Origin: a virus
Direction: 5' to 3' (one strand)
IMG/VR virus record: IMGVR_UViG_3300042691_053485
Location: 120,535-184,534 of that record
Length of the DNA stretch: 64,000 bases
Position numbers and translations under genes: made by a program. Numbering within the stretch: position 1 is the stretch's first letter; each line of letters opens with the position of its first letter. Below are positions 1 through 64,000 of this stretch, piece by piece. The notes under the pieces are model-generated. The model ran no database searches and had not been told where the DNA came from. It saw only the letters and a program-made list of their open reading frames with translations.

Positions 1-224
1 TCTTTTGTAATATCTCTATTGTCTATCAATCCACCATTTTGGATATAGTGATACAACTCTATTATGTATTCATTATTATCATAGCCTATTCTTTTACCAT
101 CAACTTTGTCAATAGTGTTTGCACCCCCAACAAAAGGTTCAACCCAAGTTTCTTCAGTCCTACCGTTTAACATTATAGGTAATATATATTTTGCTATTCT
201 GTTTTTACTTCCTGTATATTTCAT
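1..224 (-). CDS. DNA adenine methylase (Dam/D12 class), N-terminal part, cut by window edge
   Basis: Reading the minus strand from the ATG at 224 gives an open frame with no stop to base 1 (74 codons). The product starts MKYTGSKNRIAKYILPI and has the motif EPFVGGANTID followed by RIGYDNNEYIIELYHYIQNG. The FVGGAN box is the SAM-binding motif I of the D12-class N6-adenine methyltransferases (Dam, DpnM), normally 260-300 aa, so about three quarters of the gene lies outside the window. In phages such solitary methylases usually protect the genome from host restriction. It is the first of a run of minus-strand accessory genes. The family call is firm; target specificity cannot be read from this part. 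Confidence 0.88.
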   Translation of the reverse strand, partial: MKYTGSKNRIAKYILPIMLNGRTEETWVEPFVGGANTIDKVDGKRIGYDNNEYIIELYHYIQNGGLIDNRDITK

Positions 225-396
225 ACTAAAACTTTTTAAATTTTCTATTCGTTTTCAAATCAAAATCCTGCTAAATAAACCGCACCAGCAGGTAACACGT
301 GCTATACGGCATTAAAACGACCGCATAGCACCATACGTTATATGTAAGTGTTCCATAGTTTGAACTGCGTTTATCTGCGAACCGTTATAGGTAATG
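225..396. other. Gene-free stretch with two hairpins, one attC-like
   Basis: No credible frame on either strand. Two inverted repeats stand out. At 267-292 CCTGCT pairs with AGCAGG across a 14-nt loop. At 299-331 GTGCTATACGG pairs with CCGCATAGCAC (one G.U on one strand), and outside it TAAC at 293-296 pairs with GTTA at 337-340. A long imperfect stem closed by TAAC/GTTA resembles the fold of an integron attC site, but no integrase or cassette gene is seen. The stretch is the leader of the Dam-like gene and the 3' flank of the gene ending at 397. Base composition is richer in GC than its surroundings, which suggests an acquired piece. Confidence 0.45.
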
Positions 397-663
397 CTAA
401 CTTTTATTTAAGTTGAGCCAAAGCGCGATAAATGTTTCGCGTTCCATTTGACACACTTCATTACCATCAATATGTTTTCGATTTTCGAATATTTCCATCA
501 CTCCGCCCCCAGTAAAATACACCGAATATCGTTTCCAAGCACTATCGCCGTGAATTTTTCCAACTCTTTCAACCTTTCGTAAATCAATTATGTCCCCACA
601 AATGTTCACAATTGGGTTTGATTTGTTCACTTCCTCAATGTTTTTTAATTTTTCAGCTTCCAT
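397..663 (-). CDS. Hypothetical protein, 88 aa
   Basis: Not recognised. The protein begins with a short charged helix (MEAEKLKNIEEVNKSN), then has a beta-rich middle (residues about 17-60) with the segment YSVYFTGGGVMEIFENR and ends in a helix rich in Trp and Leu. It has no signal peptide, membrane segment or metal-binding cysteine cluster. It lies on the minus strand in the same direction as the Dam-like gene and the genes up to 1980, so it probably belongs to one accessory transcription unit. Small single-domain proteins of this sort are common among early phage genes. No function is proposed. Confidence 0.6.
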   Translation of the reverse strand: MEAEKLKNIEEVNKSNPIVNICGDIIDLRKVERVGKIHGDSAWKRYSVYFTGGGVMEIFENRKHIDGNEVCQMERETFIALWLNLNKS

Positions 664-680
664 ATTTTTTCAATATTTTT

Positions 681-770
681 TCATTTGAATTTATTCTCAA
701 ACTCCTTCTGCTCAGCTAACAATACCTTGTGTAACTTTAGAAGTTCATCAAACAATAAATTTGATATCTC
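681..770 (-). other. Possible very short ORF or gene fragment
   Basis: In the gap between 663 and 777 one minus-strand frame stays open for about 30 codons and ends with TGA at 681-683, encoding ISNLLFDELLKLHKVLLAEQ and a short lysine-rich end. It looks like an amphipathic helix. There is no ATG start (only TTG), and the frame is closed upstream by TAA, so it may be the end of a decayed gene. Confidence 0.2.
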
Positions 771-776
771 TTGTTT

Positions 777-1452
777 TTATAAATTGAATCCGTCGACATC
801 AAAATTAATAAAGTATTTCTCACAACCATCCTCAGCCACTTCTTTTGTTAGAACAATGGGCTTAGAGTAGTTTTTTTTATCTGATAAAAAGTAACCTCGC
901 TCATATTTATAAATTGTTTTGTCATCATGTGAATAATAACAGTCCTCAATAATAACAGTCCTCAATAATAATAGATTCTGATTGGAATACTGTTCTGCCT
1001 TCCTTCCCAATAATAAATGGATAATCAAAATTTAAATCTTCAAAAGACCCAACTATCTCCCTGACGTATATTTTTTCCTGTCCATTATTAATAATCCAAT
1101 ATGGACAAACCATAACTTGATATTTTGCAGTTATGATTTCTTTATACAACTCAAGTTGTTGTGTATTTAGTTTGACGTAAGGGTTAAACGTTTTTCGAGT
1201 TCGACTATCCCAATAAAGTCTGTTATCTTTTATTTCTTGAGATTGATAAACTTCAATACAACCGCTTTTATCGTACCAATGGTCTCCATATTTTCGGTCT
1301 CTGTATTCAATGACTGGAAGCCCTGACAACTTGAAATTGTCGTCAAGTCTTAAAATTTCAACTATTTGAGCTTCACTCAATGTATTTTTATAAAATGCTA
1401 ACTCCACAATAATATGCTTAAAACTTATTAAAAAATCTTCCCATGTTTTCAT
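777..1452 (-). pseudogene. Unknown protein gene interrupted by a 16-bp tandem duplication
   Basis: Two minus-strand frames encode one protein. The first runs from ATG 1452 (MKTWEDFLISFKHI) to a TGA at 946-948 and ends SESIIIEDCYY. The second, running to 777, repeats IIEDCYY and continues SHDDKTIYKYERGYF. Between them the 16-bp unit AATAATAACAGTCCTC occurs twice in tandem (932-947, 948-963) with a further half copy. Removing one unit restores a single frame of about 219 codons. The start at 1452 overlaps the end of the Zn-ribbon gene by 35 nt. The protein is not recognised; its N-terminal half is acidic and aromatic-rich. The lesion may be a real inactivation, a reversible slippage switch, or a sequencing or assembly artefact. 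Confidence 0.7.
932..971. repeat. 16-bp tandem repeat, 2.5 copies
   Basis: The unit AATAATAACAGTCCTC is present at 932-947 and 948-963, followed by 8 more matching bases to 971. Because 16 is not a multiple of three, the extra copy shifts the reading frame of the gene at 777-1452. Confidence 0.9.
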
Positions 1453-1642
1453 GAGCTGTCCAGCATTCTTCACAAACTCCATATAATGTTGAGCCACCCC
1501 AAGGCGTTTTAATAGTGCTTGTCTTAAATCGGAGATGATTCAAAACCTTTTTACCGCAATTGGGACAATTCTTGCAACAATTATGCTCTTCTATAGTAGA
1601 TTTGAGACCTAATAGATGTCTTAGATAATTAATTTCACACAT
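1418..1642 (-). CDS. Small zinc-ribbon protein, 74 aa
   Basis: The product has two paired-cysteine knuckles: CCKNCPNCGKK near residues 22-32 and CEECW near residues 57-61, about 30 residues apart. This is the layout of a structural zinc ribbon. The rest is short and basic-aromatic (TIKTPWGGSTLYG). Zinc ribbons of this size in phages are usually nucleic-acid or protein-binding adaptors, but no family is recognised here. Its 3' end overlaps the start of the frameshifted gene (1452), and it follows 1648-1980 after 5 bp, so the three are probably co-transcribed on the minus strand. Confidence 0.7.
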   Translation of the reverse strand: MCEINYLRHLLGLKSTIEEHNCCKNCPNCGKKVLNHLRFKTSTIKTPWGGSTLYGVCEECWTAHENMGRFFNKF

Positions 1643-1647
1643 AGCTA

Positions 1648-1980
1648 TTAAAAGTTATAGAATTTATTGTTGTCCCATTTAAGAGACTTTGACATATTTA
1701 CCAATATTTCAATATTATCTTGTAGTTCTGATAAGGCTGCTAATTCCTCATTACATTCTTCAAAATGTTCAGTATACTCCCCATCGAATTCCTCATCATA
1801 CTTATTGAGTAAACTTTCAAGATAGTCATTAATTAATGTCTTATACTTTTCGATAACTTCTTCAATTTTGAAGTTGTCAAGAGTTGCTTCTAACAATTTA
1901 ACTTGTTCGTCTGACAAATTCATTTTCTCAAAAAGTTCATCAAACAACATATTCCTTGTAGTAATTATTAGATTTTTCAT
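1648..1980 (-). CDS. Acidic helical hypothetical protein, 110 aa
   Basis: Not recognised. Almost the whole protein is predicted by eye to be amphipathic helix, very rich in Glu, Leu and Lys (LSDEQVKLLEATLDNF, EEFDGEYTEHFEECNEELAAL), ending in an aromatic tail WDNNKFYNF. It has no signal peptide or membrane segment. Strong acidity and a coiled-coil pattern suggest a DNA mimic or an assembly adaptor, but that is only inference. It is the first gene of the minus-strand set running towards the Dam-like methylase; the 119-bp gap upstream separates it from the divergent gp25-like gene. Confidence 0.6.
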   Translation of the reverse strand: MKNLIITTRNMLFDELFEKMNLSDEQVKLLEATLDNFKIEEVIEKYKTLINDYLESLLNKYDEEFDGEYTEHFEECNEELAALSELQDNIEILVNMSKSLKWDNNKFYNF

Positions 1981-2081
1981 ATCGCTTATTTTAAGTGATT
2001 AAATACAAGCTGAATCAATTAGATTAACAATCAACTTATATATCAATTTGAAGTAAACAAATTATATTAAAGGAAAGTTCA

Positions 2082-2092
2082 AAATATTTATA
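2082..2092 (+). promoter_or_regulatory. TATTTATA element before gp25-like gene
   Basis: AAATATTTATA ends 7 bp before the ATG at 2100. The same word recurs before many genes in this window, in the coding direction. It is a candidate late promoter or short-leader element. Confidence 0.4.
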
Positions 2093-2099
2093 GGAAAAT

Positions 2100-2474
2100 A
2101 TGAAATTCAAGGGTATAAAATTTCCATACGAATCGGACTTATCAGGAAAGTTTTTAAAACTAAACTCAATTGACAAGGATGAAGTTAAAAGTAAAATTTC
2201 ATTTCTGATGACCACTGAAAGGGGAGAAAGATTGTATAAGCCGGATTTTGGGGTAAATATTCGGCAATTTTTGTTTGATGTGATTGACGATGAAACAATA
2301 AATGCAGTTAAAACAGAAATTACGAATGCAATTACCAAGTATATAAATGGAGTTAAGATTGAATCTGTTAAAGTTAATGTTGATGAACAATCCCACTTTT
2401 TAGGATTGTATGTTTCATATTCAATCAGCGATGGATTTTTTAAAGAAACCGATGAAATTTCACTTCTCTTTTGA
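2100..2474 (+). CDS. Baseplate wedge protein, gp25/GPW family
   Basis: The 124-aa product has the length and core pattern of T4 gp25 and the GPW/gp25 family: DKDEVKSKISFLMTTERGERLYKPDFGVNIRQFLFD, here residues about 25-60, where the conserved TxxGERxxxPxFG turn is clear. Gp25 forms part of the inner baseplate wedge with gp6 and gp53 and has a fold related to T6SS TssE. The gp6-like gene lies about 6.6 kb downstream on the same strand, separated by a block of minus-strand genes. The 3' end overlaps the converging phosphatase gene by 15 nt. A TATTTATA word sits 7 bp before the start. Confidence 0.88.
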   Translation: MKFKGIKFPYESDLSGKFLKLNSIDKDEVKSKISFLMTTERGERLYKPDFGVNIRQFLFDVIDDETINAVKTEITNAITKYINGVKIESVKVNVDEQSHFLGLYVSYSISDGFFKETDEISLLF

Positions 2475-3176
2475 GTAATAGAATTTTGCGGGGCGGCTTT
2501 GGATATATTCCTTTGATTTCACATCCATCAACGTTAATTTCCCATCGTTTTTAATCCCTGTATCTAAATTAATTAGATTTGCTCTAAAGACAGGTTTATG
2601 AGTATTTGTCGTTGAGTGCCCTATAAATATCTCCTTTATTTTATGGTCTTCATTTTTAAAGGTGACATTAACTTTACGCTTTTGCTCCTCTAGCGTTTTT
2701 GAGGTTTGAAACAGTTTTCGATTGCTTGCAAACCTCTTGTTATTTTGCATATCTATTGGGCGGTCAGGATTAAATCCGCCGTGCATAAAAATTTTATCCT
2801 CCTCAACATGGTAATATTTTGCCTTTGAAAAGTAGGATTCTAGTTTTGCTGCTAATTCTGAAGATTTTTTAATTTTTTCTATTGTACCCTTCCCCCCAAA
2901 CTTCTCCCAGTTTTTATTTATTTTATTTGTTTTTAGGTATTCGATGATAAAAAAGTCGTGGTTACCAATTATTGGTACAAAGTTTTGAATTGAAAGGAAG
3001 AAATCAACACATAAGTCAAAGTCATCCCATCCATCCGCCAAATCTCCAAGGAAGATTAATTTATCTTCAAATGGGTTGAAGTTAACTCTTGTGATTAATT
3101 CTGCTAGAGGCGTAAATGCTCCGTGTAAATCCCCTAATACAAATGTCCTTGGTCTTCTACAACTTTTCTTAGCCAC
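2460..3176 (-). CDS. PPP-family metallophosphatase (calcineurin-like), 238 aa
   Basis: The protein carries the dinuclear-metal motifs of the PPP branch in order: GDLHG at residues 15-19, GDLADG at 44-49, GNHD at 71-74, and later GHSTTNTHKPVF and NLINLDTG before a strand typical of the family. The usual Arg of GDxVDRG is absent. Lambda-phosphatase, bis(5'-nucleosyl)-tetraphosphatase ApaH and the phosphatase module of Pnkp all belong here, so the substrate may be phosphoprotein, a nucleotide or an RNA end. The in-frame start is GTG at 3176; an ATG two bases upstream is out of frame. TATTTATA lies 9 bp before the GTG. It converges on gp25 with a 15-nt overlap. Confidence 0.85.
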   Translation of the reverse strand: MAKKSCRRPRTFVLGDLHGAFTPLAELITRVNFNPFEDKLIFLGDLADGWDDFDLCVDFFLSIQNFVPIIGNHDFFIIEYLKTNKINKNWEKFGGKGTIEKIKKSSELAAKLESYFSKAKYYHVEEDKIFMHGGFNPDRPIDMQNNKRFASNRKLFQTSKTLEEQKRKVNVTFKNEDHKIKEIFIGHSTTNTHKPVFRANLINLDTGIKNDGKLTLMDVKSKEYIQSRPAKFYYSKEK

Positions 3177-3185
3177 ATCTTTTTA

Positions 3186-3193
3186 TATAAATA
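3186..3193 (-). promoter_or_regulatory. TATTTATA element before phosphatase gene
   Basis: Read on the minus strand, TATTTATA ends 9 bp before the GTG at 3176, the same spacing class as the other copies. It also supports the GTG as start. Confidence 0.4.
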
Positions 3194-3209
3194 GTTAGCC
3201 ACAAAGATA

Positions 3210-3217
3210 TATTTATA
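3210..3217 (+). promoter_or_regulatory. TATTTATA element before 3229 gene
   Basis: TATTTATA ends 11 bp before the ATG at 3229. Together with the minus-strand copy at 3186-3193 it makes a divergent pair inside a 52-bp intergenic gap. Confidence 0.4.
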
Positions 3218-3228
3218 TAAAAAAAACA

Positions 3229-3441
3229 ATGAAATGTAACCCAAATAAAAAGGATAGATGTTTCCCATCCTCAAAAATGCTATTTAAAGCAGAAGAGTAT
3301 AAGGATGGAGATGTAAATACAATTCTGACCGCTTTTTCAAATAGATTTGGACAAGCAGAACCTTCGGGGCTATTTTGGCTAACCCCTGAAGGTAACTACT
3401 GGTCTCTTCCAAATAACGAACCTTGGCTTATTGAGCCATAA
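3229..3441 (+). CDS. Hypothetical protein, 70 aa
   Basis: Not recognised. A small soluble protein with a Cys near each end of an N-terminal basic stretch (MKCNPNKKDRCFPSS), then a helix and a Trp- and Pro-rich end (SGLFWLTPEGNYWSLPNNEPW). The only support for it being real is the TATTTATA word upstream and its exact fit between a divergent and a convergent gene. Its 3' end overlaps the primase-helicase gene by 14 nt tail to tail. Confidence 0.55.
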   Translation: MKCNPNKKDRCFPSSKMLFKAEEYKDGDVNTILTAFSNRFGQAEPSGLFWLTPEGNYWSLPNNEPWLIEP

Positions 3442-6400
3442 TGCCGTCTAGCGACATTGTTGCATGATAGTTTAAGTCAGAAAATATCTCCGTAGCATAT
3501 TTTTCATAGATTTCACTATCCGTTAAATCATCATCATGCTTTTCAAGTAGATTAATTCTACGTAAGGGAGTTATTGTAATTTCTGATAACTCTTCCGGGG
3601 ATAGAGCTGTAATTGAATAAGTGTTTGTTTTTTTACCCTTTACACTCTTTGCCCCAACTCTCACAAAAGTGAAGTAATCGTGAATCAACCGCATTGCATT
3701 CCTTGTTGAAAGTGGATAGGATGACAAAATTGGGAGCTTCGAGCGGATTTTATTAATCTTCTTCGCAAGTTCCTCATTTGTTACTGCACGTTTCGATTCA
3801 AGCATTTCTGCACCCCACTTCATTATGTGATTGGTAAATGTTGATATCTCATTGACAATTTTTATACCTGCCATTCGATAATGGATGCTATCGCCCTCAA
3901 GTCGCTCTTCCAAGTCAAAATATTCCTTTAATACGCCTATCGGATTTTCAGTTTCCCCGGTAATTGATGAAACTCTTGATGAAAGTTCCTTTGGAGAAAG
4001 ATAAATGTTAGTTTCGGCTTTTACTTCTTGTTTTCTAAGCTCTTTATACCAATCAAACATCTTTTTAGCAAACTTACTTGAACTATCTTTATTCTTTTTG
4101 TTTACCCCTAGTGCAAGCGAGACTTGAACGGTAATTTGCCTTGCAATTTTAGTCCAAATTCTATCAGATAGTTTGTGATTTGAAACCCAGTCGCGCATCA
4201 AAGTGAGTGCATCTTCAAAAGACATACTATTTACAAGATACTTAACCTTTGCCCGAAGAGTAACTTGTAATTGCGGCTTTTCTAAAGATTCGACCTCTTT
4301 AAGGTTTGAATCCTCGACTTTACTCACACAAGTGTCTTCACCCTCAACTTCAATATCATCCAATATAGACAAGGCAAAAGCAATATTTTGCTCTTTCCGC
4401 TCAGCTTTAGACGTATCAAGGTAAGACTTGTCGTCAACATCTAACTTTTCAGCAATAACGATTTCATCTTTAAAAACCCAATTATACTCATTCAAAAGAA
4501 TCTTCATAAATTCAAGATTCTTTGCAGCATAATTTTTTTCCTCTTGATATGCCATATTTGCAATTGAAAGATAATCTACCTCCCAAATACCATTATTATT
4601 GCGGTATAATGCACTTTTACCGAAAATCTGCTGAGAGAACATTTTCATTGATGATTTCAGGCTTATACTATCACCGGATGTATAAGCTCTTGAGAACAAT
4701 TCCAAACCCTCTTTTGCAGTTTTTATAAGCTTCTTTTGAATTTCAATAACATCAACATGGTCAGTATCAACTTCTTCAGGCTTATCAATTGGCTTGTAGA
4801 TGTAAATCATACTTTCCACCTTGTTCCCCTTTGTATAAACATCACGAAGTCGGTTCACAAATTGTTCCATATTAATTGCACTTTCGGGGGTAAGGAAGTG
4901 AACAGTTTTAAAGTCGCTGTTGTAGATGTTTACCCCCTCAACAACAACAGAAGTGCAGATTACAATATCATAAGAATCTTGAACAAGTTCATTTTCGATG
5001 AGATAATTGAAACCTTCACTTTCTTTTTGGTCTGCATTAAGTAACAAAATACGCTCCTTATTCCAACCTTTTAACTCTAAAAAGTCGATAAGCGAACCTA
5101 ATTGACCATCCTCTTTTTTATTTTGCAGGTAAATCATGTTCTTACCATTCCTTGACAGTAACTGCTCTACTGCTACAAAAAGATTGTCATATCGTATAGG
5201 TGTGCAAATCTTTTCCGGAGTTTGCTTCCAATTAGTCCTCACAATCTCAAAATTTGAAAGTGCCGGGTGTAAAACAGGAAACATTGTCCCGGTTAAAAAA
5301 TTAACGGTTTTAAAAAGGTGGATATTATCTAATATGTAATTCAGTTCAAATCCACGGAACTCAGGGTTTGAGCTTACGGCAAGATTATGTTCCTCGTCAA
5401 AGAAAAGGTCATAATCTTCGATTTTTACATTTTCCCACTTCTTCATTATTTTTAAGAGATTAGGAAAACTACTATATGTACAAACAATCAGGTCATCCCC
5501 TTCTTGAACATTCTTTTTGTCCCGATAAAAAACTGATGCTTTGTATCCGATTTGAATACCCTTCAACAATGGAATAATTGGGACTAAAATAATGCTTCTC
5601 GAACCTTGCTGAGGTTCACAAATCCAAGTAGTTTTCCCTTGACCTGTGTTACCCCAAACAATTTGATTGTTTGCTCGCTCAAGCCCAATTTGATTGATAT
5701 ATTGCCCACGTTCCAAGAAATATTCCTTCTTAATGTTATATCGTTCGCGTATTTTTTCAGGGGTTAAAATCTTTACAATTCTTACGCCAAACCGCCAAGC
5801 ATCTAATGTGTACACGTATTTGGCTATATCATCAAGATATTCATAGAACATATCTTCAACCCCTTGTCGCTGTTTATAAGCTACGGTATTTGAGAATTCG
5901 AAGTATTGGTCGAACTCATCTTTCAAAGACTTTAAAAACTCACATGAAGCCTCCTTTATAATCCCAAGATGTTTAGAGTTTCTTAGGATGTAGATTAAAG
6001 TTTCAATAAAGTTTGCTTGGCTTAGTCCACCAAATATACTTTGGCTATTCGAGATAATCTCTGCCATGGTCTCATTCATTTTTCCAACAAAGGAGTCCAC
6101 TCTTATCAATTTATAAGAGTTTTCAATTGCCCAAGATTCGAAACTCGACAATCTGTTTTTTACTCCCGTTTCTGTTATAGCCCTTAAAATTCCAAAGTGA
6201 TAGTAGGTATCTCCATAAATCTCTTTAGCAATTTTGTAAACTTCTTTGGAAGTTTCTTGACCTTTCGAAAGAAAATCTAAAAGCTCATTTCGCAAAATAC
6301 CTGCCTCTTTGGCTTTTATTGCAATCTTCTTCACTTTGTCTTGCTCACTGATGTTTGGATAGCCAAATATATCTGCATACAATATTGAAAGGTACATTTT

Positions 6401-7465
6401 TACATTTCCGGAGAATTTTCTACCTACGGAATAAATTGTATAGTCACCAAAAGAGTTGTCGATATTTTGACACCCGAATTGCTCACCGTAATAGCTCTCA
6501 ACAACATCAATGATTTCATGCTGAACAATATCAACGGTCTTGTGAGTGAAGATTGGATATGACGCATCCTTTCCAATAAGATATTCTAATCCATATTGGA
6601 GATTTATTCCCATTTTGTTGCAAAATGTGAAGAAGTTAAAAAAGAATTTATAACCTAATCCACCAAACCCATACTTTCCATCACGCCAAGATGAATCATT
6701 TCGATAAAATGATTCAAAGAAGTAGTCAAGTAAATCGGCGGCTATTTCAGTAGGAATAGCATCACTTTTAACCGAAGTAGTTTGAACTTCTTTATATTCT
6801 GAAGCTTCAATGGGGCTGACATCTTTATCATCACGAATAAAAATATCGGGGTCTGACGGTAAAACATTACATCTTGTAATATCTTTCGTTTGAGGGTCAA
6901 TAGTTATACCCCAATCTTTAAACATCAGATTAATTTTCTCCCAAGTTGCCTTGAAATTTTCCAGCGTCAAGTTATTTACCTTGACTAAAAAACCAAGACC
7001 ATCACCACCAAAGGAGTCCCAAACTGCTTTTACAAACGGTAAACTTTTGCCACTTAGGATTTTTTTCACATAGAGCTTAGCACTTGTTATATCGGAAGCC
7101 TTCCCCCTCTCAATCAGAGAGGAAAATGTATCTACGTCAAAATAGATATATCCCGATGGAAACTGGACTTTTTTCAGCTCTCGTTTTTCTTCAACAAAGC
7201 AATTCCATGTTACAACCCGGCATTGTGTGCTTTTGACGTGGTTATATTCATTTCTTTCAACAAATTCAAAAGCATTATGCCTCCAAACCCTGTCTTTGTG
7301 GACAAGGTTGGAGTTTTGTTTTCCCCCGAGTTTGGGGTCTGACTTAGCAAACTGTATTTTTTTTTCTTGGGGATTGTTTTGGATGTATTGTAATGCCTCC
7401 TCAATAGTGAAACTTCCGGATGGCTTAGACGACCTGTCTAGGGATGAAAAGTGGCTTATACGCAT
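3428..7465 (-). CDS. Primase-helicase: AEP/BT4734-like N-terminus and SF2 helicase core, 1345 aa
   Basis: Residues about 100-215 resemble the BT4734/VirE-N branch of archaeo-eukaryotic primases: an acidic strand IYFDVD near 108, WDSFGGDGLGFLVKV near 149-163, and TRCNVLPSDPDIFI near 197-210, matching the usual catalytic Asp pair, glycine-rich turn and R..S.DPD motif. A helicase core follows: Walker A WGNTGQGKTTW at about 604-614, DEEH box at about 690, LTGTMFP as motif III, ICTSVVVEGVNIY as motif V, and QFVNRLRD as motif VI. The C-terminal 400 aa are helical. It probably unwinds DNA and lays down primers at the phage origin. It is far longer than usual phage primase-helicases. The gene is transcribed against its neighbours, and a separate DnaG-like primase lies at 26928. 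Confidence 0.8.
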   Translation of the reverse strand: MRISHFSSLDRSSKPSGSFTIEEALQYIQNNPQEKKIQFAKSDPKLGGKQNSNLVHKDRVWRHNAFEFVERNEYNHVKSTQCRVVTWNCFVEEKRELKKVQFPSGYIYFDVDTFSSLIERGKASDITSAKLYVKKILSGKSLPFVKAVWDSFGGDGLGFLVKVNNLTLENFKATWEKINLMFKDWGITIDPQTKDITRCNVLPSDPDIFIRDDKDVSPIEASEYKEVQTTSVKSDAIPTEIAADLLDYFFESFYRNDSSWRDGKYGFGGLGYKFFFNFFTFCNKMGINLQYGLEYLIGKDASYPIFTHKTVDIVQHEIIDVVESYYGEQFGCQNIDNSFGDYTIYSVGRKFSGNVKMYLSILYADIFGYPNISEQDKVKKIAIKAKEAGILRNELLDFLSKGQETSKEVYKIAKEIYGDTYYHFGILRAITETGVKNRLSSFESWAIENSYKLIRVDSFVGKMNETMAEIISNSQSIFGGLSQANFIETLIYILRNSKHLGIIKEASCEFLKSLKDEFDQYFEFSNTVAYKQRQGVEDMFYEYLDDIAKYVYTLDAWRFGVRIVKILTPEKIRERYNIKKEYFLERGQYINQIGLERANNQIVWGNTGQGKTTWICEPQQGSRSIILVPIIPLLKGIQIGYKASVFYRDKKNVQEGDDLIVCTYSSFPNLLKIMKKWENVKIEDYDLFFDEEHNLAVSSNPEFRGFELNYILDNIHLFKTVNFLTGTMFPVLHPALSNFEIVRTNWKQTPEKICTPIRYDNLFVAVEQLLSRNGKNMIYLQNKKEDGQLGSLIDFLELKGWNKERILLLNADQKESEGFNYLIENELVQDSYDIVICTSVVVEGVNIYNSDFKTVHFLTPESAINMEQFVNRLRDVYTKGNKVESMIYIYKPIDKPEEVDTDHVDVIEIQKKLIKTAKEGLELFSRAYTSGDSISLKSSMKMFSQQIFGKSALYRNNNGIWEVDYLSIANMAYQEEKNYAAKNLEFMKILLNEYNWVFKDEIVIAEKLDVDDKSYLDTSKAERKEQNIAFALSILDDIEVEGEDTCVSKVEDSNLKEVESLEKPQLQVTLRAKVKYLVNSMSFEDALTLMRDWVSNHKLSDRIWTKIARQITVQVSLALGVNKKNKDSSSKFAKKMFDWYKELRKQEVKAETNIYLSPKELSSRVSSITGETENPIGVLKEYFDLEERLEGDSIHYRMAGIKIVNEISTFTNHIMKWGAEMLESKRAVTNEELAKKINKIRSKLPILSSYPLSTRNAMRLIHDYFTFVRVGAKSVKGKKTNTYSITALSPEELSEITITPLRRINLLEKHDDDLTDSEIYEKYATEIFSDLNYHATMSLDGIMAQ

Positions 7466-7487
7466 GAATCTGCAATGGATTTACAGT

Positions 7488-7495
7488 TATAAATA
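7488..7495 (-). promoter_or_regulatory. TATTTATA element before primase-helicase gene
   Basis: On the minus strand TATTTATA lies 22 bp before the ATG at 7465, somewhat further than in the other cases. Confidence 0.35.
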
Positions 7496-7525
7496 AGCCT
7501 ATAACAATCAAAAATCAAAAAAAGT

Positions 7526-7948
7526 TTACTTTATGAAAACAATTTTATCAACCCTCATAAATTCCTTGAGTTGGTCGATTGTATTTTTAGTTCCTGATTT
7601 TTTTAACATAAATGTGTTGAGTTTGTTAGTCCTCACCACAGCCCAAAGTTCATCTCCTGTTGAATCAACACCTGACTCGTCAGGAACGCGATAGTAAACA
7701 TGACTACCTTGGTCATGTGCATATTTATGTCCCTTGTCAACCACAAAGCGATGAATCAAAACGCCGTATGAGAGTGATGGGGTGAAATGCTTATTTTTTA
7801 TATATTGAACCTTATCCATTATTTCAGCATATTCATCAGGGCTTAACTCAAGCTTGTCAAGCCGACTTTTTAATCGTTCATTGAAATGTTGTGTTGGATA
7901 TGCTTCATCGACAAGATGTTTAAATTCTTCAGAGATAAGGATTCTCAT
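7526..7948 (-). CDS. Unknown protein with hydrophobic-x-E N-terminal leader, 140 aa
   Basis: Start chosen at ATG 7948 because a TATTTATA word precedes it by 12 bp and because the longer frame would run into the terminator hairpin at 7978-8010. The product begins MRILISEEFKHLVDEAYP, the leader type shared with several other genes here (LxxE/IxE pattern). The body contains RLKSRLDKLELSPDEYAEIMDKV and a beta region with HRFVVDKGHKYAHDQGSHVYYRV. That last part has the feel of a small RelE/BrnT-like or single-strand-binding fold, but no family is recognised. It could be a protein carried in the phage head, if the leader is a capsid-targeting sequence. Confidence 0.65.
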   Translation of the reverse strand: MRILISEEFKHLVDEAYPTQHFNERLKSRLDKLELSPDEYAEIMDKVQYIKNKHFTPSLSYGVLIHRFVVDKGHKYAHDQGSHVYYRVPDESGVDSTGDELWAVVRTNKLNTFMLKKSGTKNTIDQLKEFMRVDKIVFIK

Positions 7949-7960
7949 ATTTATTTTTAA

Positions 7961-7968
7961 TATAAATA
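7961..7968 (-). promoter_or_regulatory. TATTTATA element before 7948 start
   Basis: On the minus strand AAATATTTATA ends 12 bp before ATG 7948 and lies directly downstream of a terminator hairpin, as expected for a promoter of a separate unit. Confidence 0.45.
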
Positions 7969-7977
7969 TTTGGAAAT

Positions 7978-8010
7978 AAAAAAAGCCGGGCATGTCCCGG
8001 CTTTTTTTTT
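7978..8010. terminator. Bidirectional rho-independent terminator
   Basis: AAAAAAGCCGGG pairs with CCCGGCTTTTTT across a CATGT loop. A run of nine T follows on the plus strand and of six T on the minus strand. It ends the minus-strand tRNA transcript before the gene at 7948. Confidence 0.9.
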
Positions 8011-8037
8011 CACTTGATTAATAATTACAATATTTCG

Positions 8038-8110
8038 TATAAGTGACAGGACTCGAACCTGCGACCACTGGCTCCCAAAACCAGAGTTCTACCAACTGAA
8101 CTACACCTAT
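8038..8110 (-). tRNA. tRNA-Pro (anticodon UGG)
   Basis: On the minus strand a 7-bp acceptor stem (ATAGGTG with CACTTAT), a D arm with GTTCAGTTGGTAGAAC, an anticodon stem CTGGT/GCCAG with loop TTTGGGA (anticodon TGG, G37) and a T arm GCAGG-TTCGAGT-CCTGT fold as a normal cloverleaf of 73 nt. The CCA end is not encoded. The anticodon reads all four proline codons in many systems. A right-end remnant of a TnpB element ends 9 bp before its 5' end. Confidence 0.92.
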
Positions 8111-8119
8111 ATATAAGTA

Positions 8120-8248
8120 CCGTTCTCAAAAACTTGTACAAATTTGTACATGGGTAGTTTTTGTTCCTAATTCATCGACAGGCTGTGCACTGAAAAGTGT
8201 CGAACTCCCATCTCCAAAGGCTGTCACGGTGGAACTCACCGCCATTTT
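8120..8248 (-). mobile_element. Right-end remnant of a TnpB (IS200/IS605-like) element
   Basis: The minus strand from about 8248 to 8120 matches the last part of the intact element at 50751-50872: the end of the tnpB frame (GGCGGTGAGTTCCACCGTG), the block CTTTGGAGATGGGAGTTCG, AGCCTGTCGATGAATT, GGAACAAAAACT, and the terminus AGTTTTTGAGAACGG. The two stem-loops in this zone differ in sequence but still pair (TGTACA/TGTACA here against TGCACA/TGTGCA in the intact copy), so the structure is conserved. The tnpB body is missing. The right end abuts the 5' flank of tRNA-Pro. In TnpB systems this region encodes the guide (omega) RNA, so the remnant may still make an RNA. Confidence 0.85.
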
Positions 8249-8432
8249 GCATTTGTACAACATTGTTAGATTTTATTTTGACGCTTGACTTTGGTTTTCA
8301 GTACTTTGTCAGAAAATTTGTCGTTTGTTGCACTAATATTCAGGCTTTACTTCAAAAAGCCTACAATATATATCTACTAACACAGATTTGTTTGAGAAAG
8401 TTCCATAATAGATAGAAATTTTTCAACAGTTG
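8249..8432. other. Gene-free stretch between TnpB remnant and tRNA-Leu
   Basis: No convincing frame. A perfect 7-bp hairpin (AGGCTTT at 8342-8348 with AAAGCCT at 8356-8362) is the only structure seen. The stretch may include eroded element sequence or tRNA leader. Confidence 0.4.
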
Positions 8433-8512
8433 TACCCCCGAAGCGACTCGAACGCTCAATGGAACCGGTTCTAAGCCGGGTGGCTGTGCCAATTTGCCTC
8501 ATCCACAGGGGC
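8433..8512 (-). tRNA. tRNA-Leu-like (anticodon UAG), irregular D arm
   Basis: On the minus strand GCCCCTG pairs with CGGGGGT as acceptor (with G.U pairs), the T arm is GAGCG-TTCGAGT-CGCTT, and the anticodon loop is CTTAGAA on a four-pair stem, giving anticodon TAG for leucine. Two oddities: five extra bases (GATGA) lie between positions 8-9 and the D stem GGC/GCC, and the variable region is short although bacterial tRNA-Leu normally has a long arm. Length is 80 nt and CCA is not encoded. It may be a degraded or phage-specialised tRNA. Confidence 0.7.
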
Positions 8513-8521
8513 ATTTGTAAA

Positions 8522-8962
8522 CTACAAAGTTTGTGCCAACTTCATCGCCTCTTTAATTGCCTCAAGTTGGGTGTGATGAACTGTTATTTTTCCTGACAAA
8601 ATATCATCAACAGCTATTAATCTGATAATTGAAAATTCAGGGTACTCAACACCATCTTGAGTAAAAAAGCTATTACATTTTAAGTTAATCGGTTCAACTT
8701 CAGTAACACAAAGAAATGGGACAAGCTCTTTATTTCGTCCCTTGTATTTCCTTGGAGTTAAATGGTAAACATCAGAAGAATCTATAAAGTTCCTTGGAAT
8801 ATTAGATTCTTCATATAATTCTCTTAAAGCAGCCTGTATATTGTTCTCACTCTCATCTTTTCGCCCCTTTGGAATAGACCAAACAGTTGAATTTGGCGGC
8901 GCCCCAAGAACAATTTTATTTTCAGGTTTAAAATAAACAATAAATCCACATGAAGTTTCCAT
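8522..8962 (-). CDS. Nudix hydrolase, 146 aa
   Basis: A complete Nudix box is present: G33, E39, then RELYEES at residues 47-53 (GX5EX7REUXEE), with Ser-Asn in place of the usual Gly after EE. Length and the N-terminal strand METSCGFIVYF are typical of small one-domain Nudix enzymes that hydrolyse nucleoside diphosphates linked to another group, such as oxidised dNTPs, dinucleoside polyphosphates or RNA caps. WSIPKGRKD upstream of the box recalls the diadenosine polyphosphate hydrolase branch. T4 carries a comparable enzyme (NudE). The ATG at 8962 is 10 nt upstream of the tRNA-Leu 5' end region's far side, so the gene reads towards the tRNAs and may lead their transcript. Confidence 0.88.
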   Translation of the reverse strand: METSCGFIVYFKPENKIVLGAPPNSTVWSIPKGRKDESENNIQAALRELYEESNIPRNFIDSSDVYHLTPRKYKGRNKELVPFLCVTEVEPINLKCNSFFTQDGVEYPEFSIIRLIAVDDILSGKITVHHTQLEAIKEAMKLAQTL

Positions 8963-9050
8963 ATTTTCTTTAGAAGCTTAAACAACAAAATCCCTTAAAA
9001 AGTTTAATTACCACTTACAATTAAATATCTTAACAAAAAGGCTAAACAGA

Positions 9051-9058
9051 TATTTATG
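9051..9058 (+). promoter_or_regulatory. TATTTATG element before gp6-like gene
   Basis: GATATTTATG ends 7 bp before the ATG at 9066, at the head of the long tail operon. Confidence 0.4.
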
Positions 9059-9065
9059 AGAAAAA

Positions 9066-10889
9066 ATGCAGAAGAAGATTAACTATTATACTAGAGATTT
9101 TGCAGGTATTAGAGGTGAACTTATAAATTTCACAAGAAAGCATTTTCCTGAAACATATACCGAATTTGATGATGCTTCGATTGGGATGCTGCTTCTCGAA
9201 TTAAATGCCGCCGTTGGGGATATGTTATCGTTCAATATTGACCGTGTTGCACAAGAAAACCTTATTGAGCATGCACAAGAAAAAAGGTCGATAATGGCAC
9301 TTGCTAGGACATTCGGCTTAAAAATCCCATTTAGAAGACCCTCAATCACAATTTGTGACTTTAGTGTTGAAGTTCCTGTAAATGGTGACTCCTTCGACCT
9401 TTCCTATGCCCCGCTGATTGTTAGGGGTGCTGAAGTCGTCGGTGGAGGACAATCATTTGAAGCATTATACGATATTGATTTTTCATCACCGTTCAATACC
9501 CAAGGGCTTCCAAATCGGACTATAATTCCAAATGTCGATGGTGCAGGTCGTATCAACTCTTATACTTTAACAAAAAGAGAGCTAGTGGTCGCAGGAAAAA
9601 CAAAATTCTTCAAAAGACCAATAACTTCATCTGATGTTAAACCTTTCTTTTCAATAGATTTACCGGATTCAGATGTTCTTTCTGTTGAAAGTATAATTTC
9701 TTTAGAGGGAGTAAATTATGAATCCGTTCCGACACTTGCACAACAAACTGACCCTGATAACCTTTGGTATGCAGTAAACTCATTGGCTGAAAGTAAAATA
9801 TTTTTCGAGCAGCCATTGCAACCTTCAGATAAACGCGGGGTTTTAGTTGGTAAATGGGAGAGTGTATCAAGAAGATTTATTTGGGAATATTCAGATAAGG
9901 GATTTGTTACAGTTCGATTTGGTAACGGAGTTCAAGACACGAGCTCGTCATCAGAGTACCTCACTGACTCTGATGCTTTTTTAGCCCAAATTCAAAACTA
10001 TGTTAATGACAGTTCTTTAGGGGATGTTCCAAAGGCTAATACGACGATGTTTATTAAATATCGAGTTGGTGGAGGAACATCAAGCATCGTTGGGGCAAAT
10101 ACCTTGACTCGAATGGGCAATTTCACTATCTTGGTTGGCGGGCAAAACACAAGTACAAATCAACGTGTAAAGGGTTCACTAACGGTTAACAATGTTCTTC
10201 CTAGTTTTGGAGGCTCAGATGCACCCTCAGTTGAAGAATTGAGAAATCTCACGAAATATAATTTTGCCGCACAAAACCGCTGTGTGCTATTAAAGGATTA
10301 TTATAGCCGAATTTACTTGATGGATGGAAAGTTCGGCGTTCCATACAAAGCATCTGTATCAAAGGTAGAAAACAAAGTTGAAATCAGTGTTGTAGGGTTA
10401 GATGAATCGGGTAAATTATCTAACACATCAACAAAAACAATGAAAGACAACATTTCTAACTATCTTGAACAATATAAAAGCCCCAATGATTACATAAGTG
10501 TGAAAGACGGAAAAATTTTAAATATCGGATTCGACTTTGACTTATTTATTGACCCTGCATTCAGTCGAAATGAAATAGCAGCAGCAGTGGTAAGTGAAAC
10601 AAATTCATTTATTCAAGAGCAAAACTTAATAATGGGGCAAGACATTTATCTATCCTCTCTTATGGAAAGAATCAATAATATTGGTGGTGTATTAAATATT
10701 GTTTCTTTCAGAGTGTATAATAAGGTCGGGCAAGGATTATATTCTTTAAACAAAATAGGGCAGCCTTTAACAAATTCTGTAACAGGTGAGATTGACTTGA
10801 TGGGTAAAAATGCTGTATTTGCTGCCTACGATGAAATTTTTGAGATAAAATATCCTGAAAAGGACATAAGAGTTAGATTCCAAGTGTAA
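9066..10889 (+). CDS. Baseplate wedge protein, gp6/BaseplateJ-like, 607 aa
   Basis: The N-terminus (YYTRDFAGIRGELINFTRKHFPETYTEFDDASIGMLLLELNAA, here in parts) is the hallmark of T4 gp6 and baseplate J-like proteins, followed by GDMLSFNIDRVAQENLI and a long beta-rich middle. Residues about 300-420 hold the GDVP..N....YRVGGG segment seen in gp6-like proteins, and the C-terminal 200 aa contain LSSLMERINNIGGVLNIVSF, the usual final domain. Gp6 forms the inner ring joining wedges of the baseplate. Length (607 aa) fits T4 gp6 (about 660 aa). It starts a plus-strand operon that runs without large gaps to 26068. Confidence 0.9.
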   Translation: MQKKINYYTRDFAGIRGELINFTRKHFPETYTEFDDASIGMLLLELNAAVGDMLSFNIDRVAQENLIEHAQEKRSIMALARTFGLKIPFRRPSITICDFSVEVPVNGDSFDLSYAPLIVRGAEVVGGGQSFEALYDIDFSSPFNTQGLPNRTIIPNVDGAGRINSYTLTKRELVVAGKTKFFKRPITSSDVKPFFSIDLPDSDVLSVESIISLEGVNYESVPTLAQQTDPDNLWYAVNSLAESKIFFEQPLQPSDKRGVLVGKWESVSRRFIWEYSDKGFVTVRFGNGVQDTSSSSEYLTDSDAFLAQIQNYVNDSSLGDVPKANTTMFIKYRVGGGTSSIVGANTLTRMGNFTILVGGQNTSTNQRVKGSLTVNNVLPSFGGSDAPSVEELRNLTKYNFAAQNRCVLLKDYYSRIYLMDGKFGVPYKASVSKVENKVEISVVGLDESGKLSNTSTKTMKDNISNYLEQYKSPNDYISVKDGKILNIGFDFDLFIDPAFSRNEIAAAVVSETNSFIQEQNLIMGQDIYLSSLMERINNIGGVLNIVSFRVYNKVGQGLYSLNKIGQPLTNSVTGEIDLMGKNAVFAAYDEIFEIKYPEKDIRVRFQV

Positions 10890-10890
10890 A

Positions 10891-11136
10891 ATGAGTTGTA
10901 AAAAATGTAATAAAAAAAGGTTATTCAACCTATCAGGTGGACAAGGTAAAGCAGATTCATCAATAAATCCGGTATTTAGTGGTTGGTTTGGAAAAATTGC
11001 ATATTTCTTAATACTTTTGATTGTAGCCTGCACACCTATAATAAATATTGTTGCCATTTACCTGTTCGCAAAGGCAGTCTTTGGCGGCAATAAAAAAATG
11101 ATTGAAAATGAACATCAGAATCCCAACATCAACTAA
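10891..11136 (+). CDS. Small membrane protein with N-terminal CxxC, 81 aa
   Basis: Begins MSCKKCNKKRLFNLSGGQGK, has a hydrophobic stretch from about residue 33 to 65 long enough for one long or two short membrane segments (IAYFLILLIVACTPIINIVAIYLFA in parts), and a polar tail. The start is one base after the gp6-like stop, and its end overlaps the next gene by 29 nt, so it is translated with the tail genes. The next protein also contains a hydrophobic segment, which suggests the two may work together, for instance at the membrane-contacting tip. No family recognised. Confidence 0.65.
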   Translation: MSCKKCNKKRLFNLSGGQGKADSSINPVFSGWFGKIAYFLILLIVACTPIINIVAIYLFAKAVFGGNKKMIENEHQNPNIN

Positions 11137-14100
11137 TGATAATCAAAAGTATGTGACAGTAAAACTTCAGCAAACTTTTGATTTTTTAGAAGTTCTATCA
11201 CTTAAAATAAATCAGTCTGATGTCTATAAAAGGTTCTCATCAGATTACGGTGTAATTGTAGGTAGAGTTATCGCAAATGGTGGATTTGGTGTTCCAAATG
11301 CCAAAGTGTCAATCTTTATCCCTCTTGCAGATGATGAGCGAAATTTAGATGTCATCAATAACTACCCATATAAATCTACGACTGATACTAACTTTCAAGG
11401 AATCAGGTATAACCTTCTTGAAGAGGATGCACAATCAGATTGTCATAAACCAATTGGAACATTTCCAAGCAAGAGAAAGGTTCAAGATAGTGAAGTTTGG
11501 TTGGAAATCTATGATAAGTACTACAAGTACACTACAACCACTAATTTTGCGGGAGACTTTATGATATTTGGAGTCCCTGTAGGCAATCGGAATATCCACA
11601 TGGATGTTGATATAAGTAATATTGGTTTTCTATCAGTCAAGCCATACGACCTTATTGAACAGGGATATTCTGAAAACCTATTTGAGTCAAAAACCACATT
11701 TAAGGCAGGGACGGACTTAAATAGTTTAGTTCAAGTGCAAAGTCGGGATTATGCAGTAAATGTTTTGCCATTTTGGGGTGACCCGAGCGAAGTTGAAGTT
11801 GGAATTAATAGGGTTGATTTTAACTTAGGCATTGAGATTTCATCAACAGCAACATTTTTTGGCTCAATCTTTACAGACTCAAAAAAATCTTCGGTTAGAA
11901 AAAAATGTCAACCGAGACGAACACTTGGAAGAAACTGTGATTTAGCGACCGGAACAGGGAAAATTGAAATGATTCGTAGAATTTCAAAAGACCCTTCAAT
12001 AACCACTACCGAATATATAAGTTCTGACACCAAAGGCATAGATGAAAACGGAAATTGGGCTTTTACAATCCCGCTAAATTTAGATAGAGTTATAACCGAC
12101 GAATTTGGAAATATTATCCCATCCGAAGACCCCAACGTTGGGATTGCAACGTCTGCCCTTGTAAGATTTAGAGTTTCATTGGATGAGTACCGATTTGGAT
12201 TTAAAAATAGAACCGCTAATTACTTAATTCCAAACATGTATAATCGTTTCCAGTTTGGAGATGATACAAATATAGGCGACTTTTTTGAAGTAAGATGGAA
12301 GAAAGTCTATACTGTTACGAATTATATCCCAAGATACCAAAAGTCGATAGGTGATTCGACACAGTTTTTTACAGGGATAAAGCGCATCGGTGAGTGTGAA
12401 AATACAACACCATTCCCGTATAATCGCATCAGTACAACATTAAACCCTATATATAACATCCTTTGTATTATTATTGCAGCAATAGGATATATCTTAAATG
12501 CTCTTAATCAACTAATTACAGTAATAATATTTGATGTTATTTTAACATTTGTATGTTTTGTAAAGCATCCGTTTAATTCTAGCAAGAGAGGTGCTTGTAG
12601 ATGTAATGCTTGTTCAGATTTAAACTCAGGGTTAGCCGGAATCCCAACAATTCCTGCATGGTCACCACCGTTAATCGATGGCGATGGTAGCACAGTCGAT
12701 GACAGAACTGAATGTGCAATTTGTTATGATGCGAGTGATGGAAGTCAAACCTATTCGATTAAAGTATTTCCACATGTCATGTCACCAACTATTATTTCTG
12801 ACCCTGCGGACGGTACAGATGGCAGTTATTTTTCAGTCAGTGCAACTGCGAACGGTACTGGAAATGGTGCATTATTTAATGTAGTAATAACAGGTGGGCA
12901 AATATCTGTTATCAGCTGTGTTAGCGGTGGGGCAGGCTATCAACCCGGTGAAAATTTGACATTCCCAGCCAACACTTTTGGTATGGGTTCAAGTGCAAAG
13001 GTTATCCAATTGATTATTGGAGATTTAAGCACCTTAGTTACAGTTGCAGGAGTGACAGTGGATTGTGAAGATTTTGACTATTCACTTTGTAGCGGGCTAT
13101 GTAATAGTTGTGATGTTTCACTTTTTAGTCTATTTTGTAATGGTGTAGAATATATCGATGCAATTGAATGGTCTGAGTGTGTTCGTGAAAATTTGGCAGA
13201 AGAGCTCGGAGTTGTTAAGTACGAGTTTTATAATGATTGGGTTATAGGCACACTTTATTCATTTATCTTTGACTATAAAGTTAGATTCAAGAAGAAAGGT
13301 AAAAGCCTTGAATTATTTTGCGATTATGAATGCCGTGAATCATCAACCCCCGCAGACCCTGATGACGAACATCGCAGGAATGTTTGTAGACGCTCATATA
13401 TCGCAGAAAGTGAATATTTTTTTAATGGGAATTGGGAGGTTACAGAAATTAACCCAACAGATGGGAGAGGGCTAATAACAGAGTATAATAATTATTTGTA
13501 CTATACACCTCGGCATGACATTGGTGTTAATGAGACAAACCCAATTGGATTAACAGTTAGTGAAAAGGAAAAATTACTATTTGCAACTAATATGATTGAG
13601 TTGGGGAGTATGGTTAATTGTGATATAGACGGCGAACCATTTCTTGTTGACGGCTTAGAATCCACATCCTATCAAAAAGATGATGGAACAAATACCTTGT
13701 TTTCAGCAAATAATTGTCTTTCAGGTGTAAACAATATTAATCTCAGGGGTATTACACTAAGTTCGCAAGCGGGTATAGATATTATTGTAGCCGAAGCCGA
13801 AGAAGTATCCCCTACAAGCTTCAACGGCGATGATGGAACATTGTATACTATAACCGGCTCTGAAAGTGGATTAACCCCCGATTATGATACAAATACGGCG
13901 GTAATTATTTTTGACCGGGAGAACACTTTGTTAAGACGAAACTTATGTGAAAAATTTGATTTCTATGGTACGGTAGGTGTGTATTCAACCACTTCTCAGC
14001 CAACAGGTAGTGATTTTTTAGTAGATGATAATGGTGACACTGTTGAATTTACAACTGACGTTTGCCAAGGATTTGATGACCTTAGAGATGATGTAACATA

Positions 14101-14209
14101 CTTCCAAGCAGACAACATGCCACCATATTACATGTATTTTGGAATTAGACAAGGCGTTTCAGCCCTTGATAAGCTTAGAAATAACTATTTTGACAATTGC
14201 ATAAGCTAA
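11108..14209 (+). CDS. Large baseplate/tail structural protein, about 1033 aa
   Basis: ATG 11108 is preferred over the TTG at 11102. The N-terminal third contains beta sandwich-like segments that read like carboxypeptidase-regulatory/Cna-B modules: IVGRVIANGGFGVPNAKVSIFIPL (in parts) and TTTNFAGDFMIFGVPVGNRNIHMDV. A strongly hydrophobic region near residues 440-485 (ILCIIIAAIGYILNAL, VIIFDVILTFVCFV) could cross a membrane. A Cys-rich zone follows (CRCNACSDL, CEDFDYSLCSGLCNSC), suggesting metal or disulfides. Position between gp6-like and other tail genes supports a structural role at the tail tip or in cell contact. The exact role is unknown. Confidence 0.65.
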   Translation: MNIRIPTSTNDNQKYVTVKLQQTFDFLEVLSLKINQSDVYKRFSSDYGVIVGRVIANGGFGVPNAKVSIFIPLADDERNLDVINNYPYKSTTDTNFQGIRYNLLEEDAQSDCHKPIGTFPSKRKVQDSEVWLEIYDKYYKYTTTTNFAGDFMIFGVPVGNRNIHMDVDISNIGFLSVKPYDLIEQGYSENLFESKTTFKAGTDLNSLVQVQSRDYAVNVLPFWGDPSEVEVGINRVDFNLGIEISSTATFFGSIFTDSKKSSVRKKCQPRRTLGRNCDLATGTGKIEMIRRISKDPSITTTEYISSDTKGIDENGNWAFTIPLNLDRVITDEFGNIIPSEDPNVGIATSALVRFRVSLDEYRFGFKNRTANYLIPNMYNRFQFGDDTNIGDFFEVRWKKVYTVTNYIPRYQKSIGDSTQFFTGIKRIGECENTTPFPYNRISTTLNPIYNILCIIIAAIGYILNALNQLITVIIFDVILTFVCFVKHPFNSSKRGACRCNACSDLNSGLAGIPTIPAWSPPLIDGDGSTVDDRTECAICYDASDGSQTYSIKVFPHVMSPTIISDPADGTDGSYFSVSATANGTGNGALFNVVITGGQISVISCVSGGAGYQPGENLTFPANTFGMGSSAKVIQLIIGDLSTLVTVAGVTVDCEDFDYSLCSGLCNSCDVSLFSLFCNGVEYIDAIEWSECVRENLAEELGVVKYEFYNDWVIGTLYSFIFDYKVRFKKKGKSLELFCDYECRESSTPADPDDEHRRNVCRRSYIAESEYFFNGNWEVTEINPTDGRGLITEYNNYLYYTPRHDIGVNETNPIGLTVSEKEKLLFATNMIELGSMVNCDIDGEPFLVDGLESTSYQKDDGTNTLFSANNCLSGVNNINLRGITLSSQAGIDIIVAEAEEVSPTSFNGDDGTLYTITGSESGLTPDYDTNTAVIIFDRENTLLRRNLCEKFDFYGTVGVYSTTSQPTGSDFLVDDNGDTVEFTTDVCQGFDDLRDDVTYFQADNMPPYYMYFGIRQGVSALDKLRNNYFDNCIS

Positions 14210-15783
14210 TGGGAGAAAGAAAACAAATAGTTCCCTTGAGGTTTCGTTCTAAATCAAATGTAGATGAAAATTTTCATTTGAAGTTAGATATCAAGAGAAC
14301 CGCTAAAACTTTGCCCTTTGAACATACCGATGCCACTCTTAATGTTGCAGAATTGTTTACAAGGGAAAGAAATACTTCAGAATGTTATAGATTCAATGGA
14401 GAGATAAATGTTATTGCCTCAAATGTTCTTTTCAATTGGGACGGCGAAAATTCTTTTGAAGATATAATCGATAAAATGGATTATGACACTGATACAGGTG
14501 AATATGTAAATTCTCAAGCTGAAATATTAAAGGAAAAGGATGGCTGGTTTTACTATAATGATGAAAATAGTTCTTGCGATAGAATATATCTTGAACCAAT
14601 TCCTTATAGGTTTTCACCATTGAATCTTTCGGGTGACACAAATTGGGAGCTTTGGCTAACATATCCTGATACTGTCAATATTAAACAATTATCATTTAAC
14701 TCTGTCCCGCTCTCTGATGGTATAGCGATATTTTCAGGTACGACCATCCTAATTGATGACAGGGTAATGACTGTTTTAATTTGCCCGATTAACCACGGGT
14801 TGGTCGTTGGGGATAATATTGTAATTTCTAGCCAATCAAGCACGGGGTTTGAAGGAACTCATACGGTTTATGCACTTGGGTTTGGAGATGGAACTTACGA
14901 GTCCAATGCCTTTATTGTTGATTTAGAGATAAGCCCCTTTCCAAACTTCAGTACAAGTCAAACAAGTTTAAAACGAACATTTAACGGTACTGTATCTAAA
15001 TATTTTGCAAGATGGTTCAGAAAAATATCAAGAATAGATGAGCCAGTGTTATACAAAACTGCGTTCGCAAGAAATATTTATAATGACCAAGTTTATTCTT
15101 TTGACTTTCCAAATTCTTTTGACCTTTCACTTTATGAGGATTATTTAAATCGGGAATTAACAGAAGTTTACTTTACCCTGATTAAGAGGCAAGACGTTAA
15201 CCCAACAGCATTTTGGACTAATGTTCAGAGTGGGCTTAAAACCGCTGTACTCGGTTCAGACTATGATATTAATCTGATTAACACAACATCTTTAATTACA
15301 ACCATTGAAGATGTTGCACAGAACAATAGTGAATATTTATTTGGAGATATAATTGAATACAATGAAGTTAGCCAAACAGAAATTGTTCTTGAAGTCGCAT
15401 ATCATAGGGTAAATTCATTAAACAGGGAAAATAACAATTTCTTAGAAGGGTATTTTTATAAGCCCCACTACAAACAACAAATTAAAAAATTCTCAAACTA
15501 TGTTCAAACAAAATTTAGTACAGATAATGATGTCCCCGATTATGCAACAGTTTTGCCTGATGGGAGGGCAATTTGGAGAGACATACTTCCTAATGATTTT
15601 AGTAATTCTGAACAACTTCCTTTTGTAAATGGATGTCATTATGCCCATAGTCAAATTAATTTAATCCTACAACGTCAAAATCCGTGTAACCTTTTCGATT
15701 TGGGTAATCCAAATCCAGTCATTGGTATTTGCAACTTGGATACACAACTAGAGGAAGTCCAACCTGAGAACATTTGCGAATAA
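14209..15783 (+). CDS. Tail/baseplate structural protein, 524 aa
   Basis: ATG 14209 overlaps the previous stop as TAATG, indicating translational coupling; an upstream TTG is less likely. The protein is beta-rich, without signal peptide, and contains repeated aromatic strands (WELWLTYPDTVNIKQLSF, KYFARWFRKISRIDEPVLYK). The C-terminal part includes HRVNSLNRENNNFLEGYFYKP and a Cys pair near the end. No family is recognised. Its place in an uninterrupted run of coupled genes between gp6-like and fibre-like proteins argues for a structural component of baseplate or fibre network. Confidence 0.6.
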   Translation: MGERKQIVPLRFRSKSNVDENFHLKLDIKRTAKTLPFEHTDATLNVAELFTRERNTSECYRFNGEINVIASNVLFNWDGENSFEDIIDKMDYDTDTGEYVNSQAEILKEKDGWFYYNDENSSCDRIYLEPIPYRFSPLNLSGDTNWELWLTYPDTVNIKQLSFNSVPLSDGIAIFSGTTILIDDRVMTVLICPINHGLVVGDNIVISSQSSTGFEGTHTVYALGFGDGTYESNAFIVDLEISPFPNFSTSQTSLKRTFNGTVSKYFARWFRKISRIDEPVLYKTAFARNIYNDQVYSFDFPNSFDLSLYEDYLNRELTEVYFTLIKRQDVNPTAFWTNVQSGLKTAVLGSDYDINLINTTSLITTIEDVAQNNSEYLFGDIIEYNEVSQTEIVLEVAYHRVNSLNRENNNFLEGYFYKPHYKQQIKKFSNYVQTKFSTDNDVPDYATVLPDGRAIWRDILPNDFSNSEQLPFVNGCHYAHSQINLILQRQNPCNLFDLGNPNPVIGICNLDTQLEEVQPENICE

Positions 15784-16550
15784 TGAAAAATATTGAAATA
15801 AACATACGAAAGCTAAGTAGTGGCGAAAATTTTGTGCCAGTTGAATTTACTCAGCAATTCAGCCATACCGGAAATGAGTTTGCTGAAGACACATTTATTG
15901 AAGAATCAATAGAAGCTTCGATAAATTCAATTGAAGATTATGAAAAGGTTAGATTTACCCCCTCTTCAGGTATTACTGAAATTCACATAGAACTAATGCT
16001 TTCCGGCTCAACTCCTATTACATACGATTATTTTGGATATACAAATGATGATATTAAGTTTCGTAGGAATAAATTCAAAAAATCATTTTTGAGGTTTAGC
16101 TTTTTCGATTCTGCAAATCCAACAAGGCGAAAGCTTGCCTTCCAAAATACAGTGTTTAATCAATTAAATACTGACCAAAGGGATATAAATGGAAACTTAT
16201 TGGATGTCTCGTTAATGCCGGTAACCTATAAAATTTTAAACCCATTTTCCAATGCGTTGGGTACATTTGAAAATTATTATCTTTTTTGGTTGGCAAATCC
16301 GCAAAATACATATCCAATAAATTTCTTCACAACAATAACATACAATAATGCAATTGATGGTAAATCTCAACCATTTGTTAGTTTTGATGGTCAAATACCG
16401 ATAGCCCAACTAAACCAACTAAATTATTTGAAATATCGATTGATAAAAATGGGAGGACAAGCTGAATACACTATTGATACATTAAATCGAGATGTGCAAA
16501 TTTCAGGCACAACTTTGACAATAAAGCTTTACCCTCTAAAAACCGTATGA
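15783..16550 (+). CDS. Tail/baseplate structural protein, 255 aa
   Basis: Starts at ATG 15783 overlapping the previous TAA. The sequence begins MKNIEINIRKLSSGENFVPVEFTQQFSHTG in parts, is beta-rich throughout, and has aromatic-rich strands such as FGYTNDDIKFRRNKFKKSFLRFSFFDS. It has no cysteines of note and no export signal. Not recognised; assigned to the tail module by context and coupling only. Confidence 0.6.
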   Translation: MKNIEINIRKLSSGENFVPVEFTQQFSHTGNEFAEDTFIEESIEASINSIEDYEKVRFTPSSGITEIHIELMLSGSTPITYDYFGYTNDDIKFRRNKFKKSFLRFSFFDSANPTRRKLAFQNTVFNQLNTDQRDINGNLLDVSLMPVTYKILNPFSNALGTFENYYLFWLANPQNTYPINFFTTITYNNAIDGKSQPFVSFDGQIPIAQLNQLNYLKYRLIKMGGQAEYTIDTLNRDVQISGTTLTIKLYPLKTV

Positions 16551-17392
16551 GAAAAAAAAAGGTAACTATTTCTATTGATAGTCTAAAAAATAGGGATTAC
16601 CCAATTATAAGACCAGGAATATCCGGGGAAATAAGTAACATTGATGGATGCCCAATCCCACCAATCCCAACCGATTTTTCGGAGTACATAAATGTAAATG
16701 AGAAGTTTGGCAAGATAGATAAATCATTTGTTTACATTGACCTGCTTTTCACCTCGAATATGACAAATGTTGGTTCATTCACAACCGAAGATTTTGTTGA
16801 GGCTATTACACTTATTAACGAGGTTCCTGATATTATTAACCGTAGAAGCGGGTTGCCGATTGAAAACTATTACACCACCGAAAGTTATTGGATTAGCGGA
16901 TTAACTGAACCTCAATTAGACCAATTCATAAGTTATAATCAGAACTCGAACTATATTGTGGGTTTAAACTATGCTGATGAACCATCAATAATGTTTTCAG
17001 GGGTTATCGACATAACAAGCGACTTTATAGAATATGTGATAGGAGGAATGGTTAATAATACCGGGCAATATATTTCTGAAACAGGGGTTATCTATAAGAC
17101 TTACAATTTTAATCGATTGGTGGAAGATAGGTTAGGTATTATGGTCGAAATCCCTTATACCGAATTTAAGTATAAGGCATTAGGCATCAAATCTTACAAC
17201 TCGTCGCTTAATGCTTTAATCCATGAAGATGTTAGACTAGGAGTTTCAGAAGTCCCAAGGGTGCAAGAGGACATCTTCATTGATAGGGGAACTGTCAGCG
17301 TAAAAGAGAATCATCTTAGAATGGCCGAAATTTCTTCTCTTGGGCAATTACAACAATATGGAAACGGATATTTTAATATTGTAAGAACTTGA
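16547..17392 (+). CDS. Tail/baseplate structural protein, 281 aa
   Basis: The start overlaps the preceding stop as ATGA. After a basic N-terminus (MRKKKVTISIDSLKNRDYP) the product has Pro-rich and beta-rich segments and the string YTEFKYKALGIKSYNSSLN, then a C-terminal half with EDVRLGVSEVPRVQEDIFIDRG. That last pattern, and the following NHLRMAEISSLGQLQQYGNGYFNI, looks like a subunit-docking region of a fibre or wedge protein. Not recognised further. It ends the first coupled block; a 51-bp gap with a TATTTATA word follows. Confidence 0.6.
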   Translation: MRKKKVTISIDSLKNRDYPIIRPGISGEISNIDGCPIPPIPTDFSEYINVNEKFGKIDKSFVYIDLLFTSNMTNVGSFTTEDFVEAITLINEVPDIINRRSGLPIENYYTTESYWISGLTEPQLDQFISYNQNSNYIVGLNYADEPSIMFSGVIDITSDFIEYVIGGMVNNTGQYISETGVIYKTYNFNRLVEDRLGIMVEIPYTEFKYKALGIKSYNSSLNALIHEDVRLGVSEVPRVQEDIFIDRGTVSVKENHLRMAEISSLGQLQQYGNGYFNIVRT

Positions 17393-17424
17393 TAAATATC
17401 CCATTATTGAAAATGAAAAAGTTA

Positions 17425-17432
17425 TATTTATA
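17425..17432 (+). promoter_or_regulatory. TATTTATA element before 17444 gene
   Basis: TATATTTATATTAAAATAAA lies directly before the ATG at 17444. It is the only such word inside the long tail operon and marks a possible second late unit. Confidence 0.4.
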
Positions 17433-17443
17433 TTAAAATAAAA

Positions 17444-18343
17444 ATGGCTACAGGTTTTTACGGTACGGTTAGATGTGCAGATTTCGATGTAAAAGATTGT
17501 GAGATATATTACACATATTCACCTGATTATACGACAGATTCAAGCGAAGTATTAAAGCTCGACCCGATTCAAGTCCTTAGAAAACTCGATGACCCTGATG
17601 ACTCCGGGCTTATCCTTGGCGGATTATATAAATTTGTTATGCCGACATCAATTTTCAATCGAAAGGGAATTTACAACATTATGTTTAGACCCCGTAGAAT
17701 TAGATTGAGAATTTCAGACTGCGGCGTATTAGCCTCTAAGCCTAATATTAAAGGGATAATTTTTGACTTACAAGGCGTTTCAGCAGATGATGTTTTCAGA
17801 TTTGAAAATAATGGGCTTATTGGATATGTTGTGGAGTATGTAAATACCGCCGTAAATGTTACAGAAAAGAAAGTTCAAAACTTCTTTAGAGTTATCACGT
17901 CTAATAATCGTGTTGAACCGATTTCAGAAAATTTAACAAACACCACACAAAAGGGAATCCGATATAGACTAAATGATAATAGCACATTGACATTCTGCAC
18001 TCTTTCACCTTCATCTGCCTCTTCTGTGAAGCCTGATGTAAAACCATTTCTTGGACTACCTAATCAAGAAGTTTTCTTATACCCTAGTTTTTTTGACCCA
18101 ATGTCACTAGAAATAAATCTCGTGGAACATGATTTTGATACAATTGCAATAGGGCTTTTTGGAAACCAAACAAAATCAGTAGAGGATGGAGTAAGAACAT
18201 ACTACGATGAGGATGGAAAGATTTATAAACAATTCAATGAGTATGTAATACAAGAGGAAACAACTTCAGATAAACTTTTTGAAGTAAAAGAAGAAAGAAC
18301 AAACATAGACTTTTCAAAAGATTTCAATAATATTAAACAGTAA
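17444..18343 (+). CDS. Tail structural protein, 299 aa
   Basis: The protein opens MATGFYGTVRCADFDVKDCEIYYTY and contains a long beta-rich body with RKGIYNIMFRPRRIRLRISDCGVL and a conserved-looking turn SNNRVEPISENLTN. The C-terminal 60 aa are acidic and charged (YDEDGKIYKQFNEY, then EERTNIDFSKDFNNIKQ), which may be a coiled attachment end. No family is recognised. It precedes the gpI-like protein by a TAATG overlap, as expected for a partner of the tail tip or fibre attachment. Confidence 0.6.
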   Translation: MATGFYGTVRCADFDVKDCEIYYTYSPDYTTDSSEVLKLDPIQVLRKLDDPDDSGLILGGLYKFVMPTSIFNRKGIYNIMFRPRRIRLRISDCGVLASKPNIKGIIFDLQGVSADDVFRFENNGLIGYVVEYVNTAVNVTEKKVQNFFRVITSNNRVEPISENLTNTTQKGIRYRLNDNSTLTFCTLSPSSASSVKPDVKPFLGLPNQEVFLYPSFFDPMSLEINLVEHDFDTIAIGLFGNQTKSVEDGVRTYYDEDGKIYKQFNEYVIQEETTSDKLFEVKEERTNIDFSKDFNNIKQ

Positions 18344-20997
18344 TGGCAGAGAAATATGTTGGTATCATACCGCACAAAACAAATGACCTAAAATTGAGCG
18401 AAAAGTCTACAGTAATTTACACTGTGGGAGGTATTGATATTACAACAAATTTAAATGAAAGCCAAACTTCTGCAATTTATCCACCAAAATTCTCAGATTT
18501 TTATACAACTGAAACAATTGGTGATGAAAATGTTTTAATTGGAACTATAAATTCACCTTCAAAAAGTCTAACTCCACTTCTTGATAAAACGAATCCAAAA
18601 TACTACGCAAAATTTGGCTCTATGCTTGAGCTTGTGCGGGTTGCATTGGATACTATCATATTAAAATTCCCGGCAGCAATCAATTCTGTTACAACAGTTT
18701 TCAACAAAGTGGGGAATAATATTATTAGTGCAGGCTATAATCCTTATACTAAAGAGACAAAATTTCTAGCCAACACCAACTTTTTTTCAAACCCCTTTGG
18801 AATATATTACTTAGATAATTTAAACTATCGATTTCAAGATGAAAGAGTAGCGGATATTCGAAATTTAACTAAAAACTATTTGAAATATGAATTAGTTGTT
18901 GGTGAAGTTTCCTACCCAATACTCAATCTTATCCCTGCCGCAAAATCTACCAATAGTTTTATAGAAGTAACAGTTTCAGGTGACCCCTTTGACACTGGGG
19001 ATAATTCAATTGAATTTTATATTAAACCGATTGAAAGCGAGATAAATAATTTTTATTTCAATCTTAGTCAATTCGAATCATACTTATTGAATCCTGAAAC
19101 TGGTTATAAGGCTATTTTTAAAGACCGAAAGGAAACAGATGGTGGCGTGGTATTAAACTATAAAATAGGATTCACATTTCCTATGATTGATGCTTACAAC
19201 ATCGACGTGACAAGCCAATTCTATGAGGGATATGTTCAAGACTTAGTTGATTTTGCAACACGATTTGATGAAGGCGAAGGTAACATTCTTATGCGAAAGC
19301 TTGTACCAGAAAATGTACAAAGTGTTACCATGGAGGATGTTAATGGTCAATACCCAACGTATGGTGAAATCAACAGATTACTAATTGTTTATGGACGAGA
19401 ATTAGATGTATTAAACAGTCAAATTGAAGGGATAAGATTTTTAAATACTGTTACTTATGACGGCAACGATAACATGCCCGAATCGCTACTTTTTGAATTT
19501 GTTAAGGCTTTGGGCTGGGAAATTAACGAACTTCCAAAAGAAGTTTTAAAAATTCTAGCGATAAATAGCAATTGGATTTTCAAATCTAAGGGAACTAAAA
19601 ATCCAATTGAATTTATATTGGATTTGATGGGTATTCCATTGGATATTATAGAGTTCAACCAATACATTTTAAAGGCAAAACGCCCAATTGATGTCAATCG
19701 GTTGAAGTTCCTGTATAGTTTAATATCTCCGGATACTGATTTTCCTATCGAAAGTTTACCAATAACCGAAGATGGATACCCAAGATTCTTTGATGATACC
19801 GAAGAAGATTACTTCCAGCGATACGGTGAAATTGATAGGGGATTATCATACTTTTACAAATACTATAATCTTCTACCGAATGGATTTACTGGTTCTTCAG
19901 TTACCTATACTGAAGAAGTTAACAGCTTCAAAAGATTATTTGAGCAAGATTTTGATGGAACAGGCAGCACCTTAACATATTCAGTTGTAAACAATCTTTA
20001 TAGCACTTCTGAATGCTTCAATGTCAGCGGTGAAACAATAACAGACCCCCTTCCTGAAATTTTCAGGGATGACTGTGGTTGCATAATCCCAATTTCAGAT
20101 AAAGTATTAAAAGTCTGTGTTGAACCAAAAGAATTTACAGGTTGTACGAGCATCATACTAGATGCTTGGTATGATTGTATTTCAGGAGATACAGCGGAAC
20201 TTCATTATAATATTTTTGGGGGTAAACCACCTTATATTGTCTCAGGGGGGACAGAAGGGCAAATTCTTACCACAGGACAAACAATTTCCCTAATAGCCTT
20301 TGACCAAAACGGATGTTCTTCAAATATTGCAGAATTAACGGTAGAGTGTATCAATCCTTGTCTAATTACAAACATAGAAGTTGACTTATCATATTCATGT
20401 ATCTTGGATGAGTTTGGTCAAAATACAGGATTGGCAATTGCAAGCGTTACAGCAACCGGTGGAACTGAACCTTATACATTTATTGGGGTACAAAGCGGGG
20501 ATACCGTCAATCATGGCCAAATTATAACTGTAGAAGTTATTGATGCTAATGGATGTTCATCAGGTCTAATTGGATTAACTGTTGATTGTGAAGCTCCAAG
20601 CCCTGTAACTTGTGAAGAAATAACATTAATATCAACACTTGAAACTACAAGTGTAAACCTTGCTGAAAAGAGTGCGACAGTAAATGTTGTTTACTCACTA
20701 GAAGATTTACCATTTGGTTATATAATTGATACAGTCACCCTTGTTATAACAGGTGTTGGAACAGGTGACACGTTTGTTGTCGGCTCGCCAATAACCGAAA
20801 CATTTAATTCTTTAAATGGTGCAGAAACAGTTTCGCTGTCTTACAATCCAATTTCAGTACAAACTTCAATAACACTAGAAATTGAGTTAACTGCGGTATT
20901 CGCAAATGGTTGCACTTATACCAATGATTACACTTTAACTGTAAATCCTAGGCAGTTAGGAAGTACTGATAATTATTCTAACACCCTTTATCCCTGA
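18343..20997 (+). CDS. Tail protein with P2 gpI-like core and C-terminal SprB-like repeats, 884 aa
   Basis: Residues about 310-470 resemble the P2 gpI tail-protein pattern: FEFVKALGWEINELPKEV, then NWIFKSKGTKNPIEFILDLMGIP, where the R/KxKGTxxAIE turn is typical of that family, which links baseplate to fibres. From about residue 590 two repeats with the pattern Cys..GG..PY....GQ......D.NGC occur (GGKPPYIVSGGTEGQ, GGTEPYTFIGVQSGD), similar to the repeats of the gliding adhesin SprB and other Bacteroidota surface proteins. The last 120 aa form a domain that is repeated at the end of the next gene. A role in host-surface recognition or fibre attachment fits. Confidence 0.7.
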   Translation: MAEKYVGIIPHKTNDLKLSEKSTVIYTVGGIDITTNLNESQTSAIYPPKFSDFYTTETIGDENVLIGTINSPSKSLTPLLDKTNPKYYAKFGSMLELVRVALDTIILKFPAAINSVTTVFNKVGNNIISAGYNPYTKETKFLANTNFFSNPFGIYYLDNLNYRFQDERVADIRNLTKNYLKYELVVGEVSYPILNLIPAAKSTNSFIEVTVSGDPFDTGDNSIEFYIKPIESEINNFYFNLSQFESYLLNPETGYKAIFKDRKETDGGVVLNYKIGFTFPMIDAYNIDVTSQFYEGYVQDLVDFATRFDEGEGNILMRKLVPENVQSVTMEDVNGQYPTYGEINRLLIVYGRELDVLNSQIEGIRFLNTVTYDGNDNMPESLLFEFVKALGWEINELPKEVLKILAINSNWIFKSKGTKNPIEFILDLMGIPLDIIEFNQYILKAKRPIDVNRLKFLYSLISPDTDFPIESLPITEDGYPRFFDDTEEDYFQRYGEIDRGLSYFYKYYNLLPNGFTGSSVTYTEEVNSFKRLFEQDFDGTGSTLTYSVVNNLYSTSECFNVSGETITDPLPEIFRDDCGCIIPISDKVLKVCVEPKEFTGCTSIILDAWYDCISGDTAELHYNIFGGKPPYIVSGGTEGQILTTGQTISLIAFDQNGCSSNIAELTVECINPCLITNIEVDLSYSCILDEFGQNTGLAIASVTATGGTEPYTFIGVQSGDTVNHGQIITVEVIDANGCSSGLIGLTVDCEAPSPVTCEEITLISTLETTSVNLAEKSATVNVVYSLEDLPFGYIIDTVTLVITGVGTGDTFVVGSPITETFNSLNGAETVSLSYNPISVQTSITLEIELTAVFANGCTYTNDYTLTVNPRQLGSTDNYSNTLYP

Positions 20998-23975
20998 TGG
21001 CTTGTAATAATAACATAGTAATTAAGCAAACGTTAACATACGCAGACCCTGATACTAATAACGGATTAGTACAAGGCACAATATTGCTTGAAATTTTTAA
21101 TGCAGGTGCGGCTAGTATTGATGGTACTGTAACTGTCGATAGTATTAGAAGTACCCCTGTTATCGATTTAGATGACGCACCAATTTCAGAGTCACAACCG
21201 ATAACAAGCACAGGCAGCACACATAATTTTAATTTTTACTACCCCTCAACCAAGCCTGAATTTATCACAATAAATGCAAAGGCTAAAGTAAGAATTGACG
21301 ATTGTTTTTATGAAATTTCTTGCAATCATGTTTTACAAACTCCAAATATTTCAGAAGACAGCTCAATTTGTTCAAAACAAATACAAGGATATGAAGTAGT
21401 ATCCGGATGTACAAATCCTCTTTATTATGAGTATAACCCAGATGCGAATGTCGATGATGGAAGTTGTGCAACGCTAATCCCAATCCAAGGTTGTACAAAT
21501 CCGCTCGCTATTAATTATAATCCTTATGCAACTAAAAATGATGGGAGTTGTATATTCAAATCCGGGTGTACAAATCCAATTGCGGTAAACTATGATTCAA
21601 CAGCGATTATTGATGACTTTAGTTGTGAATGTGGGGATGTAAACATAGCACTAGATTTAGGATACACATCAGGCGAAAGCTTTGTCGTTGAAGATAATTG
21701 TCAATACACAATTGAATTTGACTTGATGACAAAAATTAATTGTGAAAAATTCTTAGAATTCTTTTACAATGACACGAGAACCCCAATTCAAATATTAAGC
21801 GACCTCTCAATAAACACCCAAATTTTCGGATTATTTGATGTCACAGGAAGTAATATCGTTTACACAGGGGGAACTGTCATGCCTTCGGGTGAAACTGAAT
21901 TTGTTCTATTACAAAGCGAAGAAATATATTTCTTTGACATAAACACAAAACCCTTTGGAATTGGCACTTATGGTGATGGTGACTCATGTGAAACAATGTA
22001 TGAACTTATTTCAGAAGAACTCGGCTTAGACTGCGAACCTATAACGAGTCGGGATTTTGAGGTATCTTGGAAGCGATACTCGATTGTGGTTAATAGTGAT
22101 TTGGTAGAATACTTCTTGAAGTTCAATTTAAACTTCTCAAATTTTAAATTTGGACTCTGTGCATATATTGACAATGTAAAGTTAACTAAGATTTGTGCAA
22201 TCCAGCGCGAAAGATGTGTGCTTATTCCAAGCAGATTCGGCTTTGAGTTTGAGCGAGTGTTAGACAATAAAAAATCTTGGGTGAAAAGTGATACAAAAAT
22301 CCAAAGAAAGTTTAATTATAATTCAACAGAAACAAATTATTTCGAAAGTGATTCTCGTTTGATTTTCAATACAAAAGAATTGGAGCTTCATTTGAATCCA
22401 ATCAAATATATTGAAAACGATGTGTTCGATTATTACTCTTACAATTCAAAATGGTTTAAAGCACAAGAATCATACTACCAATCATTAAATAAAGCAAAGG
22501 TTAACACAGAGTACATAGATGTAGTCGGTCGGCAATTTATAAGAGAGTACCCGAGATTAAATGCCATTTATGAGACTTACTTAGATGGAATTGAATGTGC
22601 AAACTCAAAAGAGTTAAACTATGGCTATGGGCTAACTTTGATAGAGTTGGCTGGTGCGAATTGGTTTAAACTAGTTGAGCAATTAGTCCCTGCTACTTCA
22701 ATTTGGGGTGGCTATGAATATATTATTAAAAACAATTTGTTTCATAAGCCGAAACATAAATACCAGCGGTATTCACTAGGAGTAGCAGCAAATCCGGATT
22801 TAATCACAACAGGTGTAACCGTTGAGTGTAGGTCTTTGAATGATAAATGTTTGAATGAGCCATTCGCAGATATAGATGGGTTTTTAAGTTTCGATTTCGG
22901 GAATATCCAATGCGAAAATACAATAACCGGAGGGACAATCGGCTTTTCAGGCGAAGGTGGAGATGGTTTTTTTAGGGGTCGCTTAGTTGAGTATTATGTT
23001 GATGAAAATGGTAATAACATTGTTGATGATTATATCGGATTCGATGATTATGAATGTTTAACAGGAACAACTTGTGAGTTGGCAAATGTGAATCCTAATC
23101 TATCCTATACTTGTATAGTAAATCCTGAAACAAATCAGAATACCGGATTGGCGATATTGCATATTTTACCCTCCGGTGGTATCCCCCCTTACACGATTTC
23201 AGGGGCAACAGATGGGCAAATTGTTGCTCACGAGTCTGTTGTTAATGTTGTTGTAACAGATTCCCAAGGGTGTGAATCATTAGAAGAGTATAATTCCATT
23301 CAAATCAATTGCCCTCAAACATTTTGTGATGGTAGTTTGGTGCTTGATGCGTATTATGTTTGTAACACAAATGAATGCGGAGTCTCAGATGGTACAGCAT
23401 TTTTATACTTCTCAATTTCAGGTGGAACGCCACCATATCAAGTCCAAGACTTACTAACATTTAATTACTTGAATCTGTCAGGGGAAGCTGTAAATAATGG
23501 AGATTTATTCTCTTTAGTAGCAATCGACGCGAATGGGTGCACAACAAAGGGCGTAACAGAGATAAAGGTTGATTGTGAGGACTGTCAATCTGTTTTAGAC
23601 GAGCTTGAATTTGAATGCTTACTCGTAACTACTGCAAATGGGAGCAACCCTGCATCATTCGACATGAATATTGGATTTCCAACAACTCCGTTTCCCATGA
23701 ATATTCAAGCCACATTTACAGTTACAGGAGATACAGGAACAATTACTTCAGGCGGAAACTATACTCAAACGATACCTGCGGGATTCCCACTTATTGATGA
23801 CTTCCAATTTGTGAACAATTATGGGACAGACCCCGTTGTTGAAACAACATTTACTTTCACTCTTGATATAGTTCTCGATAATGGATGTGAATTTTCAAAA
23901 ACATTTAACATAACAATTGACCCCACTCAATTTTTTGATAGTGTTGGGGAAAGCTTCTTTTTCAACTGTGTATAA
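20997..23975 (+). CDS. Tail/adsorption protein with GCT..DDGSC and SprB-like repeats, 992 aa
   Basis: Residues about 137-200 hold three copies of a motif GCTNP...NY....DGSC (GCTNPLYYEYNPDANVDDG, GCTNPLAINYNPYAT, GCTNPIAVNYDSTA), widespread in secreted Bacteroidota proteins. The middle contains a lectin-like beta region ending DNVKLTKIC. The C-terminal 280 aa have two SprB-like repeats (SGGIPPYTISGATDGQ, SGGTPPYQVQD) and then a beta domain similar to that at the end of the preceding gene. It follows the gpI-like gene with a TGATG overlap. A host-binding tail component is likely. The borrowing of host surface motifs is the notable feature. Confidence 0.7.
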   Translation: MACNNNIVIKQTLTYADPDTNNGLVQGTILLEIFNAGAASIDGTVTVDSIRSTPVIDLDDAPISESQPITSTGSTHNFNFYYPSTKPEFITINAKAKVRIDDCFYEISCNHVLQTPNISEDSSICSKQIQGYEVVSGCTNPLYYEYNPDANVDDGSCATLIPIQGCTNPLAINYNPYATKNDGSCIFKSGCTNPIAVNYDSTAIIDDFSCECGDVNIALDLGYTSGESFVVEDNCQYTIEFDLMTKINCEKFLEFFYNDTRTPIQILSDLSINTQIFGLFDVTGSNIVYTGGTVMPSGETEFVLLQSEEIYFFDINTKPFGIGTYGDGDSCETMYELISEELGLDCEPITSRDFEVSWKRYSIVVNSDLVEYFLKFNLNFSNFKFGLCAYIDNVKLTKICAIQRERCVLIPSRFGFEFERVLDNKKSWVKSDTKIQRKFNYNSTETNYFESDSRLIFNTKELELHLNPIKYIENDVFDYYSYNSKWFKAQESYYQSLNKAKVNTEYIDVVGRQFIREYPRLNAIYETYLDGIECANSKELNYGYGLTLIELAGANWFKLVEQLVPATSIWGGYEYIIKNNLFHKPKHKYQRYSLGVAANPDLITTGVTVECRSLNDKCLNEPFADIDGFLSFDFGNIQCENTITGGTIGFSGEGGDGFFRGRLVEYYVDENGNNIVDDYIGFDDYECLTGTTCELANVNPNLSYTCIVNPETNQNTGLAILHILPSGGIPPYTISGATDGQIVAHESVVNVVVTDSQGCESLEEYNSIQINCPQTFCDGSLVLDAYYVCNTNECGVSDGTAFLYFSISGGTPPYQVQDLLTFNYLNLSGEAVNNGDLFSLVAIDANGCTTKGVTEIKVDCEDCQSVLDELEFECLLVTTANGSNPASFDMNIGFPTTPFPMNIQATFTVTGDTGTITSGGNYTQTIPAGFPLIDDFQFVNNYGTDPVVETTFTFTLDIVLDNGCEFSKTFNITIDPTQFFDSVGESFFFNCV

Positions 23976-23977
23976 TT

Positions 23978-26068
23978 ATGGGATATATAATAGAAAATAA
24001 AAAACCTTTAATCCTTACAAGATTAACAGCTAAAGGTAGAGAAAAAATCGCGAAGGGGCTAATTGATTGGTCATTTTGGTCGCTTGGCGATTCAGAAGTT
24101 GACTACAAAAATATTGAGTTGATTCCTGAAGAGTTTGGCACAAGCCAAGTCATGAAACCTAAAGATTTTAACCCTAATGTAAAAACCTACCTTGAGCAAA
24201 TTGATTGCAGCATTTTACAACCAATCTCTCCTGCTGAAAAACAGACGATTGAGTGCTGTGTCAGAAATAAAGCTTTAGAGCGTGGATTTTTTTCGGGAGA
24301 TACAAGTGAGTTAATTACCAACTCTGATTACATTAAAACGATAGGAACAGTTGGACTTTCCCAATTTAATGGCTTATCAACAATAGATATTGGCACTGTA
24401 GACTTCAATGATGGAGATTACATCATGTTCAAAATCACCAAGCCAAATATAGGAGTTTTATCGTTATCAGAAACCGAAAAACCAGTTTTATATCTTTGGT
24501 ATAAAATTAAAAAGCAAAGCCCTATTTCAACAATAATTGAAGTTGATAGACAGCTACCCTATTTCGCATTTCTTTCAAACATTGATGTCAACTTTTACAT
24601 ATTTCCAGGTGGGGAATCAATAACAAGCTATTACGGCAGCGGCTCAACGATTCCTTATTGGAATTCAGAAACCCTTGAATTTATATCTCAGTGTGATGTA
24701 ACAACGGAGGATGTAAATGTTCTGAATATGAATAACGTTTGGAATGAGAGCCTAGCTGGAACACAATCAATTTATGAAAAGTATTTGAACTATGGTTCTA
24801 TTGATTATGTAGGTCAAAAGGAGTATTTTGGCTATAATATTGACTGTCCCGAGATAGTTCAAGAAACAGGCGATTGTGAGGATAAATTGCTTAACTTGAA
24901 TGATGATTATATCAAAGGAATTTCCATAATCCACTTTAGCAATCTAAATATTTCTAATGATTATGGTGAAAAATACTTCATTGACCATGACAATGACATC
25001 AATTTACGATTGAAATTTCCAACAATCATGTGGCATAGAAGAGACTTCTCAGGAGTCTCAGGAACCGGAAATATCATAGGAATGGAATTTATTTCATCAG
25101 GGGATTCCAAACTTGTTACAAATAGTGACATAACTTATTTCGACCTCGTTGAAGACCCCACATTTATCAGTGCTAGTGGTACTCCAATGGTTGTTGGAAG
25201 GGTGTTTCCCGAATTAAAGGTTGTAGTGATTCACGATGAGGAATTATTGGCAGTAATGTCATATAAATCAAGCCGAAACTTCACATTGCCAAACCTTAAA
25301 GGTAAGATGATTTCTCCACAAGATGGAGTTGGGACAGGTGTATTACCAAAGGGTAAGACAATGTATGTAACATATACAATGGAGGCTAATAACGGACTCC
25401 AATACTTTTTACCACATCAAAAGTATATTAAATTCATCAACAATACTAAAATCGACAGAGATATTGAATTTTCTTTGGAGGATACCGGACTCCTTCCATA
25501 CATGCGGCAATTAGAGCAAATGGGATATGATGGGCTTGGATTCTATGCAAATAGGTTCAAATTGCTTGTTCAGATTGTTGACAACCCTGATGATAGACCA
25601 AATCCTGAAAAATGGGTAAGTATTAATTATACGTCTAATCAGATTACAAATGTCACAAACTATACTATAAATCCTTTATATTTGGAGCGTCAAACCCCAC
25701 AATTGAATGGGTTTTATATAACAAAAACAAAATATAATTCAGGTTCTTTTTACAATCTTGCGGTTTTAAATATTCCGGAAATTATTTGTCCTGAAGACCT
25801 ACAATTTGGTGACGAAAGATTTTTCTTTGGGAATTTAGATTGTTCAATTGGAGCTTGTATATATAGGACGGTTTTCAAGTTGATTATTGATGCTTCATTA
25901 TTTGTAAAAAGCAGTAATCCAACTTGGGCTGAAGGAAATAATCTGTATTTCACAGAAATTGGAATATACGACAGCCAACAAGACCTTGTCGCAATAACCA
26001 AATTTAGCAGACCTATAAAAATGCCGCAAGGTAGAAAATTTGCAGTAGAATTATCCCTTGACTTCTAA
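23978..26068 (+). CDS. Tail fibre/collar-like protein, 696 aa
   Basis: The N-terminus LILTRLTAKGREKIAKGLIDWSFWSLGDSE (in parts) follows the pattern of phage tail-collar fibre proteins, where a T..G...IA.....G.....AVGD strand anchors the fibre. The C-terminus ends NNLYFTEIGIYDSQQDLVAI and KMPQGRKFAVELSLDF, the usual closing strands of this fold (EIGIYD...DLVA). The centre is long and unrecognised, with a Cys pair near ISQCDVTTED. It is the last gene of the tail module and is followed by a 45-bp gap and the resolvase gene. Confidence 0.6.
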   Translation: MGYIIENKKPLILTRLTAKGREKIAKGLIDWSFWSLGDSEVDYKNIELIPEEFGTSQVMKPKDFNPNVKTYLEQIDCSILQPISPAEKQTIECCVRNKALERGFFSGDTSELITNSDYIKTIGTVGLSQFNGLSTIDIGTVDFNDGDYIMFKITKPNIGVLSLSETEKPVLYLWYKIKKQSPISTIIEVDRQLPYFAFLSNIDVNFYIFPGGESITSYYGSGSTIPYWNSETLEFISQCDVTTEDVNVLNMNNVWNESLAGTQSIYEKYLNYGSIDYVGQKEYFGYNIDCPEIVQETGDCEDKLLNLNDDYIKGISIIHFSNLNISNDYGEKYFIDHDNDINLRLKFPTIMWHRRDFSGVSGTGNIIGMEFISSGDSKLVTNSDITYFDLVEDPTFISASGTPMVVGRVFPELKVVVIHDEELLAVMSYKSSRNFTLPNLKGKMISPQDGVGTGVLPKGKTMYVTYTMEANNGLQYFLPHQKYIKFINNTKIDRDIEFSLEDTGLLPYMRQLEQMGYDGLGFYANRFKLLVQIVDNPDDRPNPEKWVSINYTSNQITNVTNYTINPLYLERQTPQLNGFYITKTKYNSGSFYNLAVLNIPEIICPEDLQFGDERFFFGNLDCSIGACIYRTVFKLIIDASLFVKSSNPTWAEGNNLYFTEIGIYDSQQDLVAITKFSRPIKMPQGRKFAVELSLDF

Positions 26069-26113
26069 TTTTTTTTTTGATAAAAATCTATAATCGATTA
26101 CATTAAAATAAAA

Positions 26114-26935
26114 ATGGTAAGAAATTATGTATTATCCCTAGACGTGAGTACCTCCACGATGGGGATTTCTTTGTTTGAAGATATGGGCGACTATGGTGTG
26201 TTAAAAGAGTTGAATCACTTCCAACCAAACTTAAACCCTGAGCCTGAAACTCAACTTGAGCGGATAAAGGAGAAGGCAGAAGTATATGTTGTTGCCTTAC
26301 ATGAAAAATACTCAATGTTTAATATTACCCGAATCATTGTAGAAGAACCTTTGGCGAACAGTATGAGTCAGAAAGTTGCAAAGATGCTGGAAATTTTTAA
26401 TGAATACTTTTGCCATCTTTTAGCTAAAAGGTTTGGAATCAAAATCGACTTCATTTCTGTCGATAATGCAAGGCGATTCGGCTTACCTGAACTTTTAGGA
26501 AAGGATGGTAAACTTATGAGTGATTTCCCAAAAAGTGTTGCAGGATTGAAAAAGAATGATTGGGGTAAGTTCCTAATTATGTATTTGGTTTCACAAAGAT
26601 ACCCTCAAATTAAGTGGATATTGAATAATGCGCTTAAAATCAGTAAAGCAAATTTTGATAGGGCGGATAGCGTTGTTGCAGGATTGGGATTCATGATAAA
26701 ATCGGGACTGTGGACAAAAATGGGTACACAAGAATTTTGGGATGGTAGCAACTTTTCCTATGAAAATTGTGTTACAATCATTGAGAAAAATGTAGCTTAT
26801 GAGAAGTTCACTAAAAACCATATTGATAAGGACAAAACTTTATCGGCAAAGGATAAACTAAAAGTTAAAAAAAAGTATCTTCTTGAGGTGTTTAATATTG
26901 ATAACTACTTAAATGTAGAATTTAAAAATGAATAG
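26114..26935 (+). CDS. RuvC-like/RNase H-fold nuclease (Holliday junction resolvase), 273 aa
   Basis: An RNase H-type core is visible: D10 in LSLDVSTSTMGIS, glutamates 77-78 in RIIVEEPL, and D182/D185 in NFDRADSVVAGLGF, the D-E-D layout of RuvC and of poxvirus A22-like resolvases. Such enzymes cut branched DNA during recombination and before packaging, the role of endonuclease VII in T4. The last 60 aa are lysine-rich. The stop lies 8 nt inside the primase gene, so the two are coupled. The leader ATTACATTAAAATAAAA resembles the A-rich leaders of the other genes. Confidence 0.75.
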   Translation: MVRNYVLSLDVSTSTMGISLFEDMGDYGVLKELNHFQPNLNPEPETQLERIKEKAEVYVVALHEKYSMFNITRIIVEEPLANSMSQKVAKMLEIFNEYFCHLLAKRFGIKIDFISVDNARRFGLPELLGKDGKLMSDFPKSVAGLKKNDWGKFLIMYLVSQRYPQIKWILNNALKISKANFDRADSVVAGLGFMIKSGLWTKMGTQEFWDGSNFSYENCVTIIEKNVAYEKFTKNHIDKDKTLSAKDKLKVKKKYLLEVFNIDNYLNVEFKNE

Positions 26936-27866
26936 CGAAGTATATTCTGCCCTCCTCCGAACTTTCGGTACACCAAAGGCAACTAATCATTCAACAGGAC
27001 AAATTTCCTTTGATTGCCCCAATTGCGATAATGGCAGACATAAGGGCAACCTAGAGGTAAACATTGAAAAGAACGTTTACTCTTGTTGGGCTTGCAGAGA
27101 GAATTATGATGGGGTGAAGGGCAGGGATATACTTAGACTCATAAGAAAATATGGGTCTAAAGAAGATTATAAATTTCTAAGGGAGATTATGCCTCAAAAG
27201 GTATATGAGTTGCCTGTTGAAGTGGCAAAGAATGAGCTCGGATTCCCCAAAGAGTTTATATCATTTGAAGAGGAAAACTCTAATAAGAGAGGGTTTAAAA
27301 CTTCTTTGGAATATTTGAAGCTTCGTAAGGTGTCTCAAGAGAAGGCAATCGACTTTGGACTTGGATATTGTATTGACGGTAAATATGCAGGTCGGATAAT
27401 TATCCCATCATTTGACGAATTTGGTGAAATCGACTATTTTACAGGCAGAGATTTTACAGATAAGAGTAAAATAAAATACTTATCACCTTCGATTAAAGAG
27501 CAAGTATGTTTTAATCTTGGTAGAATAAATTTTGACCAATCGGTTTTCATAGTTGAGGGTCCGTTTGACCACTTAGCCCTACAGAATAGCATCCCATTAC
27601 TTGGTAAATCACCAAGCGATTTGTTAATTAAAACACTACAAAATCGCCTATTGGGAAATCTTTTTATTGCATTGGATGGTGATGCTTATGAAACAGCATT
27701 GAAGCTTAAATTTACCCTTGATTACGGAAATTTAAAGGGTAAGATTTATATCTTGAAAATTGAGGAACATAAAGATATTGCATCAATTTACGCAGAGAAT
27801 GATGAGGCTAATTTCTACAAAATTATCAAATCTGCTATCCTCAAAAATAATACTTTTGAGATTTGA
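26928..27866 (+). CDS. DnaG/gp61-type DNA primase, 312 aa
   Basis: A zinc-binding domain with C30, C33, H38 and C53, C56 (FDCPNCDNGRHKG, YSCWAC) is followed by a TOPRIM domain: FIVEGPFDHLAL near residues 207-218 with the catalytic Glu, and FIALDGDAYETA near 246-256 with the DxD pair. RGFKTSLEYLKLRKV and GRIIIPSFDEFGEIDYFTGR are typical of the catalytic core of phage primases. At 312 aa it lacks the helicase domain of T7 gp4 and is close to T4 gp61 in size. It is coupled to the resolvase gene. The coexistence with an AEP-type primase-helicase at 3428-7465 is unusual. Confidence 0.9.
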   Translation: MNSEVYSALLRTFGTPKATNHSTGQISFDCPNCDNGRHKGNLEVNIEKNVYSCWACRENYDGVKGRDILRLIRKYGSKEDYKFLREIMPQKVYELPVEVAKNELGFPKEFISFEEENSNKRGFKTSLEYLKLRKVSQEKAIDFGLGYCIDGKYAGRIIIPSFDEFGEIDYFTGRDFTDKSKIKYLSPSIKEQVCFNLGRINFDQSVFIVEGPFDHLALQNSIPLLGKSPSDLLIKTLQNRLLGNLFIALDGDAYETALKLKFTLDYGNLKGKIYILKIEEHKDIASIYAENDEANFYKIIKSAILKNNTFEI

Positions 27867-27870
27867 TTAT

Positions 27871-27878
27871 TATTTATT
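27871..27878 (+). promoter_or_regulatory. TATTTATT element before 2H phosphoesterase gene
   Basis: ATTATTTATTATAAAAG lies 21 bp before the ATG at 27900, a weaker member of the TATTTATA set. Confidence 0.3.
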
Positions 27879-27899
27879 ATAAAAGTTCGAAAGTACATT

Positions 27900-28376
27900 A
27901 TGGGTTACGATAAGATTGCGGTTATGTATAGGATTGAGCCTAAAAATTGGGATAAAATATTAACCCAAGTTAAAACCTCAGATATATACATTGACTTAAA
28001 AGAAAATATAAAGGGTCTTGAACAAGAACCACATGTTACGATTCTTTATGGAATCGAACCAACAGAAGATAAGAAGAAGCTTTTAAACATTTGTAAACAA
28101 TTCCCAAAAATCGAGATTGAAGGCACAGGTGTGAGTATTTTTAAAAACGAAAAGTTTGATGTTTTAAAAATTGATGTAAACCCCATTAAGCTGCTCCCGA
28201 TTCACAATTTCTTGAAGGATAACTTCGAATTTGAAAATGATTATCCCGATTACCATCCTCATATTACTATTGCATACTTAAAACCTAACTGTGGTAAAAA
28301 GTATTGCAACCCTAACACTTCAATAACTTGCGAGGCAAAATCTGTTTGGATTAGTGGACCAGGATTTAAAAGTTAG
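27900..28376 (+). CDS. 2H phosphoesterase (LigT/2'-5' RNA ligase fold), 158 aa
   Basis: Two HxT motifs define the family: EPHVTILYG near residue 44 and YHPHITIAYL near residue 120, about 75 residues apart, in a protein of the right length. Family members hydrolyse or form 2',3'-cyclic or 2'-5' phosphodiesters at RNA ends; viral members may also cleave 2-5A or cGAMP-like messengers. In this phage it could open 2',3'-cyclic phosphates left by RNases, which would feed the Hen1/ligase cassette, or disarm a cyclic-nucleotide defence. The N-terminal extension before the first motif is about 40 aa. C-terminal Cys residues (NCGKKYCNP) may bind metal. Confidence 0.85.
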   Translation: MGYDKIAVMYRIEPKNWDKILTQVKTSDIYIDLKENIKGLEQEPHVTILYGIEPTEDKKKLLNICKQFPKIEIEGTGVSIFKNEKFDVLKIDVNPIKLLPIHNFLKDNFEFENDYPDYHPHITIAYLKPNCGKKYCNPNTSITCEAKSVWISGPGFKS

Positions 28377-28404
28377 TATAAACTTTAGCTAAATACATAG
28401 TATT

Positions 28405-28878
28405 ATGGAAACTATCTTTTTAAATTCTGACTTTTATAGGTTCAATCCTGACATGTTCGAAAAGATTCTAAATGAAGTCTTCAAGAATTTAATCGACCTT
28501 ACCGAAGAATATCCGGATTTCCGATTTTGGTTTTACTCCATTTTAAAGCCTGGAATATTATTAGGGGAGCGGGTTATAATAATTAAAGTTTTTAATGAAA
28601 GAATAGTTGGAATGTCAATTCTAAAAAGTACATTTACAGAGAAAAAAATCTGTACATTCAGAGTTATAAGCGATTATCAAAAGATGGGAATTGGCACTGA
28701 ACTAATGAGGCAGTCAATTATCGAATTAGAAACGACAAAACCTCTAATAACTGTTTCCGAAACTCGTGTGTACGAATTCTCAAAACTTTTTGAAACATTT
28801 AGTTTTAAAAATCATAGCGAAAAAGATTCCTATTATATAAAGGATAAGAAAGAATTTATATTTAACCACGCATTATAA
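28405..28878 (+). CDS. GNAT-family N-acetyltransferase, 157 aa
   Basis: The acetyl-CoA binding motif A is visible as TFRVISDYQKMGIGTELMRQ near residues 93-112 (Q/RxxGxG/A), preceded by the central strands VIIIKVFNERIVGMSIL. Length is typical. The substrate cannot be read. Phages use such enzymes to modify host proteins, tRNA-conjugated toxins or hypermodified bases. It stands between the 2H phosphoesterase (28-bp gap) and the Gp88 gene (100-bp gap). Confidence 0.75.
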   Translation: METIFLNSDFYRFNPDMFEKILNEVFKNLIDLTEEYPDFRFWFYSILKPGILLGERVIIIKVFNERIVGMSILKSTFTEKKICTFRVISDYQKMGIGTELMRQSIIELETTKPLITVSETRVYEFSKLFETFSFKNHSEKDSYYIKDKKEFIFNHAL

Positions 28879-28960
28879 CTTAGCCAAAAGATAATTAAGA
28901 AAACCAAAACGCTTGAATTATTAAGCCGATAACAAAACCTAATTAAACTGAATATCTTAA

Positions 28961-28968
28961 TATTTATA
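28961..28968 (+). promoter_or_regulatory. TATTTATA element before Gp88-like gene
   Basis: TATTTATAAGAAAAGAAAATG: the word ends 10 bp before the ATG at 28979, in a clear 100-bp intergenic gap. Confidence 0.45.
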
Positions 28969-28978
28969 AGAAAAGAAA

Positions 28979-30064
28979 ATGGTTATCTTAATAAGTGAAC
29001 AGCAAATAAAGAAGCTTAAAATAAACGAAATAGATTGGAAAGGGGAATTTGAAGATGTGAAAACGGTTTGTCTCTCTCAAGAAGCAATCGTTGACTATTT
29101 AAATCAAGTCCGAGCCAATGCAAGTAAGGACTATGGCAAAAGAACTAAGTTTGATGTTAAAATGCCCTTCATCCATTCTAAATCCGCATTTTTTAAAGAC
29201 AACCCGGATGCAACAATTGATGTTCAAGCATTTATTGAACGAATTACTACTCCGCCAAAAACAATTATAAGCCAGAATTCAAAAATGAGTAAATCGGGAG
29301 GCAAAAACCAATTTGTATACAACACAGGCATCCCGGCATTTAGAGGAATTGTTTATGATAAGGAACAGGATAAGTTCTTTGTGATTAACACTTGCCCTGG
29401 CGCGGGTTCATGTGTTTCGATTTGCTATGCAAGAAAAGGAAATTATATCCAATATTCACAAGCCTACGATTCTTTTACAAGGAGATTAAATCTTCTCCTC
29501 AACGACCCAACAGCCTATCAAACGCAGTTGTATAATGAATTAAAGGCTCGTGCAACAGAACATAAAGCATTAACAGGTTATAAAAATGAAGTTGTTATCA
29601 GATGGAATGATTCAGGCGACTTTTTCACAAAACGTTATGTTCAAATCGCAAAAGATGTCATTAAAGATTTGCAAGCATCTGGCTATAATGTTATCGACTA
29701 TGCTTATACAAAAATGGCAGATGTTGCAGCCGCAGGAGATTTAGGAAGCACGACATTTTCAATGGGTGCTAATAAGGAGCAGACAAAAAAAGCACAAAAT
29801 ATTTCATCACAAAAACTTTCACTAGTAATCCCAAAAGAACTGATGAGTGGCATTGAAATTCATACTTATGAAGGCGAAGACCAATATAAGCAAAGAGTTT
29901 CAGACTTCTTCTCAATCCCTGTCGAAGAATTGGTTACTTATGATGAATTCATGTCTTCACCAAAAATGGACTACCCATTCTATAATGTAATTGTCACACC
30001 AAATGATGGTGATGATGCAGCCCAAAGACCAGACGTAAAAAGAATTCTTTTATCTGCACATTAA
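28979..30064 (+). CDS. Gp88-domain protein with hydrophobic-x-E leader, 361 aa
   Basis: Residues about 130-150 contain TCPGAGSCVSICYARKGNY, the signature of the phage Gp88 family (CPGA..C...CYA), whose biochemical role is not established; the clustered cysteines suggest a metal site. VVIRWNDSGDFFTKRYVQIA and IDYAYTKMADVAAAG follow in the usual order. The N-terminus MVILISEQQIKKLKINE resembles the leader at 7948 (MRILISEEF) and not the Gp88 core, so it may be a separable targeting peptide. The next gene starts immediately at the stop codon and carries a similar leader. Confidence 0.75.
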   Translation: MVILISEQQIKKLKINEIDWKGEFEDVKTVCLSQEAIVDYLNQVRANASKDYGKRTKFDVKMPFIHSKSAFFKDNPDATIDVQAFIERITTPPKTIISQNSKMSKSGGKNQFVYNTGIPAFRGIVYDKEQDKFFVINTCPGAGSCVSICYARKGNYIQYSQAYDSFTRRLNLLLNDPTAYQTQLYNELKARATEHKALTGYKNEVVIRWNDSGDFFTKRYVQIAKDVIKDLQASGYNVIDYAYTKMADVAAAGDLGSTTFSMGANKEQTKKAQNISSQKLSLVIPKELMSGIEIHTYEGEDQYKQRVSDFFSIPVEELVTYDEFMSSPKMDYPFYNVIVTPNDGDDAAQRPDVKRILLSAH

Positions 30065-30832
30065 ATGAAGAGTGTAATAAAAAAGATATTACAAGAGACT
30101 TTACTAAAAGAGGCATTAATGAGAATTGACTCTGATGTCAATTTGATTTATGATAATTTTTTTAAAAGTGATATTGACACAATTGCATCAACAGGTATTA
30201 TAACTCCTGATATGTTTAAATCAGAAACCACTACTACAGATATCCTTAGAAGTGAATTATGTGTTCAAGCACATAAAATAAATCCCTGTACAATACGGAT
30301 TAATACGCCGGAAAATGGAGTCCATAATGCCTATAAACCTAGTGAAAACTTAATAAGCATAACCATAAATAAAAATGCTGTTAATGTCTCCCTAACAGAG
30401 TTTAATGGTGATGTTCACGCCACTTCAAAAGGATTAGAGCAGCCTGCAAATCGTTTTTTAGCTGAGTTTAGCGAGCATAAGTTAAAAGGTACTATTCATC
30501 ATGAACTTGTACATTGTCTTGATGACTCTTTACATAATTTCCACTTATCAAAAGAGTTAAATATTCCCGGGCGTAAACTATACATTAGGGGAGTTCCTCA
30601 AATGTCAAGCTTTCCTGAAGTCCAAGCCCTTATTCATAATATTCACCAAGCAAAAAATAAATATCAAGATATTTGGGATGAGATTTCATACGAGGAATTA
30701 TTAGATTATGTACCACAATTAGATATAATTAAAAGAAAACTTTATAATGTTGAATATGAAGACTTTTTAAAACGCCTTAAAAAGAGAATGTACAGAGAAG
30801 GACTTTTAGGAAAAAAAATGTACAATTATTAG
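30065..30832 (+). CDS. Zinc-metallopeptidase-like protein with leader, 255 aa
   Basis: The segment GTIHHELVHCLDDSLHNF near residues 138-155 contains HELVH, the HExxH zinc-binding and catalytic motif of zincins. A third ligand is not obvious. The N-terminus MKSVIKKILQETLLKEALMR is an amphipathic leader with ILQE and LLKE, resembling phage head-targeting peptides cleaved after hydrophobic-x-E. It is coupled to the Gp88 gene without a gap. If packaged, it could act on host proteins at infection; it could also be a maturation enzyme. The peptidase assignment rests on one motif. Confidence 0.6.
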   Translation: MKSVIKKILQETLLKEALMRIDSDVNLIYDNFFKSDIDTIASTGIITPDMFKSETTTTDILRSELCVQAHKINPCTIRINTPENGVHNAYKPSENLISITINKNAVNVSLTEFNGDVHATSKGLEQPANRFLAEFSEHKLKGTIHHELVHCLDDSLHNFHLSKELNIPGRKLYIRGVPQMSSFPEVQALIHNIHQAKNKYQDIWDEISYEELLDYVPQLDIIKRKLYNVEYEDFLKRLKKRMYREGLLGKKMYNY

Positions 30833-30843
30833 AACTTTTAGCA

Positions 30844-30851
30844 TATAAATA
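30844..30851 (+). promoter_or_regulatory. TATAAATA (T4 late-type word) before gp47-like gene
   Basis: CATATAAATAACG matches the T4 late -10 consensus TATAAATA on the coding strand, just upstream of the hairpin at 30857-30890. Confidence 0.35.
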
Positions 30852-30856
30852 ACGTT

Positions 30857-30890
30857 AAAGGATGCAGCAAACTAAAGCTACATCCTTTTT
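30857..30890 (+). terminator. Hairpin with T-run directly before a start codon
   Basis: AAAGGATGCAGC pairs with GCTACATCCTTT (one mismatch) over an 8-nt loop, followed by TTTTT... and then, 3 bases on, the ATG of the gp47-like gene at 30893. It can terminate the Gp88 transcript or act as a leader hairpin controlling translation of the next gene. Confidence 0.75.
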
Positions 30891-30892
30891 CT

Positions 30893-31705
30893 ATGATTAA
30901 AAAAGTTATCCATACCGCAGATTGGCATCTTGAGCCCAAGAAAAATCATGAGAAGTTTAATGATGCAATCGACAGTTTTATTTCAACAGTACAATTACAT
31001 ACCAAGGATTGTACTCCGGAAGAAGTTCTTATTGTTATTGTTGGAGATTTGTTTGATAATACTTCCAAAGAACCATCAAACGAAGCCTTCATCATTATGT
31101 TTGATGCACTACATAAGATTTCCTCACATTGGAAAACTGTAATCTCTATTGGGAATCACGATTACGACATTAGGAACCCAGAAAAGATGGATTATATAAC
31201 GCCCTTATACAACGCATTTGTTAAATTAGGGTGGAGAAATATAAAATATATGAAGTCTACAGAAGATTACGAGATTGAAAATCTAATCTTTAGCAATTTC
31301 TCAAATCATGATAGGGGGATACCTAATCCTCCCAAGTCGAATAAAACAAAGATTGCCTTATTCCATGACCCAATTATGGGGGCAATTAATTTTGAAGGTT
31401 ATGATTTAACAGAGGGACATAATCGCTATGATGTTTCAATTTTTGAAGGATTTGATATTGTAATGATGGGTGACATCCATAGACATCAACAAATCCCTTA
31501 TGAAATCCCTGTAGTTTACTCAGGAAGTTTATTCCAAGTTAACTCCGGGGAGTCTGTAAACGGTCATGGGTTTGTAATGTGGGATTTAGATAATTACACT
31601 TATAAGTTCATTGAGGTGGAAATAAACCATGGAATATATAAGATAACGTCTGATACATTTCAAGATGTAATTTCAGGCAATTTCAAAATCAAAAATCTTA
31701 AATAA
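30893..31705 (+). CDS. Recombination nuclease subunit, gp47/SbcD/Mre11-like, 270 aa
   Basis: The calcineurin-type nuclease motifs are in order: TADWHLEPKKN near residues 7-17, IVGDLFDNTSKE near 50, IGNHDYD near 85, FHDPIMG near 155, and MMGDIHRHQQI near 190. This is the Mre11/SbcD/T4 gp47 pattern. With the next gene it forms the exonuclease that processes double-strand ends for recombination-dependent replication. The start lies 2 bp after the T-run of a hairpin. The stop abuts the gp46-like start. At 270 aa it lacks a long C-terminal capping domain. Confidence 0.93.
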   Translation: MIKKVIHTADWHLEPKKNHEKFNDAIDSFISTVQLHTKDCTPEEVLIVIVGDLFDNTSKEPSNEAFIIMFDALHKISSHWKTVISIGNHDYDIRNPEKMDYITPLYNAFVKLGWRNIKYMKSTEDYEIENLIFSNFSNHDRGIPNPPKSNKTKIALFHDPIMGAINFEGYDLTEGHNRYDVSIFEGFDIVMMGDIHRHQQIPYEIPVVYSGSLFQVNSGESVNGHGFVMWDLDNYTYKFIEVEINHGIYKITSDTFQDVISGNFKIKNLK

Positions 31706-34336
31706 ATGATGAAACTGAAACAAAACTCAAAGATTATTTTTGAGTGGAAGGATTACCCTCATGTGATGACTAAGGCTAAAGAAAATGAGATAAAAGCAAA
31801 AGTCGCTGAGAAATATGGGATAAGTAAATCACAAGTTGAAGTACAAAGAATCTATCTGAAAAGAAATGATACTGGGGAGCGAATTTCGACATCTATATTA
31901 GAATCTATCCTTGATGCTGATAAGCTCCGAAAAACTTACATCGATTATTTAAATACCCAAGGAATAAAAATTTCCCCGGAAGATTTTTTCAAAATTGATG
32001 AAGAGGTTATCAAAAATATCTCAACCACAAATGAAGCTTCAGTAAATCGAAGATATAGGATAACTAAAATCAAAGGAAAAAATATTTTTTCGTATGGAGA
32101 TTTTGAAAGGACTTATGACACTGATGGTATAACCCTTATTGAGTCTAATCCCCCAAATATGGGTGGTAAAACTTCTCTTGCGAGAATGGGTGCTTTTTTA
32201 CTGTATGGGAATAAAATAAAGTACGGTAGAAAAACTGCAATAACATTTGCAGATGTATTCAACCTATTCACTGAAGATAACCTCGCTTATATACAAGGAG
32301 AGGTAGAAATTGGAAATGATGTTTATTTCCTTAAAAGGGAATTAAAAAAAAGTAAAACTGGTACTATATCCCATAGTTTCAACCTTTACATTGCAGATGA
32401 ATCAGGGGAATTCAATCAGGATTTCGGTAGAAATGCAATTTCGTTGAATCATAAAGATGCCCAAGCAACACGAAAAAAGTTTGAATCTGTCATAGGAACT
32501 TTTGAAGATTATTTATTTTCTTCATATTACGAAAGTCAAAATATTGAGAAGTGGCTTGAAACTTCAGAAACAGAAAGATACCGCCTTTTTTGTGAATATC
32601 TTGGGCTTGGATTACTCGATGAAAAATATCAAATTTCAAGCAAGATGCTCAATAGCCATGTAAAAACAGGCTTGATGAGTAAATTCAGCATACAAGAATT
32701 GCAAACACAAATTGAACAATCGGCAACAAGGATTGTTGAAATTGAAGGGCAAAAGGCAGATTGTGAACTTGAAAAGCTTTCTATTTTGGCTATGATTGAT
32801 GCAAATAGGAAGATTATCAATGGGCTTCAAGCAGAAAAGCTCGGTATTGATAATCGAATCATAAATGTAAATGAGGAAGACATCAAAAAACGAATATCGG
32901 ATATACAGTTAAAAATCGGAGCAAAAAATACTGAAGTTGAAAGTATTTCAAAAGAAATTGAAAGACTTTCAAAGGAGTTTTCTGAATTTTTGACTAAAAT
33001 AGGAAATGAAACCTTAGATAACCTAGATGTTAAAATTACCGAAAGAATTAAATCGGCTAACGAAAGAATTGCTGAAATTTCTAAGGAGATGCACGAAAAG
33101 GAAGCGGCACTCCTGAACATTATTCCATCACCTAAGCTAAATGAGGCAAAGGTCGCGATTAAAATGCAAATTGATGAAAGAAGAGCTGAATATCAAGTTT
33201 ATTTGACAGAAAAAGTAAAACTTGAACAGGAGCTCAAGAAGCCTTTTCCAAAGGTTACTTGTAGTAAATGTGGGCATGAAGAAGATGGTAAGAGGGAAAA
33301 AATGTTGACTGAAAATAAAATTTCTGAATTAACAGGAAAGCTCTCCTTATTTGAGCAAGAAGCTGTGCGACTAAAGGAGCGTTCACTCCAAATTGATAGA
33401 GAAATCGAACTAGACATTCAGCAAACCCAAAAGAGGATTACCCATGAAATCGTAACGATTAAAGAAAGTTCAGAAGGAGAAAAGAGGAAACTCAATGAAT
33501 TGCAAGTCAAGCTCCAGACGTTGGCTCATTATAAGACGATTCCTGAAAAAATATCGGCTAATGAAAGTTCTAAAGAGTTAATTATGGAAACAATTGAACT
33601 TTTGAACAGTGAATTATCAGGTCAACAACATTTAGCGCAACTTTTGCAAAACTCTAAACTTCAATTGGAACATAATGCTTCGTTAGATAGTCAAATAAGC
33701 AGCGTGGAATTAGAAATAAAAGAATCTACTATTAAAATTTCTAATATTGATAAAAAAATATTTGATTTATCATCGGAGCTTAAAGTTGAAGAATATAAAA
33801 TTTCCGCTACACAAGACAACATAAAAACAATACAGGAAGAGATTGTAAAAGAAAGAAGTTTAAAGGCTTATGTACAAGTGCATAGTGATGAAGGATTAAG
33901 CAAATTCATTATCATGTCCATTTTACCTCAAATCAATTCTGATTTAGATGAGATTTTAGATGGCACAGATTTTAAACTTTCTGTTGATTATAATGAAAAG
34001 GGCATAAGATTTGTTATCGAAAGAGAAGGTCGGAAATATAACCTATATCAAGGGTCAGGATTTGAAAAAACTGTATCATGTTTAGCCTTACATTGCGTCA
34101 ATGTTCGGATGACCAATCTACCGATTTCAAACTCACTCATACTTGATGAAATATTTGGTGGTGTTTCCTATATAAACCTTGATAAAGTCGAAGGAATTTT
34201 GAGAAAATTATGCGAAGTTTTCGATAATGTCGACCTTATTACTCACACAATGCCCGAAGGATTCAGAAAAATTTCTGATACAATCTTGAGGGTGGAAAAG
34301 AAAAACAATAAATCCGCCTTATGCAAGGCTTTATAG
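31706..34336 (+). CDS. Recombination ATPase subunit, gp46/SbcC/Rad50-like, 876 aa
   Basis: N-terminal ATPase lobe: ESNPPNMGGKTSLARMG at about residues 146-162 is the Walker A, with NPPNMGGKT in place of the usual GxNGxGKS/T, so the first Gly is missing. A long coiled coil (about 300-740) is broken by a zinc hook CSKCGHEEDG near residue 518. The C-terminal lobe has GSGFEKTVSCLALH as signature and SNSLILDEIFG near 811 as Walker B. The first 110 residues, before RYRITKIKGKNIFSYGDFER, are an extra N-terminal segment not seen in SbcC. It partners the gp47-like protein. It overlaps the sigma factor gene by 16 nt. Confidence 0.92.
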   Translation: MMKLKQNSKIIFEWKDYPHVMTKAKENEIKAKVAEKYGISKSQVEVQRIYLKRNDTGERISTSILESILDADKLRKTYIDYLNTQGIKISPEDFFKIDEEVIKNISTTNEASVNRRYRITKIKGKNIFSYGDFERTYDTDGITLIESNPPNMGGKTSLARMGAFLLYGNKIKYGRKTAITFADVFNLFTEDNLAYIQGEVEIGNDVYFLKRELKKSKTGTISHSFNLYIADESGEFNQDFGRNAISLNHKDAQATRKKFESVIGTFEDYLFSSYYESQNIEKWLETSETERYRLFCEYLGLGLLDEKYQISSKMLNSHVKTGLMSKFSIQELQTQIEQSATRIVEIEGQKADCELEKLSILAMIDANRKIINGLQAEKLGIDNRIINVNEEDIKKRISDIQLKIGAKNTEVESISKEIERLSKEFSEFLTKIGNETLDNLDVKITERIKSANERIAEISKEMHEKEAALLNIIPSPKLNEAKVAIKMQIDERRAEYQVYLTEKVKLEQELKKPFPKVTCSKCGHEEDGKREKMLTENKISELTGKLSLFEQEAVRLKERSLQIDREIELDIQQTQKRITHEIVTIKESSEGEKRKLNELQVKLQTLAHYKTIPEKISANESSKELIMETIELLNSELSGQQHLAQLLQNSKLQLEHNASLDSQISSVELEIKESTIKISNIDKKIFDLSSELKVEEYKISATQDNIKTIQEEIVKERSLKAYVQVHSDEGLSKFIIMSILPQINSDLDEILDGTDFKLSVDYNEKGIRFVIEREGRKYNLYQGSGFEKTVSCLALHCVNVRMTNLPISNSLILDEIFGGVSYINLDKVEGILRKLCEVFDNVDLITHTMPEGFRKISDTILRVEKKNNKSALCKAL

Positions 34337-35649
34337 AACTTGAAAAAAAATACCTTCCAACGATTGATTTGAAATTACGGAGGGAGTTTCCTGAAATTTT
34401 CAAAAGAAAAGAAACAGGGAAAAGAAGAAAAGTGCAAAACCTCACGGAAACAGAAACCGTGAGGCTTTTTGCCTTGTACAAATCAGGAAACGAACAGGCG
34501 AGTAATAAGCTGATACTTTCACAACTAAAACTTGTGTACTTATACGCTAAAAAGTTCCATTTATCGTTAAACGGAACTGCACTTCCGGAAGATGACATTG
34601 TTGGGTTTGCTAACCTAATTTTGCTTGAAATTTTACCGGAATACGAGCCATACATGAACGGTAAATTTTGCTCGCTCGCATCATATATAAGGACATGGCT
34701 TGAATACAACCTGTTAGCAAAAATTAAGGAATATGGTCTTGTGGTTAGACTGCCAACAAATAAAATATCTGAGCTTACACTTAGAAAACGTTATTTGGGA
34801 CATTACGTTCAGAAGCATAATGAGCAACCTGGGCATGGAGACTCAATAGAAATCTTTGAGAAGGGAGAACACCGAAAAATTGTGTTCAATCTATTAGACC
34901 AAACGATTGACATTTTCGTCAAACAAAATAACACCTTTGAATTTAAAAAGAGTGTTAATTACGACCTTAATGAATGCTTTGAAATCATCTCAGGGAATAA
35001 TACAATTCTTGACAATGAAGATGAAACATTAGAATATTTTGATTGCTTTGCAAGCGATAACACTCACGTTTTCGAGGATGAGTTTAAGGTTGTTTCTAAA
35101 GAAATTAATAAGGTTCTTGATAGCTTGCCGCTTAGAGAGCAAGAGTCTGTTAAACTTTTTTATATCGACAATGAGCAGCTAAAAAGCATCCCTTGTAAAT
35201 TAACTCCTAATTTTGAAAGCAGCAGTGAAACAAGAACATTACAAAAAAGCTCTTTGAACAGGATTGAGATATTTATAGAGGGCGAAGAATCCATTTCATA
35301 CGAATTCACATCGAACTATCATGTTAAATCTGAAGAAGCAACAGGTGAGATTAAAAGTAAATGTTTAACACCATTATTTGGACGAGAAACAGTGTATAAA
35401 ACTTCAGCAGAAGACTTTGAGTTTTCATTTGAAATGATGAAGCCTCTAAAGAAAATTAAAATTGTTCATCAGACAGTGAAAGATTCTAAAGAAGTTCAAT
35501 ATAGTATCACAGGAAATATATTGCAATTCAGTGTTGATTTTCAAATGGGATATATATTCACCCCACAAACATTCCTCAATAACATTGAGGCAATTTTATC
35601 AAAACTAAGAAGAAAACTTATTCACCTTCAAGACATCATAAAAGAATGA
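34321..35649 (+). CDS. Phage sigma factor (sigma-70 family, gp55-like) with insertion in region 4, 442 aa
   Basis: Regions 1.2-2 are clear at residues about 38-150: LTETETVRLFALYKSGNEQA, ILSQLKLVYLYAKKFHLSL, LPEDDIVGFANLILLEILPE, SYIRTWLEYNLLAKI and VVRLPTNKISEL. Region 4.1 appears as VLDSLPLREQESVKLFYID near 263-281. About 130 beta-rich residues then intervene before TPQTFLNNIEAILSKLRRKL, which looks like the end of region 4.2. Its place beside gp46/47 mirrors T4, where gene 55 lies near 47 and 46, so it is the best candidate for the late sigma factor. A terminator-like hairpin sits inside the coding sequence at 34440-34470. Confidence 0.82.
   Translation: MQGFIELEKKYLPTIDLKLRREFPEIFKRKETGKRRKVQNLTETETVRLFALYKSGNEQASNKLILSQLKLVYLYAKKFHLSLNGTALPEDDIVGFANLILLEILPEYEPYMNGKFCSLASYIRTWLEYNLLAKIKEYGLVVRLPTNKISELTLRKRYLGHYVQKHNEQPGHGDSIEIFEKGEHRKIVFNLLDQTIDIFVKQNNTFEFKKSVNYDLNECFEIISGNNTILDNEDETLEYFDCFASDNTHVFEDEFKVVSKEINKVLDSLPLREQESVKLFYIDNEQLKSIPCKLTPNFESSSETRTLQKSSLNRIEIFIEGEESISYEFTSNYHVKSEEATGEIKSKCLTPLFGRETVYKTSAEDFEFSFEMMKPLKKIKIVHQTVKDSKEVQYSITGNILQFSVDFQMGYIFTPQTFLNNIEAILSKLRRKLIHLQDIIKE
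34440..34470 (+). promoter_or_regulatory. Terminator-like hairpin inside the sigma factor gene
   Basis: CCTCACGG at 34440-34447 pairs perfectly with CCGTGAGG at 34457-34464 over AAACAGAAA, followed by CTTTTTG. It encodes NLTETETVRLF, so it is both coding and a possible attenuator for read-through from gp46. Confidence 0.5.
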
Positions 35650-35915
35650 AAAACCTAAATACAATACTACTTAGTGTCTGCTTAATCTTGACGCTTGCAA
35701 ATGGTTGCATGACCTGTACAAACAAAAAGCAACTTGAAGAAGTCGCGACACGGAATAAAAAAGAGATAAAGAAAGCAATCGATAGCGTTTCAGCAGCCCA
35801 AAGCCAACTCATTCAAAAAGAGATGGAACTTATGCTTATAATAGAAAACGAGGTCGATGGTAAAAACAAAAAGTCCCACGAATTAAAGGCAATTGTCAAT
35901 GAAACTAGGAAATAA
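35646..35915 (+). CDS. Small lipoprotein with coiled coil, possible outer spanin, 89 aa
   Basis: A signal peptide with lipobox LANGC (Cys near residue 21) is followed by a helical, heptad-like stretch of about 60 aa (KKQLEEVATRNKKEIKKAID and onward). Size, lipobox and coiled coil match outer-membrane spanin subunits (Rz1-like) or unimolecular lysis lipoproteins. It starts 4 nt before the sigma factor stop and overlaps the following membrane protein by 17 nt, and a predicted amidase follows, so the four genes form a compact lysis-type block. A spanin role is inference. Confidence 0.6.
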   Translation: MKNLNTILLSVCLILTLANGCMTCTNKKQLEEVATRNKKEIKKAIDSVSAAQSQLIQKEMELMLIIENEVDGKNKKSHELKAIVNETRK

Positions 35916-36777
35916 GCACAGTTTTTTAACACAAACATTATTCATCCTAGCCATACTAATTTTTGCAATCACTTCACTAACACACGTTGCTGTTTTTTGG
36001 GGGGTTGCAAATTCATTTTATATTTCTGCAATAATTGCTATTGCAACCGGGGTGAGTATAATCGCATCTCTCTTATCGACCAAATACACGAAATTAACAT
36101 ATTTAAGTTTTCTAATTGTAGTGATTATCGAACTTGTTGGTAATATCTATGCTTGTTTTGTTGAAATTGATGTGAACAGTGAAGGATTCAAAGCATGGAA
36201 AGAATTGACTGCCCCAATTTTTGAAGCAATTTTTTCTAAAGATGAAAATGGGGTGATTCCAGATGTCACATTTAAGCGGTCAATAGCGATATTACAAGGC
36301 TCACTAATTCCAATACTGTTATCCATCCTATTTCACATGTATATGGTTGTCAGGGAGCGGGTCGCTACATCCATTAAACGTGAAAAATCAGAACAAGATG
36401 ACCCCCCAAAAGAAGACACCAATATTGTTGTGCAGGAGGATGAACTAGTAAAAGAAGTAGTCGTTGAAGAACCTTCAGAAGAATTGGTAGAACAAAATGA
36501 AGTTATAACTGAACAAAATAATGAAGTTCCTGAAGAAATCATAACACCTGATAATTATTTAGAAGTATCAACAGAAGATGAAACTTCTTTGGAGGTTGAA
36601 AAGCTAGCAGAGCCGGAAGCAGCGGTAACAAAGCCTGAAGAAATTGTTCAGATAGTTGAAGAACCAAAAAAAGACTCTGAAGTTGTAATCGAGAATAAAT
36701 TAGCCGGAAATCAAAAGGTAAATGTATTAAGAAATGATGAGATGGGGACAATCATATTAAAACCAGATAAAAAATGA
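35899..36777 (+). CDS. Membrane protein with long acidic tail, 292 aa
   Basis: Three to four membrane segments lie in the first 155 residues (TLFILAILIFAITSLTHVAV, ISAIIAIATGVSIIASLL, LTYLSFLIVVIIELVGNIYA, ILQGSLIPILLSILFHMYMV). The last 130 residues are cytoplasm-like and very rich in Glu, Val and Pro (EEPSEELVEQNEVITEQNNE). ATG 35899 is preferred over the TTG at 35893. A holin or a membrane partner of the adjacent lipoprotein is possible from the context; the long acidic tail is not typical of holins. Not recognised. Confidence 0.6.
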   Translation: MKLGNKHSFLTQTLFILAILIFAITSLTHVAVFWGVANSFYISAIIAIATGVSIIASLLSTKYTKLTYLSFLIVVIIELVGNIYACFVEIDVNSEGFKAWKELTAPIFEAIFSKDENGVIPDVTFKRSIAILQGSLIPILLSILFHMYMVVRERVATSIKREKSEQDDPPKEDTNIVVQEDELVKEVVVEEPSEELVEQNEVITEQNNEVPEEIITPDNYLEVSTEDETSLEVEKLAEPEAAVTKPEEIVQIVEEPKKDSEVVIENKLAGNQKVNVLRNDEMGTIILKPDKK

Positions 36778-37361
36778 TGATAAACACCGAGAATAAAGTG
36801 AATACCTCTAACTATGTAAGAGTAATTAGCGAAAAGAAGCAGATTATTCTCGGAAACTCTTATTCATATAATAAAGAAGGGGTTTTAAAAATGGTTAACA
36901 GGGATGGCGGTAACTTTAATAAAGTTCCTCATTTTACGATTATGAAAAATGGAGAAATACTCCAACATTTTGACATAAAGTATTATTCCTACTATTTAGA
37001 TAACGAGCATTCAAAAGATGTCATATCCATAGCTATTCAAAATATGGGGCTACTTTTTGAAAATAAATCAGGGTTAATGGATATGTACAATAACACCTAC
37101 CAGGGTGAGGTTATTGTACGACCTTGGAAGAATGGAAATTTTTGGGAACCCTACACAGAATACCAATTAGATGCTGCAATTTTCCTTTGCAAGTATTTAT
37201 TAAGCGAAGCAAATATCAATAAAGCTGTTGTACATTCAAATGTACAAAAGGCTGATGTTTCAAACTTCAAAGGTATTTGCTTTAGGAGTAATTATGACAG
37301 CAAACATTATGACATTTCCCCTGCTTGGGATTTTGAAACATTTAAAAAAGCAATAGAATGA
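36774..37361 (+). CDS. N-acetylmuramoyl-L-alanine amidase-like protein (Amidase_2), 195 aa
   Basis: The Amidase_2 pattern is visible: KKQIILGNSY, then VPHFTIMKNGEILQHFDIKYYSYY, SIAIQNMGLL, AVVHSNVQKAD and KHYDISPAWDFETFKKA. The first zinc His, normally in I.lHht, appears as Asn (LGNSYS), so either the site is altered or the protein has become a binding form. The likely ligands left are H of VVHSN and the D/H near KHYD. It overlaps the previous gene by ATGA and the next by ATGA. As part of the lysis block it may cut or bind peptidoglycan. Confidence 0.6.
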   Translation: MMINTENKVNTSNYVRVISEKKQIILGNSYSYNKEGVLKMVNRDGGNFNKVPHFTIMKNGEILQHFDIKYYSYYLDNEHSKDVISIAIQNMGLLFENKSGLMDMYNNTYQGEVIVRPWKNGNFWEPYTEYQLDAAIFLCKYLLSEANINKAVVHSNVQKADVSNFKGICFRSNYDSKHYDISPAWDFETFKKAIE

Positions 37362-37774
37362 TACTTAATGAACATGATATGACCCGAATGATGTGTAAAC
37401 AAATTATCGGGTTTGGTAAAAAAAAGCTCAACGAAAATAAGGTCGAGTTTAGCACAGATGATGAACTGATTTCGGGGTTCATAACAGACATATCAAAGCA
37501 GATTGGCTCTGTTAATGCTGCCTTCGATAGTTTATCTTATGATGAAACAAATCAAAGGGTGCAATGGTCCGGCAAAATTGCAGGGGAAGTTTCATGGGCT
37601 GTTATTTATTCGAATAACGAAGACAATGGGGTTTATTATACTGTTGATAATGCAAAACTATCAAGTAATGTCACAAGAGCCCTACACAAACTAAACTTGT
37701 ACTTTGAAACTGTTTGGTTCTCTGCAATAAGAGATGCAATTTTAAGAAAAGAACTCACAAAAACTGATAAATAA
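37358..37774 (+). CDS. Unknown protein with hydrophobic-x-E leader, 138 aa
   Basis: Begins MILNEHDMTRMMCKQIIGFG and then KKKLNENKVEF; ILNE and KLNE fit the leader pattern seen in other genes here. The body is soluble, mixed alpha/beta, with SLSYDETNQRVQWSGKIAGE as its most distinctive part. It is coupled to the amidase-like gene by ATGA. No family is recognised. Packaging into the head is a possibility suggested by the leader only. Confidence 0.6.
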   Translation: MILNEHDMTRMMCKQIIGFGKKKLNENKVEFSTDDELISGFITDISKQIGSVNAAFDSLSYDETNQRVQWSGKIAGEVSWAVIYSNNEDNGVYYTVDNAKLSSNVTRALHKLNLYFETVWFSAIRDAILRKELTKTDK

Positions 37775-37777
37775 AGA

Positions 37778-37785
37778 TATTTATT
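37778..37785 (+). promoter_or_regulatory. TATTTATT element before 37792 gene
   Basis: GATATTTATTATTAAAATG: the word ends 6 bp before the ATG at 37792. Confidence 0.35.
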
Positions 37786-37791
37786 ATTAAA

Positions 37792-39009
37792 ATGAAAGTT
37801 TCCTGTGAAAAAAATCCGAGAGGATGCAAGATTGAAATCGAAATAAACGGCTGCTGTTATACAAAATCTTTATCAACAAAAGAGCTTGAAGTATTCAAGA
37901 AAGCATCAGTTGCGGTACAAGATGATATGATTGCAGATGCGAAATGCACGGAACAAAAGAAGAGAGTGCCGAGCGAATTAGGGAAAGTTACAGAATATAA
38001 AGCGGATAAAGATGTCATCCTAAAAAAAATAATGAATAAGCTATCAATTAAGGAGATGACAACTTCTGCATCATCCGGAGCCTTTGAAACCCCTTTTGCC
38101 GTTTCAAAACAGGATATGAAAACATTGGAAAACCTAAAAGAACATAAAATGAGAAAACAAATAACCCTTGAACAAATTGAACAAGTAATCAAAGCTACCT
38201 TGATTCAAGAGGAAGTATATAGTGAAAAGCCAATCGAAGAGAAGGGTAAACAAATCTCTTCTAAAAACATTCAACAACCCAAAGGATATAAAACTTCACC
38301 TTCAGGGAAAAACACCGAGAAATCAGGAAAAGAATCAAAATCCGATGTTGATTCAAGAACGAAAAAAGTCAATGCCTCGACAAAAAACAACCTAAAAGAT
38401 AAACAGGTTGAAAAAAAGAGCAGAACCCAAACAGCGGATGAGCGAATTGAGGCACACCAAAACGGTATGGAGGACATCACTTATGACAGCATTAGTGACA
38501 ACCAAAAAAAGAAGAACAAGGAGGCAATTGAGAAGGGCGGAAAGGTTGGAGAACAGATGGTGAGTGATGCTAAAAAGAGAAAAGAATCAAAAGATAAGTC
38601 AGAAGTGAGAAAGGCGAAAGTATTTGGTAAAGATGTTGAATTTGCACCAAATATAAAAGATGATAAGAAAAACGGTAAAGACCTTGCATTTGAAAATACG
38701 CTAAAAAAATACACCTTTAAGAAACTGTTCAAAAACGAAACCGACATGATTAGTAAAATACCTTCAAAATGTAAGGTTAATGAAAATCAATTCTTTGTTT
38801 CTGATGGATTGGACACATATAAAATTCTTTGGGAAGGTGGTGTGAATGGTCTTCCAACTATCATGGAGCATAAAAATCCTGTTAAAAGAATACAACTCGA
38901 AGAGAAGTTTAAAAAGATAGCGAATATTCAAGAACAGGAGACGAAACAGCCTGTCCTGAATGAGAATGAGATGTTCAAAACGCTCCTCAACGCTTCAAGA
39001 AATAAATAA
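37792..39009 (+). CDS. Lysine/glutamate-rich structural-type protein, 405 aa
   Basis: The first 60 residues are a small Cys-containing domain (MKVSCEKNPRGCKIEIEING). Near residue 84 comes EMTTSASSGAFETPFAVSK, a Ser/Gly-rich linker followed by LEQIEQVIKATLIQEE, a segment like the hydrophobic-x-E leaders. Residues about 140-300 are highly charged low-complexity helix (KKSRTQTADERIEAHQNGME). The C-terminal 100 aa fold differently (FVSDGLDTYKILWEGGVNG). Scaffold, prohead core or internal head protein is a reasonable guess from this composition. No family is recognised. Confidence 0.6.
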   Translation: MKVSCEKNPRGCKIEIEINGCCYTKSLSTKELEVFKKASVAVQDDMIADAKCTEQKKRVPSELGKVTEYKADKDVILKKIMNKLSIKEMTTSASSGAFETPFAVSKQDMKTLENLKEHKMRKQITLEQIEQVIKATLIQEEVYSEKPIEEKGKQISSKNIQQPKGYKTSPSGKNTEKSGKESKSDVDSRTKKVNASTKNNLKDKQVEKKSRTQTADERIEAHQNGMEDITYDSISDNQKKKNKEAIEKGGKVGEQMVSDAKKRKESKDKSEVRKAKVFGKDVEFAPNIKDDKKNGKDLAFENTLKKYTFKKLFKNETDMISKIPSKCKVNENQFFVSDGLDTYKILWEGGVNGLPTIMEHKNPVKRIQLEEKFKKIANIQEQETKQPVLNENEMFKTLLNASRNK

Positions 39010-39011
39010 GC

Positions 39012-39419
39012 ATGGATAAAAAAACATTTGTTGAAAAGAAAATCTTTTACCCCCGTGCGGAGCTTGTAAAAGATTTTCTTTTTTCGATATTGGACACTGT
39101 TGAAAGAACTTATCTTGGTGATGAGCTCATGAATGAAACCAATCAACAAGAACATTTTGAATACTGTTTATCAGAAGTAATAAATAACTTCTCAAATGAA
39201 GGTATTGTGCTTCATAAGAATCTCGGATTCCAAAAGAAGCTATTTGAGTACTTCAATAAATTTTATTACTCTCAGAAGAAATCCAAACAAACTTTTGATG
39301 ATTTCAGGGCTAGGATAAATAGCACATTCACAATCACTCAATTCAAGTCAAATAATAATTTGGATGAGTTAGTTTCCCTTTATAAAAATTTTGATGAAAA
39401 TTTAGGAGTTTTTTTTTAA
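39012..39419 (+). CDS. Hypothetical helical protein, 135 aa
   Basis: Not recognised. A soluble, mostly helical protein rich in Phe and Tyr, for example FNKFYYSQKKSKQTFDDFRA. It starts 2 bp after the preceding stop and is therefore probably co-translated with it. No motif, signal or membrane segment is seen. Confidence 0.6.
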   Translation: MDKKTFVEKKIFYPRAELVKDFLFSILDTVERTYLGDELMNETNQQEHFEYCLSEVINNFSNEGIVLHKNLGFQKKLFEYFNKFYYSQKKSKQTFDDFRARINSTFTITQFKSNNNLDELVSLYKNFDENLGVFF

Positions 39420-39452
39420 GAATCCAAAGAAAAAAATCATATTAACATAAAA

Positions 39453-39824
39453 ATGATTGAAAATTCATTGGAGCGTCTTAGGGAAAAAATGGTGCAACTA
39501 CTCACCACAGAATCTTTATACCTTAGAGATAAAAGTTATGGCACAGTTTTAGAAATTGAAAACGGGCAAGAGGTATATCGTAGAATCGAGTATGGCGCAA
39601 CAAAAGCCCATCATTATAATGCCCAATTTGATTGGAAGCAGGCAAGCAACGTTGAACGGGGAAAAGCCGCAAGAGTTCGCGTAAAAAAAATAATAAAAGA
39701 ACTCAGCAAACTTCTCGAAGAGGCAAAGAGCATCGTGAAGGAGAAGACTGCTGAGCGGAAATTGGTTACTCAAGCCAAAAGGTCTGAAAATACAATCAAT
39801 AAAATAAAACCTAGGCAAAAATAG
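39453..39824 (+). CDS. Hypothetical basic protein, 123 aa
   Basis: Not recognised. N-terminal helix (LERLREKMVQLLTTESLYL), a short beta region with RIEYGATKAHHYNAQFDWKQ, and a strongly basic coiled C-terminus (KELSKLLEEAKSIVKEKTAE and onward). The basic tail suggests nucleic-acid or capsid-surface contact. The leader ATATTAACATAAAA before ATG 39453 is A-rich like others in the window. It converges without a gap on the minus-strand membrane gene that ends at 39825. Confidence 0.6.
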   Translation: MIENSLERLREKMVQLLTTESLYLRDKSYGTVLEIENGQEVYRRIEYGATKAHHYNAQFDWKQASNVERGKAARVRVKKIIKELSKLLEEAKSIVKEKTAERKLVTQAKRSENTINKIKPRQK

Positions 39825-40253
39825 TTACAGCTCCCCATCAAGCTCTTTTTTTGCCTTAATTTGGAGTAGAACTTCCTTAGCATCTAAAACGTCATAGTAC
39901 TTATCTAAGACATTGATAATAGAATGGATACTCCATGATACGCTACCTATAATTGCCCCATCTGAGATTTTACAAAAAAGTGTAAAACAAATTTCGTAAA
40001 AAGTTCCCAAATCGGAATTTTCAGACATAAAAAAAGTATTATAGGTGAATGGGAAAAGAACAAAGCTTTGGATAATACCAATCCAAAACCCTACACACAT
40101 GGGACAATTTATTAAAATCCCCCAGAAATTACTTTTAACAGATTCACCTCCATTGTCAAGGTAATTTCGGAGCGGCTCAAAAATGTCAGACTTTGTTATT
40201 ATAGTCGTGATGCCAAAGCCAACAATAAACCAAATAATTAAAAAAGAAACCAT
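39825..40253 (-). CDS. Membrane protein with CPMCVGFW motif (DUF1360-like), 142 aa
   Basis: N-terminal membrane segment (MVSFLIIWFIVGFGITTIIT), then GILINCPMCVGFWIGIIQSFVLF, where the CPxCVGfW pattern is typical of the DUF1360 membrane family of phages and bacteria, and a further hydrophobic region around IIGSVSWSIHSIINVLDKYY. Function of the family is unknown. Only 15 bp separate its start from the divergent gene at 40269, so promoters must overlap coding sequence or leaders must be nearly absent. Confidence 0.7.
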   Translation of the reverse strand: MVSFLIIWFIVGFGITTIITKSDIFEPLRNYLDNGGESVKSNFWGILINCPMCVGFWIGIIQSFVLFPFTYNTFFMSENSDLGTFYEICFTLFCKISDGAIIGSVSWSIHSIINVLDKYYDVLDAKEVLLQIKAKKELDGEL

Positions 40254-40268
40254 TTTTTTTATTTTAAT

Positions 40269-40478
40269 ATGGAAGAAGAAGACGAAAAAGCAATAAAATT
40301 GATAAATAAGGAAGGTAATAGAAGCTTTAATTATCTACTGAAACATAAAGACCAAATAAAAACACAAGGCGGGAAATTCACCTACAAAAAAAGATTTTTC
40401 CTTGCTTATCGATGGGATAAAATGATGAAAAAACTAAAACACTGGATAAATACAATATACTTCTCAATGTTTCGATGA
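40269..40478 (+). CDS. Hypothetical basic protein, 69 aa
   Basis: Acidic start (MEEEDEKAIKLINKEGN) followed by a very basic remainder (KHKDQIKTQGGKFTYKKRFF) with several Trp. It overlaps the next gene by ATGA. No family is recognised. Confidence 0.5.
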   Translation: MEEEDEKAIKLINKEGNRSFNYLLKHKDQIKTQGGKFTYKKRFFLAYRWDKMMKKLKHWINTIYFSMFR

Positions 40479-40894
40479 AATTTATATTAGCAATAAAAGA
40501 AAACCCAATCATTACAATACTTACAGTCACCACTATAATAGAATATTTTACAGGTAACTACATGTTTACTTTCCTTTACATATTACTATTCGCACTTGCA
40601 GTAAAACTTTTTAGGGAAAGTGAAATAGTAAAAACACTGTTCACTGCAACGCCCAACCCAAAACTTATCAATTTAACAGAGAAGAGGGGTTCAGAAATCG
40701 TTGGCACATACTCATTTAAAATTGATAAACAACTATTGTTGGCAAAGGCTGTAAAAAGTAAAAAAGAAGTCACCATCGCGGTGTATAAAATACAAGGCGA
40801 AGGCACAAGCTTTTTGGTAGAATTTAAAACTGAGCCGTTTTTTATAACAGCTGAGTCAGTGAAGGACTATGTTCAAAAAAATTTTAAGGCATAA
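40475..40894 (+). CDS. Small membrane-anchored protein, 139 aa
   Basis: Two adjacent hydrophobic segments near the N-terminus (ENPIITILTVTTIIEYFTG, MFTFLYILLFALAVKLF) are followed by a soluble beta-rich domain of about 90 aa (EKRGSEIVGTYSFKIDKQLL). Probably anchored in the inner membrane with the domain inside. Start overlaps the preceding stop by ATGA, and the 3' end overlaps the converging gene by 11 nt. Not recognised. Confidence 0.6.
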   Translation: MKFILAIKENPIITILTVTTIIEYFTGNYMFTFLYILLFALAVKLFRESEIVKTLFTATPNPKLINLTEKRGSEIVGTYSFKIDKQLLLAKAVKSKKEVTIAVYKIQGEGTSFLVEFKTEPFFITAESVKDYVQKNFKA

Positions 40895-41585
40895 CACTTC
40901 TTCGCATCATCCAAGACATCGAAACATTATGGGCTTTCGATGCCTGCTCAAGTAGCTCCTTTCTCCTTATTGTAGAAGCAGGATTACCACGAAAGAAGAA
41001 TTTTGTAACGCTAATTGAATTGTAGAAATCCAACAAATAGTTGTGTAGTCGGCTAGCATCATTACAAGTTTTACACAGAATAAGGATTGATTTATTACCA
41101 CATGTAAAAAAAAGCTTATTATGGAGAATATAAACATCATAAATATCCTTGGAAGATAACAGTGGGTGAAGAATATTTGCTAAAATACCTGTTACAGTCA
41201 TTCTAGTGCTGTACCCATAGACTTTGAAGGTTTCTTCATCATAAAGTTCAAACTTGTCAATGATAGTCCAGTCACCTGCTGCAACCTCAGTGATTTCACC
41301 AATACAAGTTGAAACAGTTCTAAATTCATCCCCATGCCGCCTTTTCCGAACAATTAAAACTTCCCAATCACTTCGAACAAATGAAGTGTCATGTGTGACA
41401 ACTTTTTTAGGAAACTCATAAGTGTTCTCAATTTTTACTTTTTCAAAAAGCTTTTTGGCATAGTATTCCTTATCATAATAATTCAAAACTTTAACAAGCT
41501 TTTGATTTTTAACAACTAGAACAGCCCATTCACCATCGGTCTTGGTAGTGTTCTTTAAATAACGATTAAAATAAAATACTTTCAT
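40884..41585 (-). CDS. Hypothetical protein, 233 aa
   Basis: ATG 41585 is chosen over an upstream in-frame ATG because the longer form would run through the start of the divergent gene. The two start codons then share the palindrome CATG (41583-41586). The protein contains WAVLVVKNQKLVKVLNYYDK, a repeat-like second copy WEVLIVRKRRHGDEF, and an ending ASTIRRKELLEQASKAHNVS that may be a helix-turn-helix. No family is recognised. Confidence 0.55.
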   Translation of the reverse strand: MKVFYFNRYLKNTTKTDGEWAVLVVKNQKLVKVLNYYDKEYYAKKLFEKVKIENTYEFPKKVVTHDTSFVRSDWEVLIVRKRRHGDEFRTVSTCIGEITEVAAGDWTIIDKFELYDEETFKVYGYSTRMTVTGILANILHPLLSSKDIYDVYILHNKLFFTCGNKSILILCKTCNDASRLHNYLLDFYNSISVTKFFFRGNPASTIRRKELLEQASKAHNVSMSWMMRRSVMP

Positions 41586-41961
41586 GAAAAAAACAAATTT
41601 AACATTGAACGAAATGTCTTTTGTAGGTATAATTTCGATGACCGAAAGCGGTAGAGTTATAACATCTCTGTACAAGGACAAAGACCACCATTATTATATT
41701 GTGGATTTAGTTCCAGGCACAGGGTTCACACAGTATTATGCCTATCAAGTACCAAGAAGAAAAATCGAAGAGTACATAAACACACATGAGACAAAGTGTT
41801 TAAACCCGATGCACAGAACAATTTACAAGGTACACCATTTTGATTTCTCCATTTTGGGAACTGAAACGACAAAAAATGCGTTACTATTTTCGACGCATTC
41901 AGAAGAATATGAATGTGTCGATGAACAAAAAATTTTATCAGAATTTCAAACTGTTGACTAA
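41584..41961 (+). CDS. Hypothetical protein, 125 aa
   Basis: Soluble beta-rich protein (MKKTNLTLNEMSFVGIISMT; YYIVDLVPGTGFTQYYAYQV). Its ATG overlaps the ATG of the divergent gene within CATG. It is coupled to the following gene by TAATG. No function is recognised. Confidence 0.55.
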   Translation: MKKTNLTLNEMSFVGIISMTESGRVITSLYKDKDHHYYIVDLVPGTGFTQYYAYQVPRRKIEEYINTHETKCLNPMHRTIYKVHHFDFSILGTETTKNALLFSTHSEEYECVDEQKILSEFQTVD

Positions 41962-42395
41962 TGAAAAACGCGAAACCCGCATCACCGGAACTAATCGAAT
42001 TTATTCAAAAAAGAATCTCCCATTTTAATATGGGAGAAATTAAGTGGACTGCAAACCACGATGAATTAAAAATGACGAAAGACTTTATGTGCGGCAAAGT
42101 CATCGTTACGAATCCACATGCCGCAATGCACGGTGTCGATGTTGTATTTGTCATAAATGAGGACATCTTTGACATGCTTGATGAAAACTATCAAGAAATG
42201 GTCATCGACAAACTCGTGGCGTACATCTCGCACGACCTCGAAAAAGGGAAAACCTCAAAGGTTGCAGCAGACATTGTCGAGCATGAAAGTGTCATGCTAC
42301 ATTACGGTATGGACAAATTATTGTCACTGCGTAGTGAGATAAATCGCATCTACAGTAATTTAGACCCGGATAAAGACGAAGCAACGCTTGACTAA
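41961..42395 (+). CDS. Phage metallopeptidase-like fold protein lacking the His pair, 144 aa
   Basis: The stretch VVFVINEDIFDMLDENYQEM, then LVAYISHDLEKGKTSKVAAD and IVEHESVMLHYGM, follows the pattern of a phage family annotated as putative metallopeptidase (usual core HExxHxxYD...K...DI..F...l..yG). Here the catalytic HExxH is not seen; VAYISHD stands in its place. It may keep the fold for binding only. The stop codon overlaps that of a small minus-strand gene, and a terminator follows at 42420-42454. Confidence 0.45.
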   Translation: MKNAKPASPELIEFIQKRISHFNMGEIKWTANHDELKMTKDFMCGKVIVTNPHAAMHGVDVVFVINEDIFDMLDENYQEMVIDKLVAYISHDLEKGKTSKVAADIVEHESVMLHYGMDKLLSLRSEINRIYSNLDPDKDEATLD

Positions 42396-42547
42396 GAAGT
42401 CAAGCTTGAAAGCCTCTTTTGCAATTCCTCACGTAATTGCATTTTTGTTTTTTTAAGATTTGAAACTGAAGCACTTTCAATTAGGGAGTGCTTTAGTTTA
42501 TATACAGGCGAACTTGTATTTTTTTTACCTTTACATCCACATGCCAT
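42392..42547 (-). CDS. Small Cys/Lys-rich protein, 51 aa
   Basis: A minus-strand frame from ATG 42547 to TAG 42392 encodes MACGCKGKKNTSSPVYKLK and a helical end KMQLREELQKRLSSLTS. The start MACGCKGKK is typical of small phage proteins with an N-terminal metal-binding knuckle. It fills the gap between the plus-strand genes, and its stop codon overlaps the converging stop. The divergent amidase gene starts 23 bp upstream. Confidence 0.6.
   Translation of the reverse strand: MACGCKGKKNTSSPVYKLKHSLIESASVSNLKKTKMQLREELQKRLSSLTS
42420..42454 (+). terminator. Rho-independent terminator
   Basis: TGCAATT pairs with AATTGCA over CCTCACGT, followed by TTTTTGTTTTTTT. It ends the transcript of the gene stopping at 42395 and lies inside the small minus-strand gene. 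Confidence 0.75.
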
Positions 42548-42560
42548 ATTATTCTTTTAG

Positions 42561-42568
42561 CATAAATA
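42561..42568 (+). promoter_or_regulatory. CATAAATA element before amidase gene
   Basis: CATAAATA, one base from the T4 late word TATAAATA, ends 1 bp before ATG 42570; if it is a promoter, the mRNA would need to start inside the gene, so a leader role is as likely. Confidence 0.25.
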
Positions 42569-42569
42569 T

Positions 42570-43334
42570 ATGAAAACGATAAAAATTCGCCAAGTAACTG
42601 CACTATCGCTGTTCTCAATATATTTGATTGTGAAAATTTGTTTCGCAATCAGTATTGTTTATGTTACAAGGACAAACGAGTATTACAGCACAACCCAAAA
42701 ATATCTATATCTTTTAGATGCAGGACATGGGTACGCAGGGACAGATTGTAATAATAAGTCTGTAATGGATACTGAAACCGGAGAATGCTTCTATGAATGG
42801 GAATTTAATTGGGAGGTTAGAGAAATGCTGTCAAAAAAACTTGACAGCGCAGGAATAAAATATGTTTGGGTCAATACAGACAAAAAAAGCGACTTGCCGC
42901 TTCTCCAAAGGGCAAAAAAGGTAAACAAAATCCACTCAAACTTAAAACATATTTTAATTTCTATCCACGCCAACGCAGCCCCAAAAGATGCCGACAATTT
43001 TGAAACGGCATCAGGGTTCGAAGTTTATTCTTCGGACTTCAATAGAGATGGTGGCTATCCGGATAAAAAACAATTCTCAGATACCATCGCTAAATACTTA
43101 TACGAGGAAATCGAAAAATCTTTCCCTGAACATACAATGCGAAAAAGCTCAAGGACCGGCTCATACAAAGAAGCAAGTTACACCATTCTTTCCTCAACAG
43201 ATTGCTATGCTGTATTATCGGAAAATGAGTTTTTCACTAATAGAGTCATCAGGAAACAAATGAAAACTCAAAATTTTAAAAGAAGGGTCGCAACAGCACA
43301 TTTCAATGCGATTATGCGACTTGAATCAAAATAA
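42570..43334 (+). CDS. N-acetylmuramoyl-L-alanine amidase (Amidase_3), membrane-anchored, 254 aa
   Basis: An N-terminal hydrophobic segment (LSLFSIYLIVKICFAISIVY, residues 12-31) is an uncleaved anchor or signal-arrest-release sequence. The catalytic domain shows the Amidase_3 zinc site: H53 in LLDAGHGYAG, Glu in YEWEFN near 76-78, H133 in SIHANA, and the catalytic E218 in AVLSENEFFTN. It cuts the amide between MurNAc and L-Ala. With the glucosaminidase that follows after 14 bp, it makes a two-enzyme endolysin set. The anchor suggests timing of lysis by membrane release. Confidence 0.92.
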   Translation: MKTIKIRQVTALSLFSIYLIVKICFAISIVYVTRTNEYYSTTQKYLYLLDAGHGYAGTDCNNKSVMDTETGECFYEWEFNWEVREMLSKKLDSAGIKYVWVNTDKKSDLPLLQRAKKVNKIHSNLKHILISIHANAAPKDADNFETASGFEVYSSDFNRDGGYPDKKQFSDTIAKYLYEEIEKSFPEHTMRKSSRTGSYKEASYTILSSTDCYAVLSENEFFTNRVIRKQMKTQNFKRRVATAHFNAIMRLESK

Positions 43335-43348
43335 CCCCCAAAGAAGCT

Positions 43349-44074
43349 ATGAAAAAAACAATAGAAGTTATTGAGAACTTCATAAGAAAATACCACATCG
43401 AAAAGTACCTGTTCACTGTATCCCTATCCCTACTTTGCATCCTGATTATACTGATTCTATTTGAGCCTAAACTGATTAAAACTCAAAATAACGAAATCTT
43501 CTTTGGAGATGATTCTGTACTGATTGCGGATACCAATGAAGCTTCATCAACACCAAAGAAGGAAGAAACTCCTAATGAAACTTCTGAAACTTCTTTGGAA
43601 CAAAAGTTCATCGATGAAATTATGGCAATTGCCAAAGAAGAAGAAAAGAAATACGGAATTCCAGCTAAAATCAAAGTCGCACAAGCAATTGTTGAATCGG
43701 GCTGGGGAAGAGATGAAATTGCAAAAGAATATAATAACTTCTTTGGAATAAAACATAAACCTGATTTTTCAGATGAAGAACTAAAGTATGTCACAGGAAA
43801 AATAGTTAAACCCACTTCAGAGTTTAAATCGGGGAGAAAAGTGAACATAAAAGCCGAATTTGCAGCATACAAAAACAGATGGGCTTCAATGCGTCACCAC
43901 TCATTGTTTTTGAGGAGTCGAATAGATGGCGAATTTAACAAATATTATTCAAGATTAAAGGATATCCCAATGTCAGATTACAAGAAGTGGGCTATCACCC
44001 TTCAAAAAGCGGGATATTCGACAAATCCTGATTATGCTAATAGTCTGATTAGAATCATTGAGAAATATTTATAA
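43349..44074 (+). CDS. FlgJ-like glucosaminidase, membrane-anchored, 241 aa
   Basis: One membrane segment near the N-terminus (YLFTVSLSLLCILIILILFE), an acidic linker (about 50-90), then a glucosaminidase domain: GIPAKIKVAQAIVESGWGRD with the catalytic Glu, YNNFFGIKHK, and FAAYKNRWASMRHHSLFLRSR, ending AGYSTNPDYANSLIRIIEKY. This pattern is shared with flagellar FlgJ and many Bacteroidota and Firmicutes autolysins. It hydrolyses the glycan strand. It pairs with the amidase immediately upstream. The Ala-Gly-Tyr-Ser-Thr end is typical for the fold. Confidence 0.92.
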   Translation: MKKTIEVIENFIRKYHIEKYLFTVSLSLLCILIILILFEPKLIKTQNNEIFFGDDSVLIADTNEASSTPKKEETPNETSETSLEQKFIDEIMAIAKEEEKKYGIPAKIKVAQAIVESGWGRDEIAKEYNNFFGIKHKPDFSDEELKYVTGKIVKPTSEFKSGRKVNIKAEFAAYKNRWASMRHHSLFLRSRIDGEFNKYYSRLKDIPMSDYKKWAITLQKAGYSTNPDYANSLIRIIEKYL

Positions 44075-44076
44075 AA

Positions 44077-45114
44077 ATGAACACGACAAAGAGAAAACTA
44101 AATGTATTAAGCCTATTTGATGGTATTTCATGTGGTCAAATCGCACTACATAGAGCAGGAATTGGATTTGAAAAGTATTTTGCATCAGAAATTGACAAAC
44201 ACTCTATTAATGTAACCCAAACTAATTTCCCAAAAACTATACAGTTGGGTAGCGTTGTCAATGTAAAAGCTGAAGATTTACCCAGGATTGACCTATTAAT
44301 AGGAGGAAGTCCTTGCCAAGGGTTTAGTTTTGCAGGTAAACAATTAAACTTCAACGACCCAAGGAGTAAACTATTCTTTGAATTTGTTAGGCTTAAAAAT
44401 GAGCTACAACCCAAATATTTTCTGCTTGAAAACGTCAAGATGAAAAAAGAATATCAAGACATTATCTCTAAATATTTGGGTGTTGAGCCAATAATCATCA
44501 ATTCCAACTTAGTTTCAGCGCAAAACAGAGTTAGATTCTATTGGACTAATATTCCTGTCGTAGGACAACCACAAGATAGGCAAATTCTGTTAAAGGATAT
44601 TGTTGAAGACGGAATGTTATCCATGGGATTGGCTCAGCGGGGAAGATATGATGAAACGGGTAAAACCTTTCAGCATTACGAATTGAATGGTTCAGAAAAA
44701 AGCAACGCGATGACAACCGTAGCGAAAAACACGCTTCGCTTCATTCCAATTGATAGCCATAAATCTAATAACGGCTTGATTTGCTTAGGTGGTGTTATGA
44801 GTCCTACGCATAAGTTGTGGTTGAACAATGGTAAACTATTACAACGTAATTTTTCACAGGGGAATCGAGTTTATTCAAGCGATGGTAAATCTTCGACACT
44901 AAACGCAAATAGTGGTGGGATTGGTGGAAAAACTGGTCTTTATGAGATAGAAGGTGTAATTAGAAAATTAACAAGACTTGAATGCGAAAGATTACAAACA
45001 GTCCCCGATGGTTACACATCTTGCATAAGCACAACCCAAGCAATTAAAGCACTTGGAAATGGTTGGACTGTTGATGTGATTGCCTTCATTTTCTCCTTTA
45101 TAAATCAACAATAA
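44077..45114 (+). CDS. DNA (cytosine-5-)-methyltransferase, 345 aa
   Basis: Motif I LSLFDGISCGQIALHRAG, motif IV GGSPCQGFSFAG with catalytic C80, motif VI LLENVKM and the C-terminal motifs RLECERLQTVPDGYT and KALGNGWTVDV are all present and in order. The similarity of SLFDGISCGQ to Dnmt3-like and phage enzymes is clear. The target recognition region lies at about 190-290. No cognate restriction endonuclease is seen, so it is an orphan, probably for anti-restriction. Its stop overlaps the start of the dead methylase gene (TAATG), indicating a former two-methylase operon. Confidence 0.95.
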   Translation: MNTTKRKLNVLSLFDGISCGQIALHRAGIGFEKYFASEIDKHSINVTQTNFPKTIQLGSVVNVKAEDLPRIDLLIGGSPCQGFSFAGKQLNFNDPRSKLFFEFVRLKNELQPKYFLLENVKMKKEYQDIISKYLGVEPIIINSNLVSAQNRVRFYWTNIPVVGQPQDRQILLKDIVEDGMLSMGLAQRGRYDETGKTFQHYELNGSEKSNAMTTVAKNTLRFIPIDSHKSNNGLICLGGVMSPTHKLWLNNGKLLQRNFSQGNRVYSSDGKSSTLNANSGGIGGKTGLYEIEGVIRKLTRLECERLQTVPDGYTSCISTTQAIKALGNGWTVDVIAFIFSFINQQ

Positions 45115-45595
45115 TGCAATCTGAAAAATCATTCAAGGACTAGGGCGACAACTTCCAAACCCCGCCCCATATTTGCCAATTTATGGCATCTTTCTTACCT
45201 GAAAATGCAGGAACTATTTTAGAACCTACACCAGGGAGGGGTAATCTAGTGAAAGCCTTAGAATCCAAAGGAGTTGTAAATTCACCTGAAGATTTCTCTC
45301 AAATGAAAATTCAAAGCTTTGATTGGATTGTCATGAATCCTCCATTCACTCCAATAAGCAAGGATATGAAATCCTCTACAAGTGTATGGAGATGAGTAAT
45401 AATATTATTGCATTGATGCCATATTCAACAATTATCAATGGTGAGAAAAGAACTTCTGATATTATGAAATGGGGGCTGAAATCAATCACTCATTTGCCAA
45501 GAAGCACATCCAAAGGAAGTCGAGTTCAAACTTGCATTTTGGAGATGCAAAGAGGATTCGTTGGAGACACTAAATTTCAATTGTTGCCTAAATAA
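45114..45595 (+). pseudogene. N6-adenine DNA methyltransferase, disrupted twice
   Basis: ATG 45114 opens MQSEKSFKD followed by an amber TAG at 45141, then in the same frame GDNFQTPPHICQFMASF and TILEPTPGRGNLVKAL, the N-terminal motif (DxFqTP) and motif I of phage adenine methylases. Trp is usual at the amber position (TGG to TAG). The catalytic motif MNPPFTPIS near 45350 is followed by a frameshift at about 45355-45365, after which GYEILYKCMEMSNNIIALMP continues to 45595. Two independent lesions make it a pseudogene. An in-frame ATG at 45183 could yield only a short fragment. Confidence 0.8.
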
Positions 45596-45599
45596 TTCT

Positions 45600-45854
45600 A
45601 TGGAAAAAATGGAACTAACGTTTTTATGTAACTGGGATGTAATCGATTTATTAGATTTAGTGAATAGGATAAGTGGAGGGGATAGGACTCACTCTGCAAA
45701 AGCCGAATTCAAGTTATTTTGTGAGGAAAAATGTAACAACACAGGTTATCTCTATTTTTTAGACGATGACCGCCTGCCAATTATAAATAACTATTTAATG
45801 TCTAACTTTGCGTACCAAAGAGGTGAAAAAATTATGTTTTGGCTATCTTGGTGA
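45600..45854 (+). CDS. Hypothetical protein, 84 aa
   Basis: ATG 45600 (MEKMELTFLCNWDVIDLLDL) lies 4 bp after the dead methylase. The product has an acidic N-terminus, two Cys (FCEEKC) and an aromatic C-terminus (KIMFWLSW). Not recognised. It is the last gene before a 123-bp gap that contains a TATTTATG word, after which the RNA-repair cassette begins. Confidence 0.5.
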   Translation: MEKMELTFLCNWDVIDLLDLVNRISGGDRTHSAKAEFKLFCEEKCNNTGYLYFLDDDRLPIINNYLMSNFAYQRGEKIMFWLSW

Positions 45855-45892
45855 AAAAAAGCCATTTATTTTACCTATAGTTAAAATTCAAA

Positions 45893-45900
45893 TATTTATG
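45893..45900 (+). promoter_or_regulatory. TATTTATG element upstream of Hen1 cassette
   Basis: AAATATTTATG lies in the gap before the Hen1 gene, 77 bp from its ATG; a three-codon ATG frame follows closely. It is a candidate promoter for the cassette. Confidence 0.3.
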
Positions 45901-45977
45901 TAAAAAAAAAACTCCCGCAATGAAACTTTGAAGTATCGATTGTTGTTAATTGACTATTGATAATAAAAAAAAATCAA

Positions 45978-47258
45978 ATGAAAATTAACATCAAATCTAA
46001 AAATCCGGAACTTCTCTCTATTCTACTCAAGAATAAAGATACATTCCAAGGATTAGACCTCAAGCCTCTCAGGAATGGGGTTATAATTGGCAACTGTGCT
46101 TCAGATAATGAGTATGAAGTCATCTTCCAAGACTCAAAATATTCGTTCTGTGACGAAAATCATGCGTTGGATTACCAATCTTATTGTAATCCGCAAATTA
46201 TACTGAGCATTGCATCCGAGCTCTTCCGCCATATCCTTGACAAGGAAAAATTTGAAGCAAAGGATTTACCTTGGCTAGGTAAAACTATTGGTGAGGTTGA
46301 CAAGCCTCATGAAATAGAAATAAATGTTCCAACGATATATATCGACTCAAACTGGGTTCGAAATGGAAAATTTATTTTATCCAAATACTATGACTGCATT
46401 TCAGTCGAGAAAGTTTCTTTCAATCTCTACTCGCTGACCATTAAAGGGGAGTTGACAGTCTTTTACGCCTTTAACTTGCTTTTATTGTCTGCATTATTCA
46501 TTGCAGTAACAAACGAACAGTTTTTCCGCTTTGATGAACAGTTGGCAGAAAAATACATAAAAGTTTTGGAGAACACCAAACCTTGCTACTTTGTGGTTTA
46601 TTTATTTAAAAACCGACTTCTACCCTATGAAGAACGATTCAAAAAAATGAAGCATAAACTTGATAAGGTAATACCAAACCTGCAACTCGCATTTGGAGAT
46701 ACCCATACACAACGAATGCAAGCAATCCGGGATATTTTGCTACCAAACCTCAAATCCATCTTGGACATTGGATGTGGTGAAATGCGATATGGTAAACTAC
46801 TTTTGAAACACATGAGTGAGAATCATTCTTATTTTGCTGTTGACATTGATAGAGGAAATGTTAAGTTTGTCGAAAAATTAAAAGAAAATTACAAGCATGA
46901 TATAACGTTTCTCGATTCTATTGAAGATTACCGTTCAAAGGAATTGGTTGATGTTATACTGACAGAAGTCATTGAACACATGGAAGTTGAGGAGGCAATC
47001 TCACTTGTGAAAACTGTAATCGAAAGGGTTAGCTTTGATAACTTTATTCTCACAACTCCAAATAGGGATTTTAACAAGTTCTATGAACTCGACCATGAAT
47101 TCCGACATCATGACCACAAGTTTGAATTCAACAGGTCAGAATTTGAAGCCTTCAAAATTCAAATTGAGAAAATGGGTGTTAAAACTCATGAGATTCAAAT
47201 TGGAGATTCTTATGAGGGTATCAGCCCATCATTTGCAATAGTAATAAAAAAAGCATAA
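45978..47258 (+). CDS. hen1: Hen1-type RNA 3'-terminal 2'-O-methyltransferase, 426 aa
   Basis: Full two-domain bacterial Hen1 layout. The N-terminal half (1-240) corresponds in length and in the strand-helix run FNLYSLTIKGELTVFYAFNL to the Hen1 domain that activates Pnkp ligase. The C-terminal half is the methyltransferase: motif I ILDIGCGEMRYGKLL at 261-275, the metal-binding E330-V-I-E333-H334, TTPNRDFNKF at 359-368, and RHHDHKFEFNRSEF at 376-389 with the remaining ligand His. Hen1 methylates the 2'-OH of the 3' end of a broken RNA before sealing, so the repaired site resists recleavage. ATG 45978 is preferred over the upstream TTG. The next two genes follow after 5 and 1 bp. Confidence 0.92.
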   Translation: MKINIKSKNPELLSILLKNKDTFQGLDLKPLRNGVIIGNCASDNEYEVIFQDSKYSFCDENHALDYQSYCNPQIILSIASELFRHILDKEKFEAKDLPWLGKTIGEVDKPHEIEINVPTIYIDSNWVRNGKFILSKYYDCISVEKVSFNLYSLTIKGELTVFYAFNLLLLSALFIAVTNEQFFRFDEQLAEKYIKVLENTKPCYFVVYLFKNRLLPYEERFKKMKHKLDKVIPNLQLAFGDTHTQRMQAIRDILLPNLKSILDIGCGEMRYGKLLLKHMSENHSYFAVDIDRGNVKFVEKLKENYKHDITFLDSIEDYRSKELVDVILTEVIEHMEVEEAISLVKTVIERVSFDNFILTTPNRDFNKFYELDHEFRHHDHKFEFNRSEFEAFKIQIEKMGVKTHEIQIGDSYEGISPSFAIVIKKA

Positions 47259-47263
47259 AAAGC

Positions 47264-47827
47264 ATGGATATAAAAAAAATGACCTTGCAGGAGCTTGAGG
47301 CTCTCCAAGCACAGATTAGTTCAGCTTTAGAACTATTAAAGCGAAAAGAGTCTGAACAACTAGAGAAAAAAGGAATAGGCTCATTAAAAAAAGGTGATAA
47401 AATCTTAGGGATAAGATTATCTTTTGGAGGACATAGCATTAGTGAACCTGAAAAATTAACAGGAGAAGTTGATTTCATCGACTTTTGCGATATAAGTTCG
47501 ATAGAATTGAAAGAAGATAGTGACTATTTTAGGCTAACTATATCTCATCCAACCGAACCTATTGGTTTCAGCACATTACCGCTCAAAAATGAGTACTATG
47601 ACAAGCATTTCTGCTTGAACATTGATAGGATGAAAACTGGCTATGATGCTTTTTTTACATTAAAACCTGAAACATGGAAGCAGGATTTATTTTCTGCAAT
47701 TACACAGACAAAAAAGAATTTTGTACAGGAGGCTGTAAAGGAGAGTGAAATTTACACAGAAAAATTAACACTCTTCTTGAGCTACCAAGAAAGAATTCAA
47801 TCATTCACTGATAATAACACAAATTAA
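47264..47827 (+). CDS. Unknown protein between Hen1 and ligase, 187 aa
   Basis: Not recognised. Residues 5-36 are a heptad-like helix (MTLQELEALQAQISSALELL) that could mediate dimer or complex formation. The rest is a beta-rich domain of about 100 aa (GDKILGIRLSFGGHSISEPE; VDFIDFCDISSIELKEDSDY) and a C-terminal helix. It is packed between Hen1 (5 bp) and the ligase (1 bp), so it is almost certainly co-expressed with them. It may stand in for the parts of Pnkp missing here, as a scaffold or RNA-binding subunit. It has no P-loop and no phosphatase motifs. Confidence 0.75.
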   Translation: MDIKKMTLQELEALQAQISSALELLKRKESEQLEKKGIGSLKKGDKILGIRLSFGGHSISEPEKLTGEVDFIDFCDISSIELKEDSDYFRLTISHPTEPIGFSTLPLKNEYYDKHFCLNIDRMKTGYDAFFTLKPETWKQDLFSAITQTKKNFVQEAVKESEIYTEKLTLFLSYQERIQSFTDNNTN

Positions 47828-47828
47828 A

Positions 47829-49019
47829 ATGCGACGAAATCAAAAAAACGACAAAGAACAAGCTCGTATATTCTGGGCAATAAAAGAGAAGATTATGCAC
47901 TTCTCCCCAACAATTTCTCCTGCACCGAAAAACATTGAGCGAGCGGAAATTGAATCTATATATGAGGCATTGCTCCACTTTAAGAACGAAGGCGTTCAAG
48001 AAGTTGTTGTACAACCTAAGTATATGGGGTCTTATTGTGACATTTATTTATCAAAGGATATAAATGATACGAAATTCACCTCAAGGGAGGGGCATTTAAT
48101 AGACTATTTAGATAGGAATGCTTTATTAGAGGCGGTTAAGCCAATCCATACAAGGTTCGATTTTACCGACTTGGAATTAGTAATCGTTCAAGCTGAGTTG
48201 ATGCCTTGGGCTGCAATGGGCAAAAAGTTGATTGAACGGGATTTTCTATCTTACTATAATGCCTGCTTGTCACATGCACAGGAGCTTAAAAAGTCTTCAA
48301 TAACCCATAAATTGGAAACACTTTCAAAATCAAAAGAATTTTCAGAATTTCTTTTGAAGTCTGCTGAAGGTGATATTTCCGAGTTCAAGCCGCATGAAAT
48401 ATCTGCTTATAAGGCATTGGATAAGATTGTAACAGAAAGCCTTGTTCCAAACCCAAGTTTTATGCTTGGTCAATTAGAAAAATATAAAGAGCAGCTCGAT
48501 ATTTATGGTAAGGAGGCAACAATTCACTTCAAACCGTTCAACGTATTGAAAAAAGTCTATTTGAACGGAACACAGCACCTCCAAACTTCCAATGCTTTTG
48601 GATTTTACGAAGTTTCGGATGACGCATTTTTAGTTGTTTCATTGGCAGATAAAAATTTTGAAGACAGTGTTGAATACACCAAGCAATTCTTTGATGGGCT
48701 TGTAGCAAAAAATATGGAGGGTATCATGATTAAACCTGAACAAATCGATGTCGAAAAAACCCCATGCTTGAAAGTTCGAAATACCAACTACCTCAGAATG
48801 ATTTATGGTTGGGATTTTGCATATAAATATCTATACCATCTTGACCGTCGAAATATTGGTAAGAAACTGAAAATCTCAAAAAATGAAGTAAAAATTTCAA
48901 ATGAAATTTTGAAAATTCATCCGAAGGATATAACAGAATCCAACGAAAGGTATGTAAGCCTTGTCACAAGCCGAATCAAGGAAGAAGAATTTGAGGAAGA
49001 ACTTGATACAAGACTTTGA
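47829..49019 (+). CDS. Stand-alone Pnkp-type RNA ligase domain, 396 aa
   Basis: Matches the C-terminal ligase module of bacterial Pnkp in length and motifs. Nucleotidyl-transfer lysine K64 in VQPKYMGSYCD (motif I KxxGS), the unusual Pnkp motif ELMPWAAMG at 123-131, EGIMIKP at 297-303 (motif IV) and CLKVRNTNYLRMIYGWDF at 313-330 (motif V plus the Pnkp-specific YLRxIYG). Pnkp ligase joins RNA ends after kinase and phosphatase healing and is activated by Hen1. No kinase or phosphatase domain is attached, and none is adjacent. It lies 1 bp after the 187-aa gene and completes the cassette. Confidence 0.9.
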   Translation: MRRNQKNDKEQARIFWAIKEKIMHFSPTISPAPKNIERAEIESIYEALLHFKNEGVQEVVVQPKYMGSYCDIYLSKDINDTKFTSREGHLIDYLDRNALLEAVKPIHTRFDFTDLELVIVQAELMPWAAMGKKLIERDFLSYYNACLSHAQELKKSSITHKLETLSKSKEFSEFLLKSAEGDISEFKPHEISAYKALDKIVTESLVPNPSFMLGQLEKYKEQLDIYGKEATIHFKPFNVLKKVYLNGTQHLQTSNAFGFYEVSDDAFLVVSLADKNFEDSVEYTKQFFDGLVAKNMEGIMIKPEQIDVEKTPCLKVRNTNYLRMIYGWDFAYKYLYHLDRRNIGKKLKISKNEVKISNEILKIHPKDITESNERYVSLVTSRIKEEEFEEELDTRL

Positions 49020-49025
49020 TATGCT

Positions 49026-49271
49026 ATGAAAAGGAAAACGGAAATTGTAAATAAAAAAGAGATTCAGCACTACTTTGGTGTAAATCCGGGTGGTGCTGTT
49101 TATCAAACAGATTTTAAAATTTCTACAGAAAGTGGAACTTATATATTTATAGGTGGGTTATTCAGGTATCCTTCAGAAACATTTCACAACATAAAAGAAG
49201 GCGAGCGATACGAAATAACATATTATACACTTCTTTTCAGAAAATTTATAGTACAAATGAAAAAAGTGTAA
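49026..49271 (+). CDS. Hypothetical protein, 81 aa
   Basis: Starts 6 bp after the ligase stop. A small beta-rich protein (VYQTDFKISTESGTYIFIGG) with a basic start and end. No motif is recognised. As the fourth gene of the cassette it could be part of it or simply a passenger. Confidence 0.5.
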   Translation: MKRKTEIVNKKEIQHYFGVNPGGAVYQTDFKISTESGTYIFIGGLFRYPSETFHNIKEGERYEITYYTLLFRKFIVQMKKV

Positions 49272-49304
49272 TTTCTTTGGAACAATTTTAAAAACTCTTG
49301 TGTT

Positions 49305-49481
49305 ATGAATTACGAAGCAAAAACAAATAGAGGTCGGCAAGGATTTTCTTCAACTAATGCTAGACGTTATGCGAAGAAGTCGAAATCAAAAGCGGAGCGA
49401 ATAACTATAAAATCAGAGCTTAAAACATTCCTGAAAACAGGAATTGAGCCTTTAAGCTTTAAATCGCCTAAAAAAGGCTAG
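49305..49481 (+). CDS. Small basic protein, 58 aa
   Basis: An open frame from ATG 49305 to TAG 49481 encodes MNYEAKTNRGRQGFSSTNAR, a lysine/arginine-rich middle (KKSKSKAERITIKSELKTFL) and KSPKKG at the end. The charge suggests nucleic-acid binding. It ends about 20 bp before the presumed left end of the TnpB element. Confidence 0.5.
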   Translation: MNYEAKTNRGRQGFSSTNARRYAKKSKSKAERITIKSELKTFLKTGIEPLSFKSPKKG

Positions 49482-49499
49482 CAGCAGCTAAAGAATATT

Positions 49500-50872
49500 T
49501 GAACAAAGTGTAACATTTCTAACCATTGGCATATTAATTGCCATACAAGGTATAAGTTTTTTTTAGTATTGCTGCATAGCTGATAGATAAGTAGAAAATG
49601 CAATATAAGTCATTAAAAATAAGATTAGAGCCGACAAAGGTGCAGCGGGAGATGTTTGCAAAACATGCAGGCACAGCTCGCCATGCCTACAATCAGGCTT
49701 TGAACTATTGCAATGACTTATTTAAAGACGGGAAATCAATCCCTTCCGCCATCACCCTTCACAAGTGGCTTGTAGCAACAGTAAAAAAGAAACACTCTTG
49801 GTATTATGAGGTGTCAAAGTGTGCCCCACAACAAGCACTGAGGAATCTTGAAACAGCCTACAAGAACTTTCACCGCCTGCAAAAGCAATCCGGATACAAG
49901 CTTCTTCACTACAAACATGTGAACGGAGTTAAAGTATCAATAGGTTTGCAAGGACTACCGAGGTATAAAAAGAAAGGAAGAGGCGATTCATTCTACTTGG
50001 AAGATAATGGTAAGTATGGAATAAGGATAGAAGATAACAAAGTCAAACTTCCGAGAATCGGGTGGGTAAAATTATCCGAAACCCTAGAGGTTAAGTCGAT
50101 AAAAAACTGCACCATCAGCAGGACAGCAGACCATTGGTTCATCACATTCAGAGTCGAACACATTCTAGCTATCACAAAAAAGAAAGAACTTGTCGTTGGT
50201 GTTGACTTAGGTATAAAAGCCTTGGCAACACTCAGCAACGGAGAAATATTCAAAAATAAAAAGCCTTATCGAAAGGCAAAAGAAAAGCTCAGAAGGCAAC
50301 AAAAGGAAGTGAGCAGAAGATTTGTTAGAGGTGCTGAAAACCAAAGCAACAACTACAAAAAATCTGTTCAAAAGCTTGCAAAAATACATGCAAGGGTTGC
50401 GAATGTGAGAAAGGACTGTCTTCACAACCTGACAACCTATCTCGCCAAGAACTTTGAAGTGGTGGTGATAGAGGATTTGAAGGTGAAGAACATGGTGAAA
50501 AACAAAAAGCTTGCATCAGCAATCCTTGACGGTGGATTTTTCGAGTTCAAAAGGCAACTGTTGTACAAAAAAGTATGGTATGGAGGAGAAGTCATTTTGG
50601 CGGACACCTTCTTTGCCAGCAGCAAGTTGTGTTCGAACTGCGGCAACAAGAAGCAAAGTTTGAAACTTTCTGAGAGAAAATATGTTTGCAATTCTTGTCA
50701 CCTCGAAATTGACAGGGATTTGAATGCAAGCATCAACCTGAAAAAATTGGCGGTGAGTTCCACCGTGTCAGCCCTTGGAGATGGGAGTTCGGTGCTTTTC
50801 AGCACCTAGCCTGTCGATGAATTGGGAACAAAAACTGCACATGTTTGATTTTGTGCAAGTTTTTGAGAACGG
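49500..50872 (+). mobile_element. IS200/IS605-like element with tnpB only
   Basis: The right end is set at 50872 because the remnant at 8120-8248 shares sequence exactly to that base. The left end is near 49500: a perfect 5-bp hairpin TGGCA-TATTAAT-TGCCA at 49527-49543 lies between it and tnpB, as in IS605-type elements that have subterminal hairpins and no inverted repeats. There is no tnpA, so mobility would need a transposase in trans. The insertion lies between the small basic gene and a lipoprotein gene whose leader begins right after the right end. Confidence 0.75.
49598..50809 (+). CDS. tnpB: TnpB RNA-guided nuclease, 403 aa
   Basis: Standard TnpB architecture. An N-terminal OrfB helix-turn-helix region (KIRLEPTKVQREMFAKHAGT) precedes the RuvC-like core: Asp in VVGVDLGIKALATL (about 205), Glu in VVIEDLKVKNM (about 293) and Asp in LEIDRDLNASINL (about 372). 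A four-Cys zinc finger (CSNCGNKKQSLKL, CNSCHLEI) lies between the last two. All three catalytic acids are present, so the nuclease should be active. TnpB cleaves DNA guided by an RNA made from the element's right end, and helps the element to persist. Confidence 0.95.
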   Translation: MQYKSLKIRLEPTKVQREMFAKHAGTARHAYNQALNYCNDLFKDGKSIPSAITLHKWLVATVKKKHSWYYEVSKCAPQQALRNLETAYKNFHRLQKQSGYKLLHYKHVNGVKVSIGLQGLPRYKKKGRGDSFYLEDNGKYGIRIEDNKVKLPRIGWVKLSETLEVKSIKNCTISRTADHWFITFRVEHILAITKKKELVVGVDLGIKALATLSNGEIFKNKKPYRKAKEKLRRQQKEVSRRFVRGAENQSNNYKKSVQKLAKIHARVANVRKDCLHNLTTYLAKNFEVVVIEDLKVKNMVKNKKLASAILDGGFFEFKRQLLYKKVWYGGEVILADTFFASSKLCSNCGNKKQSLKLSERKYVCNSCHLEIDRDLNASINLKKLAVSSTVSALGDGSSVLFST

Positions 50873-50892
50873 CTGGATTGATTAACAAAAAA
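50735..50892 (+). ncRNA. Putative omega (reRNA) guide RNA of TnpB
   Basis: In TnpB elements the guide RNA is transcribed from the end of tnpB through the right end. Here the zone has two stem-loops (GGTGC-TTTTCA-GCACC; TGCACA...TGTGCA) whose counterparts in the remnant at 8120-8248 have changed bases but still pair. The guide portion would be the bases after 50872 (CTGGATTGATTAAC...). The exact ends are not determined. Confidence 0.5.
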
Positions 50893-50895
50893 AAC

Positions 50896-51573
50896 ATGAA
50901 AAACATGAAAAACATGAAAAACATTATTGTAATTTTCGCAATTTCAAGCTTATTGTTTGCGTCTTGTCAACAAAACAATAACATTTTACCTCCGCCGACT
51001 CCCATTGGAAGTATTGATACCCTGAAACTTGTAGAAGTTACAGTTTTGGATAGTGTCGGAAACGAAGTGGTTTCTTACTCAAATGCCAACACTTTGAACT
51101 CGTTTGGACTTGAAGGTGACACTGCAAGTGGTTCATTAGTTATGGCACAAAACGTGTCGTTCAATGGCATCAATGCCCAAAACCCATTTGTTATGGGAGT
51201 TTCATACACCCAAGCCCCTGTACCCGGATTTACACAGATTGTTCCCCAGCCAACATTAATTTCCCAAAGCGGATTAATGAAGATTAATTTCATCGAAAGC
51301 CAAAATTGCCAATGTCGATGGAGTGCGAATGGCAAGGTCAACGGCAATGAAATAGAAACCGTTGAATATCTTGGTGAGCACACACTCTCCATGAGACGTT
51401 ATGACCCTATAAGAATGTCATATATGGAAACGGGAACTTACAAGGTATATCGTATTTCAGGTAAAGCTAAGACTAAATTCAAACAGTTCAACATTTCGTC
51501 AAGTGCAGAAACTGGATGGATGGCGGATTTTGAAATCGCCTACCGAAAATTCCCGGTTTTCGTAAAACAATAA
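50896..51573 (+). CDS. Lipoprotein, about 225 aa
   Basis: Signal peptide and lipobox LLFASC followed by QQNNN. The body is beta-rich with one Cys pair (NCQCRW), no known family. Three in-frame ATG codons at 50896, 50905 and 50914 come from a 9-bp tandem repeat (AACATGAAA), so the exact start is uncertain; all give the same mature lipoprotein. The TnpB element ends 24 bp upstream, so its original promoter may have been replaced. A strong terminator follows. It may alter the host surface (superinfection exclusion) or be a virion protein; neither is shown. Confidence 0.65.
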   Translation: MKNMKNMKNIIVIFAISSLLFASCQQNNNILPPPTPIGSIDTLKLVEVTVLDSVGNEVVSYSNANTLNSFGLEGDTASGSLVMAQNVSFNGINAQNPFVMGVSYTQAPVPGFTQIVPQPTLISQSGLMKINFIESQNCQCRWSANGKVNGNEIETVEYLGEHTLSMRRYDPIRMSYMETGTYKVYRISGKAKTKFKQFNISSSAETGWMADFEIAYRKFPVFVKQ

Positions 51574-51578
51574 GAAAA

Positions 51579-51614
51579 AAAAAGCAAGCCAAAATGTCAT
51601 TGGCTTGCTTTTTG
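51579..51614 (+). terminator. Strong rho-independent terminator
   Basis: AAAGCAAGCCAA pairs with TTGGCTTGCTTT over AATGTCA, with A-run before and TTTTT after, between the lipoprotein gene and the next start. It can work in both directions. Confidence 0.9.
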
Positions 51615-51641
51615 CTATTTCAGACAAAAAAAAATAAAAAT

Positions 51642-52001
51642 ATGCTTGATAGTTTTTTCCAATCATTTTTTGGCTCAAATAATGAGCAAACACTCGAAGA
51701 TACCATCAAAAGGATGGAGCAATTAAAACAAAAATATGGTGGGGAGGTAAAGGTCACTGAGGAGCTAATAAAGCGTGTAACGGTGTCTCACATTAGTGAA
51801 GATGGTGGCATCACCTCTCAAGTCATTATGGTTGTTGATGATTCAAAAGAAACTCAACCCACCAAAGAAGTAGATATGACCGAGCGATTGATAGAACTCA
51901 AAAGAAGTTTAAAAGCTTCATTGGAAAATGAGGATTATGAAAAATGTGCAGAAATAAAAAAACAAATAGAAGAGCTAGAACAAAATGGAAAACCTGAATA
52001 A
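51642..52001 (+). CDS. Protein with UvrB/UvrC-like UVR motif, 119 aa
   Basis: ATG 51642 is preferred because the upstream in-frame ATG lies in the terminator. The C-terminal 35 aa (LIELKRSLKASLENEDYEKC, then AEIKKQIEELE) match the UVR motif, a two-helix contact element first seen in UvrB/UvrC and also found in ClpC-type and phage proteins. The N-terminal part contains FFQSFFGSNNEQTLEDTIKR. A protein-protein adaptor role is likely; a link to repair is not shown. It overlaps the next gene by 17 nt. Confidence 0.65.
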   Translation: MLDSFFQSFFGSNNEQTLEDTIKRMEQLKQKYGGEVKVTEELIKRVTVSHISEDGGITSQVIMVVDDSKETQPTKEVDMTERLIELKRSLKASLENEDYEKCAEIKKQIEELEQNGKPE

Positions 52002-52389
52002 TCAAGAACCAGAACTGTTTCACGAAGTTTTGAATGACATGGGAGTGGAGAGAGGTGAAGATAGAGAATATTTTCTTGGCATAATTTCGATGTTTGCTGA
52101 GCTTATGAATAAGGATGCAAACAAAAGAAAATTAGAAGCTTCAGAAGAGCTTTCCGCATTTTTTCATTGGAGGATAGTCAATCCTCAGAAGTTCTTCAAA
52201 GTTCATATAACCTACATACATTCCGAAGAATGGCTTATGAGGGTTGATGGATTTGAAACGATGACATTTGAAGAATATATGGACTCAATACTTCAAGAGC
52301 CGGAATTCGACCATGATTGTGGTTGTACAAAAATAGTAAATAAGCAAAGTTCCTTGGCAAACGGAACAGAAAAACCACAAATGAATTAA
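51985..52389 (+). CDS. Hypothetical protein, 134 aa
   Basis: Not recognised. Acidic and helical N-terminus (EPELFHEVLNDMGVERGEDR), then a beta region with FFKVHITYIHSEEWLMRVDG and a Cys-rich knot HDCGCTKI near the end. It overlaps both neighbours by a few bases (TAATG with the next). Confidence 0.55.
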   Translation: MENLNNQEPELFHEVLNDMGVERGEDREYFLGIISMFAELMNKDANKRKLEASEELSAFFHWRIVNPQKFFKVHITYIHSEEWLMRVDGFETMTFEEYMDSILQEPEFDHDCGCTKIVNKQSSLANGTEKPQMN

Positions 52390-52784
52390 TGGAGCATCAT
52401 CATCTTTATGCAGAAATAGAGCAATATCTCCCAAGAGATAAGTGGCCTTTTCCTATAAAATTCATCACTTCTGACTATGTTGAAGTGGAAAGGGATGGAA
52501 GTGTTACTCCAATTACCCCGGGGGTTTCATTCTTGGTTGAAAATAACCCTGAATCAAGGCAAATAAAACTGCCAAAAAATGGATTTACAATAACAACAAT
52601 AAATCGACCAAGAAGAGAGCAAATTGCAGATTACATCAGAATCATGGGGCAAGTTGGGACAGTTATGCTTTTAATTAAACCCTTTGTGGAAAAGGGTCAA
52701 TCATCTATTTTTTCACCTTTTGCAAATGGTGGGGTTATAATGAATGTCATTGCGATATCTCAATCTCAATGGGACAGAATTTAA
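52389..52784 (+). CDS. Hypothetical protein, 131 aa
   Basis: Not recognised. Starts MEHHHLYAEIEQYLPRDKWP; the body is a beta-rich domain with IKLPKNGFTITTINRPRREQ. No membrane segment. It converges on the minus-strand membrane gene at 52785 without a gap. Confidence 0.55.
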   Translation: MEHHHLYAEIEQYLPRDKWPFPIKFITSDYVEVERDGSVTPITPGVSFLVENNPESRQIKLPKNGFTITTINRPRREQIADYIRIMGQVGTVMLLIKPFVEKGQSSIFSPFANGGVIMNVIAISQSQWDRI

Positions 52785-53168
52785 CTATTTTCTAAGAATT
52801 TTGTGGTAGAAAATATTGAATGCTGTTAAAAATAATGTAATGTAAATGGTTAAAAATATTAACCCATGAAAAATGCAAAAGCTTCCGCCTAAAATAAAAA
52901 AAGTCACCAAAGCCACATAAGTGAAGGAATGTCGGATAAAATTTGCAAAGTGCCAAATATCAGTGGTGAAGACAAAAATGGTTACAGTCAATAGCGAGCG
53001 ATACTTTCTAAACCATGTTATATCTTTTGGTCCCCAAAATGAGCTTGGTTTATATGCCGCAAAAATTGATTTTACCCAATTATCACGATGTTCAACAATA
53101 TCTGCTACAGCCTTTGAAAGCCCGGCAATAATTGCGACTAAAATCACTATAATGATTGATACTACCAT
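52785..53168 (-). CDS. Membrane protein, 127 aa
   Basis: Three to four hydrophobic helices (MVVSIIIVILVAIIAGLSKA, LLTVTIFVFTTDIWHFANFI, YVALVTFFILGGSFCIFHGL, IFLTIYITLFLTAFNIFYHK) fill most of the protein, with a His/Trp-containing loop. It resembles small phage membrane proteins of unknown function. It overlaps the next minus-strand gene by 7 nt, so the two are translated together. Confidence 0.65.
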   Translation of the reverse strand: MVVSIIIVILVAIIAGLSKAVADIVEHRDNWVKSIFAAYKPSSFWGPKDITWFRKYRSLLTVTIFVFTTDIWHFANFIRHSFTYVALVTFFILGGSFCIFHGLIFLTIYITLFLTAFNIFYHKILRK

Positions 53169-53359
53169 AACTTTATAAGTTTACCGAATGCAAAAACTAA
53201 AAGTCCGCCAAGTATTAGACAAACGGGTATCGCAATTGCAGGCTGTAACATTTGCACTTTTATGAGATTGAAATATACGCCAACAACAAACGCTAAAACC
53301 AATATAATAGGGATTATGATGTTGGCTAATTTGTAAAGTACTAACAGAAAGGTTTTCAT
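53162..53359 (-). CDS. Small two-helix membrane protein, 65 aa
   Basis: Two membrane segments (LLVLYKLANIIIPIILVLAF, AIAIPVCLILGGLLVFAFGK) separated by a short loop, basic end. Size and topology would fit a class II holin or an immunity-type protein, but nothing decides between them. Its start is 19 bp from the divergent gene at 53379 and is preceded on the minus strand by a TATTTATA word that overlaps that gene's start. Confidence 0.6.
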   Translation of the reverse strand: MKTFLLVLYKLANIIIPIILVLAFVVGVYFNLIKVQMLQPAIAIPVCLILGGLLVFAFGKLIKLW

Positions 53360-53371
53360 ATAAACTTTTCA

Positions 53372-53379
53372 TATAAATA
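53372..53379 (-). promoter_or_regulatory. TATTTATA element in a 19-bp divergent gap
   Basis: On the minus strand TATTTATA ends 12 bp before ATG 53359; on the plus strand the same bases read TATAAATA and run into ATG 53379. One element could serve both genes. Confidence 0.4.
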
Positions 53380-53927
53380 TGTTAATAATACCAAATGAAA
53401 TTCCCAATTGGTTTAGGGAATTGTATTTCCAAAGAGAGCAAATAAAAGTCAACGAGCGAATAAGGGGCTTCGTCGAAGGGATTTATGTCAACTCTCCGCC
53501 TCACCATTACTCAATCGATACGATTATTGGTATACTTGAAAGCACATTTCTTAGGTCTGGAGAATTGAAGATTCGATTGCCACTCGGAGTTATGAGGAAT
53601 GCAATTTTTATTAAGGTTGAGGATATAATTCTAACGACTGAAGGTTCTATATTTCAAGGCCAAGCAGAAATTGAATTTTCGATGAGCCTTGACTTACATA
53701 CAGGTTTCATTTACGCTGGGGACGTGAAGAGTTCACATACAAGAGCATCATATACAGACACAATAATCAACGCCCTCAATTTGAAAGCACTAATGGAACA
53801 AATTGACAGTTCTGACTTCTTGTATAAATTAAAAGCAGAGATAAATTCATCTGACTCAAGAGCTGAGGAAGCATTATATACAAGATGGATAAGATTCAAT
53901 AAAAAACTACTTACAGATGAGATTTAA
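53379..53927 (+). CDS. Hypothetical protein, 182 aa
   Basis: Not recognised. Soluble, with a short N-terminal helix and a beta-rich middle (VNSPPHHYSIDTIIGILEST; RLPLGVMRNAIFIKVEDIIL). It overlaps the RNase H-like gene by 11 nt. No catalytic motif is seen. Confidence 0.55.
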   Translation: MLIIPNEIPNWFRELYFQREQIKVNERIRGFVEGIYVNSPPHHYSIDTIIGILESTFLRSGELKIRLPLGVMRNAIFIKVEDIILTTEGSIFQGQAEIEFSMSLDLHTGFIYAGDVKSSHTRASYTDTIINALNLKALMEQIDSSDFLYKLKAEINSSDSRAEEALYTRWIRFNKKLLTDEI

Positions 53928-54447
53928 AACAATGTTTAGATATGATAATAAGCAAGAAGTAGATATTATATCCTTTTGCGAAGAATTGAAGGCTTCAAAA
54001 GAAGAGTTTGAAGTTTACATTGGAACAGACTCTAAATTCGAACAAGGAGAAATAACTTACACGACTGTGATTGCATTTCGGTTTGGAAACAGAGGTGTCA
54101 GAGGAATTTTTAGGAAGTTTAGTGAAATTCATCAGGATTTTGAAAAATATCAAAAGAAAATTGTAAAAAAATCTCATAAAAGGGAACGAAATAGAAAAGA
54201 TTTGCGTTATGAGATTTATTCAAGGCTAAAAAAAGAGACAGAACTCTCTTTAGAAGTTGCTGAATATGTCAAAGCGATTTTAACCATAAAGCAAATCGAC
54301 CTTGACTATAATTCAAAAGAAATGTGGCTTAGCCACATGATGGTTGAAGAATGTAAAGTCCTTTGTGAATGTAGGGGCTTTAAAACTTCAGTGAAAAACA
54401 CAAGTATGCCACAAGTAGCAACAATATTTGCAGACAAAATATTATGA
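53917..54447 (+). CDS. RNase H-like protein, DUF458/YkuK type, 176 aa
   Basis: FEVYIGTDSKFEQGEITYTT at residues about 31-50 is the DUF458 signature (VyIGtDSq.....Y.tvi), where the Asp is the first RNase H catalytic residue. Further acidic residues follow in LRYEIYSRLKKETELSLEVA and IKQIDLDYN, and DKIL ends the protein. YkuK-like proteins are widespread in bacteria and phages and are thought to act on nucleic acids. It could remove RNA primers. It overlaps both neighbours. Confidence 0.75.
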   Translation: MRFKTMFRYDNKQEVDIISFCEELKASKEEFEVYIGTDSKFEQGEITYTTVIAFRFGNRGVRGIFRKFSEIHQDFEKYQKKIVKKSHKRERNRKDLRYEIYSRLKKETELSLEVAEYVKAILTIKQIDLDYNSKEMWLSHMMVEECKVLCECRGFKTSVKNTSMPQVATIFADKIL

Positions 54448-54680
54448 AACACATAGACCCTGAATTCGGGGAAATTACCCCGTTTTTTAGCCATAAAACG
54501 CCTATCGTACAGGCAGGAGAAATTATCGGCGAAAAAGAGGAATTTTTTTATAGCCTCCCAAATGGAAACTTTAAAGTGTACCAAATAAAAAATTTTGAAG
54601 CAGTAAAACATCCCTTTGAGACCGAATATTTCATAATGGGCGAATGGATTAAACTGATATATGAAAAATTCCAAAAATAG
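54444..54680 (+). CDS. Hypothetical protein, 78 aa
   Basis: Overlaps the preceding stop by ATGA and the next start by 20 nt. Acidic, beta-rich and aromatic (EITPFFSHKTPIVQAGEIIG; FETEYFIMGEWIKLIYEKFQ). No family recognised. Confidence 0.5.
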   Translation: MKHIDPEFGEITPFFSHKTPIVQAGEIIGEKEEFFYSLPNGNFKVYQIKNFEAVKHPFETEYFIMGEWIKLIYEKFQK

Positions 54681-55002
54681 CCTCAAACTAACACTCAATA
54701 GGCTACCATTTCAAGTAATGCTTAGTGGGGAGAAAAAGGCTGAATATCGGAAGCCAACAGATTGGATTAAAAGCCGCCTCTTTAATAAAGACGGTTCACT
54801 TAAATCCATCAATACAGTTGAATTCACCAATGGATATGGAAATCATCTTCCGAAATTTGAAGTTTCTTTTGAAGGTATTTTAATTGCCGATAAACATGAA
54901 ACCATTACCTTCAGTAATGGTCTTAAAGTTGAAATTGAACCAGGTGACCTAATCCTAAGATTAGGAGAAATCTTGAGAATTGAAAATATTTTTGAACAAT
55001 AA
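54661..55002 (+). CDS. ASCH-domain-like protein, 113 aa
   Basis: LTLNRLPFQVMLSGEKKAEY and RKPTDWIKSRLF at residues about 9-42, then VEFTNGYGNHLPKFEVSFEG, match the ASCH pattern (I....f...I..G.K..E.R) of the PUA-like fold, which binds RNA or hydrolyses modified nucleosides. Phage ASCH proteins of this size are common. The substrate is not known. It lies directly before the Ro-like gene, 13 bp from its ATG, which suggests a shared RNA-related function. Confidence 0.7.
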   Translation: MKNSKNSLKLTLNRLPFQVMLSGEKKAEYRKPTDWIKSRLFNKDGSLKSINTVEFTNGYGNHLPKFEVSFEGILIADKHETITFSNGLKVEIEPGDLILRLGEILRIENIFEQ

Positions 55003-55015
55003 AAAAAAACAAACA

Positions 55016-56590
55016 ATGAACCAATTTTTAAACGCCACTACAACTAAAAACACTCGCACAGAAAACGGTGCATTGTCTAATTCTTCAACAGGTAGTATTG
55101 CTGTTGACCAATTCGCTAAAGTCGCTACATATATTACTCCTAGAGATAAACAACAAATCTATGGAGATATGGCACTACTTTGGGGTGAAAACCCTGAAGT
55201 GACAATGAAGTTGCTGTTCTATTGGAGAATGGTAACAAGACAATTAAAAGGAAAAATCAGAACTGAAAAAGTTCAAAAGGGGATGGGTGTACGCTACGAG
55301 ATTTTTCAAAGATTGATTTGGGTTGCAAAAAATCATCCTAACATTTTCTATGCCAACATGCACCTGCTCCCTGAAGTCGGTTCATGGAAAGACCTATTAA
55401 CAATCTACGAGTTGGACACTGAGGGCATCATCAGCTTGGATGCAATAGTATTCCTATTTGCGGAAACTATCCGTGCTTCAGAAAATGAAGCATCGGCAGC
55501 ATACCATACTGAAAATATCAAAAAGTATCTTCCGACAATTAGAAAGGAGAGAAATACAGTTCATAAACAGCAAATGTTTAAGTTTGCGTCTGAACTCATG
55601 GCTGAAATGGGTTGGTCTGAACGAGATTACCGAAAATTTAAAGCTTCAGGAATTTCTCACAAATTCCAAAGGGATATCTGTGCAAAAAACTTCGATGAGC
55701 TAAATTTCTCTACAATCGGTGGCAAATTCTTAAACCGTTTAACCTCAACCAATAAGAAGGGTCAGAACTTTCTTAAAAAATGGGGCTTGGAGAATAAATA
55801 TATAGACTGGATTAAAAGCCGTGATGTTGTTGCATTCACAGGTTACCCATTTGAATTGGTGAAAAGATTGCAAAATGCCAAACTTAGTTTGGCAGAGGAA
55901 TTCACTGTAAATAAACAGTTTGAAAAACTTTTGCGAGTCGGTCGAAAGGACGGGGCAATCAAAGGGAATGTTTGGTGTGCCTTAGATACTTCTATGTCTA
56001 TGGGGTGCTCTGTAGCGAATGGTGTTACAGCCTACGATATTTGCATTGGACTTGGCATATATTTCTCCTCGCTAAATGAAGGCGCTTTCAAAGATAATGT
56101 TATTATGTTTGATACTGAAAGCACCGTGAAAAAACTGTCGGGAACGTTCACTGATAAGTTTAGACAGATTACAGGTGACAACTGTGCGTGGGGTACAACT
56201 AACTTCCAATCAGTGATTGATGAAATAGTCAGAATTCGCAAAGCCAATCCTGAAATTCCGGTCTCTGACTATCCAGAGACATTGCTTGTTGTTTCAGACA
56301 TGCAGTTCAATCCTAGTTCATCTCATGAGACAAACTATGAAACTGCAATGCGTAAGCTACGAGAAGTTGGTCTTCCAAAAATGCAAATTATTTGGTGGAA
56401 TGTAGCTTCTCGAACAAAGGATTTTCCATCGACCATAAATGATAAGGGGACTATTATCATAGGTGGATATGATGGCTCAATTGTATCACTGCTTTTAAGT
56501 GGAGAATCAAAGGAGAAATCCTCTATGACCCCTTATGATGCGATGATGCTTGCAATTTCTCAAGAAATTTTTAATTTCGTAGAAATTTAA
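55016..56590 (+). CDS. Ro60-like/DUF2828 protein with vWA domain, 524 aa
   Basis: The N-terminal two thirds are helical repeats in the style of TROVE/DUF2828: LLFYWRMVTRQLKGK near 60, HLLPEVGSWKDLLTIYEL near 115, and SGISHKFQRDICAKNFDELN near 210. The C-terminal third is a vWA domain with an intact MIDAS: DTSMSMG near 323-329, TTNFQSV near 395, and VVSDMQF near 428. Ro60 proteins form a ring that holds misfolded RNA and Y RNA; bacterial Rsr is often next to RNA-repair genes. ATG 55016 is used; the longer in-frame start lies in the preceding gene. Three repeated hairpins and a tRNA follow directly. Confidence 0.75.
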   Translation: MNQFLNATTTKNTRTENGALSNSSTGSIAVDQFAKVATYITPRDKQQIYGDMALLWGENPEVTMKLLFYWRMVTRQLKGKIRTEKVQKGMGVRYEIFQRLIWVAKNHPNIFYANMHLLPEVGSWKDLLTIYELDTEGIISLDAIVFLFAETIRASENEASAAYHTENIKKYLPTIRKERNTVHKQQMFKFASELMAEMGWSERDYRKFKASGISHKFQRDICAKNFDELNFSTIGGKFLNRLTSTNKKGQNFLKKWGLENKYIDWIKSRDVVAFTGYPFELVKRLQNAKLSLAEEFTVNKQFEKLLRVGRKDGAIKGNVWCALDTSMSMGCSVANGVTAYDICIGLGIYFSSLNEGAFKDNVIMFDTESTVKKLSGTFTDKFRQITGDNCAWGTTNFQSVIDEIVRIRKANPEIPVSDYPETLLVVSDMQFNPSSSHETNYETAMRKLREVGLPKMQIIWWNVASRTKDFPSTINDKGTIIIGGYDGSIVSLLLSGESKEKSSMTPYDAMMLAISQEIFNFVEI

Positions 56591-56634
56591 TTACTTCTTG
56601 GGAACTTTTTGGAACACGCTTTTGTTAATATATC

Positions 56635-56695
56635 GACAACTTCAGCAATCTTTTACAATCAATCAATCATTGACCGAAAAAAAGTTGTCAGTTTT
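56635..56695 (+). ncRNA. Putative small structured RNA 1 (Y-RNA-like hairpin)
   Basis: GACAACTT (56635-56642) pairs with AAGTTGTC (56682-56689). CAGCAATCTTTT follows the 5' strand directly, and the 3' strand is followed by AGTTTTT, like a terminator or Ro-type U-tail. The 39-nt interior is A/U-rich with a weak inner stem CAAT/ATTG. It is the first of three related units. Confidence 0.6.
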
Positions 56696-56699
56696 TCTA

Positions 56700-56766
56700 A
56701 GGCTTCTTCAGCAATCTTTCTCTTTTCAATTTCATGTAATTGAAAAAAAAAAGAAGCCTGTTTTTT
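56700..56766 (+). ncRNA. Putative small structured RNA 2
   Basis: AGGCTTCTT (56700-56708) pairs with AAGAAGCCT (56751-56759); CAGCAATCTTTC follows the 5' strand, and an inner 9-bp stem TTTTCAATT/AATTGAAAA closes a TCATGT loop. GTTTTTT follows. Compared with unit 1 the outer stem has changed on both sides so that pairing is kept. It ends at the first base of tRNA-Ser. Confidence 0.65.
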
Positions 56767-56847
56767 GGAAGGTATCCGGCTGGATGAGGAGACTGTCTTG
56801 AAAACAGTTGGTCGATAGACTTGCAGGTTCGAGTCCTGCATCTTCCG
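56767..56847 (+). tRNA. tRNA-Ser (anticodon UGA)
   Basis: Class II tRNA: acceptor GGAAGGT/ATCTTCC, D stem TCC/GGA, anticodon stem ACTGT/ACAGT with loop CTTGAAA (anticodon TGA), variable arm GTC-GATA-GAC and T arm GCAGG-TTCGAGT-CCTGC. Length is 81 nt with discriminator G; CCA is not encoded. It is embedded in the array of repeated hairpins between units 2 and 3. Confidence 0.92.
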
Positions 56848-56861
56848 CAAATTAAGAAAGA

Positions 56862-56911
56862 GACTTCTTCAGCAATTTAATTCTATTCTATGGTAAGAAC
56901 AAAAAGAAGTC
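56862..56911 (+). ncRNA. Putative small structured RNA 3
   Basis: GACTTCTT (56862-56869) pairs with AAGAAGTC (56904-56911), and CAGCAATTTAATT follows the 5' strand. No inner stem is strong, and a separate terminator at 56921-56947 follows. It is the third unit with the CTTCAGCAAT core. Confidence 0.6.
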
Positions 56912-56920
56912 AGTAGCATG

Positions 56921-56947
56921 GGCAGGCAACAAAATGCCTGCCTTTTT
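56921..56947 (+). terminator. Rho-independent terminator after the RNA array
   Basis: GGCAGGC pairs with GCCTGCC over AACAAAAT, followed by TTTTT. It ends the tRNA/small RNA transcript 6 bp before the next start codon. Confidence 0.9.
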
Positions 56948-56952
56948 AATTT

Positions 56953-57633
56953 ATGAATCCCAATAGCTTTTTCGTAATTATATTTGTTGTTGGATATTTT
57001 TCCTTACCAAACCCAAATTATAAGGCAAAGGATAAAACGCCAATCGATAACAGGCTCGCTTACGATTTCACATACATTATGAGGAAAGATTCAAAGCGAG
57101 AGATAAAACTCAGAGATGGAACATTTCAATTATCGAAGCATGATTCAGGAAACTATAATTCTGATGGGGAATTGGTGGGAACTAATCGCTCGATTGCTGC
57201 AAAAACGTATGAGCATTATATGAAAAAAAAGGCAACCCTCAAAAGAATGAAAGAACTTTCCTTTGAGGATGCTTTTTACATGTATGAGCGGATGTATATT
57301 GAGATTATGCAGGGTGAAAAATTTTTGGTGCATAATCCATTATTGTTAGACATGATTTTTAACGCAATTTGCTCTTCAGCGGGAACGATTCACTTCAAGC
57401 AAGTGTTATATAAATGCGGCTGCATGCCTTCCAAAGAATTTAATATAACTTCCAAAGAAGTTGAATGCTTCAATAGAAATATTTCAATTTCTTATGAAAA
57501 AGAGAAGAAGTTTTACGAGACTTTTTGGAAAATTCGTGAGAGTTATTACATACAGAAATCTAAAAAGCCTCAACATAAAGGGCTTTTGAAATGGATAAAA
57601 GACTACCCCAAGGACGAATATGTTCGAATTTGA
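56953..57633 (+). CDS. GH108/N-acetylmuramidase-like protein with N-terminal anchor, 226 aa
   Basis: A hydrophobic N-terminus (SFFVIIFVVGYFSLPNP) is followed by a domain whose pattern recalls phage muramidases of the GH108 type: LSKHDSGNYNSDGELVGTNR near 65-85 in place of the usual EGG....D.GG.T..GI, then AFYMYERMYIE, and NPLLLDMIFNAICSSAG in place of lfD.a.n.G. The catalytic Glu of EGG is Asp or Ser here, so activity is doubtful. The start is 5 bp after a terminator T-run. It would be the fourth peptidoglycan-active protein in the window. Confidence 0.45.
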   Translation: MNPNSFFVIIFVVGYFSLPNPNYKAKDKTPIDNRLAYDFTYIMRKDSKREIKLRDGTFQLSKHDSGNYNSDGELVGTNRSIAAKTYEHYMKKKATLKRMKELSFEDAFYMYERMYIEIMQGEKFLVHNPLLLDMIFNAICSSAGTIHFKQVLYKCGCMPSKEFNITSKEVECFNRNISISYEKEKKFYETFWKIRESYYIQKSKKPQHKGLLKWIKDYPKDEYVRI

Positions 57634-58066
57634 AGAAATGAAAGCATACATCAAAAACACTAGGGAATATCTATGTGAGAACCGAGAGGAACTAGATGAC
57701 TCCCAGATTAAGTTTTTGGAGGATACAATCAGGTTGATGGAGGAGGATTATAAAGTGAACGAAGATTGCTATAACTTCCTATCCCAATATCATAGACTTT
57801 CACATGAAGAAATCATTCATAGGTTTGAGTCAGCATTGAAGAGTGAGATGGATGCTAAATTAAAAGCTCTTGAAAAGAAGGGTTTGAACACCCCTCAATC
57901 AACGACTGCTATTATCGATGATATGACCCGGACTTTAGAGATGATTGTTAAAAATTTTTTAGTGGATATGGAATATCCTGAAGCAAGGGCAATTGCATTT
58001 GCGAAATCATATTCCCAAGTATACAAAATGACCGTAATTGCAAAACTTGATAATGATATTAATTAA
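57620..58066 (+). CDS. Hypothetical helical protein, 148 aa
   Basis: Not recognised. Almost entirely helical and acidic, for example YLCENREELDDSQIKFLEDT and MTRTLEMIVKNFLVDMEYPE. It overlaps its neighbours by 14 nt on each side. No motif found. Confidence 0.55.
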   Translation: MFEFEEMKAYIKNTREYLCENREELDDSQIKFLEDTIRLMEEDYKVNEDCYNFLSQYHRLSHEEIIHRFESALKSEMDAKLKALEKKGLNTPQSTTAIIDDMTRTLEMIVKNFLVDMEYPEARAIAFAKSYSQVYKMTVIAKLDNDIN

Positions 58067-58610
58067 ATTCTATAAAAAAATTGAAACTTCTTGGGAAGAG
58101 CTTCAAAAAAAGGCTAATTCAATCGTCACTGAAACTGAAAAGAGTGCAATTGTACTTGAAGAGGGTGACGTAGATGTGTTCCAATATTATGGTGATTATC
58201 GAGAAGCTGTAAAATTAGGACTAAAGACTTTTATCCTTCACGTGATAAATGAGTTCCCCTCAGCAGAGGAGGAAATTGTTGTTTCAAAGGGTGTATTCTA
58301 TGAGCGTTTTAATGAAATGCCATTTGAAATTGTAGCCCTTGGGACTAACATCCCTCAGAGGTTTGATACAAGAGAGCAATTACTGTCATTTTTTAGAGAG
58401 TCAAAAATTCCTTTATCTGCTGAAGATTTTGAGGAACTTGTATCAATCTATGAGGAGCATAATTCTGTAATCGCTGCACTCGAAATACACGAATATGAAA
58501 TTTACCAAATGAATGAATTTGGTGAGTTTGAAAGAAAGGATTTGAAAGATTACGATAATGATTTTGAAGACGACCTAGACGATTTCGACGAAGATTTTGA
58601 AACCAATTAA
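58053..58610 (+). CDS. Acidic hypothetical protein, 185 aa
   Basis: ATG 58053 (MILIKFYKKIETSWEELQKK) is preferred to the upstream TTG. The middle is mixed alpha/beta (FEIVALGTNIPQRFDTREQL), and the end is a run of Asp and Glu (DYDNDFEDDLDDFDEDFETN). Acid-tailed phage proteins are often DNA mimics or chaperone-like. No family is recognised. Confidence 0.55.
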   Translation: MILIKFYKKIETSWEELQKKANSIVTETEKSAIVLEEGDVDVFQYYGDYREAVKLGLKTFILHVINEFPSAEEEIVVSKGVFYERFNEMPFEIVALGTNIPQRFDTREQLLSFFRESKIPLSAEDFEELVSIYEEHNSVIAALEIHEYEIYQMNEFGEFERKDLKDYDNDFEDDLDDFDEDFETN

Positions 58611-58622
58611 ATAAAAAAAAGA

Positions 58623-59498
58623 ATGATTATATCAATCTCAGGAAAAATAAATTCAGGGAAAGACCTCGTTGGCAAAATTATACAAGGTCTTTTTTTAGAA
58701 GCTGAAAGCATGGATTTTAAACTCTCAAGCGTGAATTTAAATTCAAAGAGAGTTGAAAACTTTCCTTACCCAATGAAAAAGAAGTTTGCAGCTAAACTAA
58801 AGCAAATGGTTGCACTTATGATTGGATGTGATATGATTGATTTGGAAAACCGAGAGTTTAAAAACTCCTACCTCTCCCCGGAATGGTGGGTTTATAAGAA
58901 TGATGAAGGAGACATATTGCCGTATTTTCATGTCACTTCAACAGAAGCTTCAAAACTTCTTGAGGGGCATAACTATGTGCTGGTGAAAACAACTCCAAGG
59001 TTACTGATGAAAACTTTGGCTGAGGACTGTGTCCGCCGAAAAATTTCACCAAATGCTTGGATAATTTCCACTGTTTCCGACTATACAGATGAACAAGACT
59101 GGATTATCACGGATACACGTTATCCAAATGAAATTGCAGCAATCAAAAGTAAGTGTTCAAACCCGCTGTTTTTGAAGGTTGTGAGATTGAAAACATGCCG
59201 AGAATGGTATGAGGAAGACTTTAAAAATCTAGTGACTTTAACACAAAACAACTGGATAACACACTATTCTTGGGAAATCGAGAAAGTTCCAATGGAGATT
59301 TTCATTGAGCGTATAACCCTCTGTGAAGGTTTTGAACCTTCAAAAGAATATCATCTATTCTTAGAAGAAAGATTTTCCATTCCTGAGACAGCATTAGATT
59401 CCTTTGAAGAATTCGATGAAATCGTCTATAATGGAGCTTCGATTGATGATTTGATTGACAACATTAGAGCAATTTTAAAAGTAAGAAATCTTATATAG
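58623..59498 (+). CDS. Deoxynucleoside monophosphate kinase-like protein, 291 aa
   Basis: P-loop SGKINSGKDLVGKII at residues 6-20 has the GxxxxGKD form typical of T4 gp1-type dNMP kinases. KKKFAAKLKQMVALMIG, TPRLLMKTLAEDC and WIITDTRYPNEIAAIKSK follow in the order expected (lid and NMP-binding parts, then the DxRYpnE strand). It supplies dNTP precursors for replication. The last 60 aa are an acidic extension. The homing endonuclease gene begins one base after its stop codon. Confidence 0.85.
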   Translation: MIISISGKINSGKDLVGKIIQGLFLEAESMDFKLSSVNLNSKRVENFPYPMKKKFAAKLKQMVALMIGCDMIDLENREFKNSYLSPEWWVYKNDEGDILPYFHVTSTEASKLLEGHNYVLVKTTPRLLMKTLAEDCVRRKISPNAWIISTVSDYTDEQDWIITDTRYPNEIAAIKSKCSNPLFLKVVRLKTCREWYEEDFKNLVTLTQNNWITHYSWEIEKVPMEIFIERITLCEGFEPSKEYHLFLEERFSIPETALDSFEEFDEIVYNGASIDDLIDNIRAILKVRNLI

Positions 59499-59499
59499 A

Positions 59500-60351
59500 A
59501 TGTGTCGGGAAGGGGGTGGAAAAAACAAGAATACAAAGCATAGTCTTGATAGCTTCATAAAACAAGGAAACGAACGTCACAACTTTGCTTACGATTATAG
59601 TCAAATCACAGAGTATATAAATAATAATACAAAAGTTCCAATAACCTGCCCAAAGCATGGTCTATTCTATCAAAGACCTAGAGACCACCTAGTTGGTAAT
59701 GGCTGTAGGGAGTGTGGAAGAGCGAGAACTATCGAATCGAAACGGGCGACACTCGACGAATTTATGCAACGAGGTAACGAACTTCATAATTATACTTATG
59801 GTTATAGTTACATCACTGAGTATAAAAACAATAAAACCAAAGTTCCAATAACCTGCCCAAAACATGGCATTTTTTATCAACGACCATGTGACCATTTATT
59901 TGGGCAAGGTTGCCCAGTATGTAGAAATTCAAAGGGTGAGTCCCAAATATGCAGCATATTGTCATCAATGGGAATTACATTTGAGCAACAAAAAAAACTT
60001 GAGGGTTGTGTCAACAAAAAATTGCTTCCATTCGACTTTTACATTGAATCACACAATTTACTTATCGAATATCATGGTAATCAACACTATGCCCCTAATG
60101 ATTTTTTCGGAGGTGAAGAAGAATATCTGTTGCGTATTAAAAATGACAGCATAAAGGAACAATTTGCTACTGATAATGGTTATCATCTATTAGTTATTCC
60201 ATATTGGGAAAACGATATAGAAGCAATTTTAAAACAAACGATATGCAAAAAAAATGAACTGTTAAACATTCAAAAATTTATTGAGCGATATAATAACGCT
60301 ATTGCTGTGCCACAAGTAATTTTGAATTGCCCTTGCAAATACAAACACTAA
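59500..60351 (+). CDS. Freestanding homing endonuclease, EDxHD/Vsr-like fold with two Zn-ribbon repeats, 283 aa
   Basis: Two tandem repeats (about residues 15-75 and 85-145) with the pattern NY.Y..S.IT.Y.NN.TKVPITCPKHG.F.Q.P.DHL.G.GC..C are DNA-binding zinc ribbons. Then a nuclease domain: LLPFDFYIESHNLLIEYHGN with D and E/H residues, QHY, and LLVIPYWEND, the EDxHD family of homing endonucleases related to very-short-patch repair nucleases. Such genes move by cutting allelic sites. The end of the frame runs into the stump of a P-loop kinase, which suggests insertion into, or replacement of, that gene. Confidence 0.8.
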   Translation: MCREGGGKNKNTKHSLDSFIKQGNERHNFAYDYSQITEYINNNTKVPITCPKHGLFYQRPRDHLVGNGCRECGRARTIESKRATLDEFMQRGNELHNYTYGYSYITEYKNNKTKVPITCPKHGIFYQRPCDHLFGQGCPVCRNSKGESQICSILSSMGITFEQQKKLEGCVNKKLLPFDFYIESHNLLIEYHGNQHYAPNDFFGGEEEYLLRIKNDSIKEQFATDNGYHLLVIPYWENDIEAILKQTICKKNELLNIQKFIERYNNAIAVPQVILNCPCKYKH

Positions 60352-60517
60352 GCTATCGGAATTCAAACGCTATATGGACATAGCAAAAGAAAATGGTTAT
60401 ACAGTTTTTGTAATTGTGGTTGAAAAATACCATGAGGAACAAAATAGCCATGATGTTCCAATTGAAACTATTGACAGGATGGAAGTCAATTTAAAAAATT
60501 CCATCAAATTACGCTAG
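60326..60517 (+). pseudogene. C-terminal fragment of a P-loop polynucleotide-kinase-like enzyme
   Basis: A frame open from 60326 (overlapping the end of the endonuclease gene in another phase) to TAG 60515-60517 reads ANTNTKLSEFKRYMDIAKEN, then GYTVFVIVV and SHDVPIETIDRMEVN. This is the closing part of AAA_33/N4BP2-type kinases (NTNT...E..pY...A...GY.V..i....H.VP.E.I.RM), which include phage polynucleotide kinases. The P-loop and most of the enzyme are missing; only an ATG at 60374 could start translation. It is probably a remnant left when the endonuclease gene replaced the rest. Confidence 0.7.
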
Positions 60518-60524
60518 GAACAAA

Positions 60525-60532
60525 TATTTATA
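60525..60532 (+). promoter_or_regulatory. TATTTATA element before secreted protein gene
   Basis: AAATATTTATAAATAAAC lies 16 bp before ATG 60549, right after the kinase stump. Confidence 0.4.
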
Positions 60533-60548
60533 AATAAACAAACAAAAC

Positions 60549-60995
60549 ATGAAAAATTTTATTGTATCTTTTATTCTGATGCTTATCGCATCTTTCGCAT
60601 TTGCAACTCCGGTTCAAGAAGAAAAAATGGTTGCAGTGGTTTTGTTGATGGATAACAATGATGACAAACAAGTTGTTGCCACAATCTATACTACATTGAT
60701 GACTGCTGAAAAAGTTGCCAAAACTTTGAACATTGAAGTTATTGCTTCGGATGAACCTGTTCAAGATGATGTTTTTGTTTTTGCCCTAAAATCGGAAGAA
60801 CAAAAAAACCTTACAATGAAAATGTTTGATGAAGAAGGTTATGAATTGGCTGCTCACCGCGAACTCGAAGTTACTGAAGGCAGCAACTATCGCAACCTGA
60901 ATGTTAAAACATTGGAAGACGGTACTTATATTCTTCAATTAACAGACGAAACGGGTGCGGAAATAAACAAAAAAATGACAATTAAACGTCAATAG
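60549..60995 (+). CDS. Secreted protein with T9SS-CTD-like C-terminus, 148 aa
   Basis: A signal peptide (FIVSFILMLIASFAFATPVQ) is followed by a short acidic region and, from about residue 68, a beta-sandwich domain: VFALKSEEQKNLTMKMFDEE, NYRNLNVKTLEDGTYILQLT and a basic end MTIKRQ. The ending GTYILQLTDETG...K..IKR resembles type A sorting domains of the Bacteroidota type IX secretion system. A paralog lies 75 bp downstream. It is preceded by a TATTTATA word and followed by a terminator, so it forms its own unit. Confidence 0.65.
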   Translation: MKNFIVSFILMLIASFAFATPVQEEKMVAVVLLMDNNDDKQVVATIYTTLMTAEKVAKTLNIEVIASDEPVQDDVFVFALKSEEQKNLTMKMFDEEGYELAAHRELEVTEGSNYRNLNVKTLEDGTYILQLTDETGAEINKKMTIKRQ

Positions 60996-61002
60996 AAATT
61001 TC

Positions 61003-61035
61003 AAAATCTCCTCGGAACTTCCGAGGAGATTTTTC
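61003..61035 (+). terminator. Rho-independent terminator
   Basis: AAAATCTCCTCGG pairs with CCGAGGAGATTTT over AACTT, then TTCTG. It follows the secreted-protein gene by 8 bp. Confidence 0.9.
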
Positions 61036-61069
61036 TGTTTTCTTTTACAAACAAACAAACAAAAATAAA

Positions 61070-61552
61070 ATGAAGCAAATTATTATTATTTTATTGGCAT
61101 TACTTACCTTCTCATGCCAGACTGAACCCACAGCCCCTCTTGGGGTTATCGAAGTAGAAGGGAACGGAACTAGAGGTTTAAAGGCGGAAAGCCTTATCAA
61201 CATCAAGTTCTCAAACCAAGAAAGTGCAGAAGATGGGACAGCTGTCAAAAATATCAAATCCCAACTCTTTGCTGCCCAAAAAACGAAAATGCTGAAGGCA
61301 AACTTCAGTTGTTCAACAGCAGCTGTCACAGATGGAATGTTTGTTTTCTCTCTCGATTCTCCGGAGCATCAAACCTTTAAAATGGAAATCTTCGACGAGG
61401 AGGGATTCAAGCTCGGCGAGAATAATGTAGGAATTCATCAAGGAGATAACTACAAAGCCCTCAATGTACAGTCCCTATCAGAAGGCACTTACATCATGGT
61501 TCTTGCTGACTCAGAAGGCGGAGAGCTTCGCCACGAATTTGAAGTGAAATAA
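61070..61552 (+). CDS. Lipoprotein paralog with T9SS-CTD-like domain, 160 aa
   Basis: Signal peptide with lipobox LLTFSC at residue 16, so it should be lipidated. The C-terminal 80 aa match the preceding protein: FVFSLDSPEHQTFKMEIFDE, NYKALNVQSLSEGTYIMVLA, GGELRHEFEV. The N-terminal region (GVIEVEGNGTRGLKAESLIN) is unlike the paralog. The pair arose by duplication; one form is secreted and one lipid-anchored. The role is unknown. A terminator follows after 5 bp. Confidence 0.65.
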   Translation: MKQIIIILLALLTFSCQTEPTAPLGVIEVEGNGTRGLKAESLINIKFSNQESAEDGTAVKNIKSQLFAAQKTKMLKANFSCSTAAVTDGMFVFSLDSPEHQTFKMEIFDEEGFKLGENNVGIHQGDNYKALNVQSLSEGTYIMVLADSEGGELRHEFEVK

Positions 61553-61557
61553 TTTAT

Positions 61558-61585
61558 AGCCGCTCAATTGAGCGGCTTTTTTTTT
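61558..61585 (+). terminator. Rho-independent terminator
   Basis: AGCCGCTC pairs with GAGCGGCT over AATT, followed by eight or nine T. Confidence 0.92.
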
Positions 61586-61604
61586 GAAAATACACCATTT
61601 TAAA

Positions 61605-61612
61605 TATTTATG
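61605..61612 (+). promoter_or_regulatory. TATTTATG element before 61618 gene
   Basis: AAATATTTATGAGTAAATG: the word ends 5 bp before ATG 61618, directly after a strong terminator. Confidence 0.4.
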
Positions 61613-61617
61613 AGTAA

Positions 61618-62100
61618 ATGAATAATATTATCGCCTACGGAGCTATCGAGCAGGATTTCATAGGAGACCACAAATTCAACATCGATGAGTATCAATTCTT
61701 TTCTAGCAGGGAAGATGCAAAAGAAAGTGTTGAGGATTATATAGATGAAGAAATCTTCTATTTAATGGAAGTTGAAATAACAGGTAACTTATTTGATATT
61801 TATAACCCTACGCATCGTTCAATCCTTTTGAAGCATTTACCTTCAAAGGTAAGCTTAAAATCTCAAAAGATGCACAAAGAACTCTTTGTGATGTTTTTGA
61901 TGGGTCTTTGGAATAAAGATTATAGTTCATTGGATGATGAGGAAATGAAAACGACTGAAGACTTTTTTGATGATGTTGAATTTAAATTCACATTGAGGGA
62001 TTTAGGCTTTGACGGATTCATAGCAATGAAAGACAGCCTAGCAACATACACCGTGTTCAAGCCGGACACCAATGTTGAAATTTTAAGAATATTTTTATGA
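61618..62100 (+). CDS. Possible ADP-ribosyltransferase-fold protein, 160 aa
   Basis: Starts NNIIAYGAIEQDFIGDHKFN and contains QFFSSREDAKESVEDYIDEE, a strand with LMEVEITGNLFDIYNPTH, and the ending LRDLGFDGFIAMKDSLATYT-VFKPDTNVEIL. This order (YHGT-like first strand, FSS..DAA.sYG, then LGFDGi.......vvF.p..i.il) is seen in ART-fold toxins and MuF-associated domains. The catalytic residues are not certain. It is coupled by ATGA to a leader-bearing protein, so it may belong to an injected-effector set. Confidence 0.4.
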   Translation: MNNIIAYGAIEQDFIGDHKFNIDEYQFFSSREDAKESVEDYIDEEIFYLMEVEITGNLFDIYNPTHRSILLKHLPSKVSLKSQKMHKELFVMFLMGLWNKDYSSLDDEEMKTTEDFFDDVEFKFTLRDLGFDGFIAMKDSLATYTVFKPDTNVEILRIFL

Positions 62101-62444
62101 GAAGGTTTATTACTAAGTTACTAAGAGAATCGAACTTTGATGAGTTTTTCGATGTTATTAACGATTCGGGATATAGTTCAAAAATAAAGGAGGTTTTATC
62201 ACTTTTGGATAACAAATATTCCTTTGAACTCGTTAATTCTCCAAAGGGGCAAACTGGATATAATGAAAAAGGTCAAAAGATAATCGAATTATCCGGAAGT
62301 CTAACCTTCATTAGTGAAAAAATCTACAATGACATCCAAAGAAACTATGGAATCCCCTTTGAAATTATCGATGACTTCATTAGATTTTGGCTGAAACTTC
62401 ATTGGGATATTGATGCCCAAACAATTTATTTCATATATAATTAA
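62097..62444 (+). CDS. Unknown protein with hydrophobic-x-E leader, 115 aa
   Basis: Begins MRRFITKLLRESNFDEFFDV, with LLRE as possible cleavage site. The remainder is a small alpha/beta domain (SFELVNSPKGQTGYNEKGQK; IIDDFIRFWLKLHWDIDAQT). It overlaps the previous gene by ATGA. No family is recognised. Confidence 0.55.
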   Translation: MRRFITKLLRESNFDEFFDVINDSGYSSKIKEVLSLLDNKYSFELVNSPKGQTGYNEKGQKIIELSGSLTFISEKIYNDIQRNYGIPFEIIDDFIRFWLKLHWDIDAQTIYFIYN

Positions 62445-62461
62445 TAACACATCTGCAAAAT

Positions 62462-63337
62462 ATGAAATCTCAGATATTAAAAGTGATTATGACTGAATCA
62501 CAATTTAAAAAAACTGTAAACACAATTTCAGAAAACGATGAAGAGGAGTTTGATGCTGAAGAAAAAATAATAATGCTTATTCGTTCAGGTGATATTAGTA
62601 ATATCAAATTAGCTCAAAATTTTTGTGAGATGTACAATTTAGATTTTGACGATTTACTTGCTCACGAATTTCAATTGTCATATTGGAGAGATTATGTAAA
62701 TTTCGGAAAAGATTTAAGTAATTTAGAAGTAGTGGAAGAACTTTTAAAAAGAAAACATATTACAGTCAATTGGCCAAATTATGATTCAATTCCATCAAGT
62801 ATTGGATATTTTAAAAACTTAACCTATGCTGTTTTCAATACAAAATATATGGAGGATTCAGACATACCGATTGAATTTGAAAATTTACGCAAATTAGAAC
62901 ACCTAGACATAAGCAAAAATAACTTTCTAACAATCGCAACACCAATAACAAAGTTATATACTCTTGAAAAATTGATTGCGATTGACAGTCAAATAGAATT
63001 TATTCCGGAAAGCATAGCAAATCTTCACCCATTAGTAGAATTGAATCTATCAAGAAATAAAATCTCATCACTGCCAAGAGGAATTGGGAGTCTGCAAAAT
63101 TTAAATGAACTTTCACTTGGTCGAAATCAGATAAGTGAACTTCCTGAAACCTTATCAAATTTAAAAAACCTAAGAGTTTTAATGCTTCATGAAAATGCTA
63201 TAAAAGAGTGTTCACATATAATTGAGAGTCTAACTTCTCTCAAAGTGCTCAGTGTCAAGAATAATCCATTGAGACCATCTGAAGTAAAACGGCTAAAAGA
63301 ATTATCCGAATCACTAGGATTTGCATTAGATATTTAA
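62462..63337 (+). CDS. Leucine-rich-repeat protein with leader, 291 aa
   Basis: Leader MKSQILKVIMTESQFKKTVN, then an acidic helical domain (about 25-95: EEEFDAEEKIIMLIRSGDIS, LAHEFQLSYWRDYVNFGKDL), then six to seven leucine-rich repeats of 23 aa (LVELNLSRNKISSLPRGIGS, LNELSLGRNQISELPETLSN, LRVLMLHENAIKECSHIIES). These match the bacterial LRR class in which L..L.L..N.I..LP repeats form a solenoid for protein binding. LRR proteins are rare in phages. The next gene is a paralog with the same N-terminal domain. Confidence 0.8.
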   Translation: MKSQILKVIMTESQFKKTVNTISENDEEEFDAEEKIIMLIRSGDISNIKLAQNFCEMYNLDFDDLLAHEFQLSYWRDYVNFGKDLSNLEVVEELLKRKHITVNWPNYDSIPSSIGYFKNLTYAVFNTKYMEDSDIPIEFENLRKLEHLDISKNNFLTIATPITKLYTLEKLIAIDSQIEFIPESIANLHPLVELNLSRNKISSLPRGIGSLQNLNELSLGRNQISELPETLSNLKNLRVLMLHENAIKECSHIIESLTSLKVLSVKNNPLRPSEVKRLKELSESLGFALDI

Positions 63338-63364
63338 AAATAAAAGCTAGATGAAAAATCTACA

Positions 63365-63372
63365 TATAAATA
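63365..63372 (+). promoter_or_regulatory. TATAAATA word before second LRR gene
   Basis: CATATAAATAAAAT, the T4 late consensus on the coding strand, lies 21 bp before ATG 63394. Confidence 0.35.
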
Positions 63373-63393
63373 AAATAAACTTTTAAACACAAA

Positions 63394-64000
63394 ATGGACA
63401 TAAGCAAAATAAATAAAATAATGAAGAAGCGTTTGAATGAGGGCTTCTTTGGGAACATACAAGAGGAGGAGGAGTTTGATATAAAGTCAAAGCTCACAAG
63501 CCTTCTAAAATCCGGAACACCGGATAACATTGAACTTGCCATCATGGTAGCACAGGGTCAAGAGTTTGACATTGATTCTCTGATTGAGGAGATTTTTGAT
63601 TTGAAATTTTGGATGAAAAATCTTGATGGCATTTCAAAAACAAGCAAGGTGGAAGCCCTCAGATTCTTGCGTTCAACAACAAGGGTTAACCTTTCCGGAA
63701 AACTATTGTCAGGACTACCTGAATCTATCGGCAACTTGCATAGTTTGCAATGGTTGGATTTGTTTGACAACAATCTGAGCAGCCTGCCTGAATCCTTCGG
63801 CAACTTGCAAAATTTGGAAGAGTTGAATTTGTCAACTAATAATCTGAGTAACCTACCAGAATCAATCTGTAACTTACATCATTTGAAAAAATTGGATTTG
63901 AGTGGCAACAACCTGAGCAGTCTTCCGGAATCATTCGGCAACTTGCAGAAATTGGAAGAGTTGACGTTGGGTTACAATAGCCTAAGCCACCTTCCGGAAT
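63394..64000 (+). CDS. Leucine-rich-repeat protein with leader, cut by window edge
   Basis: The frame from ATG 63394 is open to the last base (202 codons). It starts MDISKINKIMKKRLNEGFFG, a leader with RLNE, followed by an acidic domain (EEEFDIKSKLTSLLKSGTPD, EEIFDLKFWMKNLDGI) that aligns with that of the preceding protein, and then near-identical 23-aa repeats (LQWLDLFDNNLSSLPESFGN, LEELNLSTNNLSNLPESICN, LKKLDLSGNNLSSLPESFGN). At least five repeats are present before the edge. The repeats are much more uniform than those of the paralog, suggesting recent expansion. Confidence 0.8.
   Translation, partial: MDISKINKIMKKRLNEGFFGNIQEEEEFDIKSKLTSLLKSGTPDNIELAIMVAQGQEFDIDSLIEEIFDLKFWMKNLDGISKTSKVEALRFLRSTTRVNLSGKLLSGLPESIGNLHSLQWLDLFDNNLSSLPESFGNLQNLEELNLSTNNLSNLPESICNLHHLKKLDLSGNNLSSLPESFGNLQKLEELTLGYNSLSHLPE

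What the first reader, a model, noticed from the sequence alone, without database searches (positions are those of the whole stretch)
45978..49019. A phage-borne Hen1 / 187-aa protein / Pnkp-ligase RNA-repair cassette
Seen: three genes with gaps of 5 and 1 bp. The first has the Hen1 metal-site motifs (EVIEH, RHHDHKFE) and a Hen1-type N-terminal half; the third has all ligase motifs specific to bacterial Pnkp (KYMGS, ELMPW, EGIMIKP, YLRMIYG) but no kinase or phosphatase domain. Known: in bacteria Pnkp and Hen1 (or Pnkp1-Rnl-Hen1) repair ribotoxin-cleaved tRNA and add a 2'-O-methyl that blocks recleavage. Inference: the phage carries a reduced version, perhaps to counter tRNA-cleaving anticodon nucleases used in anti-phage defence. 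A split-up architecture with a new middle protein has, to my knowledge, not been described.
Basis: partly seen in the sequence, partly recalled or inferred. Interest (0 to 1): 0.9.

Follow-up and report, generated by a model that had tools for sequence, protein, structure and literature searches.

The report
Phage RNA-sealing pair lacking end-healing enzyme
A large tailed phage carries the methylating and sealing halves (Hen1 and Rnl) of a known bacterial system that repairs cut RNA, probably to undo host attacks on tRNA, but the enzyme that normally cleans the broken ends was not found in its sequence and an unknown small protein sits between the two genes.

Summary
Three intact, co-directional genes lie at 45978-47258, 47264-47827 and 47829-49019, with gaps of 5 and 1 bp. 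Gene 1 is a full-length Hen1. Gene 3 is not a stripped Pnkp: it is Rnl, the stand-alone ligase of the bacterial Pnkp1-Rnl-Hen1 complex (PDB 4xrp_B, E 6.9e-82; Hen1 to 4xrp_C, E 3.4e-75). That three-protein architecture has been known since 2015, and a phage Hen1/PNKP pair was reported for XacN1 in 2018, so neither the split nor the phage location is new.

New here is the absence of Pnkp1, the 5'-kinase/3'-phosphatase. It is missing beside the genes and was not found in the 184.5 kb record. Five sampled Bacteroidota genomes have contiguous Hen1-Rnl-Pnkp1. One other virus record (335 kb), whose Rnl is sister to this one, also has Hen1 and Rnl without Pnkp1. The 187-aa middle protein has no detectable relative.

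Most likely this is a methylate-and-seal Rnl-Hen1 heterodimer. Its ends would be healed by another enzyme, or already be 5'-P/3'-OH, as the PARIS nuclease AriB leaves them. The record ends mid-gene, so a Pnkp1 in missing sequence cannot be excluded. New variant of a known kind.

The parts
45978..47258 (+). [quoted passage not shown]
   Evidence: PF22032 E 2.2e-45; 4xrp_C E 3.4e-75 over 3-424; AF2 pLDDT 88.8, Foldseek TM 0.88 to 4xrp Hen1; E330, E333, H334, H377, H380 invariant in 16 sequences
47264..47827 (+). 187-aa protein of unknown function; helical ends predicted at low confidence; possible accessory subunit
   Evidence: No match in Pfam above cut-off, NCBIfam, PDB, phage genomes, 395 Bacteroidota genomes or any fetched locus; AF2 pLDDT 38.9, uninformative; coding by codon usage
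47829..49019 (+). Rnl, ATP-dependent RNA ligase of the Pnkp1-Rnl-Hen1 type (presumed adenylated Lys64)
   Evidence: 4xrp_B E 6.9e-82 over 11-396; groups with bacterial Rnl at 100/100, sister to viral L095 at 98/89; core ligase motif residues invariant across phage relatives
49020..49597 (+). Place where bacterial operons carry pnkp1; here two small ORFs (49026-49271, 49305-49481), then a TnpB gene
   Evidence: bacterial order Hen1-Rnl-Pnkp1; no kinase/phosphatase found in the 184.5 kb record

Best explanation
The phage encodes a two-enzyme methylate-and-seal module of the Pnkp1-Rnl-Hen1 family. By analogy with the solved complex, the N-terminal domain of Hen1 grips Rnl and opens its active site; Hen1 methylates the 2'-OH of the broken RNA's 3' terminal ribose; Rnl adenylates itself (Lys64), activates the 5'-phosphate and joins it to that 3'-OH, giving a repaired tRNA that resists a second transesterifying cut. 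The phage has dropped Pnkp1. Ends left as 5'-OH/2',3'-cyclic phosphate would have to be healed by an enzyme supplied elsewhere (host, or an undetected phage enzyme), while ends left as 5'-P/3'-OH could be sealed directly. The 187-aa protein is probably a co-expressed accessory. Purpose: keeping translation alive when the infected cell cuts its tRNAs. Shown: gene identities, catalytic residues, family placement, no detectable Pnkp1 in the record. Inferred: complex formation, activity, substrate, purpose, role of the middle gene.
For: Full-length matches to solved Hen1 and Rnl of one complex and a Hen1 model at TM 0.88 to 4xrp Hen1. Catalytic residues invariant. Tree placement with bacterial Hen1-Rnl-Pnkp1 operons (operons). 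In C. gingivalis the Rnl-Hen1 pair forms a heterodimer, ligates 5'-P/3'-OH tRNA halves without Pnkp1, SAM speeds this at least tenfold, and the repaired RNA resists colicin D (PMC4411300). AriB of PARIS leaves 5'-P/3'-OH tRNA ends (PMC12409363). A second viral record with a sister Rnl also lacks Pnkp1.
Against: No experiment on these proteins. The record is open at its 3' end, with an ORF running off, and has no end repeats, so Pnkp1 may be in missing sequence. Most viral Hen1 genes do sit with a kinase/phosphatase, so doing without one is unusual. The 2'-O-methyl gives no obvious chemical protection against a two-metal-ion nuclease such as AriB.
Confidence: 0.72

Rival explanations
1. Ordinary complete system: a Pnkp1-type kinase/phosphatase lies in the unassembled part of this genome, and the three proteins work as the known heterohexamer.
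For: The contig's last ORF is cut and the ends carry a repeated gene family. In C. gingivalis hen1 lies far from the rnl-pnkp1 operon (PMC4411300), so the parts may be dispersed.
Against: 184.5 kb searched without a hit, comparable to distantly related phages of 160 and 190 kb. Terminase, portal, sheath, helicase, RNR and baseplate genes are present. In bacteria with this order Pnkp1 directly follows Rnl. The L095 record (335 kb) lacks it too.
Confidence: 0.2
2. Specialised sealing of breaks that need no healing: the module acts only on RNA cut by metal-dependent nucleases (5'-P/3'-OH ends), which makes Pnkp1 dispensable.
For: The Rnl-Hen1 heterodimer ligates such ends, faster than the hexamer (PMC4411300). 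AriB of PARIS makes such ends in tRNA (PMC12409363). Pnkp1 is missing in two related viral records. RtcB was also not found.
Against: The protective value of Hen1 methylation is against transesterifying nucleases, which leave 5'-OH and cyclic phosphate. The Pnkp1-contacting residues of Rnl vary even in bacteria that have Pnkp1, so their change here is uninformative.
Confidence: 0.25
3. The 187-aa protein replaces Pnkp1, as a new end-healing enzyme or as a scaffold bridging to another kinase.
For: It sits between the two genes with gaps of 5 and 1 bp and is coding.
Against: No P-loop, HAD or metallophosphoesterase motif seen; no family hit. The other Pnkp1-less record, L095, has three unrelated small genes in that place, so the position tolerates passengers.
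Confidence: 0.1
4. A decaying remnant of a once complete cassette: Pnkp1 lost by mobile-element activity and the rest on the way out.
For: A methyltransferase gene just upstream (45183-45854) is broken in frame, and a TnpB gene stands just past where Pnkp1 would be.
Against: Both enzymes are full length with intact catalytic residues and normal codon usage. The Rnl sister L095 shows the same state at only about 42% identity, too diverged for recent decay.
Confidence: 0.08

Closest known systems
[quoted passage not shown] PMC4411300)
   Same: Hen1 and Rnl are full-length homologues with the same domains and motifs; the gene order matches Bacteroidota operons (Hen1 before Rnl)
   Different: No Pnkp1 found in the record; a 187-aa gene lies between hen1 and rnl; phage-borne
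Bacterial Pnkp-Hen1 repair system (e.g. Clostridium thermocellum; NCBIfam TIGR04075/TIGR04074)
   Same: Ligase domain and Hen1 are related
   Different: There the ligase is fused to kinase and phosphatase in one protein; both genes here are far below the family cut-offs
Hen1-Rnl pair of jumbo phage XacN1 (ORF198/ORF197) and RAS14
   Same: Adjacent hen1 and ligase genes in a phage
   Different: A small P-loop kinase gene precedes hen1 there; the ligases fall outside the Pnkp1-Rnl-Hen1 clade
Viral record IMGVR_UViG_3300025121_000011 (L095, 335 kb)
   Same: Rnl is sister to this one (98/89), Hen1 in the same clade, no Pnkp1 found in the record
   Different: Three unrelated small genes (one GNAT-like) lie between hen1 and rnl
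T4 Pnkp + Rnl1 tRNA repair
   Same: Phage repair of cleaved tRNA by an ATP-dependent ligase
   Different: Different ligase family, no methyltransferase, and T4 has its own kinase/phosphatase

Membership tests
Pnkp1-Rnl-Hen1 repair system | Rnl homologous over its full length to the solved Rnl, with ligase motifs | tested here: met
   4xrp_B E 6.9e-82, residues 11-396; motifs; tree
Pnkp1-Rnl-Hen1 repair system | Hen1 with N-terminal ligase-activating domain and metal-dependent methyltransferase domain | tested here: met
   metal-site motifs invariant in 16 sequences
Pnkp1-Rnl-Hen1 repair system | Pnkp1 (T4-type kinase plus HAD phosphatase) encoded by the same genome | tested here: not met
   No match in the 184.5 kb record with AAA_33, four T4-Pnk-like queries or a Pnkp1 profile; the same profile finds the gene or its kinase part in RYC, sm033, XacN1, RAS14 and L098. 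The record may be incomplete
Pnkp1-Rnl-Hen1 repair system | Heterohexamer; repair of ribotoxin-cut tRNA needs all three proteins | not testable with these tools
   Needs biochemistry. The Pnkp1-contact residues of Rnl proved uninformative
Pnkp-Hen1 system | Single protein with kinase, metallophosphoesterase and ligase domains | tested here: not met
   Gene 3 is ligase only; TIGR04075 73.9 bits against a cut-off of 750
Known anti-phage defence families (PADLOC) | Match to a defence-system model | tested here: not met
   No match for the three proteins

The most novel reading that the evidence does not exclude
A lineage of phages has turned the Pnkp1-Rnl-Hen1 machine into a kinase-free methylating RNA ligase, with the 187-aa protein as a new third subunit, specialised for tRNA cut by metal-dependent defence nucleases (5'-P/3'-OH ends) such as AriB of PARIS.
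Probability: 0.12. Interest if true: 0.8.

Novelty: new variant of a known kind. Interest (0 to 1): 0.5.

Why it matters
No in vivo substrate or role was known for Pnkp1-Rnl-Hen1 (PMC4411300). A phage-borne version points to host RNA cleavage during infection as the natural setting and makes it testable by deleting two phage genes and challenging with known tRNA-cutting defences. The Pnkp1-less form separates sealing from healing, and asks whether some phages only need to mend breaks left by metal-dependent nucleases. Viral records show several ways of packaging the same four activities: fused Hen1-Pnk, separate kinase, split Pnkp, or no healing enzyme found.

Tried and rejected
Gene 3 as a truncated Pnkp: rejected by best match and tree. 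Pnkp1-interface residues of Rnl (E369, N375, D379) as evidence of lost Pnkp1 binding: they looked lost at first, but bacteria with Pnkp1 also vary at N375 and D379, so dropped. Middle protein: the only viral hit (L108) is a 19-residue chance match to the start of a capsid-like protein; AF2 on the single sequence gave pLDDT 38.9, so no fold search was run on it. Metallophosphoesterases in the phage as the missing healing enzyme: 30893-31705 is SbcD-like next to SbcC; 2460-3176 is a lambda/ApaH-type phosphatase, not excluded but unlinked. A weak kinase-family hit in L095's record has the N-terminal sequence of a dephospho-CoA kinase by my reading, and the one in this record lies in the DnaB-helicase region. 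A literature search found no description of a Pnkp1-less Rnl-Hen1, but only open-licence papers were searched; one paper looked up by DOI was not held.

Full report
What is there. The three genes exist as described. Hen1 runs 45978-47258, the 187-aa protein 47264-47827 and the ligase 47829-49019, all on + and with gaps of 5 and 1 bp. Codon usage supports all three as coding in the annotated frame. The window is the right-hand part (120535-184534) of a 184,534-bp IMG/VR virus record. It carries terminase, portal, tail sheath, DnaB-like helicase, ribonucleotide reductase and baseplate genes, so it is a myovirus. Its baseplate protein is distantly related to those of Flavobacterium phages of 160 kb and a Microcystis phage of 190 kb. 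The last ORF runs off the end, so the record may be incomplete.

Identity of Hen1. Pfam Hen1_N matches at 2.2e-45. The solved C. gingivalis Hen1 (4xrp_C) matches over 3-424 at 3.4e-75, against 9.6e-17 for the best isolated Hen1 methyltransferase domain. A model from 16 aligned sequences (pLDDT 88.8) superposes on 4xrp Hen1 at TM 0.88 over the whole chain. E330, E333, H334, H377 and H380 are invariant. From my knowledge of the family, the metal ligands are the two Glu and the His of EVIEH plus the last His of RHxDH. The first-stage refutation criterion for Hen1 is not met, with the limit that geometry was judged by overall superposition and sequence, not by measuring the site.

Identity of the ligase. 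The best match is Rnl (4xrp_B, 11-396, 6.9e-82). Three-domain Pnkp ligase structures follow at about 1e-15. In the tree it sits with bacterial Rnl at 100/100 and is sister to viral L095 at 98/89. The protein is therefore Rnl, a ligase that is naturally a separate gene, not a Pnkp that lost domains.

What is missing. In five Bacteroidota genomes (5 of 395 sampled) the order is Hen1-Rnl-Pnkp1, contiguous. Pnkp1 there is a T4-Pnk-like kinase with HAD phosphatase. In the phage, Rnl is followed by two small ORFs and a TnpB gene. No T4-Pnk-like kinase or phosphatase was found in the 184.5 kb: AAA_33, four phage Pnk/kinase queries, bacterial Pnkp1 and a Pnkp1 profile. The same profile finds the Pnk part of the fusions in RYC, sm033 and L098, and the small kinases of XacN1 and RAS14, so the search has power. 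RtcB was not found either. The 335-kb record of L095 also has no Pnkp1.

Viral survey. The two scans gave 29 distinct IMG/VR records, to which four named phages were added. Architectures: Hen1 plus three-domain Pnkp in most; Pnkp split in two ORFs (L097, L123); kinase-phosphatase, ligase and Hen1 as three genes (L133); ligase plus Hen1 fused to a T4-type kinase-HAD phosphatase (RYC, sm033, L098); small kinase-Hen1-ligase (XacN1, RAS14). Apart from records cut at a contig end, the window's record and L095 are the ones with both Hen1 and Rnl and no healing enzyme found.

Middle gene. No family, structure, phage or sampled bacterial relative was found. L095 has three other small genes between Hen1 and Rnl, unrelated by sequence. 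The spacer position therefore looks permissive, and the middle gene may be a passenger. Its role is unknown; I give it about 10% to be the functional replacement of Pnkp1.

How it most likely works. In C. [quoted passage not shown] That pair ligates 5'-P/3'-OH tRNA halves, with at least tenfold stimulation by SAM, faster than the hexamer, and the product resists colicin D (PMC4411300). The phage pair keeps every element for this. What it cannot do, as far as seen, is turn 5'-OH/2',3'-cyclic-P ends into ligatable ones. Either another enzyme heals them, or the target breaks are already 5'-P/3'-OH, as AriB of PARIS leaves them (PMC12409363). T4-Pnk-like genes occur in only 11 of 296 sampled Bacteroidota genomes, so a host supply by this family would not be general; the true host is unknown. 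A test through the Pnkp1-contact residues of Rnl was inconclusive, because bacteria with Pnkp1 vary there too.

Novelty. XacN1's authors already reported PNKP plus Hen1 in a phage (PMC5852040). A 2021 jumbo-phage survey lists RtcB, Rnl1, Rnl2, kinases and phosphatases and has no mention of Hen1 (PMC7824862). Borg elements carry a putative Pnkp1-Rnl-Hen1 (PMC11208441). I found no description of a Pnkp1-less Rnl-Hen1 pair, within an open-licence library only. Verdict: new variant of a known kind, interest 0.5.

Noticed in passing
L002:9140-11293, L004:9203-11383, L098:11339-13468: In Vibrio phages RYC and sm033 and one IMG/VR record, Hen1 is fused to a T4-type polynucleotide kinase-HAD phosphatase, with Rnl just upstream; annotated in RYC and sm033 only as 'polynucleotide kinase'. 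A methyltransferase-kinase-phosphatase fusion in phages.
   Followed up: partly
45183-45854: Broken gene between the cytosine methyltransferase and Hen1: fragments in two frames, with an NPPF motif, look like one adenine methyltransferase interrupted by frame changes; real decay or assembly error cannot be told apart.
   Followed up: no
49598-50809; also G000:41936-43186 and 70310-71560: TnpB (IS605 OrfB) right after the cassette; two further copies elsewhere in the same phage share its N-terminal sequence.
   Followed up: no
54980-56590 and 56767-56848: DUF2828 + DUF7788 protein that by my reading resembles a Ro60/TROVE-vWA protein, 176 bp before a gene ARAGORN calls tRNA-Ser but which stays below Rfam's gathering score (best: tRNA-Sec, 35.8 bits); possibly a Ro-like protein with a tRNA-like partner.
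   Followed up: partly
2460-3176 (-): Lambda/ApaH-type metallophosphatase, weakly similar to the Pnkp phosphatase region (1.8e-5); a candidate, not linked, for 3'-end healing.
   Followed up: partly
L145, L146, L147, L148: Bacterial Hen1-Rnl-Pnkp1 operons in probable RNA-repair islands; neighbours look like a T4 Rnl1-type ligase, nucleotidyltransferases and TatD (families not tested).
   Followed up: no
62462-63337 and both ends of the 184.5 kb record: Leucine-rich repeat protein; the first bases of the record recur at 3681, and a stretch near 3541 recurs near the right end; repeats may have broken the assembly there.
   Followed up: no
30893-31705 and 31706-34336; 34321-35649: SbcD-like and SbcC-like pair followed by a sigma-factor-like protein.
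   Followed up: no
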